Positions 1 through 64,000 of a stretch of DNA of 64,000 nt are shown here, piece after piece (the stretch's first letter is position 1; each line of letters begins with the position of its first letter). Origin of the DNA: a virus. Below the pieces are notes generated by a model, which ran no database searches, was not told the origin of the DNA, and saw only the letters and a program-made list of their open reading frames with translations. Made by a program: the position numbers and the translations under genes. The DNA lies in the IMG/VR virus record IMGVR_UViG_3300020419_001178, positions 81,742 through 145,741 of that record; one strand, given 5' to 3'.

Positions 1-33
1 TTTTATCTTTATTTCTTTATATAAGTCTGCCAT
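1..33 (-). CDS. 5' end of a further baseplate gene (gp25-like candidate), cut by the window edge
   Basis: An ATG on the minus strand at 33-31 opens a frame reading MADLYKEIKIK that is still open at the window edge. Only 11 codons are visible. It follows the PAAR gene in the same direction with an 8-base gap, as the other baseplate genes here follow one another. The beginning resembles the N-terminus of T4-like gp25 baseplate wedge proteins of marine phages, but that is memory-based and rests on very few residues. It could equally be another baseplate gene. Confidence 0.45.
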   Translation of the reverse strand, partial: MADLYKEIKIK

Positions 34-41
34 AATAATAT

Positions 42-353
42 TTATTCGTTTGCGTATACCGTGGTTTGCGTTGTACTTTTAATCTCAGCACTACAATCAT
101 AGGTATCCCCTATTCTGCCAACTTCTAAATCTTCAGCAAAAACATTTGGACTATGTGTTACTAAAGGTGTGCCGTAAACAGGTGGACAATGTGTGTGTGG
201 TTCATTGAGATCTGTCTTTCTATGTATACCGTGACCAGCAACAAATACTGTCGCACTACCCGTGTCTGTAAGTATGTCTCCAGGCGCAACACAGATTGGG
301 TGTACTGTGTTTACTATATCTCCTGATCCTACTTTTCTAGCTATCAATGGCAT
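42..353 (-). CDS. PAAR-domain spike tip protein
   Basis: A 103-residue protein with the layout of PAAR proteins, which fold into a small metal-bound cone sharpening the tip of the gp5/VgrG spike. Visible features are short beta segments, a His/Cys-rich stretch PHTHCPP (residues 52-58), and SPNVFAEDLEVGRIGDTYDC (68-87), which matches the usual PAAR pattern of 'SPNVF-x-G-R-x-GD-x-C'. His53, His55, Cys56 and Cys87 are candidate metal ligands. Its start codon overlaps the end of the gp5-like gene, so the tip and spike are translated together. T4 has an analogous tip protein, gp5.4. The identification is solid; metal binding is inferred. Confidence 0.85.
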   Translation of the reverse strand: MPLIARKVGSGDIVNTVHPICVAPGDILTDTGSATVFVAGHGIHRKTDLNEPHTHCPPVYGTPLVTHSPNVFAEDLEVGRIGDTYDCSAEIKSTTQTTVYANE

Positions 354-3103
354 TATTGTACCTGCATCACTCCTCCGCCATGTGCTATCGGTGTTGGCGG
401 TGTTACGGAAGCTAACGGAGTCAACTCCCCTTTCTTAATACTTAACCAATAGCTTTGTCCTGATTCAATTCTTACTTGAGTTTTAGTCTTACCTTTATCT
501 CTTCCTTCTTTTATTGTTGAATTGACATATCCAATAGCATTTAAAAATTGATTACCTAATGAAGTAAAATTAGTAGTCGTCCAAGTAATGAATCCGGCCT
601 TTTCTCCTTTTGTCAAATACGCTACTGCTAACTTACAAGCAACAGCTGGATCATTTGCCAATTCAGGATTGTTGTAAATGTCCACCCCTATCATTCCACC
701 GTATGCTTTATAGTTGTCTGTGCCTGTCAATTGTATCAAACCTCTTCCTCGATATGTCCAACCATCGCCCGTTTCCGGACCACCGTTACCCATTCTATTT
801 CCATATACCACACTTGCTATTTGAACAGGTTTTCTAGATAACTGTTGTGCTAATGCTGTTCCTCCTGGCTTTTTAAACATTTTAAATGTGTCAATTAATC
901 CTTGAGCATTATAGTTCATGTTTTCACTCTTAGGTATAAAACTGCTTTCAGCAAATATATTAGCACAGGCCATTGCTATGGCTTCGCCGGCTCCTCCAGG
1001 AGTAGCTCCACTATTAAGTGCTTTGGCTGGATCAAGTCCTAATCCTTTAATAAGTTCACTTATAAAAAATCTTGTACTCTCTTCATAGTTGACAGGATCG
1101 TTTGGTTGTGTACCCTTGGTTCCATCATTATTATTTTGGAATATTTTTCCAGTATCTATACTTTCAGGTTCAGCATCTCCTGCCCTGAATACTCCTGATG
1201 TACTGTTTCGTTCTGGCATATCAGATTCTTTTGTTAATGGAGAATTTTGTGTTCGTACTTCAGGTGCTGGTGAATTTATACTGTCTGTTTCTCCTGGTGT
1301 ATGAGCAGAAGGATTAAAACTTTCATGTGAGTTCCACGGCTCATGTTGCGGAGTTCTTCTTGGTAGTAATGCTATAGCGGCGTCTGATGCTCTTGAAGCA
1401 TCTGCTGTAACCCTTAAAGGGCTTCCAGAAGAGTCATTTATAATAACTCCGTCTTTATCTAAAACTTGATCATCATCGTCAACTACTTGATTTGTAGCAG
1501 GTTTAGTAAATGTATCACCTATAGAGTCTGATGTATCTGAAGGATCTGGAACTTGTGCCGGACTGTTCATGTGTATTTGTAAAGCCTGCTCTCGGTGTAC
1601 ATCAACTGATAAAATTTGCGTTTTACCTCCAGCGTCTAATTTATTATCAGTAGCACTTTTAATTTGTGTATTAGCGCCACTTGTAAATTTATTATCGCCT
1701 ACAGTATTTAAATTAAACGCCCCATTGACCGTCTGTCTGTAATCGCCAACAACCTTTGAATGGAAGTTTTGATTAATTGCTATATGTCCATCTAATGTAA
1801 CCTGTAGATTATAGTCGCCCGTAATTGTAGTCCTATGTGTTCCTTCTATTTGGACATCTTCATCAATACCAATTGCTTTTGCTCTATTACCACCAATTTT
1901 TAAATCTTGATCAATAGCAACATATTTTGTATCATTTTGTAAAATTCTCACATCATTGTTCTGTGCTACCTTAACTTTTTTATCACGCAAAGCTGTAAGG
2001 TTAAAATCTCTTCCAGCAAGTATATTGATATCTCTGTCAGCAGTAATGTTTAAGTCTGTTTCTGTTCTTATGTTTATACTATCACTTGCGTAGATATCAA
2101 TTTTTCCATTAGAGGTCATTTCTAACCAAGCACTACCTGTTGCGTTTCCTATATAGATTATGTCTTCAGAATTATGTAAAAGTATCTGATGGCCTGTTCT
2201 AGTTCTCAAACGCACATGGTCATTAAACGGTATAGTCTGATCACCCTTTGACACATTCTCTGGAATTGCTTCTATGTCATAGTATTTTGCTCCTGTATTT
2301 CCTGCTTGACCTGCTCTAATTATTGAAGGATCTCCGTCGTCCATAACAAAACTAGAACCACCTAGTCTACTTCTAAAAAATTCAATAGACTGACCTTTTT
2401 CTCCGTAACTTCCTTTAGGTGCTCCGTCCCTCTTATCTAATGGTCCTGGAGTATTCCAACCGTATACAGTATTAGGAGTATCTCGTCTAGCACTAGAAGT
2501 AGTTTGACCTCTAATTGGATCTTTTAACAAACCTTGTGTAGAAAGAGCTCCTGCGAATAACGGATTATGGGGTCTTTTAAAACGATCAGGATCATAACCT
2601 TTATGTGTTTGTTTTTTATTATATTCGCCTGTAGGAAGTCTTCTACCTTTTAAATCATTTGTTAGGCCGTCCTGGTAAATTAAATCCGCAGACGACGTTG
2701 GATTACTCCCCGGAACCATGCTATTCATATATTGGTCTTGAACACATCCTATCCAAAAACATTGATTAGGTTTGTTTTCAACAAACATAACCAAAACCTT
2801 AGTACCCGGATCAGGTGGTACTGCCCAGAAGCCATAACTTTGTTGTGTGCCAGCATATTGTTCATTACGTGTATTTGACTGTGCGTCATTTACTCCGTAA
2901 AAAGGCATACAATAATGTGCTGTAAATTGTTGTCCTGCGGGAAACTGTTCTTGCCCACTTGGATTAGCAAATGATAAAAGTTCAACTCTCAGTGATCCCA
3001 TTCGGTGTGAATCAAGATGATTCACAACTCTTGCTAGAAAGGGCCCACTTGTAAAATTCTTTTCGGGTTTTGCTCCCTCACTTCTTTTTATTTCCCCTGC
3101 CAT
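353..3103 (-). CDS. 5: gp5-like baseplate spike with C-terminal GH19-like muralytic domain
   Basis: This 916-residue protein is the central spike of the baseplate hub. Residues ~15-145 form the OB-fold, with a typical GFWAVPPDPGTKVLVMF stretch. Residues ~330-520 are short alternating repeats rich in D/N/I/V (DINILAGRDFNLTALRD), the expected triple-stranded beta-helix. After a low-complexity linker, residues ~680-900 look like a GH19 chitinase/endolysin domain: IFAESSF with a candidate catalytic Glu, ENMNYNAQGL, and GWTYRGRGLIQLTG. T4 gp5 (575 aa) instead has a T4-lysozyme-type domain placed before the helix, so both enzyme family and position differ. The ATG overlaps the upstream stop (TAATG). 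The peptidoglycan-cutting role during entry is inferred from family. Confidence 0.88.
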   Translation of the reverse strand: MAGEIKRSEGAKPEKNFTSGPFLARVVNHLDSHRMGSLRVELLSFANPSGQEQFPAGQQFTAHYCMPFYGVNDAQSNTRNEQYAGTQQSYGFWAVPPDPGTKVLVMFVENKPNQCFWIGCVQDQYMNSMVPGSNPTSSADLIYQDGLTNDLKGRRLPTGEYNKKQTHKGYDPDRFKRPHNPLFAGALSTQGLLKDPIRGQTTSSARRDTPNTVYGWNTPGPLDKRDGAPKGSYGEKGQSIEFFRSRLGGSSFVMDDGDPSIIRAGQAGNTGAKYYDIEAIPENVSKGDQTIPFNDHVRLRTRTGHQILLHNSEDIIYIGNATGSAWLEMTSNGKIDIYASDSINIRTETDLNITADRDINILAGRDFNLTALRDKKVKVAQNNDVRILQNDTKYVAIDQDLKIGGNRAKAIGIDEDVQIEGTHRTTITGDYNLQVTLDGHIAINQNFHSKVVGDYRQTVNGAFNLNTVGDNKFTSGANTQIKSATDNKLDAGGKTQILSVDVHREQALQIHMNSPAQVPDPSDTSDSIGDTFTKPATNQVVDDDDQVLDKDGVIINDSSGSPLRVTADASRASDAAIALLPRRTPQHEPWNSHESFNPSAHTPGETDSINSPAPEVRTQNSPLTKESDMPERNSTSGVFRAGDAEPESIDTGKIFQNNNDGTKGTQPNDPVNYEESTRFFISELIKGLGLDPAKALNSGATPGGAGEAIAMACANIFAESSFIPKSENMNYNAQGLIDTFKMFKKPGGTALAQQLSRKPVQIASVVYGNRMGNGGPETGDGWTYRGRGLIQLTGTDNYKAYGGMIGVDIYNNPELANDPAVACKLAVAYLTKGEKAGFITWTTTNFTSLGNQFLNAIGYVNSTIKEGRDKGKTKTQVRIESGQSYWLSIKKGELTPLASVTPPTPIAHGGGVMQVQ

Positions 3104-5895
3104 TACAATCCGCCTCGTATTCTACCAGCTTGATCAACATCATCTAATTTTTTCTTTACTGCGTAATCTGCCTTACGCATTTCAAATTGGGCAAGATCAG
3201 CTTTTGTATTTTGTAGATACTTTTCATAAGCCTGCGTTTCTGTACCAGCATTCAATTTACCATCTTCGTTAAAATCAGCTAATGCTCTTGCTAATTCATC
3301 AGCATTTCCTGACGCTATGGCAGTATCAATTCTGGCTTGTCTTGCGTCTCTTTGGTTGAATATTTGCTCTTTTATTTTCTCAGCATTGTCGTATGATTCT
3401 TTAGCATATTGATTAAGTCTTCTTACAAGAGTCAATTCGTTGGTATATGTATTTCCTCTGAAACTGTTAGTGACAGTAATCACTTTGTATAAACCACTAA
3501 ATTGAGCAACATCCTCTAATCCTTTTGCTGTTGGACTACCTTCACCTATGTCAACTGGTGTCTTAAAGTTAATTATTATATCAACCTCTCCGTTTTGGTG
3601 ATTCATGGTTCCGTCAGCATTTATGTTTATAAAAGGTGTGGGTGCTGAAAAATAGTTTCCTAGTCCGCTGTCCGACATGAAATACAGATCTCCAAGGATA
3701 GTCAAATCCGCTGATATAAGATCAGCAGGACTGTTTATTAAAGAATCTTGGAAAGCTCTAGCTACTCTCACAGAAGGTGTCTCAGCTACAGCACCATTTG
3801 TCTGTTCATCTTGTTGGGTTTCATTTAATGAAGCAACGATATCTGCTGTTTTTAAAATATTATTGTTTCTTGTTCCTGATGCCGCTTTCATATCTGTAGC
3901 TGGGTCTTGGTTGTCACGACCACTACTGGATAAATCATTGCTTGTGGAACTATTCATAAAATCTTTAGCAATAGCTGTAAAAAATGCTGTTCGGAAATTA
4001 ATATCAAAGCTAAGAACATCCGTATTTTTTCCAGTATAGATATAATTGTAATGTTTTACTGCTTGTTGTTTAAGAAATCCATAACCTACAGGAGGATCAT
4101 TTGGCATCATGAATACTGAACAATGTACCTTAGCTGGCACTACGTTGTATACAAAAATTTTAGGAAACTTATTAAACTTTCCTTTATTTACAGGAGCATC
4201 AAGCACATAGGTTTGTACTTCAATTCTAAACCAATCAACGAATCCTGTATTTGAGTCAGTTACCAGTTGTCCTTTCTTTAAAAGTCCTTTTCCCCAATCA
4301 CTAATTAAAACCAATTCTTCTATAATTCTTTGAATTTTTGTGCCTTGTTTAAATTGAATATTTTTACTGGTTGGATTAATTGTTGTTCCGTTCCTATGAA
4401 CTACTTTAGCCTTTGGATCGTAAACAAAATTTGGATATCCAAAATTACTTGAGCCAGGATCTAAACTTCCATCTGTAAACATTTGTGTAGAACCAATTTT
4501 ATTAGTAAAATTACTAGCAGTGAATTCGTTTTTAATTTTTTCACTTAGATTGTTTCTTTTAATACTGTATCCTAGTTTATTATCAACAAAAGTTTTTACC
4601 TGACTTTCTATCGAACCTCCAAATTGAGGTCTTGGATCTATAAAGTCTACACCAACAGCAGATCCTAGCACTTCCTCTTGATCATATTCTCTTTTATCTT
4701 TTGTAAAATCACCAAATAATGCTGTGTTGTCTACATCAGCAAGTGTATCTTTCATTATATTCTGTGCCATGTCTGTAGGAAATAAGATTATTATTTCATC
4801 CGGCTCATGTGGTTGTTTTCCTTTTGTAGCTGTTGTAAGTTTGCTACTATTCACTGCGGTAGCTAAACTATTCACTCCTGTTTGTAAAATTTCCTGTATT
4901 GTTCTACCACTTATAGATACGTTATCAGGTATGCTTTGATTTTGGTCTGTCAACGCATTTTCATTGAACGGGGTTGCTTTTACTGTATATCTAGATCCTC
5001 CGCCGTTAACGTCAAATTCAACACTGAAAATCTTGACACACATTTGTCGTTTAGGTTCTCTAGCAGGGAAAAGTTTATGTAAGTCTCCCTCGACGTCTTT
5101 GTATCCTACAACATCTAATTGAAGTAGATATGGGCATTCTAGATAATTAGAATATCCAGCTTTCATCGCACATAATTGTAAATGTTGTAAAAACTGTCCC
5201 ATACTATAAGGTTCAGTGACTTCAAATTCTATAGCAAAAGCCGTGGTCACTCTAGTTTTTTTGTTAGGAGCAACTACAGATTTAATGGAAACATTATCTA
5301 TATAATATTCTGTGTTAGGTATTTTTTGTTTCTTTTCTAGCTCAGTCATAGGTCTAGCAGGCATTGGGCCTGCCGCTGAAACTGATCCCGGAAAGCCACC
5401 CATCTTAATTACAGTCTGCTGAGCCTTTGGACCTTTCAATCTATAAGTCTTATGGGGGAAATTACACTCATCGTTACTTAAAGCGGCTAATGTCCAAAGA
5501 TAATTCTTGCTGGCATACGCATCTAAGCTGTTTGGTTTTCTTGCTGATCCAAAATGGAAATTCCTAAAAGTATCCATTGTGTCTTGACTAATAGCTGATC
5601 TTTCGGCGGCCATTTCTTCTTCTTCAGATATTTCACCTAAATCCGTGCTATATCCATTAGCTACAAATTTAGGAGCATTAGGATCAGCATCTCCTACTGT
5701 AGCAGATTCTGATTTTGCTCCTGAAGTATCTTTCTTAATATTATTATTGTCAGGTTTTACTTTATTTTCTTTTTTTCTTTCAGCTACTTCAAGGTCTTCA
5801 TCGGTTTGTTCGCCTACAAGTTTTTCACCTTCGGGTGTAAAAAACTTTTTTTTACCTACTACTATATCAGCGTAGGTATAAGGTTGTTCAGCCAT
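3103..5895 (-). CDS. large baseplate hub structural protein (gp27-like candidate)
   Basis: A 930-residue protein between gp53 and the gp5-like spike. The N-terminal ~110 residues are charged and low in complexity (AERKKENKVKPDNNN). The middle resembles hub proteins, with ATAFAIEFEVTEPYSMGQFL near residue 215. The region before residue 850 carries GLYKVITVTNSFRGNTYTNE followed by LTLVRR, the kind of ending seen in gp27/gpD-type hub domains. The last ~90 residues are helical and charged. T4 gp27 is only 391 aa, so this would be an expanded form. The position next to gp5 fits a hub protein that seats the spike. The family assignment is inference; a large marine-phage structural protein is certain. 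Confidence 0.6.
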   Translation of the reverse strand: MAEQPYTYADIVVGKKKFFTPEGEKLVGEQTDEDLEVAERKKENKVKPDNNNIKKDTSGAKSESATVGDADPNAPKFVANGYSTDLGEISEEEEMAAERSAISQDTMDTFRNFHFGSARKPNSLDAYASKNYLWTLAALSNDECNFPHKTYRLKGPKAQQTVIKMGGFPGSVSAAGPMPARPMTELEKKQKIPNTEYYIDNVSIKSVVAPNKKTRVTTAFAIEFEVTEPYSMGQFLQHLQLCAMKAGYSNYLECPYLLQLDVVGYKDVEGDLHKLFPAREPKRQMCVKIFSVEFDVNGGGSRYTVKATPFNENALTDQNQSIPDNVSISGRTIQEILQTGVNSLATAVNSSKLTTATKGKQPHEPDEIIILFPTDMAQNIMKDTLADVDNTALFGDFTKDKREYDQEEVLGSAVGVDFIDPRPQFGGSIESQVKTFVDNKLGYSIKRNNLSEKIKNEFTASNFTNKIGSTQMFTDGSLDPGSSNFGYPNFVYDPKAKVVHRNGTTINPTSKNIQFKQGTKIQRIIEELVLISDWGKGLLKKGQLVTDSNTGFVDWFRIEVQTYVLDAPVNKGKFNKFPKIFVYNVVPAKVHCSVFMMPNDPPVGYGFLKQQAVKHYNYIYTGKNTDVLSFDINFRTAFFTAIAKDFMNSSTSNDLSSSGRDNQDPATDMKAASGTRNNNILKTADIVASLNETQQDEQTNGAVAETPSVRVARAFQDSLINSPADLISADLTILGDLYFMSDSGLGNYFSAPTPFININADGTMNHQNGEVDIIINFKTPVDIGEGSPTAKGLEDVAQFSGLYKVITVTNSFRGNTYTNELTLVRRLNQYAKESYDNAEKIKEQIFNQRDARQARIDTAIASGNADELARALADFNEDGKLNAGTETQAYEKYLQNTKADLAQFEMRKADYAVKKKLDDVDQAGRIRGGL

Positions 5896-5898
5896 GTA

Positions 5899-6183
5899 TT
5901 ACTCCAATGCGTCACGAACCCTAGTAGGGTTTGGTAAAAAGATAGAAGTACCTGTAGTGATATCATATACAAAATCTTCTATTACATCTAAATTTCTTTG
6001 ACCAAATATCCACCATAGATCCTTATTACCATAATAATCATATGCTAGTAAATCGGGTCTATGATTGTACTGTGGTTCTATTGTATACAATTTGTCATCA
6101 GTGAAAGAAGGAATAGGTCGTATTGTCAAAAGATCTAACGTTCCGTTTCCTTTTAAATCTGTATTTTTATATGGACTACTCAT
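5899..6183 (-). CDS. 53: baseplate wedge protein gp53 (short form)
   Basis: A 94-residue protein containing LLAYDYYGNKDLWWIFGQRN at residues ~45-64, the conserved LysM-like core of gp53 baseplate wedge proteins, in which a tyrosine-rich strand is followed by the tryptophan pair. It ends in the usual short Pro/Arg tail. T4 gp53 is 196 aa, so this is a reduced version. In the baseplate gp53 clamps wedges around the hub. The ATG overlaps the stop of the preceding gene (TAATG), which ties its translation to the tube-junction protein. Confidence 0.85.
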   Translation of the reverse strand: MSSPYKNTDLKGNGTLDLLTIRPIPSFTDDKLYTIEPQYNHRPDLLAYDYYGNKDLWWIFGQRNLDVIEDFVYDITTGTSIFLPNPTRVRDALE

Positions 6184-7118
6184 TAAATGTATCCTTTGCC
6201 TATATTATCTCCATTAACAAAGTCACTGTAACTAAATTTAGATACTTTAGCTCTGCTGTAGATCGGTTGTACTGTTACTGTAAATTGTGATTCCGCAGGT
6301 GCCCACGCAACTGACATTCTATCAGCTTGAGATTTTATAGAACCTCCAAAGTCTGAAAAATCAATAGGATCAAAACCTGTGGCTATGTAATCAACTTCAT
6401 TAGGCATGTCAACAGTAAAGTTAACAATTACACAAGGTACGTTGTTAAAAACATAATCACCGTAACCATTTAAATTAATTACGGGAGGTGGATTACCTCT
6501 TCCGGTGTCGTCAACGCCATGTTGCATTTTTGTTACTGTTCTTAAATAATGTAAACATCCTATCCAATATTTTGCTTCAAGACCATTTTGATTATAAAAC
6601 TGTCCTGTAATAACTAGTTGATCCACTTGTGAATTCTGATACGCAAAGAACGGATAATTATTATGTATAGGAGCCACTTGGTTATAATTTGCTGAGTGAC
6701 TTAATATAATAGTAGGAGTATAAGGAAACATCATTCCTCCTGTGTTAACCAAAGGCGAAATAATCGGTGAATTTTCAAAATTTGTTGGCAAGCTCAATTT
6801 GACTCTCCAATCTCTATCTTCGACTGTAGACTGTCCCCAATATGCTTGTGACTTGGTAGTTCCTAGTTCAGAATCTCCACCTTTCAAACCTTTGGATCGC
6901 ATGTTGCTTGCAAAGTTTTCAGCACCACCTGAAACACCATCATATATATCTTGTGCGGTATTTTTCATTCCTTGGTACATTGGTGATTCTGTCAACCAAC
7001 TTGGAGCATTGCCTCCCGCTGTGTTTTGTCCTTCACTAGCAAAAGCTGTTTTAGATTTATCTACTGCTTGGCTTACGCCGTTTTTGCTAATTACGCCGTT
7101 TTTGAAATATGATGTCAT
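6183..7118 (-). CDS. baseplate-tail tube junction protein (gp48/gp54-like)
   Basis: A 311-residue protein, first gene of the minus-strand baseplate operon. The N-terminal ~100 residues are Gly/Ser/Asn-rich and probably flexible. From residue ~115 there is a compact beta-rich domain with MMFPYTPTIILSHSANYNQV and PFFAYQNSQVDQLVITGQFY. This is the pattern of tail-tube-like proteins that cap the baseplate and start the tube. T4 gp54 (320 aa) and gp48 (364 aa) are of this size, and I cannot tell which one it matches. The start follows AAGGAG at 7131-7126 on the minus strand. Tube initiation is inferred from family and neighbours. Confidence 0.65.
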   Translation of the reverse strand: MTSYFKNGVISKNGVSQAVDKSKTAFASEGQNTAGGNAPSWLTESPMYQGMKNTAQDIYDGVSGGAENFASNMRSKGLKGGDSELGTTKSQAYWGQSTVEDRDWRVKLSLPTNFENSPIISPLVNTGGMMFPYTPTIILSHSANYNQVAPIHNNYPFFAYQNSQVDQLVITGQFYNQNGLEAKYWIGCLHYLRTVTKMQHGVDDTGRGNPPPVINLNGYGDYVFNNVPCVIVNFTVDMPNEVDYIATGFDPIDFSDFGGSIKSQADRMSVAWAPAESQFTVTVQPIYSRAKVSKFSYSDFVNGDNIGKGYI

Positions 7119-7137
7119 TTGGTAAACTCCTTACTAT

Positions 7138-7145
7138 TATTTAGT
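7138..7145 (-). promoter_or_regulatory. candidate late promoter for the minus-strand baseplate operon
   Basis: ACTAAATA on the minus strand, a one- or two-base variant of the T4 late box TATAAATA. It lies 20 bases before the ATG of the baseplate operon, the same spacing seen for better late boxes in this window (18-28 bases). It touches the -35 element of the opposite-facing gp55 promoter. Confidence 0.5.
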
Positions 7146-7173
7146 TGACAAAATTAACAGAGTATATTATAAT
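7145..7173 (+). promoter_or_regulatory. sigma70-type promoter of gp55
   Basis: TTGACA at 7145-7150 and TATAAT at 7168-7173 with a 17-base spacer form a perfect host consensus. The predicted start is near 7180, followed by a GGAG ribosome site at 7188-7191 and the gp55 ATG at 7197. This suits early transcription by unmodified host polymerase. Confidence 0.9.
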
Positions 7174-7196
7174 GTGGTATAAACCTTGGAGAAAAG

Positions 7197-8036
7197 ATGA
7201 AAAGAATCAATTATTTAAACAACAAAGACATACTATCAGAGATACACAAGTCTAAGTCGTCGTTTTGTAGCTTTACAGACAATGATTTTGCTGACTTTGA
7301 TATAATCTTACCTAGTATAGCTAAAATAAATGTCCGAACAGTGGCAGAAGCAAAAAGGAACAAGGCAAAAAAATTACAGCAAAGAGCATTCGAAAAGGCA
7401 AAAGAAAGTGGAAAGAGAGTTAAATTAGCAGAATTTGCTATTGATTACAGAAAAATTGAGAAAACAGACGTAATATTTAGAATTATGATGTATGATCATA
7501 TTCCTGAGGAACCTGGCAGGAAAAAGAATCCAAAGACTATAGCAGACACAAAAACAAAAGTAAATTTTCCTCCATTCCAACACTTTAAATACAATGACCA
7601 AGGTGATCTAATTATTGTAGGGAAAAGTCATTGGGAAGGCGGTATGGAAAATGGTAATTTTACCAAAGAAGGCGGTAAGGTAACAAACAAACTGGCTTTA
7701 ATGTGGATGAAACTTTGTGATAGATATGCTACTAGAGGTAATGTTAGAGGCTACACATATAATGACGAAATGCGTGGACAAGCTATATTACAGTTATCAC
7801 AAATTGGATTACAGTTTGACGAGTCAAAATCTAATAATCCGTTTGCTTATTATACTGCGGCAGTAACCAATTCATTTGTAAGAGTAATTAACATAGAAAA
7901 ACGTAATCAAAACATACGTGATGATATTTTAGAAATGAATCACATGAACCCTAGTTACACAAGACAAGCTAAAGGTGAATGGGAAAGACAACAGCGTGAT
8001 CATGTGGCTAGCCAAAAAACCACAAAAAGTGATTGA
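7197..8036 (+). CDS. 55: gp55, late-transcription sigma factor
   Basis: A 279-residue protein whose C-terminal ~150 residues match T4 gp55, the minimal sigma factor that with the sliding clamp directs host RNA polymerase to TATAAATA late promoters. The region-2-like core is visible: KLALMWMKLCDRYATR, FDESKSNNPFAYYTAAVTNS and FVRVINIEKRNQNIRDD, giving helices for -10 recognition and core binding. T4 gp55 is 185 aa. The extra ~110 N-terminal residues are basic and helical, with no function I can name. A perfect sigma70 promoter precedes it. The NATAAATA boxes elsewhere in the window are its expected targets. Confidence 0.9.
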   Translation: MKRINYLNNKDILSEIHKSKSSFCSFTDNDFADFDIILPSIAKINVRTVAEAKRNKAKKLQQRAFEKAKESGKRVKLAEFAIDYRKIEKTDVIFRIMMYDHIPEEPGRKKNPKTIADTKTKVNFPPFQHFKYNDQGDLIIVGKSHWEGGMENGNFTKEGGKVTNKLALMWMKLCDRYATRGNVRGYTYNDEMRGQAILQLSQIGLQFDESKSNNPFAYYTAAVTNSFVRVINIEKRNQNIRDDILEMNHMNPSYTRQAKGEWERQQRDHVASQKTTKSD

Positions 8037-8061
8037 CAAACTGTAGATTTTCTATTATAAT
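8033..8061 (+). promoter_or_regulatory. sigma70-type promoter of the gp47-gp46-SufE operon
   Basis: TTGACA at 8033-8038 overlaps the gp55 stop, and TATAAT at 8056-8061 follows after exactly 17 bases. Transcription should start near 8068, just ahead of the gp47 TTG start, giving a very short leader that contains GAGGAAGGA as ribosome site. Confidence 0.9.
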
Positions 8062-8081
8062 ACTAGAGGAAGGATTGTAAT

Positions 8082-9092
8082 TTGTTTAAAAAAGCGGCTG
8101 TCTTTACTGATATCCACCTTGGATTAAAGTCTAACAGTAAAGTACACTTACAAGATTGCGAAGAGTTCGTAGATTGGTTTATTGAACAGGCAAAAGCCAA
8201 CGGTTGTGAAACCGGAATCTTCTGCGGTGACTGGCATCATAATCGAAATACTATCAACGTACAAACATTAGACACAACAACAAGATGTTTAGAAAAATTA
8301 GGTGCGGCATTTGAAAAGTTTTATTTCTTTGCTGGTAACCACGACTTATACTACAAAGATAAACGTGATGTGTATAGTGTTGAATTTGGTAAGCATATCC
8401 CTGGTATCACTTATGTTGACGATATACTAGTTGAAGATGATGTAGCACTAATTCCTTGGTTGGTTGGAGAGGAATGGAAAAAGATTTCTAGTATAAAGAC
8501 AAAGTATATGTTTGGTCATTTTGAACTTCCAAACTTTTACATGAATGCTATGGTACAGATGCCTGACACTGGTGAACTTAAAGCTGAACATTTTAAACAT
8601 CAAGAATATGTTTTTTCAGGACACTTTCATAAAAGACAGATTCAAGGAAGAATACATTACTTAGGAAATGCTTTTCCACACAACTACGCAGACGCATGGG
8701 ACGACAAGCGTGGTATGATGATACTTGACAAAGAAAATAACAAAGAACCACATTACATTGACTGGGACGATTGTCCAAAATATAGAACAGTTAAACTTTC
8801 ACAACTGTTGGACGAAAAAGACAAATTATTAAAAAGTAAAATGTACTTAAGAGTAACACTTGACTTACCTATTTCATACGAAGAAGCAAGTTTTATTAAA
8901 GAAACATTTGTAAACGATTATGACTGTAGAGAAATAACACTTATTCCAAGTCAAAAAGATGAAGAAATTCATACAGATATAGATATCAGTACCTTTGAAA
9001 GTGTAGATCAAATTGTTACTAAAGAGATTACTGCTATTGATACTGAACAGTACGATAAAAATACATTGTTAAGGATATATGACGAACTATGA
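8082..9092 (+). CDS. 47: gp47, recombination endonuclease subunit (Mre11-like)
   Basis: A 336-residue calcineurin-like phosphoesterase, the nuclease half of the gp46-gp47 complex that processes DNA ends for recombination-dependent replication. T4 gp47 is 339 aa. Metal-binding motifs are visible in order: FTDIHLG (Asp10, His12), FCGDWHHN, AGNHD and SGHFHKRQ. Translation begins at a TTG (8082) placed 8 bases after GAGGAAGGA; no in-frame ATG fits. The stop overlaps the gp46 start by four bases (ATGA), so both subunits are coupled. Confidence 0.95.
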   Translation: MFKKAAVFTDIHLGLKSNSKVHLQDCEEFVDWFIEQAKANGCETGIFCGDWHHNRNTINVQTLDTTTRCLEKLGAAFEKFYFFAGNHDLYYKDKRDVYSVEFGKHIPGITYVDDILVEDDVALIPWLVGEEWKKISSIKTKYMFGHFELPNFYMNAMVQMPDTGELKAEHFKHQEYVFSGHFHKRQIQGRIHYLGNAFPHNYADAWDDKRGMMILDKENNKEPHYIDWDDCPKYRTVKLSQLLDEKDKLLKSKMYLRVTLDLPISYEEASFIKETFVNDYDCREITLIPSQKDEEIHTDIDISTFESVDQIVTKEITAIDTEQYDKNTLLRIYDEL

Positions 9093-10867
9093 TTAAGATA
9101 AAAAGCCTTACAGTAAAAAACTTTATGAGTGTGGGTAATCAAACCCAAGCAGTTGACTTTGATAAACAACAATTAACACTAGTTCTAGGAGAGAATCTTG
9201 ATCAGGGTGGTGATGACATGGGATCAAGGAACGGCACTGGTAAGACAACTATTATAAATGCCTTAAGCTATGCTCTATACGGACTAGCACTCACTAATAT
9301 AAGAAGAAACAATCTAATCAATAAGACTAATAATAAAGGAATGTTGGTTACATTAACTTTTGAGAAAGATGGCACTAGCTATAAAGTAGAAAGAGGACGT
9401 GGTCCTAACTTATTGAAGTTTTTTATCAATGACCAAGAACAAGAATTAGTAGATGAAAGCCAAGGTGACAGTAGAAAAACACAAGAAACAATAAATGAAT
9501 TGTTAGGCATGAGTCATAATATGTTTAAGCACATACTTGCTTTAAACACATATACAGAGCCTTTTTTAAGTATGAAGGTAAATGATCAAAAAGATATAAT
9601 TGAACAACTTCTTGGTATTACTATTCTATCTGAAAAAGCAGAAACACTGAAAGAGAAAATAAAACAAACAAGAGATTCGATTACTGAAGAAAACGCAAAT
9701 ATAAATGCTAGACAACAAAGCAATGACAGAATAAAAGAAACCATCGACAGTCTTAAAATAAAACAAAGTGCCTGGGAGAGTAATAAAAAGACAAATCTTA
9801 AAAAACTTGAAAAAGGTATATCTGAATTAGAACATCTTGATGTAGATAGCGAACTTGATAAACATGAAAAATTACAATCGTGGGAAGAATTAAATACAAA
9901 AATTACTACATTGAGAAAAGAAACAGCAACTCTTGATTCGACACTCTTAAGGGCAAATAAGTCTGTAGACAAAGTTAAAAAGGATATAGAAGAACTTGAC
10001 AATGCTGTTTGTTATGCGTGTGGTCAGGAGCTACAGGAAGATAAAGTCAAAGAGATTGAAAACAAAAAAGCCAAAGAGCTTGAAGATGCTGAGACATATC
10101 AAAAAGAAATAAATGATAAACTAATTGAAGTTAATACAGAGTTGACAAATATCGGAGATATAAACGGTAGGCCGGATACGTTTTATGAAACGATAAAAGA
10201 AGTATATGATCACAAACAAAATGTAGCACAATTAAAACAGGCATTAGAAAATAGTAATAACGAAACTGATCCTTATCAGGAACAAATAGAAGATCTAACT
10301 AAAACTGGAATCCAAGAAGTTGATTGGACTACAATCAACGCACTCAATGATCTAAAAGAACATCAAGAGTTCTTACTAAAACTGTTAACAAACAAAGATA
10401 GTTTTATACGTAAAAAGATCATAGATCAAAACTTGGCATACTTGAACAACAGGCTCACTCATTATCTTGATAAGCTAGGACTTCCACATCAGGTTGTATT
10501 TCAAAATGACTTGAATGTTGAAATTACACAGCTTGGACAAGATCTTGATTTCGACAATCTTTCCAGAGGCGAGCGTAATAGATTAATACTTGGTATGAGT
10601 TTTGCTTTCAGAGATGTCTGGGAGAGCTTGTATCAAAATATTAACCTACTGTTCATCGACGAGCTTGTTGATTCAGGTATGGATACTAGTGGTGTAGAGA
10701 ATAGTTTAGCAATACTTAAAAAGATGGGTAGAGAACGTCATAAAAACGTTTATCTAATATCGCACAAAGACGAACTTGTTGGTAGAGTTACACACGTATT
10801 AAAAGTAATTAAGGAAAACGGCTTTACATCATATGAAAATGACGTGGAAATATTTAATGAAAGATGA
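9089..10867 (+). CDS. 46: gp46, recombination endonuclease subunit (Rad50-like ATPase)
   Basis: A 592-residue SMC/Rad50-type protein that powers the gp47 nuclease; T4 gp46 is 560 aa. The Walker A GSRNGTGKT is at residues 45-53. Long charged coiled coils follow, with the zinc-hook CYAC near 308-311, and then a second coil. The C-terminal lobe has the signature LSRGERNRLILGM and Walker B NLLFIDELVDSGMD. All catalytic elements are present. Its stop overlaps the next gene (ATGA at 10864-10867), placing the SufE-like protein in the same transcript. Confidence 0.95.
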   Translation: MIKIKSLTVKNFMSVGNQTQAVDFDKQQLTLVLGENLDQGGDDMGSRNGTGKTTIINALSYALYGLALTNIRRNNLINKTNNKGMLVTLTFEKDGTSYKVERGRGPNLLKFFINDQEQELVDESQGDSRKTQETINELLGMSHNMFKHILALNTYTEPFLSMKVNDQKDIIEQLLGITILSEKAETLKEKIKQTRDSITEENANINARQQSNDRIKETIDSLKIKQSAWESNKKTNLKKLEKGISELEHLDVDSELDKHEKLQSWEELNTKITTLRKETATLDSTLLRANKSVDKVKKDIEELDNAVCYACGQELQEDKVKEIENKKAKELEDAETYQKEINDKLIEVNTELTNIGDINGRPDTFYETIKEVYDHKQNVAQLKQALENSNNETDPYQEQIEDLTKTGIQEVDWTTINALNDLKEHQEFLLKLLTNKDSFIRKKIIDQNLAYLNNRLTHYLDKLGLPHQVVFQNDLNVEITQLGQDLDFDNLSRGERNRLILGMSFAFRDVWESLYQNINLLFIDELVDSGMDTSGVENSLAILKKMGRERHKNVYLISHKDELVGRVTHVLKVIKENGFTSYENDVEIFNER

Positions 10868-11268
10868 TATTAGACAAGATTAAAAATCGTGGTGAAGAAA
10901 TGGCTCCATTAGAAGGGCATGATAGATTACAGTATCTTATTGATATTGCTAGAGAAGTTCCTCCTTTAGGAGATGAAGATAAAATAGATGAAAATAAAAT
11001 CAGAGGTTGTGCTAGTAATCTTTGGGTGCTAGGTAAAGTTAATAAAGATGGAACAATGTCATACAAACATGACGCAGATTCGTGGATAACAAAAGGAACT
11101 GCTAAAGTTTTAGTTGATTTGCTAGACGGTGAACATCGTAACGAAATAGCACAATTGACTTTACAAAGTTTTGAAGGGTTAGGAATTAGAAATCTTTTAA
11201 CAATGCAGAGACAAGTTGGTTTTGGCAGTTTAGTAGAACGTATGATAGGAATAGCAAAGAATGAATGA
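10864..11268 (+). CDS. SufE-like sulfur-acceptor protein
   Basis: A 134-residue protein matching the SufE/CsdE family over its length. SufE takes persulfide sulfur from the cysteine desulfurase SufS for Fe-S cluster building. Diagnostic stretches are LIDIAREVPPLGDEDK, then ENKIRGCASNLWVLGKV with the acceptor cysteine at Cys49 (same 'I-x-GC-x-S-x-x-W' context as E. coli Cys51), then DADSWITKGTAKVLVDLLDG and GLGIRNLLTMQRQVGF. No SufS is encoded here, so it would work with the host enzyme. It is translationally coupled to gp46 and overlaps the next gene, so it is co-expressed early with recombination proteins. Identification is firm; its purpose in infection is inference. Confidence 0.88.
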   Translation: MILDKIKNRGEEMAPLEGHDRLQYLIDIAREVPPLGDEDKIDENKIRGCASNLWVLGKVNKDGTMSYKHDADSWITKGTAKVLVDLLDGEHRNEIAQLTLQSFEGLGIRNLLTMQRQVGFGSLVERMIGIAKNE

Positions 11269-11461
11269 TGACATACATGACAAGCTAACCAAGGCCTATA
11301 TGGCGTATTTTAAGGCTAATGAGGCATTTGAAGCAAGAAATTCAGTACGTACCCATAGAGAAACTAGAAAGTGGCTCCGTGAGATTCGATCTTTAGCAAA
11401 ACAACGTATGGATGAAGTACATTATAAGCATAATTCCAAGAACGAGACACCAGAAGAATAG
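11261..11461 (+). CDS. small conserved phage protein of unknown function
   Basis: A 66-residue, highly charged and helical protein: HDKLTKAYMAYFKANEAFEA, then TRKWLREIRSLAKQRMDEV. It overlaps the end of the SufE-like gene by eight bases, so it belongs to the same operon. I recall similar small proteins at the corresponding place in T4-like cyanophages, but no function is known to me. There are no Cys residues or membrane segment. It may bind nucleic acid or a partner protein through its basic helix; this is only a guess. Confidence 0.7.
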   Translation: MNDDIHDKLTKAYMAYFKANEAFEARNSVRTHRETRKWLREIRSLAKQRMDEVHYKHNSKNETPEE

Positions 11462-11479
11462 GCCAGGGTAAGTATCCAT

Positions 11480-11911
11480 ATGCTGTGGACTTATCAAGGT
11501 AAAGAAATTACAAAACTGCCAGAAGATATAGAAGGATTTGTATATCTAATTACAAATAAGACTAACAACAAAAAATATATAGGCAAAAAACTAGCCAAAT
11601 TTAAGAAAACACGCCCACCACTCAAAGGCAAGAAGAACAAAAGACGAAGCAAAGTTGAAAGCGATTGGAAAGATTACTGGGGTTCCTCAGATCATCTTAT
11701 CGCAGACGTACAACAACTAGGTGAAGAAAATTTTACTAGAGAAATATTATATCTATGTCAAACAAGAGGCTTAATGAGCTATTTAGAGGCTAAGGAACAA
11801 TTTGACCGCAAAGTTCTGGAAACAGACGAATACTATAATGGTATTATCAATGTGCGGGTAGGTGGTTCAAAAATTCTTAAAGAACATTTATCAAAACTTA
11901 AGGCAATATAA
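11480..11911 (+). CDS. GIY-YIG nuclease-family protein
   Basis: A 143-residue protein with an N-terminal GIY-YIG fold signature, GFVYLITNKTNNKKYIGKK, at residues 19-37. A Lys/Arg-rich loop follows (KKTRPPLKGKKNKRRSK), and then WKDYWGSSDHL and LEAKEQFDRKVL, where the Glu of LEAKE may be the metal-binding residue. It is a single compact domain without a separate DNA-binding module. The gene is the last of the gp47 operon, and a highly structured non-coding stretch starts directly after its stop. It could be a homing-type enzyme or a repair nuclease; relatives in marine T4-like phages are usually unannotated. Confidence 0.75.
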   Translation: MLWTYQGKEITKLPEDIEGFVYLITNKTNNKKYIGKKLAKFKKTRPPLKGKKNKRRSKVESDWKDYWGSSDHLIADVQQLGEENFTREILYLCQTRGLMSYLEAKEQFDRKVLETDEYYNGIINVRVGGSKILKEHLSKLKAI

Positions 11912-12365
11912 GGACGCTGTTTGATCGGGAAAGCTCGATCCGCTTTGAGGACATGGACACCCATGTTCAGAATCTAGCGAGTCCACTAAACTGTTGCTCC
12001 AGAAAACTCCACGCAAAGGAACGAAGCGGGAGATAGCGGAGAATCCGCGAAGCGGTTGCGTTAGCAAAACCGGTTACGCAGATTTTACGTGATGTCGACG
12101 TAGGTTGGGAAAGGTCAGAGCCCATGGAGCAAGTCAAATACCTACTTCCGATCTCGGCTGTGCGAACTCACATGAAGCTTGGGATGATGGGACCTCGTGT
12201 AAGGTTCCGTCTGACTGAAACAATCTACATGAAACGTAAGTGCTTCGCACTTAATTCAAGTAAAATAACAGGTGTTTGAGCGAAAGCGATAACACGAATG
12301 ATCGTTAGATCATTCCAATCCAATGAGTACAATCATCACAGGGATCGTCACAAATGCCAAGACTG
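11912..12365 (+). ncRNA. large structured RNA candidate, ~400 nt, family not recognised
   Basis: A 454-base gap without a plausible gene and visibly richer in GC than its surroundings. It holds a run of perfect or near-perfect hairpins. Stems include 11923-27/11936-40, 11951-56/11961-66, 12036-40/12044-48, 12057-61/12076-80, 12086-90/12098-102, 12189-95/12202-08, 12237-43/12247-53, 12272-76/12291-95 (enclosing a GCGAAAGC mini-hairpin) and 12297-303/12308-14. The GAA/GAAA loops favour the plus strand. There are no tRNA or tmRNA ends, no RNase P signature, and no clear terminator. The RNA could be a large ornate phage RNA (GOLLD/ROOL-like in style) or a ribozyme; I cannot assign it. Confidence 0.65.
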
Positions 12366-12551
12366 TTAATGAAGGTCAGGATCACGGCCAAATCCAGGTT
12401 TCACGCTACTAACTTCTACGGGAATGACTTTGAATTCAAAATGTGGTTCTGTATCACGTTTTGTGTTTATGTAGTAGTTGACTTCTTCCTGTGAATTAAG
12501 TTCCTCAATAACGTTACCCGCAGGGTCAACTATCTGATATCTAGTAATCAT
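12366..12551 (-). CDS. small hypothetical protein
   Basis: A 61-residue frame with natural-looking composition: YQIVDPAGNVIEELNSQEEV followed by a helical stretch and an FEFKVIPVEV strand. It resembles the small 'modifier' proteins common in phages. It runs against the flanking genes and starts next to the late promoter of the plus-strand gene at 12615. No ribosome site is obvious (TTATTAAATAATCT before the ATG). Because its 3' end abuts the structured RNA, it might be a chance frame, but the protein character argues for a gene. Confidence 0.5.
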   Translation of the reverse strand: MITRYQIVDPAGNVIEELNSQEEVNYYINTKRDTEPHFEFKVIPVEVSSVKPGFGRDPDLH

Positions 12552-12586
12552 ATAGATTATTTAATAAGTAATTATGTCTTCAAATG

Positions 12587-12594
12587 TATAAATA
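12587..12594 (+). promoter_or_regulatory. late promoter, perfect T4 box
   Basis: TATAAATA, identical to the T4 late consensus, 21 bases before the ATG at 12615 and followed by a TAGGAG ribosome site. Confidence 0.85.
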
Positions 12595-12614
12595 TAATGG
12601 AATAGGAGTTATTG

Positions 12615-13313
12615 ATGAAGGTTTTAGACGTTTTAACAGAGTCCAAAAAAGTTAATGAAGGACCATTACGGTTCTTAAAGCGTACATTGGGTAAAAACAC
12701 AGCTATGGGCAAGTCCGCACAGCTGGATGTAGAAATTGACAAAGAAGTAAAAAACATATACAAGGACTATGTCGCAGTAAGTAAACAAGATCCTAAGAAA
12801 CAAGGAATGACTGTTGACAGTTTAAGTAGGTTTTTAGCGGCCAAAGGTTTTGTAAATAGTCCTAAAGAAGTAGTTGCCTTTATCAAACAAGACACAAGCC
12901 TAGCTAAAAAATTAGGCAGAGGTGCTGTAGCAGGCGGTAAAAAAACTATTGATGCTACCAAGAAAGGCGCAACTGCAGTAATAGATGCTGGTAAGAAAAT
13001 CAAGCAGAAGATGGCTAGCAAGTCTACAGGGCTAACACCTGATCAACCTAATCTTCCAGGCATTGAATCCATGAGTGAATCAGTGTTGTTGGAACAGTCC
13101 ATGTCAGGCTCGGAAGTAAAGAAAGTTATCAAACGTTTCGTACAGCAAGGCTTTCAAAAGCAACTGGGCGGAAGAGTACGTAAGAGTGCCTACGCAACTG
13201 ACACGGGTGATAACATGATGCCAACTGATGACATCCAAACTGCTCTTGATACTTTGAGAAACGCTGGCTTTACAATAGACGACGAAAAGAAAAAGATCAA
13301 AGCCCCAGCTTAG
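12615..13313 (+). CDS. late-expressed protein of unknown function, possible internal/virion protein
   Basis: A 232-residue basic protein transcribed from its own perfect late promoter and lying alone between minus-strand genes. I start it at the ATG at 12615 rather than the in-frame TTG three bases earlier, because TAGGAG (12603-12608) is then well placed. It begins MKVLDVLTESKKVNEGP. A helical domain (residues ~35-100), an Ala/Gly/Lys-rich linker (GGKKTIDATKKGATAVIDAG) and a second small domain near 155-232 follow. It has no enzyme motif. The basic linker and late timing suggest a DNA-associated or packaged protein. Its stop overlaps the stop of the convergent gp26 frameshift extension. Confidence 0.75.
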   Translation: MKVLDVLTESKKVNEGPLRFLKRTLGKNTAMGKSAQLDVEIDKEVKNIYKDYVAVSKQDPKKQGMTVDSLSRFLAAKGFVNSPKEVVAFIKQDTSLAKKLGRGAVAGGKKTIDATKKGATAVIDAGKKIKQKMASKSTGLTPDQPNLPGIESMSESVLLEQSMSGSEVKKVIKRFVQQGFQKQLGGRVRKSAYATDTGDNMMPTDDIQTALDTLRNAGFTIDDEKKKIKAPA

Positions 13314-13540
13314 AAAAAAGGCTGTCCGGATTTTTTAGCAGTTTCTATATTTTCTTTAATTAAATCATTTAACAGTTCTATGTCTTCTTTTGATAAGTCA
13401 TAACTGTCTTCTACAGACAAGGATCCTCTCATCCACCAACACAGTCTATATAGACTGGCTTTAATTTGCTTTACCTCGCCTTCGAGGACCTTAACCTCGT
13501 TTTGGATTTTATCGAGTGACCATGTTAAGATCCGGAGCCG
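13310..13540 (-). CDS. -1 frameshift extension of gp26 (start-less overlapping frame)
   Basis: An open frame on the minus strand without ATG, GTG or TTG at its head (a TGA lies only nine codons upstream of the gp26 stop region). It overlaps the end of gp26 in the -1 frame and ends at TAA (13312-13310). Entered from the slippery site, it adds 76 residues: a coiled-coil part (WSLDKIQNEVKVLEGEVKQI), then ASLYRLCWWMRGSLSVEDSY and a helical tail ending KKSGQPFF. The composition is clearly protein-like. It would give a 378-residue gp26 fusion. Similar small proteins are conserved downstream of gp26 in T4-like cyanophages as far as I recall. It is analogous to the G-GT tail-assembly chaperone pair of lambda. 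Confidence 0.75.
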   Translation of the reverse strand, partial: RLRILTWSLDKIQNEVKVLEGEVKQIKASLYRLCWWMRGSLSVEDSYDLSKEDIELLNDLIKENIETAKKSGQPFF

Positions 13541-14445
13541 AAAAAATTGCTCTGATCAAATGTAATCGGAACTTCGAAAGTTTCTGGAGCACCTGCTTTT
13601 ATTTCATCTTCATCTGCCTGTATTGTTACAGGTTTAATATCAAAATTTGTTTTTTGTGCTTTGATACGATCAGATATTTGATTGAAAACAACTGCTTCAC
13701 AGTTTTCCAAGAAGTCTTTCAAGTATGCTGGATTTGTTACAGCTTCGGTTTCACCATCGGGTTGTATAGATACAACGCTGTCAATTAAAACATTGATATT
13801 GATCTCAGTCAATTTTGTAAATGCTTTTTGGAATCTTGCTAACTTTACTCCTTGATCTATATCATCGTTGTCTATTATCGAAAACACTCTCTGTTCTTCA
13901 AATGCTTTTACAGCTTGTTCAGTCTGTGTCTTGTAACTGATAGGTTTAATACCTACTGTGAAACCATCTATCTTATGTGAAGTTTCAAAATGTGCTGATT
14001 GAAGATGATCGTATATAGTTTGTAAACTATAAGCAAAATCTCTTACAATCTTTGTATTCGGAACAGTTGCTGAAATTTCAATAGTCTCGCCATATGTTGC
14101 CATTCTGATAGCAACTAGTAAAGTATCAAGATCAATTGAAGGACATTGCCAAGCATTTTTTATGTTTGGGACACAACTTTGTATTACATCAACTGTAGCT
14201 TGTCCATTCAATAACGCATCAGGTGTCTTGAACGTAATTTCATCCCTGGCTGTCATCGCATAAACAGGAAGTTCCCCAGACTCTGGCATTTCAATACTGC
14301 CCTGTGGCCAGTAAGTTCCTTTGCTAGGCAGTTTAATGTAGATTTTTGGTTGTCGTAGGTGTTTCTTTAATGGGTTAACCTGAGGTTGCCCCATAGGAAC
14401 ACCAGTACCGCCGGGTGTCATTGGCGGAATAGTATTATCTACCAT
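13525..14445 (-). CDS. 26: gp26, baseplate hub assembly protein / chaperone-like
   Basis: A 306-residue protein with the T4 gp26 family signature: PKIYIKLPSKGTYWPQG, GELPVYAMTARDEITFKTPD and ALLNGQATVDVIQSCVPNIK, followed by SIDLDTLLVAIRMATYGE. T4 gp26 is 208 aa. It is needed for hub assembly and is thought to play a chaperone role similar to other tail-assembly chaperones. Position fits, since the divergent neighbour is the tape-measure candidate. Its own minus-strand late box lies 41 bases upstream. Near its end it carries a slippery heptamer, so two products are likely: this 306-aa form and a longer frameshifted one. Confidence 0.9.
   Translation of the reverse strand: MVDNTIPPMTPGGTGVPMGQPQVNPLKKHLRQPKIYIKLPSKGTYWPQGSIEMPESGELPVYAMTARDEITFKTPDALLNGQATVDVIQSCVPNIKNAWQCPSIDLDTLLVAIRMATYGETIEISATVPNTKIVRDFAYSLQTIYDHLQSAHFETSHKIDGFTVGIKPISYKTQTEQAVKAFEEQRVFSIIDNDDIDQGVKLARFQKAFTKLTEININVLIDSVVSIQPDGETEAVTNPAYLKDFLENCEAVVFNQISDRIKAQKTNFDIKPVTIQADEDEIKAGAPETFEVPITFDQSNFFGSGS
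13540..13546 (-). promoter_or_regulatory. programmed -1 ribosomal frameshift site
   Basis: Read on the minus strand, gp26 codons AAT TTT TTC contain T TTT TTC, a canonical X XXY YYZ heptamer. It lies only four sense codons before the TAA. Slippage by -1 continues as CGG CTC CGG and opens the 76-codon extension. I see no strong stimulatory hairpin right after it, though GATCCGGAGCC-type pairing nearby is possible. Confidence 0.75.
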
Positions 14446-14485
14446 GTTTATTTCTCCTGCTAAATAGTATGTAAGTCATACAGTA

Positions 14486-14493
14486 TATTTATG
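14486..14493 (-). promoter_or_regulatory. late promoter of gp26
   Basis: CATAAATA on the minus strand, one base from the T4 late consensus, upstream of the gp26 ATG (14445) with GGAG in the leader. It sits in the 75-base divergent gap between gp26 and the tape-measure candidate. Confidence 0.7.
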
Positions 14494-14520
14494 GCTATTA
14501 ATAATGTGAGTATATAATTC

Positions 14521-16812
14521 ATGGCAATGGTAACAGTTGAAATACCCGGAATAGGCGAAGTTGAAGCAAAAAATGCCGCTTCTGAGCAGACTTTAAAGGA
14601 AATTTTAAAGGCTGTAGGAGGTAGACGCATAGGAGCAGGAGCTGGAGGCTCTGCGGGTGGTGGTTTAGATAGCAGATTATCAGATAAAGATGTCAAAAAC
14701 GTAAAAGCTCTTGGAGATGCTTCTGAGTACGCAAGTGGAGAAGTAACTTCTTTTGGTAAACGATTAAAAGGCGTAGCTGGTAGTATCCTAAATCTACTTA
14801 ACGCAACAATAAGTGGTACAATAGGAGCCGCAGTAAATCTTACATCAGAACTGATATCAGGTGGAAATCAATTAACAGATTTCAGTAAACACTTACCTAT
14901 TCCAGGACTACAACAGTTTACAGGACTGATAGACAATCAAATAGAGCTGTTTAGAGATTTATCTCAAACAGGTGCGACCTTTGGTAACAACATGTTTGAA
15001 ATTGTTCGTGTAGCAGGAAACGCAAGTATTCCGCTACAGGACTTTGCTACGTTGTTAGGATCCAATGCTACACAGCTTAGACTATTCGGACCGTCAGTAG
15101 AAAGTGGTGCGAGGTCATTTGCTTCTCTTTCAAAAGAACTTAGACAAGGACAGCTTGGACAGAGATTGTTAGCAATGGGCTTTACAACACAAGAACTGAA
15201 CGAAGGCTTACTTTCTTTTAATGAAATAGTACATGTAACAGGTAGAGGACAGCGTATGTCCCAAGCTGATTTAATAAAAGGTACCGCGGCATATAGCATG
15301 GAACTTGATAAGATAGCAAAACTTACAGGTCAAAGTAGAAAAGAAATGATGAACGAGGCTCAAGCAAGAAGGAGAGATGTTAATGTACAAAATGCTCTTA
15401 GAAGATTGGGACCAGAATTTGAAAATGTTTTAAATCAGGCGTCAGCAGGTAGTAAAGGACTTGCGGCGGCCTTGGTTGATTATTCTACAGGTACAGGACA
15501 AGATCCGTTGACACAGGGTTTGATGGCTCTTAGTGATACGTTTAGAAACGAAGGTAAAAATATACAAAATATGACAGCTGAACAAAGACAGAATTTTGCT
15601 GTTGCTGTTGGAAAAGAAATTGAAGAAATGGAAAATACAGTAGGTCCGAGTGGTGTTAAAGCTCTAACTATGCAAGGCGAACTGATAGGCGAAGCATTGA
15701 ATGTTGGCGCAGAACTTAGATTCCTTAAACAAACTACTGAAGGAGCCTCTAGTGCTGTGGATAAGGAACAGAAAGCAGTGGACATGGCAACTGAGAAAGT
15801 AGCTCAGTTTGGGGAAGTAGTTAACAATGTAAGAGGCAGATTACAGGTTGAGCTGTTAGACAGTAATATTTTCCAAGACTTGAAAAATGGATTAGCAAGT
15901 ATGTTACCCAATGTAGAAGAATCCAATGATCTATATGATAAAGCCAAAAAAGCTCTGTTGCCTTTTATCGATGAACTGAATAATGTTTGGACATGGTTAA
16001 AGACAGAGGGATACGACATGATGGAAAATGCGTTTAAAAAGACTTGGGACTGGATGTCAGGACCTGGATTACAGATGGTTAAAGATTATTCTAAAATGGC
16101 TTATGATTGGTTTAGTGGAATTGATTTTGAAGGAATTAAAAACGACTTTTTAGCTGGATGGGAAAAAGTTAAGAAATTCTTCGCAGGGTTTGATCTTGAT
16201 GCTATAAAATTAAAGTTCGATAATGCCATGAAGAAGCTCGAGAACATGATGCCTGATATTCCGTCCATAGACGAAATAAAAACATCAATGAAAGCGGCAC
16301 TTAAAAAATTAACCGATGCTATCCCAGGACCGCAAGATATTAAAGACGCATTGACTGACCTTAAAAATGAGTTTGTACAGGATATGAAAGAGCTAATTGA
16401 TTATCTGTTTACTCAATTAAGGAAAGTGGTAGACGAGTATCTTGTAAATCCAGCCAAAGCAGTAATCGAAAAAGGCGAAGAAATAGTCCAAGACACCAAA
16501 GACCTAGCAATAGAAACTAAAGATAAAGTAGTTTCAGGAGTCGGGGCTTTAAAAGACAAAGCAGGAGAAACGTACCAAAATACCAAAAACGCAGTTAAAA
16601 ACTTTTTAGGTTTTGGAGATAAAGATCCTGTTGTACCACCACCTACAGGTATGTCTCCAGGAGCAATGGGCGGAAAAGTCAATACGACGCCGGACGATGG
16701 TGCACTTCAGTTAAATATAACGATGGAGAAACAACTAAAAGTACTAACAGATATTGACAGACACGTCAAAGAAAATGGAAGATATGGTAATCTTTTGGAT
16801 GGTATAAATTAA
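14521..16812 (+). CDS. tail tape-measure protein candidate (gp29 role)
   Basis: A 763-residue, mostly helical protein. A Gly/Ala-rich start (VGGRRIGAGAGGSAGGGLD, residues ~38-58) is followed by a hydrophobic stretch near 85-115 (ILNLLNATISGTIGAAVNL), then long amphipathic helices, and aromatic repeats around 485-560 (WLKTEGYDMMENAFKKTWDW). The tail is coiled (AIETKDKVVSGVGALKDKAG). This is the usual look of a tape measure that sets tail length and is ejected into the cell; T4 gp29 is 590 aa. It sits between gp26 and the portal, next to the chaperone, as expected. I assign it by architecture and context rather than by motif. The ribosome site is weak. Confidence 0.6.
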   Translation: MAMVTVEIPGIGEVEAKNAASEQTLKEILKAVGGRRIGAGAGGSAGGGLDSRLSDKDVKNVKALGDASEYASGEVTSFGKRLKGVAGSILNLLNATISGTIGAAVNLTSELISGGNQLTDFSKHLPIPGLQQFTGLIDNQIELFRDLSQTGATFGNNMFEIVRVAGNASIPLQDFATLLGSNATQLRLFGPSVESGARSFASLSKELRQGQLGQRLLAMGFTTQELNEGLLSFNEIVHVTGRGQRMSQADLIKGTAAYSMELDKIAKLTGQSRKEMMNEAQARRRDVNVQNALRRLGPEFENVLNQASAGSKGLAAALVDYSTGTGQDPLTQGLMALSDTFRNEGKNIQNMTAEQRQNFAVAVGKEIEEMENTVGPSGVKALTMQGELIGEALNVGAELRFLKQTTEGASSAVDKEQKAVDMATEKVAQFGEVVNNVRGRLQVELLDSNIFQDLKNGLASMLPNVEESNDLYDKAKKALLPFIDELNNVWTWLKTEGYDMMENAFKKTWDWMSGPGLQMVKDYSKMAYDWFSGIDFEGIKNDFLAGWEKVKKFFAGFDLDAIKLKFDNAMKKLENMMPDIPSIDEIKTSMKAALKKLTDAIPGPQDIKDALTDLKNEFVQDMKELIDYLFTQLRKVVDEYLVNPAKAVIEKGEEIVQDTKDLAIETKDKVVSGVGALKDKAGETYQNTKNAVKNFLGFGDKDPVVPPPTGMSPGAMGGKVNTTPDDGALQLNITMEKQLKVLTDIDRHVKENGRYGNLLDGIN

Positions 16813-16821
16813 GGATTTAAT

Positions 16822-18546
16822 ATGAGCTGGAAAAGATATTTTAACACGTTGGATGCTGATGGATCAAATAGTCCATTAAGTGTAGCCGGAAACCAACCAG
16901 GTCCAGCAAGAACCAATTATTCAAGTTTTTTACCTGACGTGTATACAGGAGCACCTAACAGGGTAGAACGTTACGGACAATATAATGTAATGGATCAAGA
17001 TTCTGAGGTAAATGGTGCTTTGGACATACTAGCAGAATTCTGTACGCAACTTAATACACAAAACAAAACCTCATTTACAATAGATTTTAAACAAACAGCT
17101 ACCGGTTCTGAAATAAAGATCATTGAACAATATTTACAGCAGTGGCATAGACAACAAAATTTTGAAACTAGAATGTTCAAAATTGTTAGAAACGTATTTA
17201 AATTTGGAGATTCTTTTTTCATAAGAGATCCCGAAACAAAAACTTGGTACCATGTTGATCCAGCAAAAGTTTCAAGCATAATTGTAAACGAGTCTGAAGG
17301 CAAAAAGCCTGAGCAGTATATTATTAGAGACATTAATCTAAACTTTGTTGATAAGGTTGCTACAACTCCTTACACTACAAACGGTAATGTTACAGGTGGT
17401 GGTGACGGTTACTTAACCGGCGGTGTTAGAGGTATGGTTGGTAACACACAAACTTCAGGATCAAGTGCGGGTAGATTTGGTCACGACAAAACAAAAGAAA
17501 TTGCTGTCAACGCTGAACACATGATACATTTAAGTTTGAGTGAAGGACTAGACAACAACGCACCATTTGGAAACAGTTTATTAGAAGGTATATTTAAAGT
17601 ATACAAACAAAAAGAATTACTTGAAGATGCTATTATTATTTACAGAACACAGAGAGCGCCGGAAAGAAGAGTCTTTTATGTTGATGTAGGTAACATGCCA
17701 AGTCACTTGGCAATGCAGTTCGTAGAACGTGTGAAAACGGAAATCCATCAAAGACGTATACCGTCAAAATCAGGTGGAGGCACAAGTGTAATCGATAGTG
17801 CTTATAATCCACTTTCAACAAATGAAGATTACTTCTTTCCGCAAACAGCAGAAGGACGTGGATCTAAAGTTGAAACATTACCAGGTGGTACTAACCTAGG
17901 TGAGATTGATGATCTAAAATACTTTACTAACAAACTTGTTAGAGGTTTACGTATTCCAAGTTCATACTTACCAGCCGCGGCACAGGATGAAGGACAAAGT
18001 TCATTTAACGATGGTAGAGTTGGTACAGCTTTTATTCAAGAACTAAGATTTAACAAATACTGTGAGCGTTTACAAAACTTGCTAGTAGAAGTTTTTAACC
18101 AAGAATTTAAAAGATATCTAATGGAAAAGGGCATTAATATAGATTTAGCTATGTTTGATATTATGTTCCAACCTCCACAAAACTTTGCTAGTTACAGACA
18201 AAGTGAATTAGACAATCAACGTATTGGAACATTCACACAGATACAAGCTATTCCTTTTATGAGTAATAGATATGCTATGAAACGTTTCCTAGGAATGTCA
18301 GAATCAGAACTTGCTGAAAATGAAAGACTATGGAAAGAAGAAAATGATGAAAATATTACAACTCCAACTAATGCGAGTGGAGAAATGAGAGGCGCAGGTA
18401 TAAGTGGCGCAGGAATAGAGGCCGATCTTGGAGGAGCAGAAGACACAGTTCCAGAAGAGGGAGGAGAGGACATAACAGTAGGTCAAGGAGACACAGCGGC
18501 TCCTGATCCAGCAACAGCAGGGGCACCGGATACACCTCCGGCATAA
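16822..18546 (+). CDS. 20: gp20, portal protein
   Basis: A 574-residue portal vertex protein forming the dodecameric ring at the head-tail vertex; T4 gp20 is 524 aa. The conserved stretches are easy to see: VERYGQYNVMDQDSEVNGAL near residue 48, FKFGDSFFIRDPETKTWYHV, EDAIIIYRTQRAPERRVFYV, DVGNMPSHLAMQFVERVK and GGTNLGEIDDLKYFTNKLVR near 354. The C-terminus is a long acidic, Pro/Ala/Gly-rich tail, longer than in T4. An AAGGA ribosome site precedes the ATG. It leads the head operon 20-(80 aa)-(Maf-like)-core-21-22-23. Confidence 0.95.
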   Translation: MSWKRYFNTLDADGSNSPLSVAGNQPGPARTNYSSFLPDVYTGAPNRVERYGQYNVMDQDSEVNGALDILAEFCTQLNTQNKTSFTIDFKQTATGSEIKIIEQYLQQWHRQQNFETRMFKIVRNVFKFGDSFFIRDPETKTWYHVDPAKVSSIIVNESEGKKPEQYIIRDINLNFVDKVATTPYTTNGNVTGGGDGYLTGGVRGMVGNTQTSGSSAGRFGHDKTKEIAVNAEHMIHLSLSEGLDNNAPFGNSLLEGIFKVYKQKELLEDAIIIYRTQRAPERRVFYVDVGNMPSHLAMQFVERVKTEIHQRRIPSKSGGGTSVIDSAYNPLSTNEDYFFPQTAEGRGSKVETLPGGTNLGEIDDLKYFTNKLVRGLRIPSSYLPAAAQDEGQSSFNDGRVGTAFIQELRFNKYCERLQNLLVEVFNQEFKRYLMEKGINIDLAMFDIMFQPPQNFASYRQSELDNQRIGTFTQIQAIPFMSNRYAMKRFLGMSESELAENERLWKEENDENITTPTNASGEMRGAGISGAGIEADLGGAEDTVPEEGGEDITVGQGDTAAPDPATAGAPDTPPA

Positions 18547-18554
18547 ATAGTTAC

Positions 18555-18797
18555 ATGATACTACGAGAATTTTTTTATTTTGATAAACAAACATTTGAAC
18601 CTGTTGAAGACAAGTCCTATGATGCCGTTGATGACGAAAGTATTGTCAAACGTGACGACACGAGAAAAACTAGACTTTCATTAAAACAAATTAATAAAGC
18701 TCGTAAAGCGTCAGAATTCCATCAAGAAGAAAAAGATAAGGAACTAGACTTTATACGTCAGATGTACGGAATACAGGCACAACCAGAAGCCCTTTAG
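18555..18797 (+). CDS. small conserved protein between gp20 and the prohead genes
   Basis: An 80-residue, charged, helical protein beginning MILREFFYFDKQTFEP with the core DDTRKTRLSLKQINKARKAS. It occupies the position where T4 carries gp67/gp68, but it does not resemble them in sequence. Equivalent small proteins occur here in marine T4-like phages, from memory. It has no ribosome site of its own and starts nine bases after the gp20 stop, so it depends on reinitiation. A prohead role is inferred only from position. Confidence 0.7.
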   Translation: MILREFFYFDKQTFEPVEDKSYDAVDDESIVKRDDTRKTRLSLKQINKARKASEFHQEEKDKELDFIRQMYGIQAQPEAL

Positions 18798-18806
18798 GAG
18801 TGTTTC

Positions 18807-19406
18807 ATGACCGTAGCTTTCGTGATAGGCAATGGCGAAAGTCGTAAAGACTTAGACTTACATCCACTTAGAAATTACGGCAAAGTATATGCTTGTAATG
18901 CAGTTTTCCGACACTATCAACCCGATTATCTAGTAGCAGTAGACGTAAAAATGATACTGGAAATAAATCAACACAAATGGCAAATGGAAAACGAGGTATG
19001 GACTAACCCTAATAAACAGTACCACGGATTTCAAGGATTCAATTTTTTTCAACCTAGCAAGGGTTGGAGTAGTGGCCCTACAGCATTATGGTTGGCAAGC
19101 ACCCATAAACATGATACAATTTACATATTAGGTTTTGATTTTCATGGTAAGGCTGACGACAAAGGACAGCGTACTAAGGTAAATAATTTGTACGCAGGAA
19201 CACACAATTACAAAAGATCAGGTGAACCAGCTACGTATTTTGGCAACTGGGAAAGGCAAACTGCTTCTACTTGTGAAGCACACGCAGGAACTAAATACAT
19301 TAGGATAGTTGAAGACGGTGACGATTTTGTACCTAAGCAATTGAAGAAAGTAAGTAATTTATCTCATATCACATTAAGTGAATTTAAGAGATATTATGAT
19401 TTTTGA
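18807..19406 (+). CDS. Maf/DUF115-like protein inside the head operon
   Basis: A 199-residue protein, not a recognised T4 head gene. It starts AFVIGNGESRKDLDLHPL, continues YACNAVFRHYQPDYLVAVD and then GWSSGPTALWLASTHKHDTI with YILGFDFHG. This set (glycine-rich loop, 'CNA' and 'D' after a strand, 'GPTAL', 'GFDF') is the pattern of Maf/DUF115 and related Rossmann-like proteins. Some of these are motility-associated glycosyltransferases or sialyltransferase-like enzymes. The active site seems intact by eye. It has a GGAG ribosome site. Substrate unknown; it might glycosylate a structural protein. Confidence 0.6.
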   Translation: MTVAFVIGNGESRKDLDLHPLRNYGKVYACNAVFRHYQPDYLVAVDVKMILEINQHKWQMENEVWTNPNKQYHGFQGFNFFQPSKGWSSGPTALWLASTHKHDTIYILGFDFHGKADDKGQRTKVNNLYAGTHNYKRSGEPATYFGNWERQTASTCEAHAGTKYIRIVEDGDDFVPKQLKKVSNLSHITLSEFKRYYDF

Positions 19407-19431
19407 TACCAAGATGTCAAAAAACCCCGTT

Positions 19432-19460
19432 TTGACACCATTTTCCACGTATTTTATAAT
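19432..19460 (+). promoter_or_regulatory. sigma70-type promoter ahead of the prohead core gene
   Basis: TTGACA at 19432-19437 and TATAAT at 19455-19460 with a 17-base spacer: a perfect host consensus in the 108-base gap before the prohead core gene. The -35 lies inside an 8-base inverted repeat (TGTCAAAA ... TTTTGACA, 19415-19437), which could be an operator or end hairpin of the upstream message. Confidence 0.85.
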
Positions 19461-19514
19461 AAAAGTGTAAATATTACTGACAGCCTTACACCATTAACAT
19501 GACAGGAGAAACAA

Positions 19515-20501
19515 ATGGCAGATCAATCAAAACTAGAGCAAATGCTCGAAAAATTAGTTAACAATGATCGCGATGGCGCGGATTCATTGTTTCACGAGTT
19601 TGTAATCGAAAAATCACGTGGCATTTATGAAAAAATGCTAGAAGATGATCTTAAAGATCTTGAAGTAGACGAAGCATCTAAGAAAAAAGATGACGAAAAA
19701 GATCACGATAAAAAAGACAAAAAAATGAAAGAAGAGTCAGACGAAGAAGTTGACGAAGCTTCAGATGATGAAGAAGTTGACGAAGCTTCAAATGATGACG
19801 AAGAAGTAGACGAAGCATCAGACGAAGAAACTGACGAAAATATGGAAATTACACCAGAAGCTGACCCAATGGGCGGCGATGCCTCTGACGATATGATGAA
19901 AGATATCGAAGCAGACGGCGATGATGGTGATATGGACGGCGACATGGGCGGCGATGAAGAAGAAATCGAAGACCGTGTAGTTGATCTAGAAGATGCTCTT
20001 GATGACCTAAAAGCTGAATTTGAAAAAATGATGGCTGATAAAGGTGGCGAAGACGACATGGATGACATGGACGATGATGCCGCTGATATGGATATGGGTG
20101 ATAAAGAGAAGGAAGATGAAGCATTTATGCCAACTTCCGAACTTAGCGGTGAAGAACTTCCAGTAGAAGACATGGAGCCAGCATACGAAGGCAAAAAGTC
20201 ACAACAGGAAGTAATGCGTGAATATGTTAATAAAGTTGCTATGCCTAAAGGCGAAGACAACAAAGCTAAAAGCCCAGTAGCAGGTGCTAATAATATGGGT
20301 GGAACAGCAAGTAACATAGCACAAGGCGGCGAAGGTGATACAAAAGGTTCAGGACAAACTCCTAAAATTGAAGACATGGGGAATGTTAACAAACCAGGTA
20401 ACACTAAAGCTCCAAGCATGAACAAAGCTAATGGCCACGGTGCTGAGAAAAAAGGCGCAGGCGAAACAGGTACTGATACTAAATCACCTATCGGTAGCTA
20501 A
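19515..20501 (+). CDS. acidic prohead core protein (gp67/gp68-like)
   Basis: A 328-residue, extremely acidic protein. The N-terminal ~50 residues (LEQMLEKLVNNDRDGADSLF, then HEFVIEKSRGIYEKML) match the start of gp67/gp68-type prohead core proteins. Residues ~50-190 are almost pure Asp/Glu/Ser/Lys with EVDEAS repeats and Asp/Met/Gly runs. The C-terminal part is Gly/Asn/Lys-rich. Core proteins fill the prohead scaffold and are cut by gp21. T4 gp67 is only 80 aa. It has its own strong sigma70 promoter and ACAGGAGAAAC ribosome site. Confidence 0.75.
   Translation: MADQSKLEQMLEKLVNNDRDGADSLFHEFVIEKSRGIYEKMLEDDLKDLEVDEASKKKDDEKDHDKKDKKMKEESDEEVDEASDDEEVDEASNDDEEVDEASDEETDENMEITPEADPMGGDASDDMMKDIEADGDDGDMDGDMGGDEEEIEDRVVDLEDALDDLKAEFEKMMADKGGEDDMDDMDDDAADMDMGDKEKEDEAFMPTSELSGEELPVEDMEPAYEGKKSQQEVMREYVNKVAMPKGEDNKAKSPVAGANNMGGTASNIAQGGEGDTKGSGQTPKIEDMGNVNKPGNTKAPSMNKANGHGAEKKGAGETGTDTKSPIGS
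19744..19836 (+). repeat. EVDEAS-coding tandem repeat
   Basis: Three consecutive copies of a 27-30-base unit encoding EEVDEASDD, EEVDEASNDD and EEVDEASDE, with a fourth isolated EVDEAS at 19662-19679. Copies differ at silent sites (gaagct/gaagca), so the expansion is not brand new. Confidence 0.8.
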
Positions 20502-20519
20502 TTGAGGACTAAAGGGTAG

Positions 20520-21158
20520 ATGTTAAACTTAACTGAAACGCTATCATTCGACCAAGCAAAAATGGTCGTGGAGCAAACCGAAAATAAAGATACGGGTGGT
20601 AAGGACTTGTATCTTAAAGGTATTTGCATCCAAGGTGGTGTACGTAATGCTAATCAAAGAGTATATCCTGTGAATGAAATCGGTAGAGCTGTCAACACGC
20701 TCAACGATCAAATACAAGGCGGATATAGTGTACTTGGTGAAGTAGATCATCCAGACGGACTCAACATTAACCTGGATCGTGTATCACACATGATAACTGA
20801 AATGTGGATGGACGGACCAAATGGTTACGGAAAACTTAAAGTAATTCCTACCCCGATGGGACAACTAGTAAAAACAATGCTGGAAAGCGGAGTTAAAATA
20901 GGTGTTTCATCTAGGGGTTCAGGAAATGTAAGTGAAGACGGAAGCGGAGAAGTTAGCGAGTTTGAAATTATAACTGTTGACTGTGTCGCACAACCAAGTG
21001 CTCCGGGAGCATATCCAACTCCCATTTATGAGCATTTGATGAATACAAAACATGGCTACAAGGCATTCAATATGGCTCGTGAGTTAAAACACGATGAAAA
21101 GGCACAAAAGTATCTAAAGGACTCGTTGGTAAACATTATCAGCGGGCTCAGCAATTAG
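20520..21158 (+). CDS. 21: gp21, prohead core protease
   Basis: A 212-residue protein, exactly the length of T4 gp21, the serine protease that cleaves core and capsid proteins during head maturation. The conserved motifs are present: LKGICIQGGVRNANQRVYP, GEVDHPD with His77, and GVKIGVSSRGSG with the Ser130/Ser131 pair holding the nucleophile, then CVAQPSAPGAYP. The His-Ser arrangement is that of the herpesvirus-assemblin-like fold. It lies between its substrates, the core protein and gp22. Confidence 0.93.
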   Translation: MLNLTETLSFDQAKMVVEQTENKDTGGKDLYLKGICIQGGVRNANQRVYPVNEIGRAVNTLNDQIQGGYSVLGEVDHPDGLNINLDRVSHMITEMWMDGPNGYGKLKVIPTPMGQLVKTMLESGVKIGVSSRGSGNVSEDGSGEVSEFEIITVDCVAQPSAPGAYPTPIYEHLMNTKHGYKAFNMARELKHDEKAQKYLKDSLVNIISGLSN

Positions 21159-21168
21159 GAGAAACAAA

Positions 21169-22269
21169 ATGTTAGATGCACTGAAAAATCTCTTCGAAAA
21201 CAACGCTATTTCAGAAGAAATCAGAGCAGAAATCGAAAAGGCTTGGAACGATAGGGTAAATGAAAACCGATTACAGGCGACAGCAGAGCTACGTGAAGAG
21301 TTTGCTCAAAAGTATGAGCATGACAAGCAGACAATGGTGGAAGCTATTGATAAAATGCTTGAAGACAGACTAGGCGCGGAGATTACTGAGTTTGCGGACG
21401 ATCGTCATAAACTAGCTGAAGCAAGAGCAAAGTATGCAGTAGCAATGCGTGAAAACGCAGATCTATTGAAGAACTTTGTTGTTGGCCAACTAGGTAAAGA
21501 AGTAGGCGAATTGCACGAAGACCAGAAGGCTATGGCAGGTAAGTTCCAAAAACTTGAAGATTTCATTGTTGATTCTTTATCAAAAGAAATCGCAGAGTTC
21601 TACGAAGATAAAAGAGATTTGGCAGAAACAAAAGTACGTTTAGTACGTGAAGCCAAAAATCATCTAGCTAAAGTTAAAGGCAAATTCATCAAGGATGCGA
21701 CTACAGTTGTAGCAGAAACAGTTGAAAAAGGTCTAAAGAAAGAGATCGGACAACTTAAAGAAGATATAGATTCAGCTCGTAAGAATGACTTTGGTAGAAA
21801 GATTTTCGAATCTTTTGCTAATGAATACTCACAGAGCTATCTAAATGAGAAGTCAGAAACTGCTAAACTACTTAAAGTTGTAGACTTGAAGGACAAGCAA
21901 TTAGCAGAAGCTAAAGTTAAAGCTAGTGAACAGAAAGCACTAGTTGAATCTAAACAGCAAGAAATTGCTAAAGTAACTGATTCAGCTAAGAGAGCAGAAG
22001 TCATTGGCGAACTTATTGCTCCTTTGAATAAGAAGCAAAAAGAAATCATGACAGATTTGCTGGAATCTGTACAGACAGTTAAACTAAAGTCACAGTTTGA
22101 CAAGTACATACCAAGCGTAATAGCAGGTGATAAACCAGCGAAGGACACCAAGGCGACGTTAACAGAAGGCACAGAAGTTACAGGCAATAAAGAAAATAAT
22201 GACATAGATGCAGGTTCGTCTAACACAGATAATGTGATAGACATTAGAAGACTTGCAGGATTAAACTAA
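21169..22269 (+). CDS. 22: gp22, prohead scaffold protein
   Basis: A 366-residue, helical, highly charged protein in the gp22 position between protease and major capsid gene. It shows long heptad-like helices (LEDFIVDSLSKEIAEFYEDK, then EQKALVESKQQEIAKVTDSA) and an acidic Asn/Asp-rich tail ending VIDIRRLAGLN. T4 gp22 is 269 aa; it forms the core around which gp23 assembles and is degraded by gp21. Assignment rests mainly on position and composition, which are characteristic. A GGAG ribosome site is present. Confidence 0.85.
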   Translation: MLDALKNLFENNAISEEIRAEIEKAWNDRVNENRLQATAELREEFAQKYEHDKQTMVEAIDKMLEDRLGAEITEFADDRHKLAEARAKYAVAMRENADLLKNFVVGQLGKEVGELHEDQKAMAGKFQKLEDFIVDSLSKEIAEFYEDKRDLAETKVRLVREAKNHLAKVKGKFIKDATTVVAETVEKGLKKEIGQLKEDIDSARKNDFGRKIFESFANEYSQSYLNEKSETAKLLKVVDLKDKQLAEAKVKASEQKALVESKQQEIAKVTDSAKRAEVIGELIAPLNKKQKEIMTDLLESVQTVKLKSQFDKYIPSVIAGDKPAKDTKATLTEGTEVTGNKENNDIDAGSSNTDNVIDIRRLAGLN

Positions 22270-22279
22270 GGAGAAAAAC

Positions 22280-23467
22280 ATGTCAGAACTACTAGAAAGT
22301 CGCTGGCAGGATACGAAAACTGCACTTCTAGAAGGCCTCGAAGGCAATAAAAAGTCAGTTATGGGTGTTACATTAGAAAACACTCGTAAGTACTTGGCTG
22401 AGGCCGCAACAGCAGGTGCATCTAGTGCAGGCAACGTTGCTACACTAAACAGAGTGATCCTTCCAGTAATAAGAAGGGTTATGCCTACGGTTATCGCTAA
22501 CGAATTAGTTGGTGTACAACCTATGACAGGCCCTGTGGGACAAATCCACACACTAAGAGTAAGATATGCTGACAGTATGGCATCATCTGCAACAGCTACT
22601 ACAGCAGGCGAAGAGGCATTAAGCCCATTCAAAATTGCTGAGGGCTATTCAGGTGCTGGCGATGCGGCTACTTACAACGACAAAACAGCTAACACAACAG
22701 CTTCTTTAGAAGGTGTAGCTGGTAAGAGATTGTCAATTCAGATCTTAAAGCAAACAGTCGAAGCAAAAACCAGAAAGCTATCAGCTAGATGGACTTTTGA
22801 AGCGGCTCAAGATGCTCAAGCTCAACAAGGTATTGATATCGAAGCAGAAATTATGGCGGCATTGGCGCAAGAAATTACTGCTGAAATTGACCAAGAGATT
22901 CTTTCATCTCTACGTACTTTGGCTGGAACAGTCGAAACTTACGATCAGGCGGCGGTAAGCGGTACAGCAACTTTCGTTGGTGACGAACATGCGGCATTAG
23001 CTGTTCAAATCAACAGAGTGGCAAACTTAATTGCGGCTAGAACAAGACGTGGTGCTGGTAACTACGCAGTGGTATCACCATTTGCGTTAACATTACTACA
23101 GTCTGCTACAACTTCAGCGTTTGCAAGAACAACTGAAGGTACTTTTGAAGCTCCAACTAACACTAAAATGGTTGGTACACTTAACGGTGCGATGAAAGTA
23201 TACGTAGACGCTTATGCGGCGGATAGTACAGAAGTATTGATTGGATACAAAGGTTCAAGTGAATCTGATGCTCCAGCATTCTACTGTCCATACATTCCGT
23301 TAATGTCAAGTGGCGTTGTATTAGATCCAAGCACATTTGAACCAGTAGTGTCATTTATGACAAGATATGGTTACATTGAGCTATCTAATGTGGCATCATC
23401 ACTTGGTAACGCGGCTGATTACCTTGGCGCAGTAGCAATTACTAACGGCAACGTATCATTTAGCTAA
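22280..23467 (+). CDS. 23: gp23, major capsid protein
   Basis: A 395-residue HK97-fold major capsid protein; T4 gp23 is 521 aa, so this lacks part of the insertion domain. Conserved stretches include LIRRVMPTVIANELVGVQPM-like VIRRVMPTVIANELVGVQPM, AKTRKLSARWTFEAAQDAQA, ANLIAARTRRGAGNYAVVSP and YCPYIPLMSSGVVLDPSTFE. The C-terminal segment (FVVSFMTRYGYIEL-like) is complete. It is the last gene of the head operon and is followed by a strong terminator, as expected for the most heavily transcribed gene. Confidence 0.96.
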   Translation: MSELLESRWQDTKTALLEGLEGNKKSVMGVTLENTRKYLAEAATAGASSAGNVATLNRVILPVIRRVMPTVIANELVGVQPMTGPVGQIHTLRVRYADSMASSATATTAGEEALSPFKIAEGYSGAGDAATYNDKTANTTASLEGVAGKRLSIQILKQTVEAKTRKLSARWTFEAAQDAQAQQGIDIEAEIMAALAQEITAEIDQEILSSLRTLAGTVETYDQAAVSGTATFVGDEHAALAVQINRVANLIAARTRRGAGNYAVVSPFALTLLQSATTSAFARTTEGTFEAPTNTKMVGTLNGAMKVYVDAYAADSTEVLIGYKGSSESDAPAFYCPYIPLMSSGVVLDPSTFEPVVSFMTRYGYIELSNVASSLGNAADYLGAVAITNGNVSFS

Positions 23468-23490
23468 TACCTAAACGACGACAAATTTAA

Positions 23491-23517
23491 AAGGGCGGCT
23501 TATGTCGCCCTTTTTTT
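23491..23517 (+). terminator. rho-independent terminator after gp23
   Basis: AAGGGCG (23491-23497) pairs with CGCCCTT around an eight-base loop, and a run of seven T follows at 23511-23517. It closes the head operon. Confidence 0.9.
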
Positions 23518-23550
23518 ATGGATTTTGGTAAACAAAATACAAAAAAAGTG

Positions 23551-23579
23551 TTGACAAATGCTTTTTTCTCTGTTATATT
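23551..23579 (+). promoter_or_regulatory. sigma70-type promoter of the free-standing small RNA
   Basis: TTGACA at 23551-23556 and TATATT at 23574-23579 with a 17-base spacer. No gene starts within 360 bases, and a terminator closes the transcript at 23840, so the product is a non-coding RNA. Confidence 0.85.
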
Positions 23580-23585
23580 GTATAC

Positions 23586-23840
23586 ATAAGCTAGAAACTT
23601 GTAGCTAGAGTTTTTAAATAGTGCAAGGAAGAGGCGTTTACCAGAGCGTCGAACTTGACTAGTTAGGGGTGGTACCCAGGCTTGGTAGTAGAAATACGCT
23701 GAGTCACATCGCTCTCCCGAGCGGAACTAGGTTCCCTGGTTATCAGAATGGCATCTGTGGCGAGGGGTTGTAGGTATAACCGAGTCCTACCTATTATTGC
23801 TTATTTTAAAAGGTGTGCAAGGAAACTTGTATACCTTTTT
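23586..23840 (+). ncRNA. free-standing structured small RNA, ~255 nt, unknown family
   Basis: This gap carries its own promoter and terminator but no convincing open frame, and it is GC-richer than the genes around it. Hairpins include GGGT/ACCC (23667-70/23674-77), CGCTC/GAGCG (23710-14/23719-23), GGAAC/GTTCC (23723-27/23731-35) and TAGGTA/TACCTA (23771-76/23788-93). CCAGG and CCTGG may close a longer domain from about 23676 to 23738. There are no tRNA features. It is not an obvious 6S rod. Being sigma70-driven between two late structural units, it may act in trans on host or phage RNAs; that role is inference. Confidence 0.75.
23808..23840 (+). terminator. rho-independent terminator of the small RNA
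   Basis: A 14-base stem (23808-23821 with 23826-23839, including G-U pairs) around a four-base loop, ending in five T. It is stronger than anything else in the intergenic DNA here. Confidence 0.88.
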
Positions 23841-23848
23841 CCTTTTGT

Positions 23849-23856
23849 GATAAATA
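23849..23856 (+). promoter_or_regulatory. late promoter of the fibre region
   Basis: GATAAATA directly after the small-RNA terminator. An unusually long leader of about 85 bases follows, with small hairpins (for example GCTGT/ACAGC around 23893-23909) and an AAGGAG ribosome site before the ATG at 23945. Confidence 0.75.
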
Positions 23857-23944
23857 CAATGTCTAAGAGAGAACCTCTAAGATGAGGACTTATGCTGTTT
23901 AACCCACAGCGTAGACCTAGAACGTCTAACATAAGGAGAAAAAA

Positions 23945-24562
23945 ATGGGAAGACCTATTAATAAAAAGCACATTGGTGATGGAGCAGGTAAAATCCAAGT
24001 AACTGCGGTTAAATTCGCGGCTGGTGGAGAAATTACTACTGAGTCACATATTGTGTCACAACGATCAACAAGAAAATTCATCGTTACTGATGGAACTAAA
24101 ACAGAAACTTGTACACTTGTTAACAAATCAATCGGCGGCTTAGGTGCTAGTGAATTCTGCATCAACGTAACTGACAGTGATGGTGTTACAAAACAAGTTA
24201 CCAAGTTAATGAACAGAAAAATGCAACTTGAAGGTGCTTCTAACCATAAATGGGCTAGATCATCAACAGGTACATCTGAAGCAATTGAAAAAGTTATTTC
24301 AGGTGCTACAGCGGCAAATCCATGTGTTATTACAGCAACTGGACACGGCTTCAGCAACGGAGATAAAGTATCTATCCGTGGCGTAGTTGGAATGGTTGAG
24401 CTAAACACTGAAACTGCTTACACAGTAGCTGGTAAGACAACTAACAACTTCCAATTATCGGGTGTTAATAGTTCAGGCTTTACAGCATACGGTTCAGGTG
24501 GTGTAGTTACTAAAGCGGCGGCTGAAAGCGGCGGCATTGTAGTTGACGCACAGGCATCGTAA
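23945..24562 (+). CDS. virion structural protein with C-terminal FCCH-like domain
   Basis: A 205-residue protein starting MGRPINKKHIGDGAGKIQVT, a beginning I recall from marine T4-like virion proteins. The first ~110 residues are beta-rich. Residues ~120-190 (PCVITATGHGFSNGDKVSIR, then YTVAGKTTNNFQLSGVNSSG) match the small beta domain called the ubiquitin-activating E1 FCCH-like domain, which is common in phage tail and capsid proteins. It is late-transcribed and follows gp23, so a capsid-decoration or tail role is possible. No enzyme motif is present. Confidence 0.75.
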   Translation: MGRPINKKHIGDGAGKIQVTAVKFAAGGEITTESHIVSQRSTRKFIVTDGTKTETCTLVNKSIGGLGASEFCINVTDSDGVTKQVTKLMNRKMQLEGASNHKWARSSTGTSEAIEKVISGATAANPCVITATGHGFSNGDKVSIRGVVGMVELNTETAYTVAGKTTNNFQLSGVNSSGFTAYGSGGVVTKAAAESGGIVVDAQAS

Positions 24563-24576
24563 GATAAGATATAAAT

Positions 24577-24601
24577 GTTGTGGGGGCAAGTTCCCCACAA
24601 C
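24577..24601 (+). other. perfect 9-bp intergenic hairpin
   Basis: GTTGTGGGG pairs with CCCCACAAC around a seven-base loop between the FCCH-domain gene and the next structural gene. No T run follows, so it is more likely an mRNA-stabilising or attenuating stem than a terminator. A TATAAATG late-box-like sequence (24570-24577) runs into its left arm. Confidence 0.65.
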
Positions 24602-24618
24602 AATTTAAGGAATTATAA

Positions 24619-25569
24619 ATGTCAAAGAATTTAAATGTAAACAGCGGTAATTATACCATAAGAGTAGCAGACGGTAACACTATTACATTAGATACCGGAA
24701 CTACTGGTACTACTACCCTAACCGGTAACTTGACTGTTTCTGGTACCACTACTACAGTAAATTCTTCTAATCTAGCACTAAAAGATAATATCATAAAAAT
24801 TAATGATGGCGAAACAGGAAGTGGAATAACATTAAACACAGCTGGATTACAATTTGATAGAGGAACACAACAAGATGCGTTGTTCTTATTTGATGAACAA
24901 ACATCACATAACGATCCTGTAACACAAACTGTAAGAGCAGGTACTTTTACGTTTAAAGATAACGCAGGTGCCATTAGAGGAATACTTACAAACAGTATAA
25001 CAACTGGCGGCGGAGATTTATATCTCATAAACAGCGGTACTGGAGTAATCAATGTTAGTGGAACAAACAATTACGAAACACAAGTAACAGCAGATGATGA
25101 TATTCCAAACAAGAAATATGTAGATGATGCTATTACAACAGGTATTCAAACTATCCAAATTACATCTGTAGCTAGAGGAAACACAGCAGTAAATCTTTTT
25201 GATGATAGTTTAGATGACAGCATTAGTGCTATTAGATTTACAGTAGACGGAAACGAAAGAGTCTTAATTAAAAATGATTCTACAGAAATTGAAAATGTTA
25301 GTTTTCAAGATAATTTAATTACAACAACATCTAGTGGAGCAGATCTTACTTTGAGTAGTAATGGTAGTCCATTTGTTAAAATTGACGGCTTACTTAGGTT
25401 ACCTATACAAGACGATAGTTCAGCGGTAACTTATTCACCAACTCATGTTGCTGTATATGCTAAAGATCCTGATAAAGGAAAGACAGGAGTTTGGTACAAA
25501 AACAAGTACGATCATGAGGATGAATTGATAAGTACTAATAGATCACTACTTTATAGTATGTTATTTTAA
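24619..25569 (+). CDS. short-fibre-like virion structural protein
   Basis: A 316-residue, Thr/Gly/Asn-rich protein. The N-terminal half has repeating short strands (NTITLDTGTTGTTTLTGNLT, then VSGTTTTVNSSNLALKDNII) typical of fibre shafts made of beta prisms or helices. IPNKKYVDDAITTGIQTI near residue 165 is the 'P-NK-KYVD' motif common in phage fibre subunits. The C-terminal ~60 residues end with RSLLYSMLF, likely a folded tip or trimer cap. No host-binding motif is named. It is co-directional with and 10 bases from the next small gene. Confidence 0.75.
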   Translation: MSKNLNVNSGNYTIRVADGNTITLDTGTTGTTTLTGNLTVSGTTTTVNSSNLALKDNIIKINDGETGSGITLNTAGLQFDRGTQQDALFLFDEQTSHNDPVTQTVRAGTFTFKDNAGAIRGILTNSITTGGGDLYLINSGTGVINVSGTNNYETQVTADDDIPNKKYVDDAITTGIQTIQITSVARGNTAVNLFDDSLDDSISAIRFTVDGNERVLIKNDSTEIENVSFQDNLITTTSSGADLTLSSNGSPFVKIDGLLRLPIQDDSSAVTYSPTHVAVYAKDPDKGKTGVWYKNKYDHEDELISTNRSLLYSMLF

Positions 25570-25578
25570 GGAAAGAAT

Positions 25579-25923
25579 ATGGCGATTGTAAATAAACAAA
25601 TAGGTTTAACAGATACAATAATTCATACAGTACCTAATGGAAGCAGACACGCAATTACTACTTTGCTTATCTGTAATAAGGCGGCGGTAGATACAGGAGG
25701 ATCAAATGATACTTCTGTGGACCTACATCTTATACCAAACGGACAAGCAAAAGGTAATGCTGACCCAAACGCTAACCAAATTTTGAATGATTTGGTAATA
25801 GCAGGAGCAGACACTTTTACTTTTGATACTGAAAAAATTGTTCTTGAAGGAGGAGATAAAATTGTTGCTGTAAGTCAATCTCCGGCTAACCTAATTGCTA
25901 CAGTAAGTTATTTGGAAGTGTAA
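25579..25923 (+). CDS. small beta-sandwich fibre-partner protein, copy 1
   Basis: A 114-residue protein of alternating strands: QIGLTDTIIHTVPNGSRHAI, then LLICNKAA and IVAVSQSPANLIATVSYLEV. Two related one-domain proteins occur at 33579 and 44751, each next to a giant fibre gene. All three have the same plan of an early 'Y/H-T-V-P' turn, a central strand with Asn, and a final 'V-x-x-x-E-V' strand. I infer a small structural partner, for example a fibre connector. Its stop overlaps the next ATG (TAATG). Confidence 0.7.
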   Translation: MAIVNKQIGLTDTIIHTVPNGSRHAITTLLICNKAAVDTGGSNDTSVDLHLIPNGQAKGNADPNANQILNDLVIAGADTFTFDTEKIVLEGGDKIVAVSQSPANLIATVSYLEV

Positions 25924-26441
25924 TGAGATTTATTAAAGCACAAAGAACATCTCGAGGAATCAATGCCGATACAAAAGGCTTCAATATTGATGCTTTAGGA
26001 TTGGCCACAGTTAATACTGACAAAGCAATTATTCCACCCAAAGGTGATCAAAATTCTAGACCTTTTACACCTGTAGAAGGAATGTTAAGATATAACACTG
26101 ATGTTACAAATTTTGAAGTATATCAAAATAGTGCTTGGAAACCTATTAGATTCAAAGAACCTATTACTATTACACAACAAAACCTAGGTAACGGTAACGG
26201 AACAGAAACAACATTTGGCCCGTTAAATTCAGGAGATAGTTTTTATCCTGTACCTATTTCAGAAAATAATATACTAGTTACTATTGAAAACGTTTTTCAA
26301 TTAGCAACAACAAACTACACTCTAGTACAAAATCCATCTTCAGGACCAGGTGCTCCATATGCCGCAGGTTGGTACCTTGTGTTTGGTACTCCTGTACCTA
26401 CAGGAAAGCCAGTACAAGTGCTACATAACTTCGACAAGTAA
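25923..26441 (+). CDS. fibre-associated structural protein
   Basis: A 172-residue protein. It contains EGMLRYNTDVTNFEVYQNSA followed by W, the 'RYN-T-x-x-FE-x-Y-x-x-x-W' motif that recurs at the ends of several fibre proteins in this window (for example near 29570, 32970, 33440 and 45180). The second half (ENNILVTIENVFQLATTNYT) is a beta domain with a Gly/Pro-rich loop. It probably caps or connects fibres. The start overlaps the previous stop. Function inferred from the motif only. Confidence 0.7.
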   Translation: MRFIKAQRTSRGINADTKGFNIDALGLATVNTDKAIIPPKGDQNSRPFTPVEGMLRYNTDVTNFEVYQNSAWKPIRFKEPITITQQNLGNGNGTETTFGPLNSGDSFYPVPISENNILVTIENVFQLATTNYTLVQNPSSGPGAPYAAGWYLVFGTPVPTGKPVQVLHNFDK

Positions 26442-26444
26442 TAC

Positions 26445-26452
26445 AATAAATA
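26445..26452 (+). promoter_or_regulatory. late promoter
   Basis: AATAAATA, 26 bases before the ATG of the 1076-residue fibre protein and followed by a GAGGGA ribosome site. Confidence 0.65.
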
Positions 26453-26477
26453 CACTTGTTAATTCGAGGGAAATAAT

Positions 26478-29400
26478 ATGGTACAAGTAGCCCGTATAGC
26501 TGGTCAGCTTTTACAAGACAACTTACAACGTGAACTTGCCGATTTGGCATTTGACACTGATCTATTGGTTGTAAAAAGAGATAATACTCTTGGAATTAAT
26601 ACAACAACAACTCCTAGAAATTTAACAATTAACGGTACAATGCGTACAGCATCCGGAACATCGGATCCAGATATTATATTTGGTAACAGTTTAAGTGTAG
26701 GAAATTTAACATTAGCTACTACGGGTATATCAACACCAAGTGGCAATGTAGAACTAAAATCAACGCATCCATCAGGATATATTAAAACAAACGGAATAGG
26801 TAGTTATAACTTTGCTGTTAGAGATGACGGAATTAAAGCATTACAAACCAATGGTGGTGTAGGATTAAGATCAGAAGTTTATGACGGACAAACAGCAGTA
26901 TGGAATGCCAATGGCAATTATGGAAACTATTGGTACCCAGGTCCAATTAATTCTGCTAGTTCACTACCAAACGATGGCACAAGGTTATACGATATCGCAG
27001 ACTCTATTAGATTAAGAGGAGCTCCATTTACAGCAGAAGAACTTGAAGTATTTGACTGGGACAATGACGGAGATATTCAAGCTGATGATGTTTTAAAAAC
27101 TGGCACATTAAATACAGCATATTCTAGTGGAACAGCATTTCCTGCTTCAAGAACACTTGCCGACCATCCTAGACCTGACAAATTAAAAGCATATATAGAA
27201 TCTGTATTACCTAGAAGTGCTCCTAGAAAATTACAACTTACAACTGGTGGAACACTTACAGTAACAGGTAACGTACATGCTACTGGCAATATTACATACG
27301 GTGGTACAAGTATTACTATTGGTGATGATTCAACAGATACAGCTAAATTTTTTAGTGACTTTCATAATGATATAGAACCAGATCAAGATAATGTTTTTCA
27401 TATAGGAAAAGATGATGACAGTACTGGTGGAGCAAAGAGATTTAGAATTAATGTTAATACGTTGGTTGCTGACACAGTACAAGCGAACGGATTGATTTAT
27501 CAAGGAATTGAAGTTTCTAAAAACGTTGGACTTATTTTTGTATCTAATGGTAATGGTAAAGATACCAATGAAGGAACAAGTCCAGGAGGACCTTTTGCTA
27601 CAATCACTAAAGCGTTAAGCATAGCAAATGAAAATTCAATAATTTATATCTATCCTGGAACGTACCAAGAAGCATTTCCAATGACAGTTCCAAGAGGAGT
27701 AACGATCCAAGGTGATAATATTAAAAATGTAGAAATTATTCCTACATCTGCTACACAAAGCAATGACTGTTTTAAACTCAATGCTGATGCTACAATAGAA
27801 AATATTACAATAAAAGATTTTTATTATGATTCAGGAAATGATAAAGGATACGCTTTTAGACTAGCAGACAATTATACAATAGGTATTATTAATCAAGAAA
27901 TAGGTAGATCTCCTTACATTAGAAATTGTACAGTGATTACAAAAGGTACTACAACATCCGCATCAGATCCTAGAGGATATGCTAGTGGTGACGCTGGTAG
28001 AGGAGCAATGATAGACGGTGGAGTTGTACAACAAACAAGTAGGTCAGCTAGTATGTTATTCCACGCTGTAACCTTTATTACGCCAGGAGTTACAGGACTT
28101 GTAGCTAAAAGTGGAGTAAGAGTTGAATGGTTAAACAGCTTTACATATTTTGCTGAAACAGGACTAAAATTAGAACAAGGCTCAGGAAGACTACAAGCTG
28201 ATAATACAACTGCTTATGGTTGTGAACTTAGAAGTATTGCTAGTGCTAACGTATATGGTAACAAAGGATTAGTAGCAGACGGTGCCGCTAATCTTGCGTA
28301 TTTGATAAATCATAATTTTGCGTACATAGGAGCAGGAAAAAATGTCACTAATGATAATACACTTACTATACAAGCTAATGAGGTTATTACGACAAATAAT
28401 GCTAAAGCGTATTACACAACACAAGATCAAAGAGGAAATTATAGAGTAGGAAATAACTTTTTAGTTGACTTAGAAAATGGTAGAACAAGTTTTGATATTG
28501 AAAGTATATTTGCTTCTAATTCTACAGTAAGAATAAAAGACGATAACGGAACAGTAACATTGTCACCAGGTCAGATAGCAATGGATAATATATACATCCA
28601 AGGAAACACAATCGAAGCTACAAGGTCAGCTTTAGATTTTAATAGTACTGGTACAATTCAATTTCAAGACAATGTAACAATGCCGAGTACTACTATGACA
28701 GGTAATTTTACTATAGGTGGATCTTTAAATACAATTGGTAATTCACCAAGCGATACAGTTGACTTTAATACTCCTATTAGCCAAGCATTTATACCAGGAG
28801 ATACCGAAGGTCAAAAATTAGGTACACCTACAAATAGATGGGCCGAATCAAACACGGTATCTGCTAATATAAACACTATAACAATTGGAACAGGACAGAT
28901 TAGCACAAATGAAACTAATGCTGATTTAAATTTACAAAGCACAGGTACAGGAAAAATTAAATTTGATAATGTTAGATTCAAAAGCAATATAGTTGATTCA
29001 AGCACAGGTGATCTTGTTTTTAAACCAACCACTGAATTAAAGATTGATGCTACAGGTGAACTTAGATTACCAAAAGGAGAAACAGCCCAACGTCCTTCCA
29101 CACAAGGTGGAGTAAGATTTAACACAAATTTCAACGGCTTTGAAGGAACATCCGTAAGCGGATCTGTTAGCTTACAAGGTATATATGATTCAGACAGAGA
29201 TACTTATTTAGACTTGTCAAACAATCAATTTAATTTTGTAACAGCAGGACAAACTAATCATACTCTTAACGGAACGTTACTTGAAAGTAAAGGATTTAGT
29301 TCAGATCATAAATTATCTATAGATGGAAATGTTGTGTCTACTGATCAACAAGATGGAACATTCCAACTTAAATCTAACGGCACAGGTAAAACAGTTATTG

Positions 29401-29708
29401 GCGATTTACAATTTCAAGAAAGTAATTTGTTTAACGATTCAAACAGTAATTTTATTTTTAATTTAACAAATAATAACAATCAAGCATATCTAAAATTTGA
29501 TAATGTTAACGGATTAATTCCTCCATCAGGAAATACTGCCCAACGTCCAACAAGTCCAGAAGTTGGTAATACTAGATATAATCTACAACTAGAAAGAGTA
29601 GAAACTTGGAACGGAACTAGCTGGATAAATGCCGCAGGAGAGGTTGAAAGTATACTTTCCGGTGACGTTGAAGAATTAGCCTATTTATTCAACCTTATCT
29701 TAGATTAA
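26478..29708 (+). CDS. beta-helix fibre/adhesin, paralogue without LamG insert
   Basis: A 1076-residue protein. The head domain VARIAGQLLQDNLQRELADL is shared with the next gene's ISGQLLKSNLTRNGVDLAFE. Residues ~345-650 form a right-handed beta-helix of the DUF1565/pectate-lyase kind: GKDTNEGTSPGGPFATITKA, IIYIYPGTYQEAFPMTVPRG and VTIQGDNIKNVEIIPTSATQ. Repetitive shaft segments (LNLQSTGTGKIKFDNVRFKS) follow, and an 'RYN' end motif near 1020. Such proteins build long tail fibres or baseplate-attached adhesins that may bind surface polysaccharide. No catalytic residues were identified. Confidence 0.8.
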   Translation: MVQVARIAGQLLQDNLQRELADLAFDTDLLVVKRDNTLGINTTTTPRNLTINGTMRTASGTSDPDIIFGNSLSVGNLTLATTGISTPSGNVELKSTHPSGYIKTNGIGSYNFAVRDDGIKALQTNGGVGLRSEVYDGQTAVWNANGNYGNYWYPGPINSASSLPNDGTRLYDIADSIRLRGAPFTAEELEVFDWDNDGDIQADDVLKTGTLNTAYSSGTAFPASRTLADHPRPDKLKAYIESVLPRSAPRKLQLTTGGTLTVTGNVHATGNITYGGTSITIGDDSTDTAKFFSDFHNDIEPDQDNVFHIGKDDDSTGGAKRFRINVNTLVADTVQANGLIYQGIEVSKNVGLIFVSNGNGKDTNEGTSPGGPFATITKALSIANENSIIYIYPGTYQEAFPMTVPRGVTIQGDNIKNVEIIPTSATQSNDCFKLNADATIENITIKDFYYDSGNDKGYAFRLADNYTIGIINQEIGRSPYIRNCTVITKGTTTSASDPRGYASGDAGRGAMIDGGVVQQTSRSASMLFHAVTFITPGVTGLVAKSGVRVEWLNSFTYFAETGLKLEQGSGRLQADNTTAYGCELRSIASANVYGNKGLVADGAANLAYLINHNFAYIGAGKNVTNDNTLTIQANEVITTNNAKAYYTTQDQRGNYRVGNNFLVDLENGRTSFDIESIFASNSTVRIKDDNGTVTLSPGQIAMDNIYIQGNTIEATRSALDFNSTGTIQFQDNVTMPSTTMTGNFTIGGSLNTIGNSPSDTVDFNTPISQAFIPGDTEGQKLGTPTNRWAESNTVSANINTITIGTGQISTNETNADLNLQSTGTGKIKFDNVRFKSNIVDSSTGDLVFKPTTELKIDATGELRLPKGETAQRPSTQGGVRFNTNFNGFEGTSVSGSVSLQGIYDSDRDTYLDLSNNQFNFVTAGQTNHTLNGTLLESKGFSSDHKLSIDGNVVSTDQQDGTFQLKSNGTGKTVIGDLQFQESNLFNDSNSNFIFNLTNNNNQAYLKFDNVNGLIPPSGNTAQRPTSPEVGNTRYNLQLERVETWNGTSWINAAGEVESILSGDVEELAYLFNLILD

Positions 29709-29720
29709 TTACATAATTCA

Positions 29721-29728
29721 CATAAATA
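29721..29728 (+). promoter_or_regulatory. late promoter with long structured leader
   Basis: CATAAATA, 117 bases before the ATG at 29845. The leader starts with a perfect 7-base hairpin (TGCAACA 29736-29742 with TGTTGCA 29757-29763) and has a further GC-rich hairpin around 29796-29829, then GAGGAG as ribosome site. Confidence 0.65.
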
Positions 29729-29844
29729 AGTATAATGCAACAATAGCAGGCCAAGCTGTTGCAGTACAAACTGTGGTTAGCCGGCAAAGAGCAAATGCTG
29801 AGAATCGGGCTAGTGGGACAGGATCCCCGTATTGAGGAGTAGAC

Positions 29845-32800
29845 ATGGCAATCGGTCGCATATCCGGTCAGCTCTTGAAGTCAAATCTAACGCGAAATGG
29901 CGTAGATTTAGCTTTTGAGACAGACCTTTTATACTTAGATGTAACAAATCGCAGGATCGGCGTAAAGACAACATCACCTCAATATCCATTAGACATTCAA
30001 GGCGTAGCAAGAGTTACAGATCTTGAAATTACAAATAACACATTCCAAGTAGGTAATATTACACTTGACGGTTCGTCAAACACAATTTCTACTTCGGCAC
30101 AAGAATTTAACATCGCAACAGCTGATAATACTATTGTAGGAAATAGAGTATTAGTTGGTGACTTAGAAATTAATAACAACTTCATTGAAAATACAAACAC
30201 AAACAGCGACTTGTTTATTAGAGCTAACGGTACAGGTACTGTTAATATAATTGGTAATACACAAGTAAATGGTAATTTACATGCTACTGGAAATATTTCA
30301 GCAGATGGAAATATTACACTTGGAGATGCTGATACAGATAGTATTTTCCTTAACGCAGATATTGCTAGTGATATTATGCCTGATGCTGACAACACTTATG
30401 ATATAGGTAAAGCTGGTAAACGTTGGGCAACTGGTAGATTTGCTAACGTGACTACTAACACATTAACAACAAACGATCTTGACTTTGGAAGTATAGACTT
30501 AATTTCTGTACCAGGAAATATAATTTATGTTGCGGCAAATGGTAGTGATACTGCTACAGGAACTCATCCGCAAGATCCTGTTTTAACAATTTCGAAAGCA
30601 TTACAACTTGCTTCACTAGGTGATACAGTATACATTTACCCTGGACAGTTCCAAGAAGCATTTCCTTTAAACGTTCCTTTAGGAGTAACTGTAAGAGGAC
30701 ATAGTTTAAGATCAGTAGAAGTATCTCCTACAAGCGGAACGCAAAGTAATGATGCTTTTGTATTACAAGGTGATTCAGCTGTTGAAGATTTAACGATAAA
30801 AGATTTTTATTATAATTCAGGAAATGATACAGGTTACGGTTTTAAATTTGCTAGTAATTTTAGAGTATATTTAAGATCTCCTTATGTGAGAAACGTAACT
30901 GTAATTACAAAAGGTACAACTACTTCAAATACAGATCCAAGAGGATTTGCCGCAGGTGACGCAGGAAGAGGTGCGTTAGTAGATGGTAGCGTAGCCAATG
31001 CTGATTCAAGAGAAGCTTCTATGTTGTTTCATGCTGTGACTTTTATTACTCCAGGGCAAACAGGATTAAAAATTACAAACGGCTCAAGAGTAGAATGGTT
31101 AAACTGTTTTACATACTTTGCTGACAAAGGTATACATATTGTAGACGGTGCGGCAGGGTTAAAAGGTGATGGAAAAACAAAAATAAAATATAGTGGAATA
31201 AGTGGATCGGCTCCAGGAGCAGGTAACACTATTACTTTATTCAATGCGGCTGGTACACAGTTAGCAACAGCTACTATAGAATCTGTATCAACTAATGAAG
31301 TGATTATCGATGGCAAGCCTACTGGATTTATTACACCTCTAAGTAGAGCAAAGAAAACTATAACAGCAATTGGAAATGCTCAAATAGTTACAACAGGTGC
31401 TATTAAGTTTGGCACAGGTATGGGATTACTAGACGGTACTGGAGATAGATTTAGCATTACAACTTCGTCAGACTTTGGGTTTGGAACTGGAGACTTTGAT
31501 GTTGAATCATGGATTTACATTTCAGATGATACAGGAACAGAAACATTATTCGACTTTAGAGCAGGAAGTGATACAGATAACGGACTACATGTTTACTTTG
31601 TTGATAGAAAACCAAAAGTATATATTGGTAACACAGAGATATTAGCACCAAATGTAACTCTTACAAACACAACTTTTTATCATGTAAGTGTAACAAGAGT
31701 TGGTACAACAATAAGTTTATTCATAGATGGATTATTACAACAAAATACTACTAACAGTACAGACTTAGGAACTACAAAACCTTTAATTATTGGATCTAAG
31801 TTTGATGGTAGCTCAAGTGATTGGCAAGGTAGAGTCGACGATATAAGAATTAGAAAAGGCACAGGGGTAAGTTCAGCGCCTGGCTCAGCTCCAACTGCGG
31901 CAAAAGTTGTTGATCAATATACAGTTTTAAAACTAGACTTTGACGGAGATAACGGTAGCCAGTCTATTGTAGATAATGATACATTTATTCAAGATATAAG
32001 ATTTAATAATGGTGCTACAGCAACAGCATTAACTTTAATTGATCAGTCCGACTTTGGAGGAGAAATTAGATCAATTGCTAGTGCAAGTGTTTACGGAAAT
32101 TATGGACTATATGGTGACGGACCAGGATGTATTGTTTATGCGATTGGAATGAATTTAGCTTACATTGGTACAGGTAAAGACGTAACAAATGATACAACAC
32201 AGGTCATACAAGCTAACGAAGTTACAGCATTAAACGGAGCAAACATTTATTTTAGTACAGTTGATCACAAAGGTGACTTTAGAGTTGGAGATTTATTTAG
32301 AGTCAATCAGTCAACAGGTGAAGTTACATTTACAAACGCAGAATTTTTATTTAATAATAACCAAGGTATTACTTTTACTGACGGAGTAAACACTACAATT
32401 ATTGACGGAACTAAAGTAGAATCTGGTGCTATAAGAATTACTGGCAATACAATATCAAGTACAAGTGGTGACATAAATTTAAACAGTTCGTCAGGAACTA
32501 TCAACTTATTAGACAATGTTGCTATAACAGGAAATTTAGATGTTACTGGAAATGTTTCCGTTGGTGGAAACATAACATTAGGTGACGAAGCTACTGATAC
32601 AATAGATATCCAAGCTAGAATAGCTAGTGATATTGTACCAAGTGTAGATAATACTTACAAATTAGGAACTAACTTATTAGCTTGGTCCGAATTAAATGTA
32701 GGTAAAGTTGTTGTTGACGATATTACAATAGATAACGACACAATCCAATCTACAGGAAGTGATGGAAGTATTAATCTTGTTCCAAACGGATCAGGAAAAG

Positions 32801-33567
32801 TTGTTATTGATAATTTAAAATTTGATTCTAATATTATTTCTAATGATGGCGGAGATATTGTTTTAGATCCTAGCAGTGAATCTGTACAGATTGACAGTAC
32901 AGGAGCACTGGTTTTACCTAAAGGAACAACAGCTCAAAGACCAGGATCTGCTATTACTGGAATGATAAGATACAATACAGACACAAACGTCTTTGAAGCA
33001 TATGACGGACAGTGGACTGAACTAGGTGGTGTATATGACGATGATAGAGATACTTATATTACACCAGAATTAACACCTGGTGCTGATGACGATACAATAC
33101 GCTTTTATGCTGGTGGATCTGTTGTAGCAGACGTAACAGCTAATAGATTTGATATTAAAAAATTAGAAGTAGATGATATATCTGTCTCAGGAAATACTCT
33201 ACAAACTATTACAACCAATCAAAACTTGGTTCTGACAGCCAATGGTGGGGGTTATGTATCCATAGAAAACTTCAGTTTTAATGGAAATCAGATAACTAAT
33301 ACTATAGACGGTGCTGTTACTACACTGAAACAGACAGGTACTGGATATTTTAAAATTGACGGTACTGGTGGATTTGTGATACCTGTAGGCACAAACGCTA
33401 ATAGACATCCAACTCCTGTAACAGGAATGATGAGATATAATAGTGTTGCTGACAGAGTTGAAATATATGACATCGGTGGTAACTGGGTATCAGTTGCTGG
33501 TTCAACTGGTGCTGTTTCGTTTAATGATGCGGAGGAAATAGCTATCAAACTTGCTTTGACAATTTAG
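29845..33567 (+). CDS. beta-helix fibre/adhesin with inserted LamG-like lectin domain
   Basis: A 1240-residue paralogue of the preceding fibre. The order is head domain, shaft, beta-helix (GSDTATGTHPQDPVLTISKA at ~230), insert, remaining helix (GEIRSIASASVYGNYGLYGD from ~737), shaft repeats and two 'RYN' end motifs. The insert at ~440-735 is absent from the 1076-aa copy and contains a concanavalin/LamG-type lectin fold: DRFSITTSSDFGFGTGDFDV, then ESWIYISDDTG, TTFYHVSVTRVGTTISLFID and GRVDDIRIRKGTG. Such domains bind sugars. Joined to an adhesin shaft, it suggests a changed receptor specificity. Confidence 0.82.
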   Translation: MAIGRISGQLLKSNLTRNGVDLAFETDLLYLDVTNRRIGVKTTSPQYPLDIQGVARVTDLEITNNTFQVGNITLDGSSNTISTSAQEFNIATADNTIVGNRVLVGDLEINNNFIENTNTNSDLFIRANGTGTVNIIGNTQVNGNLHATGNISADGNITLGDADTDSIFLNADIASDIMPDADNTYDIGKAGKRWATGRFANVTTNTLTTNDLDFGSIDLISVPGNIIYVAANGSDTATGTHPQDPVLTISKALQLASLGDTVYIYPGQFQEAFPLNVPLGVTVRGHSLRSVEVSPTSGTQSNDAFVLQGDSAVEDLTIKDFYYNSGNDTGYGFKFASNFRVYLRSPYVRNVTVITKGTTTSNTDPRGFAAGDAGRGALVDGSVANADSREASMLFHAVTFITPGQTGLKITNGSRVEWLNCFTYFADKGIHIVDGAAGLKGDGKTKIKYSGISGSAPGAGNTITLFNAAGTQLATATIESVSTNEVIIDGKPTGFITPLSRAKKTITAIGNAQIVTTGAIKFGTGMGLLDGTGDRFSITTSSDFGFGTGDFDVESWIYISDDTGTETLFDFRAGSDTDNGLHVYFVDRKPKVYIGNTEILAPNVTLTNTTFYHVSVTRVGTTISLFIDGLLQQNTTNSTDLGTTKPLIIGSKFDGSSSDWQGRVDDIRIRKGTGVSSAPGSAPTAAKVVDQYTVLKLDFDGDNGSQSIVDNDTFIQDIRFNNGATATALTLIDQSDFGGEIRSIASASVYGNYGLYGDGPGCIVYAIGMNLAYIGTGKDVTNDTTQVIQANEVTALNGANIYFSTVDHKGDFRVGDLFRVNQSTGEVTFTNAEFLFNNNQGITFTDGVNTTIIDGTKVESGAIRITGNTISSTSGDINLNSSSGTINLLDNVAITGNLDVTGNVSVGGNITLGDEATDTIDIQARIASDIVPSVDNTYKLGTNLLAWSELNVGKVVVDDITIDNDTIQSTGSDGSINLVPNGSGKVVIDNLKFDSNIISNDGGDIVLDPSSESVQIDSTGALVLPKGTTAQRPGSAITGMIRYNTDTNVFEAYDGQWTELGGVYDDDRDTYITPELTPGADDDTIRFYAGGSVVADVTANRFDIKKLEVDDISVSGNTLQTITTNQNLVLTANGGGYVSIENFSFNGNQITNTIDGAVTTLKQTGTGYFKIDGTGGFVIPVGTNANRHPTPVTGMMRYNSVADRVEIYDIGGNWVSVAGSTGAVSFNDAEEIAIKLALTI

Positions 33568-33578
33568 GATAAAAAGAT

Positions 33579-33908
33579 ATGGCAACAAATTTTAGAAATA
33601 TAGTAGGAAAAGAAATAGGAACGCAGAGGGTAGCGGTATATACTACACCTTCAGCGACTAGTACTACAATTATAGGAATGAATATAGCAAACTTAACTGA
33701 TTCAATGGTAAGTTGTACACTTGAATTAGGTGATGAAGCAAGTTCAATAGGAACATTAATAAGGAATATGCCCATAGCACCAAACACGGCAATGAAACCA
33801 ATAGGCAAAGGTGAAAAAATTGTTATGGACGCAAATAATGTTTTATATGTAACCGCTGATCAGACAGCATCAATTGATGTTATCCTCAGCATAGTGGAGA
33901 TAGTGTAA
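33579..33908 (+). CDS. small beta-sandwich fibre-partner protein, copy 2
   Basis: A 109-residue protein (GKEIGTQRVAVYTTPSATST, then TIIGMNIANLTDSMVSCTLE and VTADQTASIDVILSIVEIV) of the same plan as the proteins at 25579 and 44751. It sits between the LamG-bearing fibre and the next small gene, and its stop overlaps the following ATG (GTAATG). It may be a fibre connector or decoration. It is likely a structural protein; nothing enzymatic is seen. Confidence 0.7.
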   Translation: MATNFRNIVGKEIGTQRVAVYTTPSATSTTIIGMNIANLTDSMVSCTLELGDEASSIGTLIRNMPIAPNTAMKPIGKGEKIVMDANNVLYVTADQTASIDVILSIVEIV

Positions 33909-34267
33909 TGGCTGATACATTTTTAGGACAAAGCATTACTGATATGGTTGCCCAACTAGATCAGAGATATTTTTATGGATTAAGAAGGACTGCTGACGGA
34001 GAATTATTTATTGCCAAAGTTGATCAACTTCAAGCAAACGACAGTATTACTATTAACAAAGAAGGTGATCCGGCACAAAATTATGAGGATTTCGAACAAG
34101 GGCAAGATTTTTACGAAGGAAAAAATGTAAATCATGAAGTGGTATACACAAATCTAAATTATGAACAATTTAGATGGGATAACAGAAATATTAATTATTA
34201 CGTAGACGATGGTGGTAATCTTGTTGCTAGAATTAACGAAGGGTATACTTACCCTACAGGAGTATAA
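33908..34267 (+). CDS. conserved marine-phage structural protein
   Basis: A 119-residue protein: FLGQSITDMVAQLDQRYFYG, then LRRTADGELFIAKVDQLQAN and NYEQFRWDNRNINYYVDDGG. I recall this combination ('LD-x-RYFYG-x-RR', 'YEQ-x-RWD') from T4-like cyanophage virion proteins next to fibres. It is acidic in the middle. A late box overlaps its stop codon and serves the next gene. Function unknown; structural role inferred from position between fibre genes. Confidence 0.7.
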   Translation: MADTFLGQSITDMVAQLDQRYFYGLRRTADGELFIAKVDQLQANDSITINKEGDPAQNYEDFEQGQDFYEGKNVNHEVVYTNLNYEQFRWDNRNINYYVDDGGNLVARINEGYTYPTGV

Positions 34268-34273
34268 TAAATA
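34266..34273 (+). promoter_or_regulatory. late promoter
   Basis: AATAAATA overlapping the previous gene's stop codon, 18 bases before the ATG of the 1848-residue fibre. Confidence 0.65.
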
Positions 34274-34290
34274 CATAAAAGGTTGAGAAA

Positions 34291-37200
34291 ATGGCAGATT
34301 TTAAGTTAAGTAGAATTAGATTTAATTGGAAGGGTAACTGGTCCGGCGGTGCTGATTATATCGTAGATGATATGATCCATTACAATGGATATACCTATGT
34401 AGCACTAAGAACACATACTTCAGCAGATTTTTATAATGATCTAGCAGGAACAGATAAAACACCCGCTCAACCAAAATGGAAAAAACAATCAGAAGGCGTC
34501 AGCTGGAAAAAAGATTGGAGTACAAGTACACTTTACTCTGTAGGAAATATTGTAAAATACGGTGCGTCAGTTTATCAATGTACTGAATCACATACTTCAT
34601 CTGGTACACTAGCATCAGGTACAGACGGACTTGTTGCTGATATAACAAAATGGACATTAGTTGCTGTTTCGTCAGCTGATTGGAAATACAACTGGACAGT
34701 AAGCACACTATATAGAATTAATGACCTTGTTAGATACAACGGTAAAGTTTACAAATGTACAGCCCAGCACGTATCTGCTGTAACTATATTACTAGGACTA
34801 GAAGCAGACCAAGCTAAATGGACAGTATTATCAGACTCGGATACTTGGAGAGCAACTTGGGCAATTGGAACAAGATATAAAGTTAATGATATTGTTAAGT
34901 ATGGTGGTATTGTATATAAATGTATCACAGGACATACTTCAGCAGACAATACTGCTTTAGGCCTAGAAGAAGATCAAGCTAAATGGGAAATACAAATTTC
35001 CGGAATTGAATACAAAAGTTTATGGACCGGCGAAGTACGTTATAAAGTAAATGACATAGTCAAGCGTGGCGGAAACTTAATGAAATGTATTGTTGGTCAT
35101 ACAGCAACTGCAGGTGATAACGGATTTCAAACAGATTATGCTACAAGTAAGTGGAGCATATATCTTCCAGGAACTGAATACGATAGTGTTTGGGATAATG
35201 GTGTTTATTATCAGTCAGGTGACCTAGTTCTTTATGGCGGATATATTTACAAAGCAGTAACTTTTAACACAAATAAACCACCAAGCCAATACACTGGTGA
35301 CTGGAACTTAACTTTTGAAGGATACAAATTTAGAGGTGACTGGAACCTAGCAGGATCAGAAGATAGTGCTGATATTAATTACTTAACTGGTGATATTGTT
35401 AGACTTACAGGTACTTTATATATTGCTATTCAAGACAGCACAAACTTACAACCAGACCAGTGGCCAACATATTGGGAAAAACTTGTAGATGGTAGAAACT
35501 TTAGAAACTTCTGGGAAGATAACACAGAATATTATCAAGGCGATATTGTAACTTGGGCTGGTACAGCGTATGTTTCACTCAAATATCATCGTTCAACTGA
35601 ATCAGCATCTAGACCAGATCTTGATGTAGAACAACCAGATAACGATTACTGGAAGTTAATGATTCTAGGTAATAGAACAAACAAACTTGCGAGAAAAGGT
35701 GATCTTAAGACATTTGAAGATCAAGATTCTACAGCAATTGACACACAAAGATTAGCTATTGGGCAAGACGGTGCCGCTTTAATTTCAACAGGTACAATGC
35801 CTGCTTGGGACTTAATTGATTTAGCAAACAATGTTTATTATGTATCTACTGATGGAATAGATGATCCAGATAGAGGTGGAACATTAAACGCACCATTTAG
35901 AACAGTGAGATACGCTACACAATATCTATTTTTAGACGAAGTGAATAGAGTAGGCACTGGAGCAACTATATCAGTTGCGGCAGGAGATTACAAAGAAGTA
36001 CTGCCAATTAGCTTACCAGCAAAGGTAGCGTTAGTTGGAGCAGAACTAAGATCAACAAGTATTAGTCCAGCCCTTAACGGAATAGATGTTGTTTTAGGAC
36101 CAAGAAATGCTAAAGGCGAACAGACAGCTTTAACAATTCCTACATTGAACGAAAGAAACGATATGTTCTATGTAAGAAATAGTTGTGGTATAAGAAGACT
36201 TACTTTAAGAGGATTGACTGGCGTATTAAGTGTAGCAAATACTTACGGAACAAAACGCCCATCAGGTGGAGCATTTGTTTCTTTAGATCCAGGTACAGGT
36301 TCTTCAGATACTGATGTTTGGATTGCTAGTAAGTCAAAAGCATACTATACACCTTCTACTGCTACATACAATCCAGCAGACGGTGTGTTTACAATGACAT
36401 TACCTACACAACAATATACTGTTACAGATGCTACATATGATCCAAAGTCAGGAGTAATGGTAGCTACAATAGGAAATCACACACTAGACGTAGGAGAAAC
36501 AATTAGAATAGCTACAGAAAGTGTTTCATTTACATGTTCTAAAGACAATTATACTTCAGTTCATGCTTATCCAAGAATAAGTGATCCAGCGGCTGGAGCA
36601 GACATAAGAATATTTGATAAATCTGCTACAACTATTTCAGTAAATGTTGGTAAGAGTAAAGATACAGATCAATATACACATAAATTTTCAAGTGCTACTA
36701 ACAACGGTATAACTTGGAATCATAATTTAAAAGTTGGTAATTCAATAGCGATTGCCGGCAATGCTTTTACTTTTACTTGTACAATGGACGGAAACACAGC
36801 ACAGAAAACATATCCAAGAGTAACAGACCCTGCTTACAATCAAAAATTAGCAATTACAGCGGTAACAACTACATCGTTCACAGTGAATGTAGGAAAGTCT
36901 AGTGCTAGTGATCAATATGCTCATACTTTTGTATCAGTTAATCCAGAATCAGTTAGCTTTGAAAGAATATCTGCGGGACGTTCACCTTACATTCAAGGTG
37001 TAACAACTATTGGAGATAATTGTGTTGGAATGAAAATTGACGGAGCATTACATAACGGCGGAAACAGATCAATCGTTGCTAACGACTTTACACAGGTATT
37101 AAGTGATGGAATTGGATACTGGGCAACAAATCTAGGACGTTCAGAGCTAGTGTCTGTGTTTACATATTACGCACACATAGGTTACCTTGCTGAAAACGGC

Positions 37201-39837
37201 GGAATAATGAGAGCTACAAACGGAAACAACTCTTACGGAGACTTTGGTTCAGTAGCAGAAGGATTTGATGCTAACGAAACACCACAAACTGCGACAGTAA
37301 ACAACAGGGCAACGGAAGCACAAGTTGATAATATCTTTACAGATGGTTCACAAGTACTTGCCTTAGAATATACTAACGCAGGAGAAACATATAGCAACGC
37401 AACAGCGGCATTTACACAAGTTGCTGGAACAGGATTATCTGTATATTGGGAAGAATTTAGACAAGGAGCTGTTAACAAGATTGAATTAGAACTACCTGAT
37501 GATAGTACAAACATTGGTGGTAGAGGATTTCAATTTGCTACAAACAATGCCCAAGCAGGAGATTTAACAAGTATTACATTATCTGCTTCAGAGTCAAGAA
37601 CAGCATCGCAAATAAACGGTTCAAGAATAGTTATTACAGAAGGTCCAGGAGGCGGACAATATGGTTATATTGTAAATTATAATGCGTCAACAAAAGTAGC
37701 ACAGGTTTATAAAGACAGTACAGGTACACCAGGATTTGATAATTTACTTGCTGGTAAAGTTAATGCTACAGCATTAGGAGCAACAACAGTATATGCTATA
37801 GAACCAAGAGTGACTGTGTCAGCACCAACATTTACTGTTTCAAACAACAGTATTCAAGCAGGTGCTCCAGACGTAGGTTACAGTGATACTTTAGGACTTT
37901 GGTATTACGGAATAACTGGTACTGATGATTTTTATACATCAGCAGATGGAAGTGTTTGGACACAAAGACCAACATCGGGTAGTAATATTACAGCAAAAAA
38001 TTACACAGCATTTTCTAAGTCAGGTCCAATATTAGCGGCCGTGGCAAATGCTACCAATCAATTAGTATTTTCAAATGATGGAGCAACATTTGATACTTCA
38101 ACATTACCAGCAACAAACAATTGGTCAAGAGTACAAATAGGCGGACTTAATGATGATGTAATTATGGCGACTGGAAATAACAATTCAGATATTTACGTTG
38201 GATCATTAGTTACAGCAAGTGATAGTACTGTCGTAACAGGAACTTGGTCAACCAAAGCACTTGGAACAGGAAATAAAAATTGGGTAGGATTGGCTTACGG
38301 AGCAGGCAAATGGATTGCTATTGCTACTGACGGAACAACAGTTACATCAGCTGATAACGGAGTATCATGGAGTTCAGGAACAGCAGTAACACCAGGTGGA
38401 TCAGAAGAATATACTGATTTAGTTTTTGGTAATAATGCTTGGGTAGCATCTATGAAAAATTCAGATAGAGTTATATACAGCGCCGACGGATCAAACTGGT
38501 ACGATGCGGCATTACTAGGAGACTCTACAGCTAACGCATGGAAAGTTGGTTACACTCAAGGAGCTTTTGTTTGTGTAAATGAAAATGGAAATGCTTTAGA
38601 ATCAGGTGACGCACATAACTGGAATGTCATTACAACAGTAAACAATTTGACAGCTATAGTAGGTGGCGTTGCTTCTAATACTCCGACTTGGATAGGTGTA
38701 AGACAAAGCACAGGCACAGGAAATATTATTACGGGTGGTAAGAAAGCATTCGCAAGAGCTGTAGTTGCTACAAATAAAATTAGTCAGTTCTTACTATATG
38801 AAGTAGGTAGTGGATATGATACTTCAAGTCCTCCTACAGTAACAGTTTATGATCCAGAAGAAACAGGAGAACCTTATTATACAGTTACAGTAAGAAATGG
38901 CGTTATAGGACAACCTACTTTTTACAATAGAGGAACTGGATATGCGACAGCAGTTATAGCAATCACTGGTAACGGTTATGCTGAAGCAAAACAAACAGGA
39001 AATTCAATGGTAATTACTGGAATAGATCTTGTTCCAGGACCAGGAGCAAACGTTGTGTTTACAGGAGATGCGACAGTTTACAGATTAGTTAAAGTAACTA
39101 AGACAGAAGGATCTGCTCCTAATAGACAAATTACATTCCAAATATCTCCAATACTTACAAGAGCAACAGCACCATTACATGGTGTAACAGCTACTATAAG
39201 AGAAAGATATTCACAATGTAGATTAACAGGACACGACTTCCTAGATATTGGTACAGGTAACTTTGCTAATACAAATTATCCAGCACTTTATATCGCTGGA
39301 CAAACCAGTGTAAACGAAACTGAACAAGCAAATGAAGTACGTGAAGCCAATGGTGGTAGGGTGTTCTACACAAGTACAGACCAAGATGGTAACTATAGGG
39401 TAGGTGAACTATTTAAAGTTTCACAGGCACAAGGTGGTGTGACTCTAAGTGCTGACTTCTTTAACTTGGAAGGTTTAGACGAAATTAGATTAGGTGGTAT
39501 TAGTGTAGGTGGTACACAAGCTGTTATTAGAGAATTTTCTACAGAAACTACTTTTGTAGCAAATAGTAACAATATTATACCAACAGAAAAAGCACTGAAA
39601 TCATATATTGAGAATAGATTTACAGGAGGTGGATCTAATCTGTTTACAAACGCACTTACAGCGGGACAGATTAAGCTAGAATCAAGGACTATATCCAACA
39701 CAGCTGGATCAAATAATCCAAATGCGATGGCAACAATTTCACCTAACTTTGAAATTAGGGGGTCGTTAGGCGGAGGACTAGCGGCACTTAATATGTTCTT
39801 TTCATCAAGAACTGAAAGAGATGACTTTAACGGATAA
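34291..39837 (+). CDS. giant fibre with eight CBM5/12-like repeats, beta-helix and beta-propeller insert
   Basis: An 1848-residue protein. Residues 1-~460 hold eight repeats of the type 'W-x5-Y-x3-D-x-V-x-Y-x-G-x-x-Y-x-C-x-x-x-H-T' (for example WAIGTRYKVNDIVKYGG), resembling CBM5/12 chitin-type carbohydrate-binding modules. A beta-helix follows from ~515 (VYYVSTDGIDDPDRGGTLNA). Next come two tandem ~80-residue beta units ending VNVGKS near 790 and 870. A BNR-like beta-propeller at ~1185-1485 (WYYGITGTDDFYTSADGSVW, NWVGLAYGAGKWIAIATDGT) comes before a conserved end domain (LTGHDFLDIGTGNFANTNYP). The modular build suggests a sugar-binding long tail fibre. The neighbouring 1615-aa copy lacks the propeller. 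Confidence 0.85.
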   Translation: MADFKLSRIRFNWKGNWSGGADYIVDDMIHYNGYTYVALRTHTSADFYNDLAGTDKTPAQPKWKKQSEGVSWKKDWSTSTLYSVGNIVKYGASVYQCTESHTSSGTLASGTDGLVADITKWTLVAVSSADWKYNWTVSTLYRINDLVRYNGKVYKCTAQHVSAVTILLGLEADQAKWTVLSDSDTWRATWAIGTRYKVNDIVKYGGIVYKCITGHTSADNTALGLEEDQAKWEIQISGIEYKSLWTGEVRYKVNDIVKRGGNLMKCIVGHTATAGDNGFQTDYATSKWSIYLPGTEYDSVWDNGVYYQSGDLVLYGGYIYKAVTFNTNKPPSQYTGDWNLTFEGYKFRGDWNLAGSEDSADINYLTGDIVRLTGTLYIAIQDSTNLQPDQWPTYWEKLVDGRNFRNFWEDNTEYYQGDIVTWAGTAYVSLKYHRSTESASRPDLDVEQPDNDYWKLMILGNRTNKLARKGDLKTFEDQDSTAIDTQRLAIGQDGAALISTGTMPAWDLIDLANNVYYVSTDGIDDPDRGGTLNAPFRTVRYATQYLFLDEVNRVGTGATISVAAGDYKEVLPISLPAKVALVGAELRSTSISPALNGIDVVLGPRNAKGEQTALTIPTLNERNDMFYVRNSCGIRRLTLRGLTGVLSVANTYGTKRPSGGAFVSLDPGTGSSDTDVWIASKSKAYYTPSTATYNPADGVFTMTLPTQQYTVTDATYDPKSGVMVATIGNHTLDVGETIRIATESVSFTCSKDNYTSVHAYPRISDPAAGADIRIFDKSATTISVNVGKSKDTDQYTHKFSSATNNGITWNHNLKVGNSIAIAGNAFTFTCTMDGNTAQKTYPRVTDPAYNQKLAITAVTTTSFTVNVGKSSASDQYAHTFVSVNPESVSFERISAGRSPYIQGVTTIGDNCVGMKIDGALHNGGNRSIVANDFTQVLSDGIGYWATNLGRSELVSVFTYYAHIGYLAENGGIMRATNGNNSYGDFGSVAEGFDANETPQTATVNNRATEAQVDNIFTDGSQVLALEYTNAGETYSNATAAFTQVAGTGLSVYWEEFRQGAVNKIELELPDDSTNIGGRGFQFATNNAQAGDLTSITLSASESRTASQINGSRIVITEGPGGGQYGYIVNYNASTKVAQVYKDSTGTPGFDNLLAGKVNATALGATTVYAIEPRVTVSAPTFTVSNNSIQAGAPDVGYSDTLGLWYYGITGTDDFYTSADGSVWTQRPTSGSNITAKNYTAFSKSGPILAAVANATNQLVFSNDGATFDTSTLPATNNWSRVQIGGLNDDVIMATGNNNSDIYVGSLVTASDSTVVTGTWSTKALGTGNKNWVGLAYGAGKWIAIATDGTTVTSADNGVSWSSGTAVTPGGSEEYTDLVFGNNAWVASMKNSDRVIYSADGSNWYDAALLGDSTANAWKVGYTQGAFVCVNENGNALESGDAHNWNVITTVNNLTAIVGGVASNTPTWIGVRQSTGTGNIITGGKKAFARAVVATNKISQFLLYEVGSGYDTSSPPTVTVYDPEETGEPYYTVTVRNGVIGQPTFYNRGTGYATAVIAITGNGYAEAKQTGNSMVITGIDLVPGPGANVVFTGDATVYRLVKVTKTEGSAPNRQITFQISPILTRATAPLHGVTATIRERYSQCRLTGHDFLDIGTGNFANTNYPALYIAGQTSVNETEQANEVREANGGRVFYTSTDQDGNYRVGELFKVSQAQGGVTLSADFFNLEGLDEIRLGGISVGGTQAVIREFSTETTFVANSNNIIPTEKALKSYIENRFTGGGSNLFTNALTAGQIKLESRTISNTAGSNNPNAMATISPNFEIRGSLGGGLAALNMFFSSRTERDDFNG

Positions 39838-39838
39838 T

Positions 39839-39846
39839 GATAAATA
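39839..39846 (+). promoter_or_regulatory. late promoter
   Basis: GATAAATA directly after the preceding stop, 28 bases before the ATG of the 1615-residue fibre; GGAG precedes the start. Confidence 0.75.
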
Positions 39847-39873
39847 TGTATAATACCAAGAACGGAGCAAAAA

Positions 39874-42800
39874 ATGGCAGAATTTAAACTAGGTAGAATT
39901 AGATTTATCTGGAAAGACAACTGGGTAGCTTCTACTGCATATCTAAAAGATGACGTAATTAGATATGGTGGAAGAACTTATGTTTGTGTTACTGGACATA
40001 CAGCAGGTTCTAATTTCTACACTGATATATCAAACTGGAACAATTTCAGTGACGGTACTCAATGGAAAAGTGATTGGAGTGCGGCAACATTTTACAAAAT
40101 TAATGACATCGTAAGATACGGTGGTATCATTTACATTTGTAACAGTGGACACACAGCACAATCAACACTAGAAGCTGATCAATCAAAATGGGATCAGTTT
40201 GCTACATCAATTGACTGGAAAGATAATTGGGTAGCTGGAACAGTTTATAAAGCAAACGACTTGGTAAAATATGGTGGAAACATTTACATTTGTAACACTG
40301 GTCATACTGCCGCGGCCACTAATGCACTTGGACTTGAAGCTGATATTTTAAAATGGGACCTATTCTCCGAAGGTCAAGATTGGAAACAGAACTGGGCTAT
40401 AAACACAAGATATAAAATTAACGATATTGTAAAATATGGTGGAACTTTATATGTTTGTAATACAGGACATACTTCAAATGCATCTGCGGCAAGCGGACTT
40501 GAAGCCGATCAAGCAAAATGGGATTATTTAAATAAAGGAATTGAATATTTAGGTGAGTGGGCAAATAGTTATAGATACAAAATTAATGATGTTGTATTAT
40601 ATGGTGCTACTCTTTGGATTTGTACAACACAACATACTTCAGTTGTTACAAATGCAGATTCACAACTAGGTACACTTCAAGCAGATATTACAAACTGGGA
40701 AAAATTTGTTCCTGGATTGGAATTTGAAAATACATGGCAAGGTGATGAAAGATATCAACCAGGTGACTTTGTAACTTATGGTGGTAATCAATACGTAGCA
40801 AATCAAAATGTATACGGTGATGTTCCTCCAGCAAGTGCTAAATGGGATCTTGTAACATCAGGATTTAATTTAAGAGGCGACTGGGGAGATGACTCAACAA
40901 ACCAAGAATACAAAGTTGGTGATGTTGTAAGACTAGGTGGTTATACTTATCTTGCTACAGCTAACAGTACAGGACAACGTCCACCCAACGCAACTTATTG
41001 GTCAAGATTAAACCAAGGTATTGAGTGGAAAAATACTTGGACTACAGCTACATTATATGATTTAGGTGATGCTGTCCGTTACGGATTAATCAGTTATGTT
41101 TGTGTACAAGCACATACTTCTGATACAGCAAAAAGACCAGACAACGACTCAGCAGGTGCTTTTTGGAATAACCTAGCGTCAGGTGCTGAGGAAAGCACAA
41201 TTACAACACAAGGTGACTTATTATACTTTGGTGGATCAGGTCCAACTAGATTACCAATTGGAGCAGACGGTCAAGTATTAAGTGTATCAAGCGGTGGCAT
41301 TCCAGAGTGGAAAGACTTTGGTGCTGTACCAGATGTATTTTATGTTTCAACAGGAGTTGGTACAGATAATCCTACTCCAACAAACGGAACTACATTAGAT
41401 AGACCTTGGAAAACAATTAGATACGCATGTGATCAAATTGAAAAAGGTGCTAAGAATCCTAATGCTGTAGGATTGCTAGAAAAGAATAGAATGTTTATAG
41501 CATACGAAACTGCTAAATGGGCTAAGAGACAAATTATTACTCAAACAAGTCCGTTCTTTATTGGATTTGCTTTTGATGAAGCCAAGTTCCAAAGACTAGC
41601 AGGATTTGCTTTAGATGCGATAACAGTTGATTTAAGAAGAGGCGGAAACGTAGAAACACGTAGAGCCGGACAGGCAATGAAAGACAACATAAGTGGCGAT
41701 TTCTTTGATACAGGATCAGAAACACAAAACGTTGCGGCATTGAATCATGTTATTTCTTTATGTAGTGATGTTATTACAAGTGCTACACCATCCGCTGATT
41801 ATCAAGCATTAGATGGAATAGCAGAAGCTGATAGATATTTACAAACAAAAGATGCTACATTGACTGCAGAGTCAACTGCTTTATCTACATTAACAACAAA
41901 TATGGCAGTAATTACTAGTTCTATTACACTTGGAGCAGGTTATGCTCTTCCAACGGAAGTAAAACTACACAAAGTATTACTTGTAAAAACAGGTACTTAC
42001 AAAGAAGTTCTTCCAATTAGGGTTCCAGAAAGAGTTGCTATAGTTGGAGACGAATTACGTTCAACTAGAGTAGAACCAGCAGGACAATTAACTAATTCGG
42101 GTGATACTACGTATTCATTAGCTGGTATTCTTCATATGAAGAGTATACTAGATGATATCATTGAAGGTACTGCTATTACACGTCAAACAGGAAATACACT
42201 TACACAAGATGTATCAAAACCAAATAGTACTTCAGCTGTATCAGCTATTGTAACAGAATTATCACAAGAATTATATGATAAAATTGATTATGAAGTAAAC
42301 GGTGCGTCAGGTGATTCTACTGCTCCTACTATTAGAGGATCAAATACAAGAGTAGATGACCAAGATAAATTTGCTGGTGTAAGAGCTATAATGATGAATA
42401 AAGATTTTATAGCAAGAGATGTTACAAAATATATTGCTGTAAACTATCCTTCATATACTTTTGATACTGCTCAATGTGAGTCAGATGTTAAAAACTACTT
42501 GGATGGATTTATATTTGATTTAACATTTAGTTACAGCGAAGCTTCAAACTACGCTACAATCTATAACGGATTATATTATGGAAACAGCGTAAATGGATCT
42601 TTATTGGAAAACATGTATCTATTAAGAGATGCTACAGGTATTAGAAACCAAACACTAGGTGGATTAAGCGGAACATTAGGATCAGCAAACGCATATGGAA
42701 CTAAACGTCCAACAGCAGGAGCATATTGTTCATTAGATCCAGGATGGGGACCAGACGATACAAGAGTTTGGATTCAAACAAGATCTCCATATGTACAAGG

Positions 42801-44721
42801 TGTAACAAACTTTGGTACAGCATGTATTGGATTAAAGATTGATGGTGATTTACATAATGGTGGTAACGATTCAATTGTTGCTAACGACTTTACACAGGTG
42901 TTAAGTGATGGTATCGGAGCTTGGGTTACAAACTTAGGTAGAGCAGAACTTGTTTCTGTGTTCTCATACTATGGACACATTGGTTATCTATCAGAAAACG
43001 GCGGTAAGATACGTGGTACTAACGGAAACTGTTCATACGGTGACTTTGGTGCTGTATCAGAAGGCGTTGACGGAAGTGAAACTCCAATTACAGGTGGTGT
43101 GAATAATAGAAGACTTGAAGCACAAGTTGGTAGAGCTTTAACTGATGGAAGTGCTATTATACATTTTGAATACACTAACGCAGGTAACAACTATACCAAT
43201 GCTACTTACACAATCAGTGGTGCTGGATATGGTGCTGTTATAGCAAATGCTAACGCTGTAAACAATGGTATATTTGAAGTCAGACTTAGAAATCCAGACG
43301 ATGGATCTACTTATAATACAACAGATGTTGATAACGACGGTTCATTAAATGATCCGGATGTTATTGGTGGTAGAGGTTATGTATCAAGTGAGAATACAGC
43401 ACAGGGCGGTAACGCAACAACTATTATCCTTTCAAACACTGAAACAGCTAACACATCTAAATATGTTGGCATGAGAGTTGTAATTACAGCGGGAACTGGT
43501 GCTGGACAATACGCACAAATTACTGCATACAATCCAGGAACGAAAGTTGCCAACGTTGCTAAAGAATCAGATGGAACAGCTGGATGGGATACATGGCACT
43601 ATTCAAATGGTATTCAATCTACTTTAGATGCTACAACAACTTATTCAATAGAGCCAAGATGTATAATTTCCGGCGGTGGAGGAACTGGAGCTCAGGTTAG
43701 AGCACAAGTTTCCAACGGTAGAATTACACAGTTTTATATTGTAAATCCAGGAAGCGGATATACAAGTGGTCCATCAATGTTAATTGTTGATAACAATGAA
43801 ACTATTGAAGCACCATTTGAAATTAGAATTGGTAACGGAGTATTAACACAACCTACATGGACTAGTAGAGGTATTGACTTTGAAACAGCAGGTGCTACCT
43901 TAGTAGGTGACGGTTATGGAGATATATTCCAATCCAAGAACTTCTTAAATGTATACGGAATGACTGATCAACCAGAAGAAGGTTCAAATCTTGTGTTAGA
44001 CGGAGATAGCAGATTCTTCAAGGTAGTGTTTGTAAGAGAACTTACTGGAAGTGCTGGAAACTACTCCGCAAACTTACAAGTTTCACCAAACTTAGGTGTA
44101 GAAAAAGCACCTATACATGGCACAAACATCAGTATAAGAAAACGTTTTAGTCAGGTTAGATTAACAGGACACGACTTCCTAGACATTGGTACAGGTAACT
44201 TTGCTAGTACCAACTATCCAGGAACACCTGCTACGCCTAATGACGCAAACGACGAAGTTAAAGAGTTTGGCGGAGGAAGAGTATTTTACACTTCAACTGA
44301 CCAAGATGGTAACTTTAGAGTAGGAAGATTGTTCAACGTTGAACAGTCAACTGGTTCTGCGAGTTTGAACACAAGTGCGTTTAGTTTAGCAGGACTACAA
44401 GAACTTTCATTAGGAGCTGTGGGTCTTGGTGAAAGTGGAGCAACTATTAACGAATTTAGTACAGACGGTACGTTTAGTGCTAATTCTAACAGCGTTGTTC
44501 CGACTCAGGCGGCTATTATAACTTACATCAATTCACAAATTGGTGGAGGTTCAAGTAGTCTAAACGTTAACGCAGTTACAGCTGGTAAAATAAATATCAC
44601 TGGAAACACGATTGGTACAACTGACAATTCGCAGATTACTGTCACTACTGGAATGAATTTCAACGGTGGTGTATTAGGATCTCCGGTTGCCATGTCGTAC
44701 TTTTTAACAAGTAAAACATAA
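39874..44721 (+). CDS. giant fibre with eight CBM5/12-like repeats, paralogue with helical insert
   Basis: A 1615-residue paralogue of the previous gene. Eight CBM5/12-like repeats at 1-~445 have very regular motifs (YKINDIVRYGGIIYICNSGH). The beta-helix begins near 485 (VFYVSTGVGTDNPTPTNGTT) but is split by a helical segment of about 350 residues including YLDGFIFDLTFSYSEASNYA. It resumes at RSPYVQGVTNFGTACIGLKI and ends with the shared LTGHDFLDIGTGNFASTNYP domain. It has no propeller. It is probably a second long fibre or the other arm of a heteromeric fibre with the 1848-aa protein. The 3' part is almost identical in DNA to its sister in places. Confidence 0.85.
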   Translation: MAEFKLGRIRFIWKDNWVASTAYLKDDVIRYGGRTYVCVTGHTAGSNFYTDISNWNNFSDGTQWKSDWSAATFYKINDIVRYGGIIYICNSGHTAQSTLEADQSKWDQFATSIDWKDNWVAGTVYKANDLVKYGGNIYICNTGHTAAATNALGLEADILKWDLFSEGQDWKQNWAINTRYKINDIVKYGGTLYVCNTGHTSNASAASGLEADQAKWDYLNKGIEYLGEWANSYRYKINDVVLYGATLWICTTQHTSVVTNADSQLGTLQADITNWEKFVPGLEFENTWQGDERYQPGDFVTYGGNQYVANQNVYGDVPPASAKWDLVTSGFNLRGDWGDDSTNQEYKVGDVVRLGGYTYLATANSTGQRPPNATYWSRLNQGIEWKNTWTTATLYDLGDAVRYGLISYVCVQAHTSDTAKRPDNDSAGAFWNNLASGAEESTITTQGDLLYFGGSGPTRLPIGADGQVLSVSSGGIPEWKDFGAVPDVFYVSTGVGTDNPTPTNGTTLDRPWKTIRYACDQIEKGAKNPNAVGLLEKNRMFIAYETAKWAKRQIITQTSPFFIGFAFDEAKFQRLAGFALDAITVDLRRGGNVETRRAGQAMKDNISGDFFDTGSETQNVAALNHVISLCSDVITSATPSADYQALDGIAEADRYLQTKDATLTAESTALSTLTTNMAVITSSITLGAGYALPTEVKLHKVLLVKTGTYKEVLPIRVPERVAIVGDELRSTRVEPAGQLTNSGDTTYSLAGILHMKSILDDIIEGTAITRQTGNTLTQDVSKPNSTSAVSAIVTELSQELYDKIDYEVNGASGDSTAPTIRGSNTRVDDQDKFAGVRAIMMNKDFIARDVTKYIAVNYPSYTFDTAQCESDVKNYLDGFIFDLTFSYSEASNYATIYNGLYYGNSVNGSLLENMYLLRDATGIRNQTLGGLSGTLGSANAYGTKRPTAGAYCSLDPGWGPDDTRVWIQTRSPYVQGVTNFGTACIGLKIDGDLHNGGNDSIVANDFTQVLSDGIGAWVTNLGRAELVSVFSYYGHIGYLSENGGKIRGTNGNCSYGDFGAVSEGVDGSETPITGGVNNRRLEAQVGRALTDGSAIIHFEYTNAGNNYTNATYTISGAGYGAVIANANAVNNGIFEVRLRNPDDGSTYNTTDVDNDGSLNDPDVIGGRGYVSSENTAQGGNATTIILSNTETANTSKYVGMRVVITAGTGAGQYAQITAYNPGTKVANVAKESDGTAGWDTWHYSNGIQSTLDATTTYSIEPRCIISGGGGTGAQVRAQVSNGRITQFYIVNPGSGYTSGPSMLIVDNNETIEAPFEIRIGNGVLTQPTWTSRGIDFETAGATLVGDGYGDIFQSKNFLNVYGMTDQPEEGSNLVLDGDSRFFKVVFVRELTGSAGNYSANLQVSPNLGVEKAPIHGTNISIRKRFSQVRLTGHDFLDIGTGNFASTNYPGTPATPNDANDEVKEFGGGRVFYTSTDQDGNFRVGRLFNVEQSTGSASLNTSAFSLAGLQELSLGAVGLGESGATINEFSTDGTFSANSNSVVPTQAAIITYINSQIGGGSSSLNVNAVTAGKINITGNTIGTTDNSQITVTTGMNFNGGVLGSPVAMSYFLTSKT

Positions 44722-44723
44722 TG

Positions 44724-44731
44724 GCTAAATA
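44724..44731 (+). promoter_or_regulatory. candidate late promoter, weak box
   Basis: GCTAAATA, 20 bases before the ATG at 44751, followed by AGAGGAG. It is a weaker match than the other boxes, but the spacing is the standard one here. Confidence 0.5.
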
Positions 44732-44750
44732 TAGAAAAGAGGAGTAATAA

Positions 44751-45077
44751 ATGGCAACAGGAGTATTAGGATCAAACGATTTATCAGCCGCAACTGATAC
44801 AAGCGTTTACACGGTTCCGGCAGATACTTACAGCGTGGTAACTGTATCGTTTTGTAATAGAGGTGCTTCAACAGCTAGTATTAGATTAGCTGTAGCAGGC
44901 TCTGGTACACCAACGGCGGCAGAATATCTAGAATACGATGTATCTCTAGGACCAAACGGTGTATTAGAAAGAACTGGTATTGTGGCACAGGCTACTAAAA
45001 TAATTGTTGCTCGATCATCAGCTACCAGCGTAAGTTGTGTAGTAATGGGTATCGAGACAGCTATACCGGCTACATAA
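44751..45077 (+). CDS. small beta-sandwich fibre-partner protein, copy 3
   Basis: A 108-residue protein: SNDLSAATDTSVYTVPADTY, then SVVTVSFCNRGASTASIRLA and a final ATKIIVARSSATSVSCVVMG strand pair. It has the same overall plan as those at 25579 and 33579 and again follows a giant fibre. It has an AGAGGAG ribosome site. A structural partner or tip protein is the best guess. Confidence 0.7.
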   Translation: MATGVLGSNDLSAATDTSVYTVPADTYSVVTVSFCNRGASTASIRLAVAGSGTPTAAEYLEYDVSLGPNGVLERTGIVAQATKIIVARSSATSVSCVVMGIETAIPAT

Positions 45078-45091
45078 GGATAGGAAAGAAA

Positions 45092-45541
45092 ATGGGAAGA
45101 CGAATTTCACTAGGTTCACCAGGTTTAACTATACCTTTTGGGAACACGGCACAAAGGACATCAAACGCGGGAGCAGGTTCTATAAGATATAACACACAAG
45201 TAAATGTGTTAGAACTTTATAACGGAACAAACTGGATTCCTGTGGGTGTTTTAAATGCTAAAACAGTCACAACTACGTATACAGCGGCATCTGGAGAACA
45301 GTTGTTTGTTGATACTAATGGTGGAGGCTTTACTATTAACCTACCTGCTGGACCAGCAGTAGGAGATGTTGTTAGATTTTTCGATCTAAGAAAAACATTT
45401 GATAGTAATAACTTAACTATTGGTAGAAACGGCAAACCAATTCAAGGTGATGCGAGTAACATGACTGTTAACTCAGAAGGCGCGGCGTTCGACCTCGTAT
45501 ACTCAGGTGATAGTTACGGTTGGCGTATCCTAACTGTATAA
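45092..45541 (+). CDS. fibre-tip-like structural protein
   Basis: A 149-residue protein. I choose the ATG at 45092, preceded by AGGAAAG. The frame is open 57 bases further upstream, but that part overlaps the previous gene in another frame and has no ribosome site. It starts MGRRISLGSPGLTIPFGNTA and contains AGSIRYNTQVNVLELYNGTN followed by W, the recurring 'RYN' motif. A beta domain typical of fibre tips follows (FTINLPAGPAVGDVVRFFDL, NLTIGRNGKPIQG). Similar C-terminal domains end many phage fibres. Confidence 0.75.
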   Translation: MGRRISLGSPGLTIPFGNTAQRTSNAGAGSIRYNTQVNVLELYNGTNWIPVGVLNAKTVTTTYTAASGEQLFVDTNGGGFTINLPAGPAVGDVVRFFDLRKTFDSNNLTIGRNGKPIQGDASNMTVNSEGAAFDLVYSGDSYGWRILTV

Positions 45542-45562
45542 TATTATTGGAGAGAGAACCAA

Positions 45563-46402
45563 ATGGCAAGTTACGCAAGTTATAAGAAGGTTACATCAGA
45601 AGGCATACCAAACGGTGCCATTACTAGGAGTAAATTACAGCCTGGTGCGGGTGCTTGTAGGAAAGTGCAATACATTTACAACGAACGTGGATTACGTTGC
45701 CACATGTGTGCGAGACAAAGTGGTTGTTGTGAACAAGCAAATGGTAAATGCTGTTATTGGTGCGTTCCTAGTAACGTATACAAAGTAACTTTTGAAATAT
45801 GGAGTGGCGGAGGCGGAGGCCCCGGACACACCTGTTGTAATAACTGTTCATTTGCTATTGGCGGATCAGGTGGAAATTACGCATTAAAGACTATTGACAC
45901 AAACCCAGGATGTCAATATACTGTATGTGCTGGCGGAAGTTGGCCATGTGGTAAATCACATACATGCGGAGCAGGTATGGGATGTCGTTCATATGTAAAC
46001 GGTCACAATCTAAGTAACTTTTGTGTTACAGGAGCATGTGGCGGTTGGATGTGTAATGGTGACGCATGGGGTCAAAGACATATGACTCACAGTTGTGCTA
46101 ACTGTTTAATATGCGGAGTCTTTGGAGCAGATTTTGGTGGAATGGGAGCTACTGGAAGAAAAGCAGGAACTACTACTTGTAGATGTCATGGACAAACAGG
46201 TTATAGTGGTGAAGCATTTGGAATGGGTGTAATAGGCGGAACAGCAACTAATGAAGCATGGTGCTCATGTGGTTGTCACATTGTTTGGCCTGCTGGTGGA
46301 GGTATGCCAGGCACTTCTAGTTATTGTAATAACTGGGCAAAATGCTGTGCTGGTGGTTCTGGACAAGGTGGATCAGGAATTGTTAAAATAACATTCGTGT
46401 AA
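45563..46402 (+). CDS. cysteine/glycine-rich virion protein, tandem copy 1
   Basis: A 279-residue protein with about 30 cysteines. It has an N-terminal ~40-residue head (YASYKKVTSEGIPNGAITRS). A dense Cys/Gly region follows: RGLRCHMCARQSGCC, ANGKCCYWCVPS, GHTCCNNCSF, PGCQYTVCAGGSWPCGKSH and WCSCGCHIVWPAGGG, ending AKCCAGGSGQGGSGIVKITF. Similar glycine-rich frameworks without so many Cys occur in phage fibre ends. The CC, CxC and CxxC clusters could hold metal (Zn, Fe-S) or be disulfide-bonded outside the cell. Which is true cannot be told from sequence. It is late-expressed next to fibre genes. Confidence 0.75.
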   Translation: MASYASYKKVTSEGIPNGAITRSKLQPGAGACRKVQYIYNERGLRCHMCARQSGCCEQANGKCCYWCVPSNVYKVTFEIWSGGGGGPGHTCCNNCSFAIGGSGGNYALKTIDTNPGCQYTVCAGGSWPCGKSHTCGAGMGCRSYVNGHNLSNFCVTGACGGWMCNGDAWGQRHMTHSCANCLICGVFGADFGGMGATGRKAGTTTCRCHGQTGYSGEAFGMGVIGGTATNEAWCSCGCHIVWPAGGGMPGTSSYCNNWAKCCAGGSGQGGSGIVKITFV

Positions 46403-46414
46403 GGAAAAATAATT

Positions 46415-47251
46415 ATGGCAACATACGCAAGTTACAAAACATTAACAGCAGAAAATTTTACTGATAACAGTATATCTGCCAGTAAACTTGGTGCAGGAGC
46501 AGGACACAAATACTGTACTAAATGGATTTATAACGAACGTGGCCTAAGATGTCACGCTTGTTCTGATGCTGGTGACTGTTGCGAACAAGCTAACGGAAAA
46601 TGTTGTTACTGGTGCGTACCAACCGGAGCAAGTAAAGTAACTTTTGAAATATGGTCAGGTGGTGGAGCAGGTGGTGGAAATACCTGTTGTAACAACTGTT
46701 CTCACTCAGCAGGAGGATCAGGAGGAAGCTATGCTATAAAAACTATTAGTAGCTGTCCTGGTTGTCAGTATACTGTTTGTGCTGGTGGAACATGGCCTTG
46801 TTCTAAATCACATACTTGTGGCCCAGGAATGGGTTGTAGAAGTTACGTTAACGGACATAATTTATCAAACTTTTGTGTAACAGGTGGATGCTCAGGTTGG
46901 ATGTGTAACGGAGATGCGTGGGGACCACGACATACACAGACTTGTGCTAACTGCTTAATATGCGGAGTTTTTGGAGCAGACTTTGGAATAATGGGTTCAA
47001 CTGGAGTATCAGGCGGACACGGTGCTTGTCAATGTAAATCAGCTGACTGGATGCAGTCAGGTGTAGCACCATTCGTTGGAAGAACAATGACACACTCACA
47101 CGCAGAAGCATGGTGTGGTTGTGCTTGTTATGTAAATTGGCCAGCAGGCGGCGGAGCATCAGGAACAAGTTCATATTGTAATAACTGGGCAAAGTGCTGT
47201 GCTGGTGGAAACATGGGAGGATCGGGATTAGTAAAAATCACGTTCGCATAA
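46415..47251 (+). CDS. cysteine/glycine-rich virion protein, tandem copy 2
   Basis: A 278-residue paralogue of the previous gene with nearly all cysteine positions kept (RGLRCHACSDAGDCC, GKCCYWCVPTGAS, GNTCCNNCSHSAGG, AWCGCACYVNWPAGGG). The stretches between ~190 and 235 diverge the most (MGSTGVSGGHGACQCKSADW), pointing to a variable surface loop in an otherwise fixed Cys framework. It starts 12 bases after copy 1 with AAGGAAAAAT as ribosome site. It may form a heterotrimer with the other copies. Confidence 0.75.
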   Translation: MATYASYKTLTAENFTDNSISASKLGAGAGHKYCTKWIYNERGLRCHACSDAGDCCEQANGKCCYWCVPTGASKVTFEIWSGGGAGGGNTCCNNCSHSAGGSGGSYAIKTISSCPGCQYTVCAGGTWPCSKSHTCGPGMGCRSYVNGHNLSNFCVTGGCSGWMCNGDAWGPRHTQTCANCLICGVFGADFGIMGSTGVSGGHGACQCKSADWMQSGVAPFVGRTMTHSHAEAWCGCACYVNWPAGGGASGTSSYCNNWAKCCAGGNMGGSGLVKITFA

Positions 47252-47260
47252 GGATATAAA

Positions 47261-48100
47261 ATGGCAACATACGCAAGTTATAAAAAAGTACCAGGTGACA
47301 GTATAGCAGACGGATCAATTACCGGCGATGATATCGCACACGGAAACGGTAATAATTACGGAGTACAATGGATCTACAATGAACGTGGATTACAATGTCA
47401 TCAATGTGCTAGACAATCAGGATGTTGTCAACAAGCAAATGGTAAGTGTTGTTACTGGTGTGTGCCAGATGGTGCTTCAACAGTAACGTTTGAAATATGG
47501 TCAGGCGGCGGTGGCGGCCCAGGTCATACTTGCTGTAATAACTGTTCATTTTCAATTGGTGGAGCAGGCGGAAATTACGCATCAAAAACAATAGCAACTA
47601 CACCAGGGTGTCAATATACAGTATGCGCCGGTGGAAGTTGGCCTTGCGGTAAAGCACATACTTGTGGAGCAAGTATGGGATGTCGTTCATATGTAAACGG
47701 CTATAACCTAAGTAACTTCTGTACAGAAGGAGCATGTGGTGGCTGGATGTGTAACGGAGATGCTTGGGGACCAAGACATACTCACTTTGCTTGTGAAAAC
47801 TGTAGAATTTGTGGTATGTTTGGAAACGATTTTGGTATGATGGGATCCACAGGTTGGAACGTAGGACACGGTGGTTGCCACTGTAACTATACATATTCCG
47901 GTTCAGGACAAACACCTTTAATTGGAAAAATGAACGTATCAGTAACCAACGTAGCCTGGTGTAACTGTGGTTGTCATATTGAATGGCCAGCTGGCGGTGG
48001 TATGCCAGGTGTTAGTTCATACTGTGATAATTGGGCTAAATGTTGTGCTGGTGGCTCTGGACAGGGCGGATCCGGGGTTGTTAGAATAACTTTTATGTAA
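47261..48100 (+). CDS. cysteine/glycine-rich virion protein, tandem copy 3
   Basis: A 279-residue third copy. It is closest to copy 1 in the core (GHTCCNNCSFSIGGAGGNYA, PGCQYTVCAGGSWPCGKAH, SSYCDNWAKCCAGGSGQGGS), and again differs around residues 190-235 (MGSTGWNVGHGGCHCNYTYS). The cysteine pattern is kept. It ends the Cys-rich triplet, and the next late box follows within four bases of its stop. Tandem duplication followed by loop divergence is the simplest history. Confidence 0.75.
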   Translation: MATYASYKKVPGDSIADGSITGDDIAHGNGNNYGVQWIYNERGLQCHQCARQSGCCQQANGKCCYWCVPDGASTVTFEIWSGGGGGPGHTCCNNCSFSIGGAGGNYASKTIATTPGCQYTVCAGGSWPCGKAHTCGASMGCRSYVNGYNLSNFCTEGACGGWMCNGDAWGPRHTHFACENCRICGMFGNDFGMMGSTGWNVGHGGCHCNYTYSGSGQTPLIGKMNVSVTNVAWCNCGCHIEWPAGGGMPGVSSYCDNWAKCCAGGSGQGGSGVVRITFM

Positions 48101-48103
48101 AAT

Positions 48104-48111
48104 GATAAATA
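48104..48111 (+). promoter_or_regulatory. late promoter
   Basis: GATAAATA, 20 bases before the ATG at 48131, followed by a GTAGGAGC ribosome site. Confidence 0.75.
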
Positions 48112-48130
48112 CTTGTAGGAGCAAAACGCA

Positions 48131-48922
48131 ATGAGAAGAATAGAAAAAACATTTACTTACCCTGTTTGGGACGCATGGAGATCAAACAGCTTTGCTAAAG
48201 GTTTAACTGGAACACATACTTATAAAGGTCCAGAATTTTTAACTTTAGAAGTAAACAGTGACAAAACTAGTGAAGATTATGGTAAAGAATCTGGCTGGTG
48301 TTTAACGCTTAAAACAGAATTTGAAAGACCTACTGGTGCTGATATTATGAGAGTCACCGTAGATTGTAAAGAAAATCCATTGCTTTGTGAAATTGCTAAC
48401 GACGAAGGACGTGAAGACTTAGTTGATATGCGTCGTGGTAGAAAATGGGAAGTACTTTGGGACGCTCCAGACGGTTACCCAGATGTAGAACATACTACTC
48501 AAGTAGAACCAAGAGATATCTATGATGAATGGAACATTACCTATGACATTGAGAACGATAAATGGAATATACCAGCACACGATTGGGAAGCAACAGGTGT
48601 TAATAAATCAATTACTTGGAACGATGTTAGAGACGTTAGAGATGCTCACTTACACGAAACTGACGCTAAGGTAGGACAAACAGATGCTCCTGCCGCATTA
48701 CAAAAAGAGTGGACAGATTACAGACAAAAATTAAGAGATCTTCCAGCTGTAATGACAGCAAAAGGTTATGAACCTTGGCAAGCGGTGATGATGTTTCCTT
48801 CATATCCTAAAGATATGCGTGATCCGGAAGCGTCTTCAGATCCAAACGATCCATACAGAGATGGTGCTTATTCCATTGATGTTGAAGTACACGCACTAAG
48901 AACAGCTGGTAAAAAAGGCTAA
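48131..48922 (+). CDS. protein with phage tail assembly chaperone-like C-terminal segment
   Basis: A 263-residue acidic protein. The N-terminal ~110 residues form a beta-rich domain (FTYPVWDAWRSNSFAKGLTG). A linker with DWEATGVNKSITWNDVRDVR follows. Residues ~195-235 read QKEWTDYRQKLRDLPAVMTA with a following FPSYPKD. This 'W-x-x-YR-x-x-LRDLP...P...FP-x-P' pattern is that of the phage tail assembly chaperone family found beside tail-fibre genes. It could help fold or attach the Cys-rich or giant fibre proteins just upstream. The N-terminal domain is not recognised. Confidence 0.65.
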   Translation: MRRIEKTFTYPVWDAWRSNSFAKGLTGTHTYKGPEFLTLEVNSDKTSEDYGKESGWCLTLKTEFERPTGADIMRVTVDCKENPLLCEIANDEGREDLVDMRRGRKWEVLWDAPDGYPDVEHTTQVEPRDIYDEWNITYDIENDKWNIPAHDWEATGVNKSITWNDVRDVRDAHLHETDAKVGQTDAPAALQKEWTDYRQKLRDLPAVMTAKGYEPWQAVMMFPSYPKDMRDPEASSDPNDPYRDGAYSIDVEVHALRTAGKKG

Positions 48923-48953
48923 CCACTTTTACTTTCAGTAACCACTAAAACTC

Positions 48954-48961
48954 TATAAATA
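48954..48961 (+). promoter_or_regulatory. late promoter of the enzyme cassette, perfect T4 box
   Basis: TATAAATA with a preceding C, identical to the T4 late consensus, 31 bases before the TTG start at 48992. It is the only promoter I see for the nine following coupled genes. Confidence 0.85.
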
Positions 48962-48991
48962 TTTCTGTACAAGGAAATATTGGAGTTTAAT

Positions 48992-50050
48992 TTGTCTCGA
49001 AAAAAAGCATATTTTATGAACGGTGGAGCAGGCCGTGTTATAGCGTCTATTCCTGCTTTTGAAAAGTTATACGAAAAAGATCAAGATTTTATCATTGTTT
49101 GTGAAGGAGGTATGGACTTTTATAAGGGGCATCCTAAATTACACGAACTAGCATACGATCATTGGCATAAAAATTTATTCAAAGATTATATTAAAGATAG
49201 AGATTGTATAACACCTGAACCTTATAGAGTTTGGGAATACTACAATCAAAAATGTAGCTTATCACAAGCGTTTGATATTGCTATCAATAACGAAGGTGTA
49301 AGAGATTTACCTGATCCGACTATCCATATGAACAAGCACGAACTTGTACAAGGATATAAAGTTGTGGAAGAGATTAAAGCAGTCACTGGTAAAGATAAAA
49401 TAGTAATATTCCAACCATTTGGCCGCACAGCTGAAAACATGGGAGACTTTGTAATTGATGGAACATCAAGAAGTTTTCATTTAAATGATGTTATTAAAAT
49501 ATGTAAAGACTTAAGAGACGATTATGCTGTAATTGTTATGAGTGAATTTCCAATTACTATAGAAGAAAATCCAAAAGTTCCAATAGCAGTACCACAAATT
49601 CCAGATGTAAGAGTTTGGTCAAGTGTTATCCAGATAGCAGATCATTTCTTAGGTTGTGATAGTTTAGGACAACACATGGCAAAAGCATTAGGAACTACGT
49701 GTACTAGTGTTATTGGAAGCACGTATCCTATTAATATTTCTTATCCTAATTCAGAAGATTTTGATATTATTGACTTAGGCGAAGGAAAAAGAAAATTTAG
49801 CCCAATAAGATTATCAATGGAAGATGAAATTGAAAGGTATAACGACGAAGTTATGGAGTTGACTGATGAAAGTTTTAAAAAAATTATATCAAGTGTGCGT
49901 AAACGTCTTGGTAAGCCTAGGGCTTATACGGGAACCTATAAACCGGACCAAGGACAAGGAGAAGTTTGCCCGACGCATGGGGTCGTTCACAATGATGGAG
50001 TAACACATGCTAAACCACAAGCACAGATCTTAGGGAGAACTGGACAATGA
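48992..50050 (+). CDS. GT9 (heptosyltransferase)-like glycosyltransferase
   Basis: A 352-residue protein, GT-B-like. I start it at the TTG at 48992, because GGAG (48982-48985) is correctly spaced for it; the open frame begins four codons earlier at another TTG. FMNGGAGRVIASIPAFEKLY resembles the glycine loop and 'P-x-x-x-L' helix of ADP-heptose/GT9 enzymes. Later DKIVIFQPFGRTAENMGDF and IQIADHFLGCDSLGQHMAKA match the family's donor-site half ('D-S-x-x-x-H-x-A-x-A-L-G'). The last ~35 residues hold a Cys/His cluster (CPTHGVVHNDGVTH) of unknown use. It probably adds a sugar to a glycan or protein. The next ATG overlaps its stop. Confidence 0.7.
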   Translation: MSRKKAYFMNGGAGRVIASIPAFEKLYEKDQDFIIVCEGGMDFYKGHPKLHELAYDHWHKNLFKDYIKDRDCITPEPYRVWEYYNQKCSLSQAFDIAINNEGVRDLPDPTIHMNKHELVQGYKVVEEIKAVTGKDKIVIFQPFGRTAENMGDFVIDGTSRSFHLNDVIKICKDLRDDYAVIVMSEFPITIEENPKVPIAVPQIPDVRVWSSVIQIADHFLGCDSLGQHMAKALGTTCTSVIGSTYPINISYPNSEDFDIIDLGEGKRKFSPIRLSMEDEIERYNDEVMELTDESFKKIISSVRKRLGKPRAYTGTYKPDQGQGEVCPTHGVVHNDGVTHAKPQAQILGRTGQ

Positions 50051-51870
50051 CACAGTGGATCGGAGCAATTACAAGAGGACATAATGGTGGAGCAGTTCTA
50101 CTAAAGGATGGACAGATTGTTTTTGCCATAGAAGAAGAAAGATTATCAAGAAAAAAATACGACGGCGGCCCTTTTGCCGCTATGCTAAAATTTAAAGAGT
50201 TTACTGACAAGTTAGATTATTTGGTTGTAGCACATACACAGCCATTAGAAGACTCTAGTAGAGTAGACTTTAGTGGAGGTGATATCTATACAGGACTAGC
50301 AAGAAAACTAGGACTAATTGACGGTAAAGATTCAGCTTATGATCAAAAGTCTCAGCATAGACAAGTAATAGATTTAAGTCATATTCACCACAAGTTACAT
50401 GCGGCCTGTTCTTTTTATAGATCAGGTTTTGATTCAGCAACAGCAGTAATTGTTGACGGAGCAGGTACTTTTATTCCAATGAACATAAATTCAGGAAATT
50501 TTAACGAAGAGTTTATGACATGGGAATGTGAAAGTTTGTTTTCTTGTGCCTATCCCGATGATTTTAAAACTTTATATAAACATCAAGGAGGAAACGGTCC
50601 TTATCCTGGTACATATATTACACAAATACCTAGTGATAGAGAAGGTGAAGAAGGATTTCATGAATTAGTATTAGATGACTCTGCTGGAATAACAAAAGCA
50701 TACGAAGCTGTTACACAATATTGTGGATTTCAACCTATAGAAGCTGGCAAGACAATGGGACTAGCTCCTTATGGAAAACCAAACAGTAAAATTCCAGCAC
50801 TTTATACAGATGGCTCAGGAGGAAAATGGAGAACAGCAGACAGAAATGTCATTATTCCAACTTATCCTAATGCGGCTTTAGTAAATGACGGGAAGTATGA
50901 ATACTTACATACATCTTTTGATTTACAAAACAGTAAAGTAGACCTTACTACATTAGAAAATAGAAGAGATCTTGCTTATGCTGTACAAGAACAATCACAA
51001 GAAGAGGTTTTAAAATTAATATTCAAAGCAGTAGAGATGACTGGTAATAAAAATGTTGTTTTAAGTGGAGGATATGCTTTGAATTGTGTGGCAAACTATT
51101 GGTATTTAGATAAACTTAATAAAGAAGGAATTAACCTGTATGTTGAACCTGTGTCTAGCGATGCTGGTACAGCCATAGGAGCCGCTTTATTATTATATCA
51201 TCAATTAACAAAAGATAAAACTGTTAGACCTCATACTGAAACTATATACGAAGGTTTTAAATATGAGTTGACACTCAATGAAATAGATAATATAGCTGAA
51301 AAATATGGAGCATCAGTAAGTGATGTTGATCATAAAAAAGTAGTTGAAACTATTAGAGACAGAAATATTGTTGCTTTATGGCAAGGGTGTTCTGAAAACG
51401 GACCAAGAGCTTTAGGTAATAGAAGTTTATTATTTGATCCAACAATTGAAGACGGCAAAGACCATGTAAACAAAGTAAAAAGAAGAGAATACTTTAGACC
51501 ATTTGCTGGTACAATTATGTTAGAGCATGCAGAAGAGTGGTTTGATATGCGAGGATTAGAACAATCACCTCATATGATGTATGCTATGAATTGTAAAGAA
51601 GGTGTAGCAGAAAAGATACCTTCCATAATTCATGTTGACGGAACTTGTAGAATACAGACTGTAACTAAGGAACAAAATGAACATTATTATAATATTATAA
51701 AAGAGTTTTATGACCAATCTGGTGTTCCTATTATTTTCAACACAAGTTTTAATTTAGGTGGAGAACCATTAGTTGAAACATTAGATGATGCTGTCAGAAC
51801 TTTATATAACAGTGAAATTGAATATCTTTATCTACCTGAATATGGAAAATTGGTAGAAATGAAGAACTAA
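50047..51870 (+). CDS. NodU/CmcH-type carbamoyltransferase
   Basis: A 607-residue carbamoyltransferase, which moves a carbamoyl group from carbamoyl phosphate via carbamoyl-AMP to a hydroxyl, usually on a sugar or antibiotic. Visible features are GHNGGA (11-16), EEERLSRKK (29-37), HIHHKLHAACSFYRSGF near 110 with metal-binding His, VVLSGGYALNCVANY, SSDAGTAIGAALLLYH, and the C-terminal domain with CSENGPRALGNRSLLFDP and FRPFAGTIMLE. It is full-length with all motifs. ATGA overlap with the glycosyltransferase suggests the carbamoylated sugar is on the same glycan; that is inference. Confidence 0.92.
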   Translation: MTQWIGAITRGHNGGAVLLKDGQIVFAIEEERLSRKKYDGGPFAAMLKFKEFTDKLDYLVVAHTQPLEDSSRVDFSGGDIYTGLARKLGLIDGKDSAYDQKSQHRQVIDLSHIHHKLHAACSFYRSGFDSATAVIVDGAGTFIPMNINSGNFNEEFMTWECESLFSCAYPDDFKTLYKHQGGNGPYPGTYITQIPSDREGEEGFHELVLDDSAGITKAYEAVTQYCGFQPIEAGKTMGLAPYGKPNSKIPALYTDGSGGKWRTADRNVIIPTYPNAALVNDGKYEYLHTSFDLQNSKVDLTTLENRRDLAYAVQEQSQEEVLKLIFKAVEMTGNKNVVLSGGYALNCVANYWYLDKLNKEGINLYVEPVSSDAGTAIGAALLLYHQLTKDKTVRPHTETIYEGFKYELTLNEIDNIAEKYGASVSDVDHKKVVETIRDRNIVALWQGCSENGPRALGNRSLLFDPTIEDGKDHVNKVKRREYFRPFAGTIMLEHAEEWFDMRGLEQSPHMMYAMNCKEGVAEKIPSIIHVDGTCRIQTVTKEQNEHYYNIIKEFYDQSGVPIIFNTSFNLGGEPLVETLDDAVRTLYNSEIEYLYLPEYGKLVEMKN

Positions 51871-52481
51871 TGTTCATAGATCTTTATTCTATTCCAGTTT
51901 TTTCACAGCCTTTATCAACACACGCCGAAGTCAAAGAAGACTTTTCATCAGTTATTAATGATGATTCTAATTTTAACAAGTACCCTAGTTGGTATTGTAA
52001 TGTTGATACTACATTTGGACTACCTGAGTCAAGTAAATTACCGTTCCATAATTTTATTAAAGGTGCTGTAAGCGGATTGAATAGTTATCTTGGCAAATTA
52101 GGAGTAGATTCTAATGTAGCATATGGAGTAGAATGTTGGCTCAATAGATACAGCAAGAATCAACATCAAGAATTACACAATCATGCTGGAGAGAGTGTTA
52201 TAAGTTGTGCTTACATGCTAAAACTTCCGCCTGACAGTGGCAGATTTGTTTTTTATCGTAACACTTATGATTTTTTCCATAATAGTACATTACCTGGTTT
52301 GTCTTCAGAGCCTTTTAGATACAACAATAGAGTAACTCCACCATTACGTGAAGGAGATATTGTATTTTTTCCTAGTGTGCTAGAGCATTATGTTACAGTT
52401 AATGAAAGTGATAATATAAGAGCTACTATAAGTGCTAACTTCGTCATAAAAGAGAGAAATAATGAAGAAAAATCAGATTAA
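51870..52481 (+). CDS. 2OG-Fe(II) oxygenase-like protein, no. 1
   Basis: A 203-residue cupin-fold protein. ELHNHAGESVISCAYMLKLP supplies His103/His105 as first iron ligands, and EGDIVFFPSVLEHYVTVNES with DNIRATISANF gives His173 and the 2-oxoglutarate-binding Arg184. This layout is that of phage-common 2OG-Fe(II) oxygenases of the hydroxylase type. Such enzymes hydroxylate proteins, nucleobases or small molecules. It is coupled to the carbamoyltransferase by TAATG and overlaps the next gene by 20 bases. The substrate cannot be told. Confidence 0.8.
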   Translation: MFIDLYSIPVFSQPLSTHAEVKEDFSSVINDDSNFNKYPSWYCNVDTTFGLPESSKLPFHNFIKGAVSGLNSYLGKLGVDSNVAYGVECWLNRYSKNQHQELHNHAGESVISCAYMLKLPPDSGRFVFYRNTYDFFHNSTLPGLSSEPFRYNNRVTPPLREGDIVFFPSVLEHYVTVNESDNIRATISANFVIKERNNEEKSD

Positions 52482-53169
52482 CGAAGATGAAATTTTTGAA
52501 ATAAACTCCGACTATTCAGTTCATGTACAAAAATTAGGAAATAAAGAAACTATTGTACTTACTGTTGACGATTTTTATAAACATCCTATGGCTGTACGAC
52601 AACTTGCTTTAGATATACCAGCATCTTATAATAAAAGGATACGAGGAAACAATCCGGCATGGCGTATAAACGCATTTTATGTTCTAGATTCAATGTCTTG
52701 GATATTCGATCAGCTGTGTAGACAATATTATCACGATATAATGTCTCACTGGTCACCTAATATGATGATGGAAAGTTTTCAAAGGGCAACTTTTATGGTT
52801 AACGTAATGCAATCTGAAAATTTACCACCTGTTGCTCCGCATATGGACAATCCTAGTGGATTAAACTTTGCTAGTACCATTTATTTAAACACTGAAAACG
52901 AAAGTAATGGTGGAACTTCCTTTTATGAGTTTGCCGGAAACGAGTCTATTGACGATCCTGATCTATATAACTATTATGACAAGCAGAAAACTACTCCTAT
53001 TACAAAATATATTACGGAATCAATAGGAGATTGGAAAATGACTGGTATGGTTCCTATGAAATTTAATAGGATGGTCTTATATCCACAAAACATGTTACAT
53101 ACTGCTTATGTCAAGCAAGGAATGTTTTATGATAATTTATATAGACTTAACCAACAGTTTTTTATTTAG
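52462..53169 (+). CDS. DUF6445/2OG-oxygenase-like protein, no. 2
   Basis: A 235-residue protein. The double-stranded beta-helix core is visible: PHMDNPSGLNFASTIYLN carries His127-x-Asp129, GGTSFYEFAG follows, and RMVLYPQNMLHTAYV holds His213, with Arg228 in YRLNQQFFI as co-substrate ligand. This matches a family (DUF6445) that I associate with tryptophan-halogenase gene neighbourhoods, and a halogenase homologue is indeed three genes downstream. It overlaps gene no. 1, so both are translated together. Iron site intact; substrate unknown. Confidence 0.75.
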   Translation: MKKNQINEDEIFEINSDYSVHVQKLGNKETIVLTVDDFYKHPMAVRQLALDIPASYNKRIRGNNPAWRINAFYVLDSMSWIFDQLCRQYYHDIMSHWSPNMMMESFQRATFMVNVMQSENLPPVAPHMDNPSGLNFASTIYLNTENESNGGTSFYEFAGNESIDDPDLYNYYDKQKTTPITKYITESIGDWKMTGMVPMKFNRMVLYPQNMLHTAYVKQGMFYDNLYRLNQQFFI

Positions 53170-53177
53170 GAGGTAAT

Positions 53178-53753
53178 ATGGAAGGCGACTTTAACGGAAT
53201 AGAAGAATACAAGCACGTATTCCCATTAGACTATTGTAAAAAATTAATAGAAACATTTGAGCAACGAGCTGAAATGCAGTTGACTGAACACCAAACCGGC
53301 TTTAAGAATCAAGATGAAAGAATATTTATGGACCTAGCTAACCATAATAATATGTTTCATGTAGACGCAGACTTATGTAAATTCTTTTATCAAACTATAA
53401 TGACTACATATGAAGAGAAATATAGATCAAAATACGATAGTCTTTCCGCGGTTGTACAACATTCTCCTAAAGGTATGAGCTTACAAAAGACTAGACCACA
53501 CCAAGGTTACCATGCTTGGCATTGTGAGAACGCAGATTTATGTACTTCTTCAAGAGTAATGGCATATACTTTATACCTAAATGCCGTAGAAGAAGGTGGT
53601 GAGACAGAATTTTTATATCAAGGTGTAAAAATTAAACCAGAGCCTGGCAAGTTGGCATTTTTTCCAGCATATTATACACACCCACATAGGGGAAATCCTA
53701 TATACAAAGGTGTAAAATACATAGTGTCCGGTTGGTATACTTTAGACGAATAG
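53178..53753 (+). CDS. 2OG-Fe(II) oxygenase, prolyl-hydroxylase-like, no. 3
   Basis: A 191-residue protein. YHAWHCENAD at 111-120 supplies His115-x-Glu117, LYLNAVEEGGETEFLYQG follows, then PGKLAFFPAYYTHPHRG with the distal His168/His170 and GVKYIVSGWYTL with a Lys as possible 2OG ligand. Order and spacing are those of prolyl-4-hydroxylase-type 2OG oxygenases, though the second ligand is Glu instead of the usual Asp. It has the best ribosome site in the cassette (AGGAGGT). It is not closely similar to the other two oxygenases by eye. Confidence 0.8.
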   Translation: MEGDFNGIEEYKHVFPLDYCKKLIETFEQRAEMQLTEHQTGFKNQDERIFMDLANHNNMFHVDADLCKFFYQTIMTTYEEKYRSKYDSLSAVVQHSPKGMSLQKTRPHQGYHAWHCENADLCTSSRVMAYTLYLNAVEEGGETEFLYQGVKIKPEPGKLAFFPAYYTHPHRGNPIYKGVKYIVSGWYTLDE

Positions 53754-53761
53754 GAGTTACA

Positions 53762-54127
53762 ATGAAATTATTAATAGCAATACTAGTTGTATTTACAGCA
53801 GTCGCAGTATTTACAGATACAAGAGCAAAAGCAGGAGAATGGAACGAAAAACCTGTGATGTGTGGAGAAGAAACAGAAGTTTTTGGACTTATGGGTTCAA
53901 AAGACGAACAATTATTAATGACAGGTGACCTATTAGCTAAAGTAAAAGATCCTGACGAAGCAAATGGTTTATCACCTGTACCTGCTATATTGCCTTTGGC
54001 TGTTTATGTAAACTTTGATACTGGTTCATTCACTATTGTAGAGCGTCATGGAGATCCTTATAATGTATATTGTATAATTGCTTTAGGACAAGGCATGAAA
54101 CTTCCTAATTATGGAGGAACTGAGTGA
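53762..54127 (+). CDS. small exported protein inside the enzyme cassette
   Basis: A 121-residue protein. I use the ATG at 53762, preceded by TAGGAG; the frame is open ten codons upstream but inside the previous gene. MKLLIAILVVFTAVAVF followed by TDTRAKAG is a clear signal peptide with a cleavage site near residue 24. The mature part is a small beta domain (AVYVNFDTGSFTIVERHGDP) with two Cys that could form one disulfide. I recall secreted proteins of this kind in T4-like marine phages, with no known function. An exported protein in a late enzyme cassette suggests an envelope role. Confidence 0.75.
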   Translation: MKLLIAILVVFTAVAVFTDTRAKAGEWNEKPVMCGEETEVFGLMGSKDEQLLMTGDLLAKVKDPDEANGLSPVPAILPLAVYVNFDTGSFTIVERHGDPYNVYCIIALGQGMKLPNYGGTE

Positions 54128-55578
54128 AAATTTGCGTCGTAGGTGGTGGTACAGCTGGCTTTGTTGCCGCCCTTATACTTAAAAAAAGTTATCCAGATTA
54201 TATTGTAGATGTAATCAGAAGCACAAAGATCGGCACCATAGGTGTTGGTGAAGGAAGTACTGAACATTGGTCAGCCTTTATGGATTTTTGTGGAATACCT
54301 GTTGGAGAACTTATAAAAGAAACAGATGCTACTTTTAAATCAGGTATTATGTTCCAAAATTGGAGCGATAAAGATTTTTTACAAAGTGTACATGATCCTT
54401 TTGTAGGTGAACACATGGGATTACCTCTTATGTACGCAAAATTAATAGCAGACAAGGTACCTCCTAAAGATCTTGTAGGCTCGTATACGTGGAATAGCTA
54501 TACACCGTTTAACAAATACATGGAGGAAAGACCTAACGATACAGGAGTAAGTCAATATCATTTCAATACAAGTAAGTTAAATGACTTCTTGACTAACAAA
54601 GCACAGGATTTAGGATGTAAAGTTATAGATGATGAAATTGTTGATGTAGTTGTTGACGAAAAGGGAATTGATTACATAAAAGGCGTCAGTGAATATTACG
54701 ACTATGACTTTTATATTGATTGTACAGGATTTGCTAGACTTTTAATTGGCAAGCTAGGTGGAAAATGGCAAAGTTATTCTAAATATCTCAAAATGAAAGA
54801 AGCTATTGTATTTCCTACTGAGGAAGAAGACGAAATACCTATTTGGACTGTAGCAAGAGCAATGGACAGCGGCTGGATGTTTCGAATTCCTGTATGGGGA
54901 CGCAAAGGTAATGGATATATCTATGATAGCGACTTTATATCAGCAGATGAAGCTAAGATTGAAGCTGAAAAGATACTAGGACATGAAGTTTCAGTAGCAA
55001 AAAAATTAAAATTTGATCCAGGAGCAATAGACAAGCCGTGGATTAATAATGTATGTGCAATAGGATTGTCTGCTAGTTTCGTAGAGCCATTAGAAGCAAG
55101 TAGCATAGGTACTAGTATCAATCAAAGTTTCTTATTAGCTCAACGCATTGTAAATTATAATCAAGACACCATTGTGAGATACAACAAAGAAGTTGAAGCA
55201 ATAATGAATAACATTAGAGATTTTATTTGTTTACATTACATAACCAATAAGACACATACAGAATTTTGGAAACATTTACAAGAAGTAGACATACCTGATA
55301 GTTTAGCAGATAATTTAAACATGTGGAAAACAAGATTACCTATAGCAGATGACTTTACAGATCATACGAAAAAAATTATATTTAACGAATACAATTACAT
55401 TCTAGTTATGTACGGATTAGGTTTATTAGATACACAAGCAGTTAGAAAGCAATTCGAAAGTATTCCTATGGAGGCAAAACAGTTTGTTGAACAACAAATA
55501 CAAAGTAAATTACAAAATGATAGATTAAAATCAATTCCGCATAAGATGATGTTAGATCTTATTAGGAGATTGTCGTGA
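54124..55578 (+). CDS. FAD-dependent tryptophan-halogenase family protein
   Basis: A 484-residue flavoprotein. GGGTAGF (7-13) is the FAD-binding loop. GVGEGSTEHW (40-49) is the family's second FAD motif. FKSGIMFQNW supplies Lys72, equivalent to the catalytic Lys of PrnA. NNVCAIGLSASFVEPLEASS near 310-325 holds the conserved Glu in 'EPLE'. The usual WxWxIP signature appears as GWMFRIP near 250-256, with Phe for the second Trp. A cyanophage halogenase (VirX1) of this family is known, so phage versions exist. It needs a flavin reductase from the host. It uses a GTG start overlapping the previous stop. Halogenation of an unknown substrate is inferred. Confidence 0.85.
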   Translation: MKICVVGGGTAGFVAALILKKSYPDYIVDVIRSTKIGTIGVGEGSTEHWSAFMDFCGIPVGELIKETDATFKSGIMFQNWSDKDFLQSVHDPFVGEHMGLPLMYAKLIADKVPPKDLVGSYTWNSYTPFNKYMEERPNDTGVSQYHFNTSKLNDFLTNKAQDLGCKVIDDEIVDVVVDEKGIDYIKGVSEYYDYDFYIDCTGFARLLIGKLGGKWQSYSKYLKMKEAIVFPTEEEDEIPIWTVARAMDSGWMFRIPVWGRKGNGYIYDSDFISADEAKIEAEKILGHEVSVAKKLKFDPGAIDKPWINNVCAIGLSASFVEPLEASSIGTSINQSFLLAQRIVNYNQDTIVRYNKEVEAIMNNIRDFICLHYITNKTHTEFWKHLQEVDIPDSLADNLNMWKTRLPIADDFTDHTKKIIFNEYNYILVMYGLGLLDTQAVRKQFESIPMEAKQFVEQQIQSKLQNDRLKSIPHKMMLDLIRRLS

Positions 55579-56438
55579 GAATATTTGCGTTTGGTTGTAG
55601 TTTAACGCAATATTTTTATCCTACTTGGGCTGATATACTAATTCATCAATATAGAAATAAAGGCTACGAAGGATCCAATTGGGCAAAAAGTGGAGCAGGT
55701 AACATGTATATTAACATGCGACTATGGGAAGCTAATACTATACACAAATTTAAAAAAGATGATGTAATATTGCTTCAATGGTCAAGTATGTACAGAGAAG
55801 ATAGATATCATATGGGTAGAGGTTGGTGGACCCCAGGAAACTTTAGTAGACAGACAATACAAGATGAACAAAGTTTTGTTTTAAATAATTATAGATATGA
55901 AAACACATGGGTGTGGGCAGATATTATGCACTGTACAATGCGAGACTGTGCTACAATTAGTGCTACACACAAAGCATTAGATACAATAGGATGTAAAGTC
56001 TATTCAACTTATTTTAGAGATCCTTTTGAGGGTTGGGAGGATGCTCCTAAACAATTTAATCAAACCAATCCTAAATTAGAATTAGAGGACGTTGGAGCAG
56101 TTTTAGAAACGTACAAAGAAGATATTGCTACAACCTGTCCACCAATACTTAACGCATTAAATTTTGGTGTGGAAGAAGATTTCTTTCGTACAAGACCTAA
56201 GAGTGTTCCTAGTCATAAAGAGCAACATCAGCACATGCTCACATATGAATTACATCCTTTGACACATGAAGCCGCAGATTATGTGGAAAAACATGTTGAG
56301 CCTTTGACTGACGAAACTAAAAAATTTGTAAACACCTGGAAAGATAAATTAACATCAACTGATCCTATTGTGCTAGAAGAATTACAATGGTATAATAAGG
56401 AAAAAATTGGTTGGTCAGATGATAGATGGAGACCATAA
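55575..56438 (+). CDS. SGNH-hydrolase-like protein
   Basis: A 287-residue protein with a GTG start overlapping the halogenase stop. The beginning FAFGCSLTQYFYPTWADIL has the 'G-x-S-x-T' block with Ser9 as possible nucleophile; GCS replaces the usual GDS. GSNWAKSGAGNMYINMRLW gives the Gly/Asn block (Gly40, Asn43). ILLQWSSMYREDRY and a late ELHPLTHEAADY could supply the last His. SGNH enzymes are esterases/acyl-transferases acting on glycans, lipids or small molecules. Conserved blocks are in order, but the triad is only tentative. Confidence 0.7.
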   Translation: MRIFAFGCSLTQYFYPTWADILIHQYRNKGYEGSNWAKSGAGNMYINMRLWEANTIHKFKKDDVILLQWSSMYREDRYHMGRGWWTPGNFSRQTIQDEQSFVLNNYRYENTWVWADIMHCTMRDCATISATHKALDTIGCKVYSTYFRDPFEGWEDAPKQFNQTNPKLELEDVGAVLETYKEDIATTCPPILNALNFGVEEDFFRTRPKSVPSHKEQHQHMLTYELHPLTHEAADYVEKHVEPLTDETKKFVNTWKDKLTSTDPIVLEELQWYNKEKIGWSDDRWRP

Positions 56439-57001
56439 TGTCAATACCAGTTATAGGATTAGATAGAGACGGAACTATCAATGAAGACATAGGGGACTAT
56501 GTTACAAAGCCAGAACAGTTTAAACCTATACAAGGTAGCTTAGAAGCTGTTAAAATGCTAAGAAATAAAGGGTATGACGTTGTCATACTAACTAATCAAG
56601 CAGGCATACAAAAGGGAACAATGGATGAAGTTGATGTTGATATTGTACATAATTATATGATGACACTCTTAGGAGAAATAGGTTGTAAAAGTATTAATGG
56701 ATTATATTATTCAACAACACCTTTTAAAGACGATCCTTATAGAAAACCTAACATAGGTATGTTTAAAAGAGCATCAAGTGAAATTGGAGTAGACTGGACC
56801 AACGGAGTTTATGTAGGAGATAAGATAACTGACTTGAAAGCCGCAGTAAAAGCAAAAGCAAAGCCTATATTAGTAAAAACAGGCTATGGATTAGAAACTG
56901 CTAAAAAGTTAGAAACCTTTGCTAACAAAGAATTAAAGAAAAAGACCGAAGTATACGATAATCTACTAGCTTTTGCCCATTCTTTAGTGGATATTTCCTA
57001 A
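56438..57001 (+). CDS. GmhB/HisB-N-like HAD phosphatase
   Basis: A 187-residue HAD-family phosphatase resembling D-glycero-D-manno-heptose 1,7-bisphosphate phosphatase. I start it at the ATG at 56438 (GGAG at 56428-56431), which overlaps the previous stop (TAATG). Motifs: GLDRDGTINED with nucleophile Asp9 and Asp11, VVILTNQAGIQKG, KPNIGMFKRASSEIG and YVGDKITDLKAA. The zinc-loop cysteines of true GmhB are missing (YYSTTPFKDDPYRKPN instead), as in some HisB-like relatives. With a GT9-like enzyme in the same cassette, heptose handling is plausible but not shown. Confidence 0.8.
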   Translation: MSIPVIGLDRDGTINEDIGDYVTKPEQFKPIQGSLEAVKMLRNKGYDVVILTNQAGIQKGTMDEVDVDIVHNYMMTLLGEIGCKSINGLYYSTTPFKDDPYRKPNIGMFKRASSEIGVDWTNGVYVGDKITDLKAAVKAKAKPILVKTGYGLETAKKLETFANKELKKKTEVYDNLLAFAHSLVDIS

Positions 57002-57032
57002 AATATTAAAGCTCTACATATCAGTGTAAAAC

Positions 57033-57040
57033 GATAAATA
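57033..57040 (+). promoter_or_regulatory. late promoter
   Basis: GATAAATA, 18 bases before the ATG at 57058, with GGAG before the start. It restarts the structural region after the enzyme cassette. Confidence 0.75.
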
Positions 57041-57057
57041 CAGTATGGAGCAGTTAA

Positions 57058-57573
57058 ATGAATAAACTTCTGACAAACTTTTTTACAAAAGGGCAAAATA
57101 ATTCAATATTATTACCTAGTAGATCTAATTTCAGCTTTAGAGGAAGCTGGATAGCAGTTCAAAGAAACAACACTATATTAGATAAATTTCATCTAGGAGA
57201 TTTTAGTAGTGCTATGTACCAAGTCGCTGTCGAATTTGATTCAAACGAAAAAGAAACAATGCAGATTTCTGTAGTAGCTAGACCGGACAGAGCAGTTGTT
57301 TCGATATTTGGTAGGGCTACAATTAACCAAGAATTAATAACTGTCACTGCGGCAGTTGATGCCAGTAGTGTATATCTATATGCTAGTCCAAAATCAAACA
57401 CGTATTTAGGCAGTAAAGTAACATTTCATGCCACGTATGCTCAAGCAATACACCAGTTAACTCCGCCAGCGATTGTCGCAGATACATCGACTGAGGCGTC
57501 ATCTGGAATAAATACTTTTGATGCTACAACTAGCACATTTGATAAAACTAATGTAACATTTGATAGGACGTAA
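57058..57573 (+). CDS. virion structural protein
   Basis: A 171-residue beta-rich protein: NFSFRGSWIAVQRNNTILDK, then FHLGDFSSAMYQVAVEFDSN and VSIFGRATINQELITVTAAV. The Thr/Asp-rich tail ends with a short repeat (TFDATTSTFDKTNVTFDRT). Proteins with this start occur next to fibre or neck genes in T4-like cyanophages as I recall. It is the first gene of the last late block and ends two bases before the next ATG. Confidence 0.7.
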   Translation: MNKLLTNFFTKGQNNSILLPSRSNFSFRGSWIAVQRNNTILDKFHLGDFSSAMYQVAVEFDSNEKETMQISVVARPDRAVVSIFGRATINQELITVTAAVDASSVYLYASPKSNTYLGSKVTFHATYAQAIHQLTPPAIVADTSTEASSGINTFDATTSTFDKTNVTFDRT

Positions 57574-57575
57574 CA

Positions 57576-59063
57576 ATGGCAAAATCAGTAATTAACGTAG
57601 GTACAGCCGCAAACGATGGAACAGGTGATAATCTTAGAGCAGGTGCCGCAAAGATTAATGCCAACTCTGATGAGCTGTATAACGCAATAGGTGACGGCAC
57701 AACCTTAAAAGACATCATCAATTCAAATCTTGAACTTGATGTACCAAACGATAACGCAAAAATAAACAAAGTAAGTTTTCATGCGTCAACACTAAACCAA
57801 ATGAATGCTATAGACACAAGCACATATCATGGTGCTTTACTTCATGTTCATGAAGGTGGTAGTGTATATGTAGCACACGCTGGAGCATGGCACAAGATGC
57901 TTTTAGATGCTAGTGCCGGAGCAATTACAAATTACACTGATCCATTGAAGTCAGTAGCATACATAGGAAATATTAATTCATTATCAGACGTTGATACAAC
58001 AAGTTCAGCACCACAGACAGGAAACGTTCTTAAGTGGGACGGTGGTAAATGGGCACCAGGTACAGACGCAACAACAGGCGGAAGCGGTACTGACGCTGAT
58101 ACACTTGACGGCTTCGATAGTGCTTACTTTTTAAATTACAATAATCTAAATAATAAACCTACTGTTCCGACATCACTTACAGGCTTAGGTATTACAGATG
58201 GTTCAAATGGACAAGTTTTAACTACTAATGGTAGTGGTACATTTACTTTTACTACAGTCAGTAGCGGTAGCACACAGAATCTATTTGCTACATTCGGCGG
58301 AGACACAGGAACTACAACAGCAAACTCAATTACTGATACACTTACAGTAGCAGGTGGTGCTAATATTAGTACAAGTATAGTTGGTGATACACTTACTATT
58401 GCTTATACAGGTTCGCCTAACTCAGGAGAAGAAAACCAATTTGCTTTTAGTAATGTTCAATCTGATTCAGGACTAGCACAAGCTGATTCTAAAACAGACA
58501 CGCTAACAATAGCAGGTGGTACGAATATTTCTACAGCAGTATCAGGAGATACAGTAACAATTAATTATTCTGGAACAAACAACTTAACAAGTTTGGCAGA
58601 TACAACTATTACAAGTCCAGGATCAGGAGCTTTGTTTGCTTATAGCGGTTCTTCCTGGATAGACTTGAATCAAAAGATTGACCAAGTTGCCTATCAAGCA
58701 ATTACAAGATTAAAAGTTACAGCAGACTCATTCAATGGTTATAAATTTGATCAATACGGAAATACAGAAGACCCTATCATTTTTGCGATCAACGGAACAA
58801 CTATTGCGTTTGATTTAAATGACAGTTCAATGAGCAGTCATCCATTCCAAATTGAAACAAGTGGTGGTACTGCTTACAGTGAAGGACTTGTTCACGTAGC
58901 AAATAACGGAACAGAATCAACAGGATCATCTGCTCAAGGTAAAACATCAGGTACTTTATATTGGAAGATACCTTCAGCAATAAGTGGTAACTATGCTTAT
59001 CAGTGTACTAGTCATGGTGCCATGAGAGGTACTATTACTGTTAAACAGATAAGTGCGATTTAA
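57576..59063 (+). CDS. fibre/collar-like structural protein
   Basis: A 495-residue protein. VINVGTAANDGTGDNLRAGA with KINANSDELYNAIG is a start motif common in phage fibre and whisker-type proteins. The middle has repeated 'T-L-T-I-A-G-G-x-N-I-S-T' units (TDTLTVAGGANISTSIVGDT; TDTLTIAGGTNISTAVSGDT), a shaft of about 55-60-residue repeats. The C-terminal ~120 residues (FAINGTTIAFDLNDSSMSSH; GNYAYQCTSHGAMRGTITVK) resemble a cupredoxin-like domain, with Cys, His and Met near the end. Structural role likely; copper binding not established. Confidence 0.75.
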   Translation: MAKSVINVGTAANDGTGDNLRAGAAKINANSDELYNAIGDGTTLKDIINSNLELDVPNDNAKINKVSFHASTLNQMNAIDTSTYHGALLHVHEGGSVYVAHAGAWHKMLLDASAGAITNYTDPLKSVAYIGNINSLSDVDTTSSAPQTGNVLKWDGGKWAPGTDATTGGSGTDADTLDGFDSAYFLNYNNLNNKPTVPTSLTGLGITDGSNGQVLTTNGSGTFTFTTVSSGSTQNLFATFGGDTGTTTANSITDTLTVAGGANISTSIVGDTLTIAYTGSPNSGEENQFAFSNVQSDSGLAQADSKTDTLTIAGGTNISTAVSGDTVTINYSGTNNLTSLADTTITSPGSGALFAYSGSSWIDLNQKIDQVAYQAITRLKVTADSFNGYKFDQYGNTEDPIIFAINGTTIAFDLNDSSMSSHPFQIETSGGTAYSEGLVHVANNGTESTGSSAQGKTSGTLYWKIPSAISGNYAYQCTSHGAMRGTITVKQISAI

Positions 59064-59072
59064 GGATAGATT

Positions 59073-59624
59073 ATGACAACTGTTATTAATGAAAAATTCC
59101 AAGCACAAAACGGATTTGAAAGTCCAAATTTTACTGTAGATAGTACAGGAAATATTAAAGCACCAACTATTGACGTTCAATCTATTTTGCTTAACGGAAC
59201 ACAGTTTGTTCAATACGTAGCACCAGCTGATGATGATGACGATACTGGTACAACTGTTTCTAATAGCTTTGATAGTTTAGCTGTTACAGGTGGAGTATTC
59301 AAAGTAAATTATCAGAACAGTACAATACTTTCTGTAATTAACGGCAGAGTAACAATTAATAACAAAGGCATTTCAGGAAACATTGATAATGTTGATATAG
59401 GTTACACAACAGCAGGACAAATTAGAACTTATGGAATTGATATGACAAACGCACCAGACAGTACAGCAAGTCAAATCAATTTAAACGGAGCATCAGTAAG
59501 CGGAGATTTAAATATGAGTGACAATGTTGTGTTAGCAAAAGATCCGTCATTAACAACACACGCATCAAGAAAAGGATATGTAGACGCAACGGCAACAGCC
59601 TTAGCAGTAGCATTTGGAGCATAA
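59073..59624 (+). CDS. fibre shaft-like structural protein
   Basis: A 183-residue Thr/Asn/Asp-rich protein: FQAQNGFESPNFTVDSTGNI, NGRVTINNKGISGNIDNVDI and a final KDPSLTTHASRKGYVDATAT stretch. The last matches the 'P-x-x-x-x-x-A-x-x-K-x-Y-VD' motif of fibre subunits. It likely forms a trimeric beta-shaft. It starts nine bases after the previous stop and ends three bases before the next ATG. Confidence 0.7.
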   Translation: MTTVINEKFQAQNGFESPNFTVDSTGNIKAPTIDVQSILLNGTQFVQYVAPADDDDDTGTTVSNSFDSLAVTGGVFKVNYQNSTILSVINGRVTINNKGISGNIDNVDIGYTTAGQIRTYGIDMTNAPDSTASQINLNGASVSGDLNMSDNVVLAKDPSLTTHASRKGYVDATATALAVAFGA

Positions 59625-59627
59625 AAT

Positions 59628-62600
59628 ATGGCAAAGAAAAAAATTGTAGAGTATAGATTTTACCCGGGAATAGGAATTAACGATAGTCTTTACCCTAATG
59701 CGTATGCTCTTATTACAGCTAACAAAGCCTTTATACAAAAAGAAGTAACAGCTTGGATTGCTAGGCAAGTACAACTAAACGCAACAGGATTTGTTGGTTA
59801 CACATATGATGCGTCTAAGTGCGAGAGAGACACAGGTTATAATGTAGATGCTTGGGCACACGATTTAACCTATGGTGGTAATCAGGAAACAACAAGAATA
59901 GCAAACACATACTGGGAAGGTGATGTTGCCCAACTAGATGGTGATAGACAAGCTGAAATATTAGCAAAAGGATTTACAAGAGACTTAATTAACAATCATG
60001 TTATTACTAATAGTCCTCAAGGTACACCATACCAATCTACAGTAGCACAGGTTACAAATTCTAATACTGGAGAATCGGCGGCTAGCACAAGAGTTCAGCT
60101 ATTAGCACAGATTGTAATAGATGTAATTACTACAGGAACAAGTGCGTTACCTACTTTCGAAAGAAAAGGATTAGGACATATAAGATTCCCAGGTAATTAT
60201 GATACAAGTGACCTATTAATTGTAACAAATACAACCAAAGCTACGGTAATTTACAACTTTACTGATCCTCTTAAAGGTGGTAAAGTAACTAGAGAAGATG
60301 ATGTTACACCGAGAGACTCAGGTGGATATGTTATCAAATATGATACAACTGATGCGAACAGTGATGCTGATGATGACTTTCCAAAATATTTACAAACAAC
60401 AGACAGTATTGCTGTATTAGATCTTAATTTTAACACAAGTAATATGTTAGCAAATGATGAGTTACAAATATTCATCGATTCACCAGAACAAACAATTAGA
60501 CCATTTGATTTTGGTACAGATGCTATTGAAAGAATCAGAGTAGCACAACCATTAAGTATGCTTGATGCTGACTTTGAATACGGCTTACAGCCTACAAAAT
60601 GGTCAGCTATTGGTATGATGAGAGGCTATCCAAGTATTTACGAACTGCCTGGTACTGATACACAAGTTTTATCTGTGACTACAGATGCTTCATCAGGTAC
60701 AGCAGGCATTGGTGCTAGTAGAATTACTGTAACAACCATAGGTGCTCACGGGTTTGAACCAGGTACACCGATATCAATTAAAGCATTAGAAGATGCTGTT
60801 GTTGGTGCGGCTAGAGGTGAAGGTTCATTTATAATCGATGATGTACCAACTCCTAATACATTTAGATTTTTTGCGAAATCTAAAGTTGGTACTACTAATG
60901 GACAAGTGCTTTCAACAACATATACACAACTTAGACAAGGTGCTTTTTACACTGGTGCTAGTGTAGGACAGCCACAATTTATAGTTTCTAGTAATGGTAC
61001 TAATGGTACTATGACTCTTGCTTTGGCGGCACAGGTAGGCGAAAACAGATTAGCATTTACAGGAGATGTTCCAGAAATAGGTGCGCCTATTGTTAATGCG
61101 GCATTTCCAACAGGAACACAAGTTTCAGGTATAAACAGTACACCAGGTGGTACTCCTTTGTCGATGAACTTATCACAAGACATTAGTCCGGGTAATACAT
61201 CATTCACAGTCAGTAGCACAACTAATATTACCCAAGGCCAAGCCGCTAATAACGGCTCAGGTGACGCGATATTTGTTAACAGTATTGTTGGTAATACAGT
61301 AAATATGAGTGGACAGTTTACAACTAGTATTGCTAGAAACACGCAAACTTATACAGCAGTAAGCGGAAGTATAACTGCGCCAGTTGGAACCAACGCACAA
61401 TTTGATATTAATAGATCAGGAGTAAATTATTCAATTACAACTGTTAGTCAAGCAGGCTCAGGATACAGACAGGGTGACGTAATTAAGATTACAGGTAATA
61501 ACTTAGGTGGATTTACTCCAGCAAATGATGCTGAGATTGTTGTAGCAACTGTTAATGGATCAGGCGGGGTACTGACAGCAACTATATCAGGAACAGCATT
61601 AAGCGGAAGTGTTACATATCAAGATGTAGCGTCAACTTATAATCATGGAAGTGGTACTTGGGGATCGTCAACAGTAGATATAAGTTACGAAAATGACGCT
61701 TATTCTTCAATTTCTATAGCTAGTCCGAACGATACAACAGGGTATGCTGTAAACGATGGATTAAGAATACAAGGTTCACAAGTTTTAGGTGGCGGTGGTC
61801 AAGACGGAAGTCAAAACGATAATGGTAATGACTTGGTAGTCAAGGTAGCAACCGTTGGCGCAGGTGGATCAATTTCAAGTTTCAGTATCGTAAATGATGC
61901 TGGTAGAACAGGTACAGCACCAGATAACACAATAAGTTATAGTTTTGGTGGCTCAGGTGGACAAGCGTTTACAGGTGGTTCAGGATCAAGTTTAGAATTT
62001 CAAATTAGTAAAACTGTTGGAGCTTCATCAGCATATTCTTACATGGGATCAAATGGTGGTTCTGGCTATAATACAGCAGATGTTATTGTTTGTTCTGGTG
62101 TAAATTTAGGTGGCGCAAGTCCAGCTAACGATCTATATTTAAGAGTTGTATCAGTTGATGGTAATGGCGGCATAACTGATGTAAGACTAGAAGGTTCAGA
62201 TATATCTTCAATACCAGCAACATTTAATGGTGGTAACTTTCCAGGAAAGACTCTTACAAACTTTAATGGATCAGGAGCAATTTTTGACATAACCAACAAT
62301 GGAACTACTTATAGTGTTGCTGTTGATACACCTGGTACTAATTATATAGATGGACAAAGTTTCACAATAGCAGGAACAGCTTTAGGTGGAGCAAGTCCAA
62401 CTAATGATGCTACAGTTTCAATCACAGCTACAAACTCAACTGGCGCGGCTAGTCAAGGTATAATCCAATCAGTAAACGTTTCTGGTACAGCACCTGCTTT
62501 ACCAACAGACTTTGCGGCCACAGCTGGAGCTAATCAAGCTCATGCTGGTACATTAGGAACTTTTGATGTTACTAGAACACAAGGAACCTATGGTGTAGCA

Positions 62601-64000
62601 CTTAACGGATTCGGTAGTGGATACAAAGCTGGTAACCAAATTACAATCCTTGGTACAGATTTAGGCGGCACAAGCACAGCAAATGATGCTGTAATTGTAG
62701 TTACAGGGGTTGATGGATCAGGCGGATTAAGTTCTGCTACAATAACAGGTACAGGTGTAGGCGGTGGTACACTTAATTTAGTAGGTGGTGTAACACTAAC
62801 AGACTTTACAACAACTACTGTAGCTTCTAGTTCAAGTGTAAACTTTGAAGCATTGTCAACTATTGAGGTTACATGGCCGTACGCACACGGAATTGTACCA
62901 GGTGATACTTTTATTGTCGACGTGAATTCAGATAGTGGAGCAGGCGGAAATAATCACAGCTTGGCTTCAGGATCATTTATAGCAACACAAGTACCTTCGC
63001 AGAAAAAAATTAGATATAACACAAGAGCTCCAGGTTCAATAGCAGAATTTACAGCTGGTACTTCTACAGAAGATAGAATACAAGGTAACGTATACTTACG
63101 TCCAGACAGTTTCTTTGTACATAGACCATATGATGGTGGTGTTCAGTTAGGAACAGGCGGACCACAGCACGGTGCTCAAGCAATTAGACAGAGTAAAAAA
63201 TACATTAGATACCAGTCAGGTAAAGGTATTATGTATACAACTGGTGCTTTATTTGCTCCATCCTATGATGTCAGAAGCATTACAGCTTCTAGTACAGCCA
63301 TAGGAGCAACATTGACAGTCGTGACAGATGATAACGATCACGGTGCTCAGGTAGGTGGTAGAATAAGACTTATTGGAGTAGAAACAAAAGGATACAACGG
63401 CGAATATGTTATCACACAAATCGTTGATGAAAGAACATTACGTTGCTTATCTACTAGAAGATTAGGGTCAACAAATGCTGTACTTGGATTCGGAGCACAG
63501 ATGACAGTCGTTGGCTGGCATGGTGCTACTGTACGTTCAGGAGTATTTGATGATCAGAATGGAATTTATTGGGAGTATGACGGAACCAATGTAAGTGTCG
63601 CTCAGAGAACTTCAACAAGACAGATAGCAGGTACTGGGTCAGTTACTCCAGATAGTAACTTGATAACAGGTAACAATACAAGATTTAGAGACCAGCTTAA
63701 AGCAGGTGATAGAATTGTAGTAAAAGGAATGACGCATGTTGTATCTCATGTAAATTCACAAACAGAAATTACAGTTACTCCAGACTACAGAGGTGTAAAT
63801 GTTTCAGCGGCATGTAAAATTAATTTAATAAGTGACAAAAGAGTACTACAAAATGAATGGAATAGAGACAAACTAGACGGTACAGGTGGTAGTGGATATA
63901 AAATGGATGTAAGATACATGCAGATGATTGGTATCCAATACAGTTGGTATGGTGCTGGTTTCATTGACTGGATGGTTAGAGGTGCTGATGGTAACTTTGT
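59628..64000 (+). CDS. giant virion structural protein, 3' end beyond the window
   Basis: An open frame from ATG 59628 that remains open to the window edge, at least 1457 residues. It begins KKKIVEYRFYPGIGINDSLY. ASKCERDTGYNVDAWAHDLT near 63-82 resembles the helical motif inside the 1615-aa fibre. FEYGLQPTKWSAIGMMRGYP near 317 and the final MIGIQYSWYGAGFIDWMVRG are stretches I recall from the largest virion proteins of T4-like cyanophages. Between ~350 and 1100 it is Gly/Ser/Thr-rich with repeats of 'G-x-G-Y-x-x-G-D-x-I-x-I-x-G-x-x-L-G-G'. Probably a baseplate or fibre-network protein; exact T4 counterpart unclear. Confidence 0.8.
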   Translation, partial: MAKKKIVEYRFYPGIGINDSLYPNAYALITANKAFIQKEVTAWIARQVQLNATGFVGYTYDASKCERDTGYNVDAWAHDLTYGGNQETTRIANTYWEGDVAQLDGDRQAEILAKGFTRDLINNHVITNSPQGTPYQSTVAQVTNSNTGESAASTRVQLLAQIVIDVITTGTSALPTFERKGLGHIRFPGNYDTSDLLIVTNTTKATVIYNFTDPLKGGKVTREDDVTPRDSGGYVIKYDTTDANSDADDDFPKYLQTTDSIAVLDLNFNTSNMLANDELQIFIDSPEQTIRPFDFGTDAIERIRVAQPLSMLDADFEYGLQPTKWSAIGMMRGYPSIYELPGTDTQVLSVTTDASSGTAGIGASRITVTTIGAHGFEPGTPISIKALEDAVVGAARGEGSFIIDDVPTPNTFRFFAKSKVGTTNGQVLSTTYTQLRQGAFYTGASVGQPQFIVSSNGTNGTMTLALAAQVGENRLAFTGDVPEIGAPIVNAAFPTGTQVSGINSTPGGTPLSMNLSQDISPGNTSFTVSSTTNITQGQAANNGSGDAIFVNSIVGNTVNMSGQFTTSIARNTQTYTAVSGSITAPVGTNAQFDINRSGVNYSITTVSQAGSGYRQGDVIKITGNNLGGFTPANDAEIVVATVNGSGGVLTATISGTALSGSVTYQDVASTYNHGSGTWGSSTVDISYENDAYSSISIASPNDTTGYAVNDGLRIQGSQVLGGGGQDGSQNDNGNDLVVKVATVGAGGSISSFSIVNDAGRTGTAPDNTISYSFGGSGGQAFTGGSGSSLEFQISKTVGASSAYSYMGSNGGSGYNTADVIVCSGVNLGGASPANDLYLRVVSVDGNGGITDVRLEGSDISSIPATFNGGNFPGKTLTNFNGSGAIFDITNNGTTYSVAVDTPGTNYIDGQSFTIAGTALGGASPTNDATVSITATNSTGAASQGIIQSVNVSGTAPALPTDFAATAGANQAHAGTLGTFDVTRTQGTYGVALNGFGSGYKAGNQITILGTDLGGTSTANDAVIVVTGVDGSGGLSSATITGTGVGGGTLNLVGGVTLTDFTTTTVASSSSVNFEALSTIEVTWPYAHGIVPGDTFIVDVNSDSGAGGNNHSLASGSFIATQVPSQKKIRYNTRAPGSIAEFTAGTSTEDRIQGNVYLRPDSFFVHRPYDGGVQLGTGGPQHGAQAIRQSKKYIRYQSGKGIMYTTGALFAPSYDVRSITASSTAIGATLTVVTDDNDHGAQVGGRIRLIGVETKGYNGEYVITQIVDERTLRCLSTRRLGSTNAVLGFGAQMTVVGWHGATVRSGVFDDQNGIYWEYDGTNVSVAQRTSTRQIAGTGSVTPDSNLITGNNTRFRDQLKAGDRIVVKGMTHVVSHVNSQTEITVTPDYRGVNVSAACKINLISDKRVLQNEWNRDKLDGTGGSGYKMDVRYMQMIGIQYSWYGAGFIDWMVRGADGNF

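Follow-up and report, generated by a model that had tools for sequence, protein, structure and literature searches.

A nine-gene enzyme cassette behind a late-type promoter is linked to Cys/Gly-rich adhesin-like proteins in marine T4-like phages

What does a marine T4-like phage modify with a set of genes that resembles a glycan-tailoring operon and lies among its tail genes? The question arises from a window of 64,000 nucleotides, the whole stretch of DNA analyzed here (positions 81,742 to 145,741 of the 145.7-kb IMG/VR record IMGVR_UViG_3300020419_001178). All features given below are on the plus strand. The cassette comprises nine ORFs (48980-57001) whose ends overlap or abut, as the initial annotation had described, and it stands behind a T4-type late promoter, TATAAATA (48954..48961). 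The promoter match had been called perfect; it is there, its first T is not special, and the conserved form is NATAAATA, which in relatives stands just upstream of P1 in 40 of the 42 distinct sequences that could be counted. The raw count was 43/45, and three of those 43 matches were excluded because they are far from the start, on contigs that end before P1. Late-promoter-like GATAAATA copies were found before the U0 gene (48104..48111) and at the opening of the next structural block (57033..57040). Most plus-strand copies of the promoter motif in the window directly precede ORFs, and a promoter/terminator scan of the cassette gave no excess versus shuffled sequences. Downstream, the cassette is bounded by a T4 gp9/10-like baseplate/fibre connector (57576..59063; PF07880; phrog_677, 8.5e-86). 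The upstream neighbours, three tandem Cys/Gly-rich proteins (C1-C3) and U0, had been missed in the initial annotation. The cassette sits in the adhesin region, as had been proposed.

The first two genes encode a predicted glycosyltransferase and a carbamoyltransferase, in agreement with the earlier assignment. P1 (48992..50050; phrog_8954) probably starts at the TTG at 48992 rather than at 48980, because a GGAG lies 6 nt upstream and is kept in relatives. No Pfam family matched P1, and its structural model (pLDDT 70.8) has a GT-B/GT9 fold: Foldseek matched it to GT9 structures, namely 3tov (1.3e-8), WaaC (5.6e-7), and TibC (1.8e-6), with WaaC and TibC in the top ranks and TM-scores of about 0.5-0.6. 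In GT9 enzymes, the N-terminal 'GD' motif carries the catalytic Asp. In P1, a motif comparison puts an invariant Arg (NGGAGR) at this position. P1 opens straight with the Rossmann domain and lacks the N-terminal beta-barrel of TibC (~97 residues), and no four-Cys set corresponding to the TibC iron-finger is conserved across P1 homologues; membership of P1 in the TibC (BAHT) family was rejected on both grounds. P2 (50047..51870; phrog_1601) is a NolO/NodU-type O-carbamoyltransferase (PF16861, 1.4e-56; PF02543, 2.8e-28) with both the Carbam_trans_N and Carbam_trans_C domains, which score 99.8 and 191.2 bits versus cut-offs of 24 and 27.

The next three genes belong to three different 2OG-Fe(II) oxygenase-like families, as first noted. 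P3 (51870..52481) is a 2OG-FeII_Oxy_5 protein (PF13759 over cut-off) with the pattern HxH...H...R; both His residues and the distal His are invariant in 31 sequences, and the residue at the carboxylate-ligand position is a His. P4 (52462..53169) belongs to DUF6445 and carries the HxD...H...R triad and the 2OG-binding residue in 38/38 sequences. Because of this invariance and the match to a generic 2OG model, DUF6445 is, judged from sequence, a family of 2OG oxygenases. P5 (53178..53753) is of the prolyl-hydroxylase type (2OG-FeII_Oxy_3, PF13640, 1.2e-11; phrog_61, 9.5e-39), and its HxE...H...K triad is found as HxE/D-H-K, along with the 2OG-binding residue, in all 21 sequences. The predicted catalytic residues are intact in P4 and P5 and likewise in the halogenase P7; P3 keeps its pattern with His at the carboxylate position. 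A role in defence was rejected, as PADLOC returned a generic 2OG model only.

P6 (53762..54127; ATG start at 53762) is a small protein of no family with an N-terminal signal-like segment, an optional insert present in 11 of 55 contigs. P7 (54124..55578) is a flavin-dependent halogenase of the tryptophan type (Trp_halogenase, PF04820, 1.2e-90; VirX1, 6qgm, 6.5e-41), and the earlier identification of a halogenase homologue holds. Its GxGxxG dinucleotide motif, GGGTAG, is conserved with few or no exceptions across 54 sequences. The catalytic Lys (PrnA K79) and the active-site Glu are present: Lys72 and Glu321 are kept in 54/54 and Glu324 in 52/54 sequences, and P7 was aligned with 8fov and 5hy5. 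The WxWxIP motif is replaced by WxFxIP in all 35 window-clade sequences; its second W is kept in 15/54 halogenase sequences overall. The last two genes encode an SGNH-hydrolase-like protein and a GmhB-like phosphatase. P8 (55575..56438) contains invariant SGNH-like blocks (GCS-box Ser9, GxGN, and ExHP, with Glu replacing the Asp of DxxH) and had no HMM match among Pfam, NCBIfam, and PDB profiles. P9 (56438..57001) is a HAD-IIIA phosphatase with the motif DRDGT; its GmhB-like scores are below the curated cut-offs (PRK08942, 7.5e-41, 139.6 bits versus 178; TIGR00213, 93 versus 149.6), and its sequence has no Cys-rich zinc loop. No SIS_2 (GmhA) or PfkB genes were found in the record.

Directly upstream of the cassette, C1 (45563..46402, 279 aa, 30 Cys) and its paralogues by alignment, C2 (46415..47251, 278 aa, 31 Cys) and C3 (47261..48100, 279 aa, 29 Cys), all match phrog_4205 and are adhesin-like. 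With 10-11% Cys, they exceed every other ORF of the record, of which the highest has 3.8%. C1-C3 score under the cut-off for Gly_rich_2 (PF21722), whereas the C homologues of S-SSM7, Sf-FS3, and S-CAM3 score over it. The link between C proteins and the adhesins of the VirX1 type rests on these matches; a direct profile comparison of the two gave a probability of 6% only. We claim no fold for the C proteins, because the model of C2 had a pLDDT of 28.6. PDB profile searches with P1, P8, and C gave nothing useful. The following gene, U0 (48131..48922), encodes a tail-assembly-chaperone-like protein (Phage_tail_APC, PF16778, over cut-off; phrog_4912, tail fiber assembly).

Comparison of the IMG/VR relatives revealed a real co-inherited unit. 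Gene order is collinear in 52 of 55 contigs, a conservation far beyond chance; P2 and P9 are each present in all 55, and the cassette is under purifying selection (median pN/pS 0.11-0.38, with synonymous sites near saturation). Loci retrieved by the C family alone are followed by U0, P1, and P2 in 42/42 cases, and in contigs fetched through cassette genes C lies upstream of P1 in 52/52. C, U0, P1, and P2 thus do not come apart whether one starts from C or from the cassette, an obligate two-way linkage; the scattering of genes among relatives that would have spoken against a unit is not seen for this core. A fixed set of nine genes does not hold, since P6 is optional and, in distant relatives, oxygenases are swapped and, in some, a fourth 2OG-like gene or a sulfotransferase lies between P1 and P2. 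The gene linkage is observed directly, and we infer that the C proteins have a place in the virion.

Many marine phages, among them the source of VirX1, have gene arrangements of a similar kind. A near-identity DNA search in annotated phages gave no match to the window. The C-P1-P2 order is kept in the cultured cyanophages S-SSM7, Sf-FS3, S-CAM1/3, and P-SSM2, and proteins with ~8-12% Cys are encoded directly upstream of P1-P2 in every group examined (S-SSM7, Sf-FS3, S-CAM3, P-SSM2, S-CAM1, and three single-cell viruses). Behind P1-P2, S-SSM7, Sf-FS3, S-CAM1/3, and P-SSM2 carry genes for an adenylyltransferase, a PfkB kinase, a HAD phosphatase, and a heptose-epimerase-like protein, as identified by HMMs. 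The gene annotated publicly as a phosphoheptose isomerase (GmhA) in P-SSM2 is a small HAD phosphatase by HMM, and the GmhA assignment was dropped. For the phage studied here, a cyanophage host is not supported, because psbA is absent from the record and from the records of six relatives and the best matches of the capsid are non-cyanobacterial T4-like phages.

Halogenase and 2OG genes lie directly behind tail-fibre or Gly_rich_2-type genes in syn9, Syn10 (VirX1), P-RSM6, S-SZBM1, S-WAM1, P-TIM40, and Sf-CH3. Among the IMG/VR matches to the S-WAM1 halogenase, the 15 close relatives have the same position, and the four more distant ones (39-42% identity) show no such genes. On the halogenase tree, the fibre-linked label needs at least four changes, and at least four clades contain fibre-linked halogenases. 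One VirX1-type cluster is joined by a gene of JmjC_2, a family of protein hydroxylases. Seven of the 15 annotated phage halogenase loci examined are not beside fibre genes, including those of P-SSM2, S-MbCM6, S-B64, and S-RIM44.

Several known systems share parts of this arrangement. VirX1 of cyanophage Syn10 (PDB 6qgm) is the first characterized viral halogenase, and a review describes its active site as large and accessible (PMC8407142). VirX1 belongs to the same enzyme family as P7, and syn9 gp42 gives a full-length match to 6qgm (1271 bits). Tail fibre and gp38-like Gly_rich_2-type genes immediately precede the VirX1 gene, and DUF6445/2OG genes follow it. As differences, VirX1 shares only ~26% identity with P7, its phage has adhesins that are not rich in Cys, and no homologue of P1 turned up in that phage. 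In bacteria, TibC heptosylates Ser of an adhesin, and the BAHT family members TibC and Aah act on TibA and AIDA-I (PMC4358343). The GT9/GT-B-type fold, the transferase gene beside an adhesin gene, and, in relatives, NDP-heptose genes are common to both systems; the differences are the barrel and four-Cys iron-finger that P1 lacks, the carbamoyl, hydroxyl, and halogen enzymes added by the phage cassette, and the use of a phage tail instead of an autotransporter. The same type of genome region holds the host recognition cluster of pelagimyophages (PMC7029224) and the cyanophage 'LPS' gene group T4-GC 304, 305, 307, and 308 (PMC3037559), T4-GC302-308 being the P1-P2-heptose run of P-SSM2 and S-SSM7. 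Those papers took the genes to modify the O-chain of the host or to be possible stuffer DNA, and their accessible text describes no linkage to Cys-rich adhesins or to halogenase/2OG clusters. Actinobacteriophages decorate their own virion proteins with phage-encoded glycosyltransferases; these are of other enzyme families and are not known to come with the halogenase, carbamoyltransferase, and 2OG set. The initial claim that no such phage system had been described therefore needs qualification: separate published accounts exist of the halogenase, of 2OG genes, of LPS-type genes, and of the island in the fibre region, and an adhesin-linked tailoring unit was not found in the literature searched.

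The cassette is probably a late-expressed tailoring module dedicated to tail receptor-binding (adhesin) proteins, in which a core of P1 and P2, with P9, would act on C1-C3 during folding with U0, before virion entry. Of the targets first suggested (the fibres of the virion, proteins rich in Cys, or a secreted glycan), the Cys/Gly-rich C1-C3 are now the likeliest. In this scheme, P3-P5 would hydroxylate side chains, P1 would add a heptose-type sugar from an NDP-sugar, and P2 would carbamoylate it. P9 may be a phosphatase of NDP-sugar synthesis, the remaining steps being supplied by the host or by NDP-sugar genes elsewhere in the record. P7 could halogenate exposed Trp/Tyr, and P8 could trim or move an acyl group. 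That relatives exchange or gain chemistries (a sulfotransferase, a further 2OG enzyme, a JmjC hydroxylase) is what one would expect if the tip that contacts the host wore a rapidly changing surface coat. Counted in favour of adhesin tailoring were the two-way linkage, the Cys-rich proteins upstream of P1-P2 in each group examined, the heptose-type genes behind P1-P2 in the cultured cyanophages, the fibre-linked halogenase and 2OG genes, the JmjC_2 gene, the GT9/TibC-type fold of P1, the conserved promoter, and the purifying selection. Counted against it were the Gly_rich_2 scores of C1-C3 below cut-off, the roughly half of annotated halogenase loci away from fibres, the missing TibC barrel and iron-finger and the Arg at the GT9 'GD' position in P1, the lack of SIS_2/PfkB in the record, and the general hypervariability of the fibre region (PMC7029224).

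As a first alternative, the enzymes may act on the envelope of the infected host (LPS/O-chain or capsule), for instance to block superinfection or help progeny escape, and their nearness to fibres would reflect a host-interaction island. This is the published view of the pelagimyophage glycosyltransferases (PMC7029224), cyanophage 'LPS' genes from the same set have been described (PMC3037559), and GT9, GmhB, and HldE-like families are bacterial LPS enzymes. However, the two-way linkage ties the genes to one particular Cys-rich adhesin-like family and its chaperone rather than to fibres generally, the promoter is of the late type, and neither the halogenase nor the three 2OG oxygenases nor JmjC belong to the LPS enzymes; we regard this explanation as unlikely but a live rival. 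Hypervariability is a general feature of the fibre region in marine T4-like phages (PMC7029224), and a recombination-prone stretch between fibre and neck genes might simply gather late-expressed metabolic genes that act neither jointly nor on fibres. Gene churn in distant relatives, the optional P6, and the halogenases located elsewhere in P-SSM2, S-MbCM6, S-B64, and S-RIM44 fit such cargo. The collinearity of the contigs, the unbroken C-U0-P1-P2 core, the constancy of P2 and P9, the strong purifying selection, and the fact that separate clades have acquired similar enzymes behind Gly_rich_2-type genes do not, and we regard cargo as improbable but, like envelope modification, a live rival.

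A secreted small molecule or glycan natural product, antibiotic-like or signalling, is suggested by the halogenase, carbamoyltransferase, glycosyltransferase, and oxygenases, which are typical tailoring enzymes, and phage prnA was at one time proposed to serve an antibiotic function (PMC2984593). Given that no scaffold-forming gene (NRPS, PKS, RiPP precursor, or terpene) was recognized in the cassette, that a diffusible product made at burst gains little, and that the adhesin linkage is invariant, we consider this very unlikely. Some phages carbamoylate and glycosylate oxidized 5mC, and the cassette might similarly hydroxylate, glycosylate, and carbamoylate DNA bases. The 2OG genes are, however, of the peptide/prolyl-hydroxylase and DUF6445 types, the late-type promoter and the fibre location speak against DNA hypermodification, and the halogenase would be left unexplained; we give it hardly any weight. 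A Tet_JBP search of the record had no match and is not used as evidence, because the control genomes were likewise silent.

Adhesin tailoring would make the adhesin-like proteins encoded directly before VirX1-type halogenases a concrete candidate substrate of these enzymes. Many marine phage genes regarded as auxiliary metabolic (halogenase, 2OG oxygenases, 'LPS' genes, and carbamoyltransferase) would be re-read as serving virion construction and not host metabolism. As a tentative generalization, for which the odds are somewhat against us, marine T4-like phages may diversify their receptor-binding tips post-translationally: halogenases of the VirX1 kind would act on tail adhesins, the GT9-like/carbamoyltransferase pair would attach heptose-type sugars bearing carbamoyl groups to Cys-rich adhesins, perhaps at Cys, and the chemistry of the coat would change more rapidly than the sequence of the adhesins. 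If this is true, phages would recognize their hosts both by adhesin sequence and by chemistry that enzymes have installed, and the prediction of host range from genomes would be affected.

Within the complete virus record of 145,741 bases, of which the window is the 81,742-145,741 stretch, the enzyme cassette occupies window positions 48,992-57,001. As the initial annotation described, its nine genes (P1 to P9) all lie on the + strand, with overlapping or abutting ends, behind a late-promoter motif identified by motif scan (TATAAATA, 48,954, + strand). Exact copies of this motif are rarer in the window than expected (2 observed versus 8.5 in shuffles), and the majority of + strand copies of NATAAATA lie shortly 5' of ORFs. 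The promoter had been called perfect: the motif is indeed kept, since relatives carry NATAAATA at a similar spot ahead of P1 (40 of the 42 distinct upstream sequences that could be used), but its first base is free to vary, any base being found there. The TTG at 48,992, with GGAG six bases ahead, appears to be the better placed start of P1. In distant relatives (c57, c58, c60, c62 and c64; loci L114, L116, L118, L121 and L123), a TTGC...TATAAT sigma-70-like arrangement between NATAAATA and P1 suggests a second promoter, possibly earlier-acting.

Relatives were gathered by IMG/VR scans using P7, P1, P8 and P6, and gene order was counted in the 55 contigs having P1 plus at least 9.5 kb downstream. 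The neighborhood check proposed initially revealed a shared order, 52 of the 55 contigs being collinear with the window cassette. P2 and P9 are present in all 55, P7 in 52, P3 and P4 in 51 each, P8 in 50, P5 in 47, and P6 in just 11. A fixed set of nine genes is thus not upheld, given the rarity of P6 and the extra genes inserted between P1 and P2: an additional 2OG-like gene with only a sub-threshold Pfam match in many relatives, and a sulfotransferase or a gene without family in others. The sulfotransferase (PF17784, 7.5e-31; L165, L080 and L081) represents further chemistry in the usual insert slot. Relatives of P6 (53,762-54,127) were found at 53 IMG/VR loci, mostly outside this cassette and some near a 2OG gene; P6, whose N-terminus is signal-like, appears to be a mobile insert. 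Median pN/pS values are low (0.11-0.38, with synonymous sites near saturation), and the cassette genes are therefore maintained.

HMM families identify P2 as a NodU/NolO-type carbamoyltransferase, P3 and P5 as 2OG-Fe(II) oxygenases, P4 as DUF6445, and P7 as a tryptophan-type halogenase. P9 is a HAD-IIIA phosphatase; GmhB is nearest, yet the score lies under the GmhB curated cut-offs. P8 retains SGNH-like blocks and lacks HMM support. In P7, Lys72 and Glu321 are conserved in 54/54 sequences and Glu324 in 52/54, and WxFxIP replaces WxWxIP. The HxD-H-R residues of P4 are kept in 38/38 sequences and HxE/D-H-K of P5 in 21/21, and HxH-H-R of P3 is almost invariant, though unusual. The label 'minor coat protein' (phrog_1644) is misleading for a DUF6445/2OG-like protein. 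P1 had no match in the Pfam search; its structure model (15 homologues as input; pLDDT 70.8, pTM 0.74) resembles GT9 structures and those of the heptosyltransferases WaaC and TibC, the latter acting on an adhesin.

Directly 5' of the cassette lie three tandem paralogues, C1-C3, in which Cys makes up 10-11% and Gly 18-20% of the residues, together with the Phage_tail_APC-like protein U0. On the 3' side the cassette is followed by a baseplate-fibre connector similar to T4 gp9/10. Of the 99 record ORFs with at least 150 aa, the three paralogues are the richest in Cys, and the next-ranked ORF has 3.8%. C1-C3 fall short of the Pfam cut-off for Gly_rich_2, which their homologues in S-SSM7, Sf-FS3 and S-CAM3 reach. 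An independent scan with a diverse C-protein alignment left 42 loci after deduplication, each extending 6 kb or more downstream, and every one contains U0, P1 and P2; in the reverse direction, all 52 contigs in which P1 is preceded by 2.6 kb or more of sequence have a C protein there. Proteins of about 8-12% Cys also precede P1-P2 in cultured S-SSM7, Sf-FS3, S-CAM3, P-SSM2 and S-CAM1 and in three single-cell viruses. In the cultured phages, P1-P2 are followed, directly or a few genes on, by heptose-1-phosphate adenylyltransferase- and heptose-7-phosphate kinase-like genes, and the same run includes HAD phosphatase-, cupin- and heptose epimerase-like genes by HMMs. A gene publicly labeled 'phosphoheptose isomerase' was rejected as such, being a small HAD phosphatase by HMM. 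No SIS_2 or PfkB genes were found in the present 145,741-base record; a sugar-nucleotide dehydrogenase, an epimerase and an adenylyltransferase-like gene lie at record position 13.2-15.1 kb.

Elsewhere in the window, a large fibre protein (34,291-39,837) has seven matches to the carbohydrate-binding module CBM_5_12 (3.8e-42). For the major capsid protein (22,280-23,467), the closest counterparts (67-71%) belong to Sinorhizobium, Vibrio and Pseudomonas phages of the large T4-like kind, whereas the fibre island is like that of cyanophages and pelagiphages; the contrast suggests a mosaic origin. Outside the window, on its 5' side (record 33.5-62.7 kb), a second tail-protein-like block adjoins an enzyme cluster that lies largely on the - strand. 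This cluster encodes a further NolO-like carbamoyltransferase (PF16861, 9.9e-68) and a GDSL-like hydrolase, and several of its ORFs look like enzymes but have no Pfam match; the region may be a second fibre-tailoring island.

Fibre-linked halogenases also occur elsewhere. The syn9 gp42 protein matches the structure of VirX1 (6qgm), the cyanophage Syn10 halogenase, over its whole length (1271 bits), and the Syn10 gene occupies the same genomic place as that of syn9. The active site of VirX1 is large and accessible (PMC8407142). In syn9, Syn10, P-RSM6, S-SZBM1, S-WAM1, P-TIM40 and Sf-CH3, a tail fibre gene and tandem 'tail fiber assembly' or tail-fibre genes are followed by the halogenase and several 2OG genes. 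The tandem gene tested in S-WAM1, which also carries a JmjC_2 gene, is Gly_rich_2 by Pfam, so that its 'tail fiber assembly' label is misleading; the tandem genes of the other six phages align with it. Misleading public labels were found among L006, L236, L239 and L246-L249; for instance, genes at L236 and L248 are labeled 'DNA endonuclease V', yet are 2OG oxygenases by Pfam. The S-WAM1 halogenase retrieved 19 IMG/VR contigs; the 15 close ones share the gene order, which was not seen in the 4 distant ones (39-42%). In S-SSM7 and S-SRM01, too, the halogenase has fibre/adhesin genes around it. When 41 halogenases were placed on a tree, the 'fibre-linked' label required 5 changes, at least 4 of them by well-supported branches; IMG/VR rows carried no label, although several are fibre-linked too. 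As counter-evidence, the halogenase lies away from fibre genes in 7 of the 15 annotated phages examined.

Published interpretations of such genes are modification of the host O-chain or stuffer DNA (PMC7029224, PMC3037559); 2OG genes have also been tied to nitrogen signalling or DNA repair, and an antibiotic role has been suggested for the halogenase (PMC3037559, PMC2984593). That P1-P2 pair exclusively with Cys-rich adhesin-like proteins, as judged from gene neighborhoods, argues against all these readings, though host-envelope modification and hot-spot cargo in the fibre region each keep a small but real probability as rivals. Taken singly, islands in the fibre region, halogenases and 2OG genes of phages, and virion glycosylation are already known. 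The initial statement that no such phage system has been described therefore holds for the joint adhesin-linked unit and not for its parts: the searchable literature, which most subscription journals lie outside, contains no account of this unit or of the genomic context of VirX1, and none turned up when tail fiber was searched together with tryptophan halogenase, or with cysteine-rich and cyanophage. The novelty of both is provisional.

Tailoring of the adhesins by the cassette enzymes would be the simplest account. Sugars are carbamoylated by NolO-type enzymes, and side chains are hydroxylated by 2OG and JmjC_2 enzymes. TibC is a GT9-type enzyme whose gene lies beside that of the adhesin it heptosylates (PMC4358343). 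P1 is similar in its predicted GT9-type fold and in having its gene beside those of adhesin-like proteins, but differs in having neither the iron-finger nor the N-terminal barrel, and its membership in the TibC family was rejected on these grounds. P1 also has Arg at what we take to be the usual GT9 Asp position. With TibC as a precedent, the P1-type GT9-like enzyme would perform a heptose-type transfer onto the neighboring adhesin-like protein, and the 8-10 Trp and 10-12 Tyr residues of each C protein may serve as halogenation sites.
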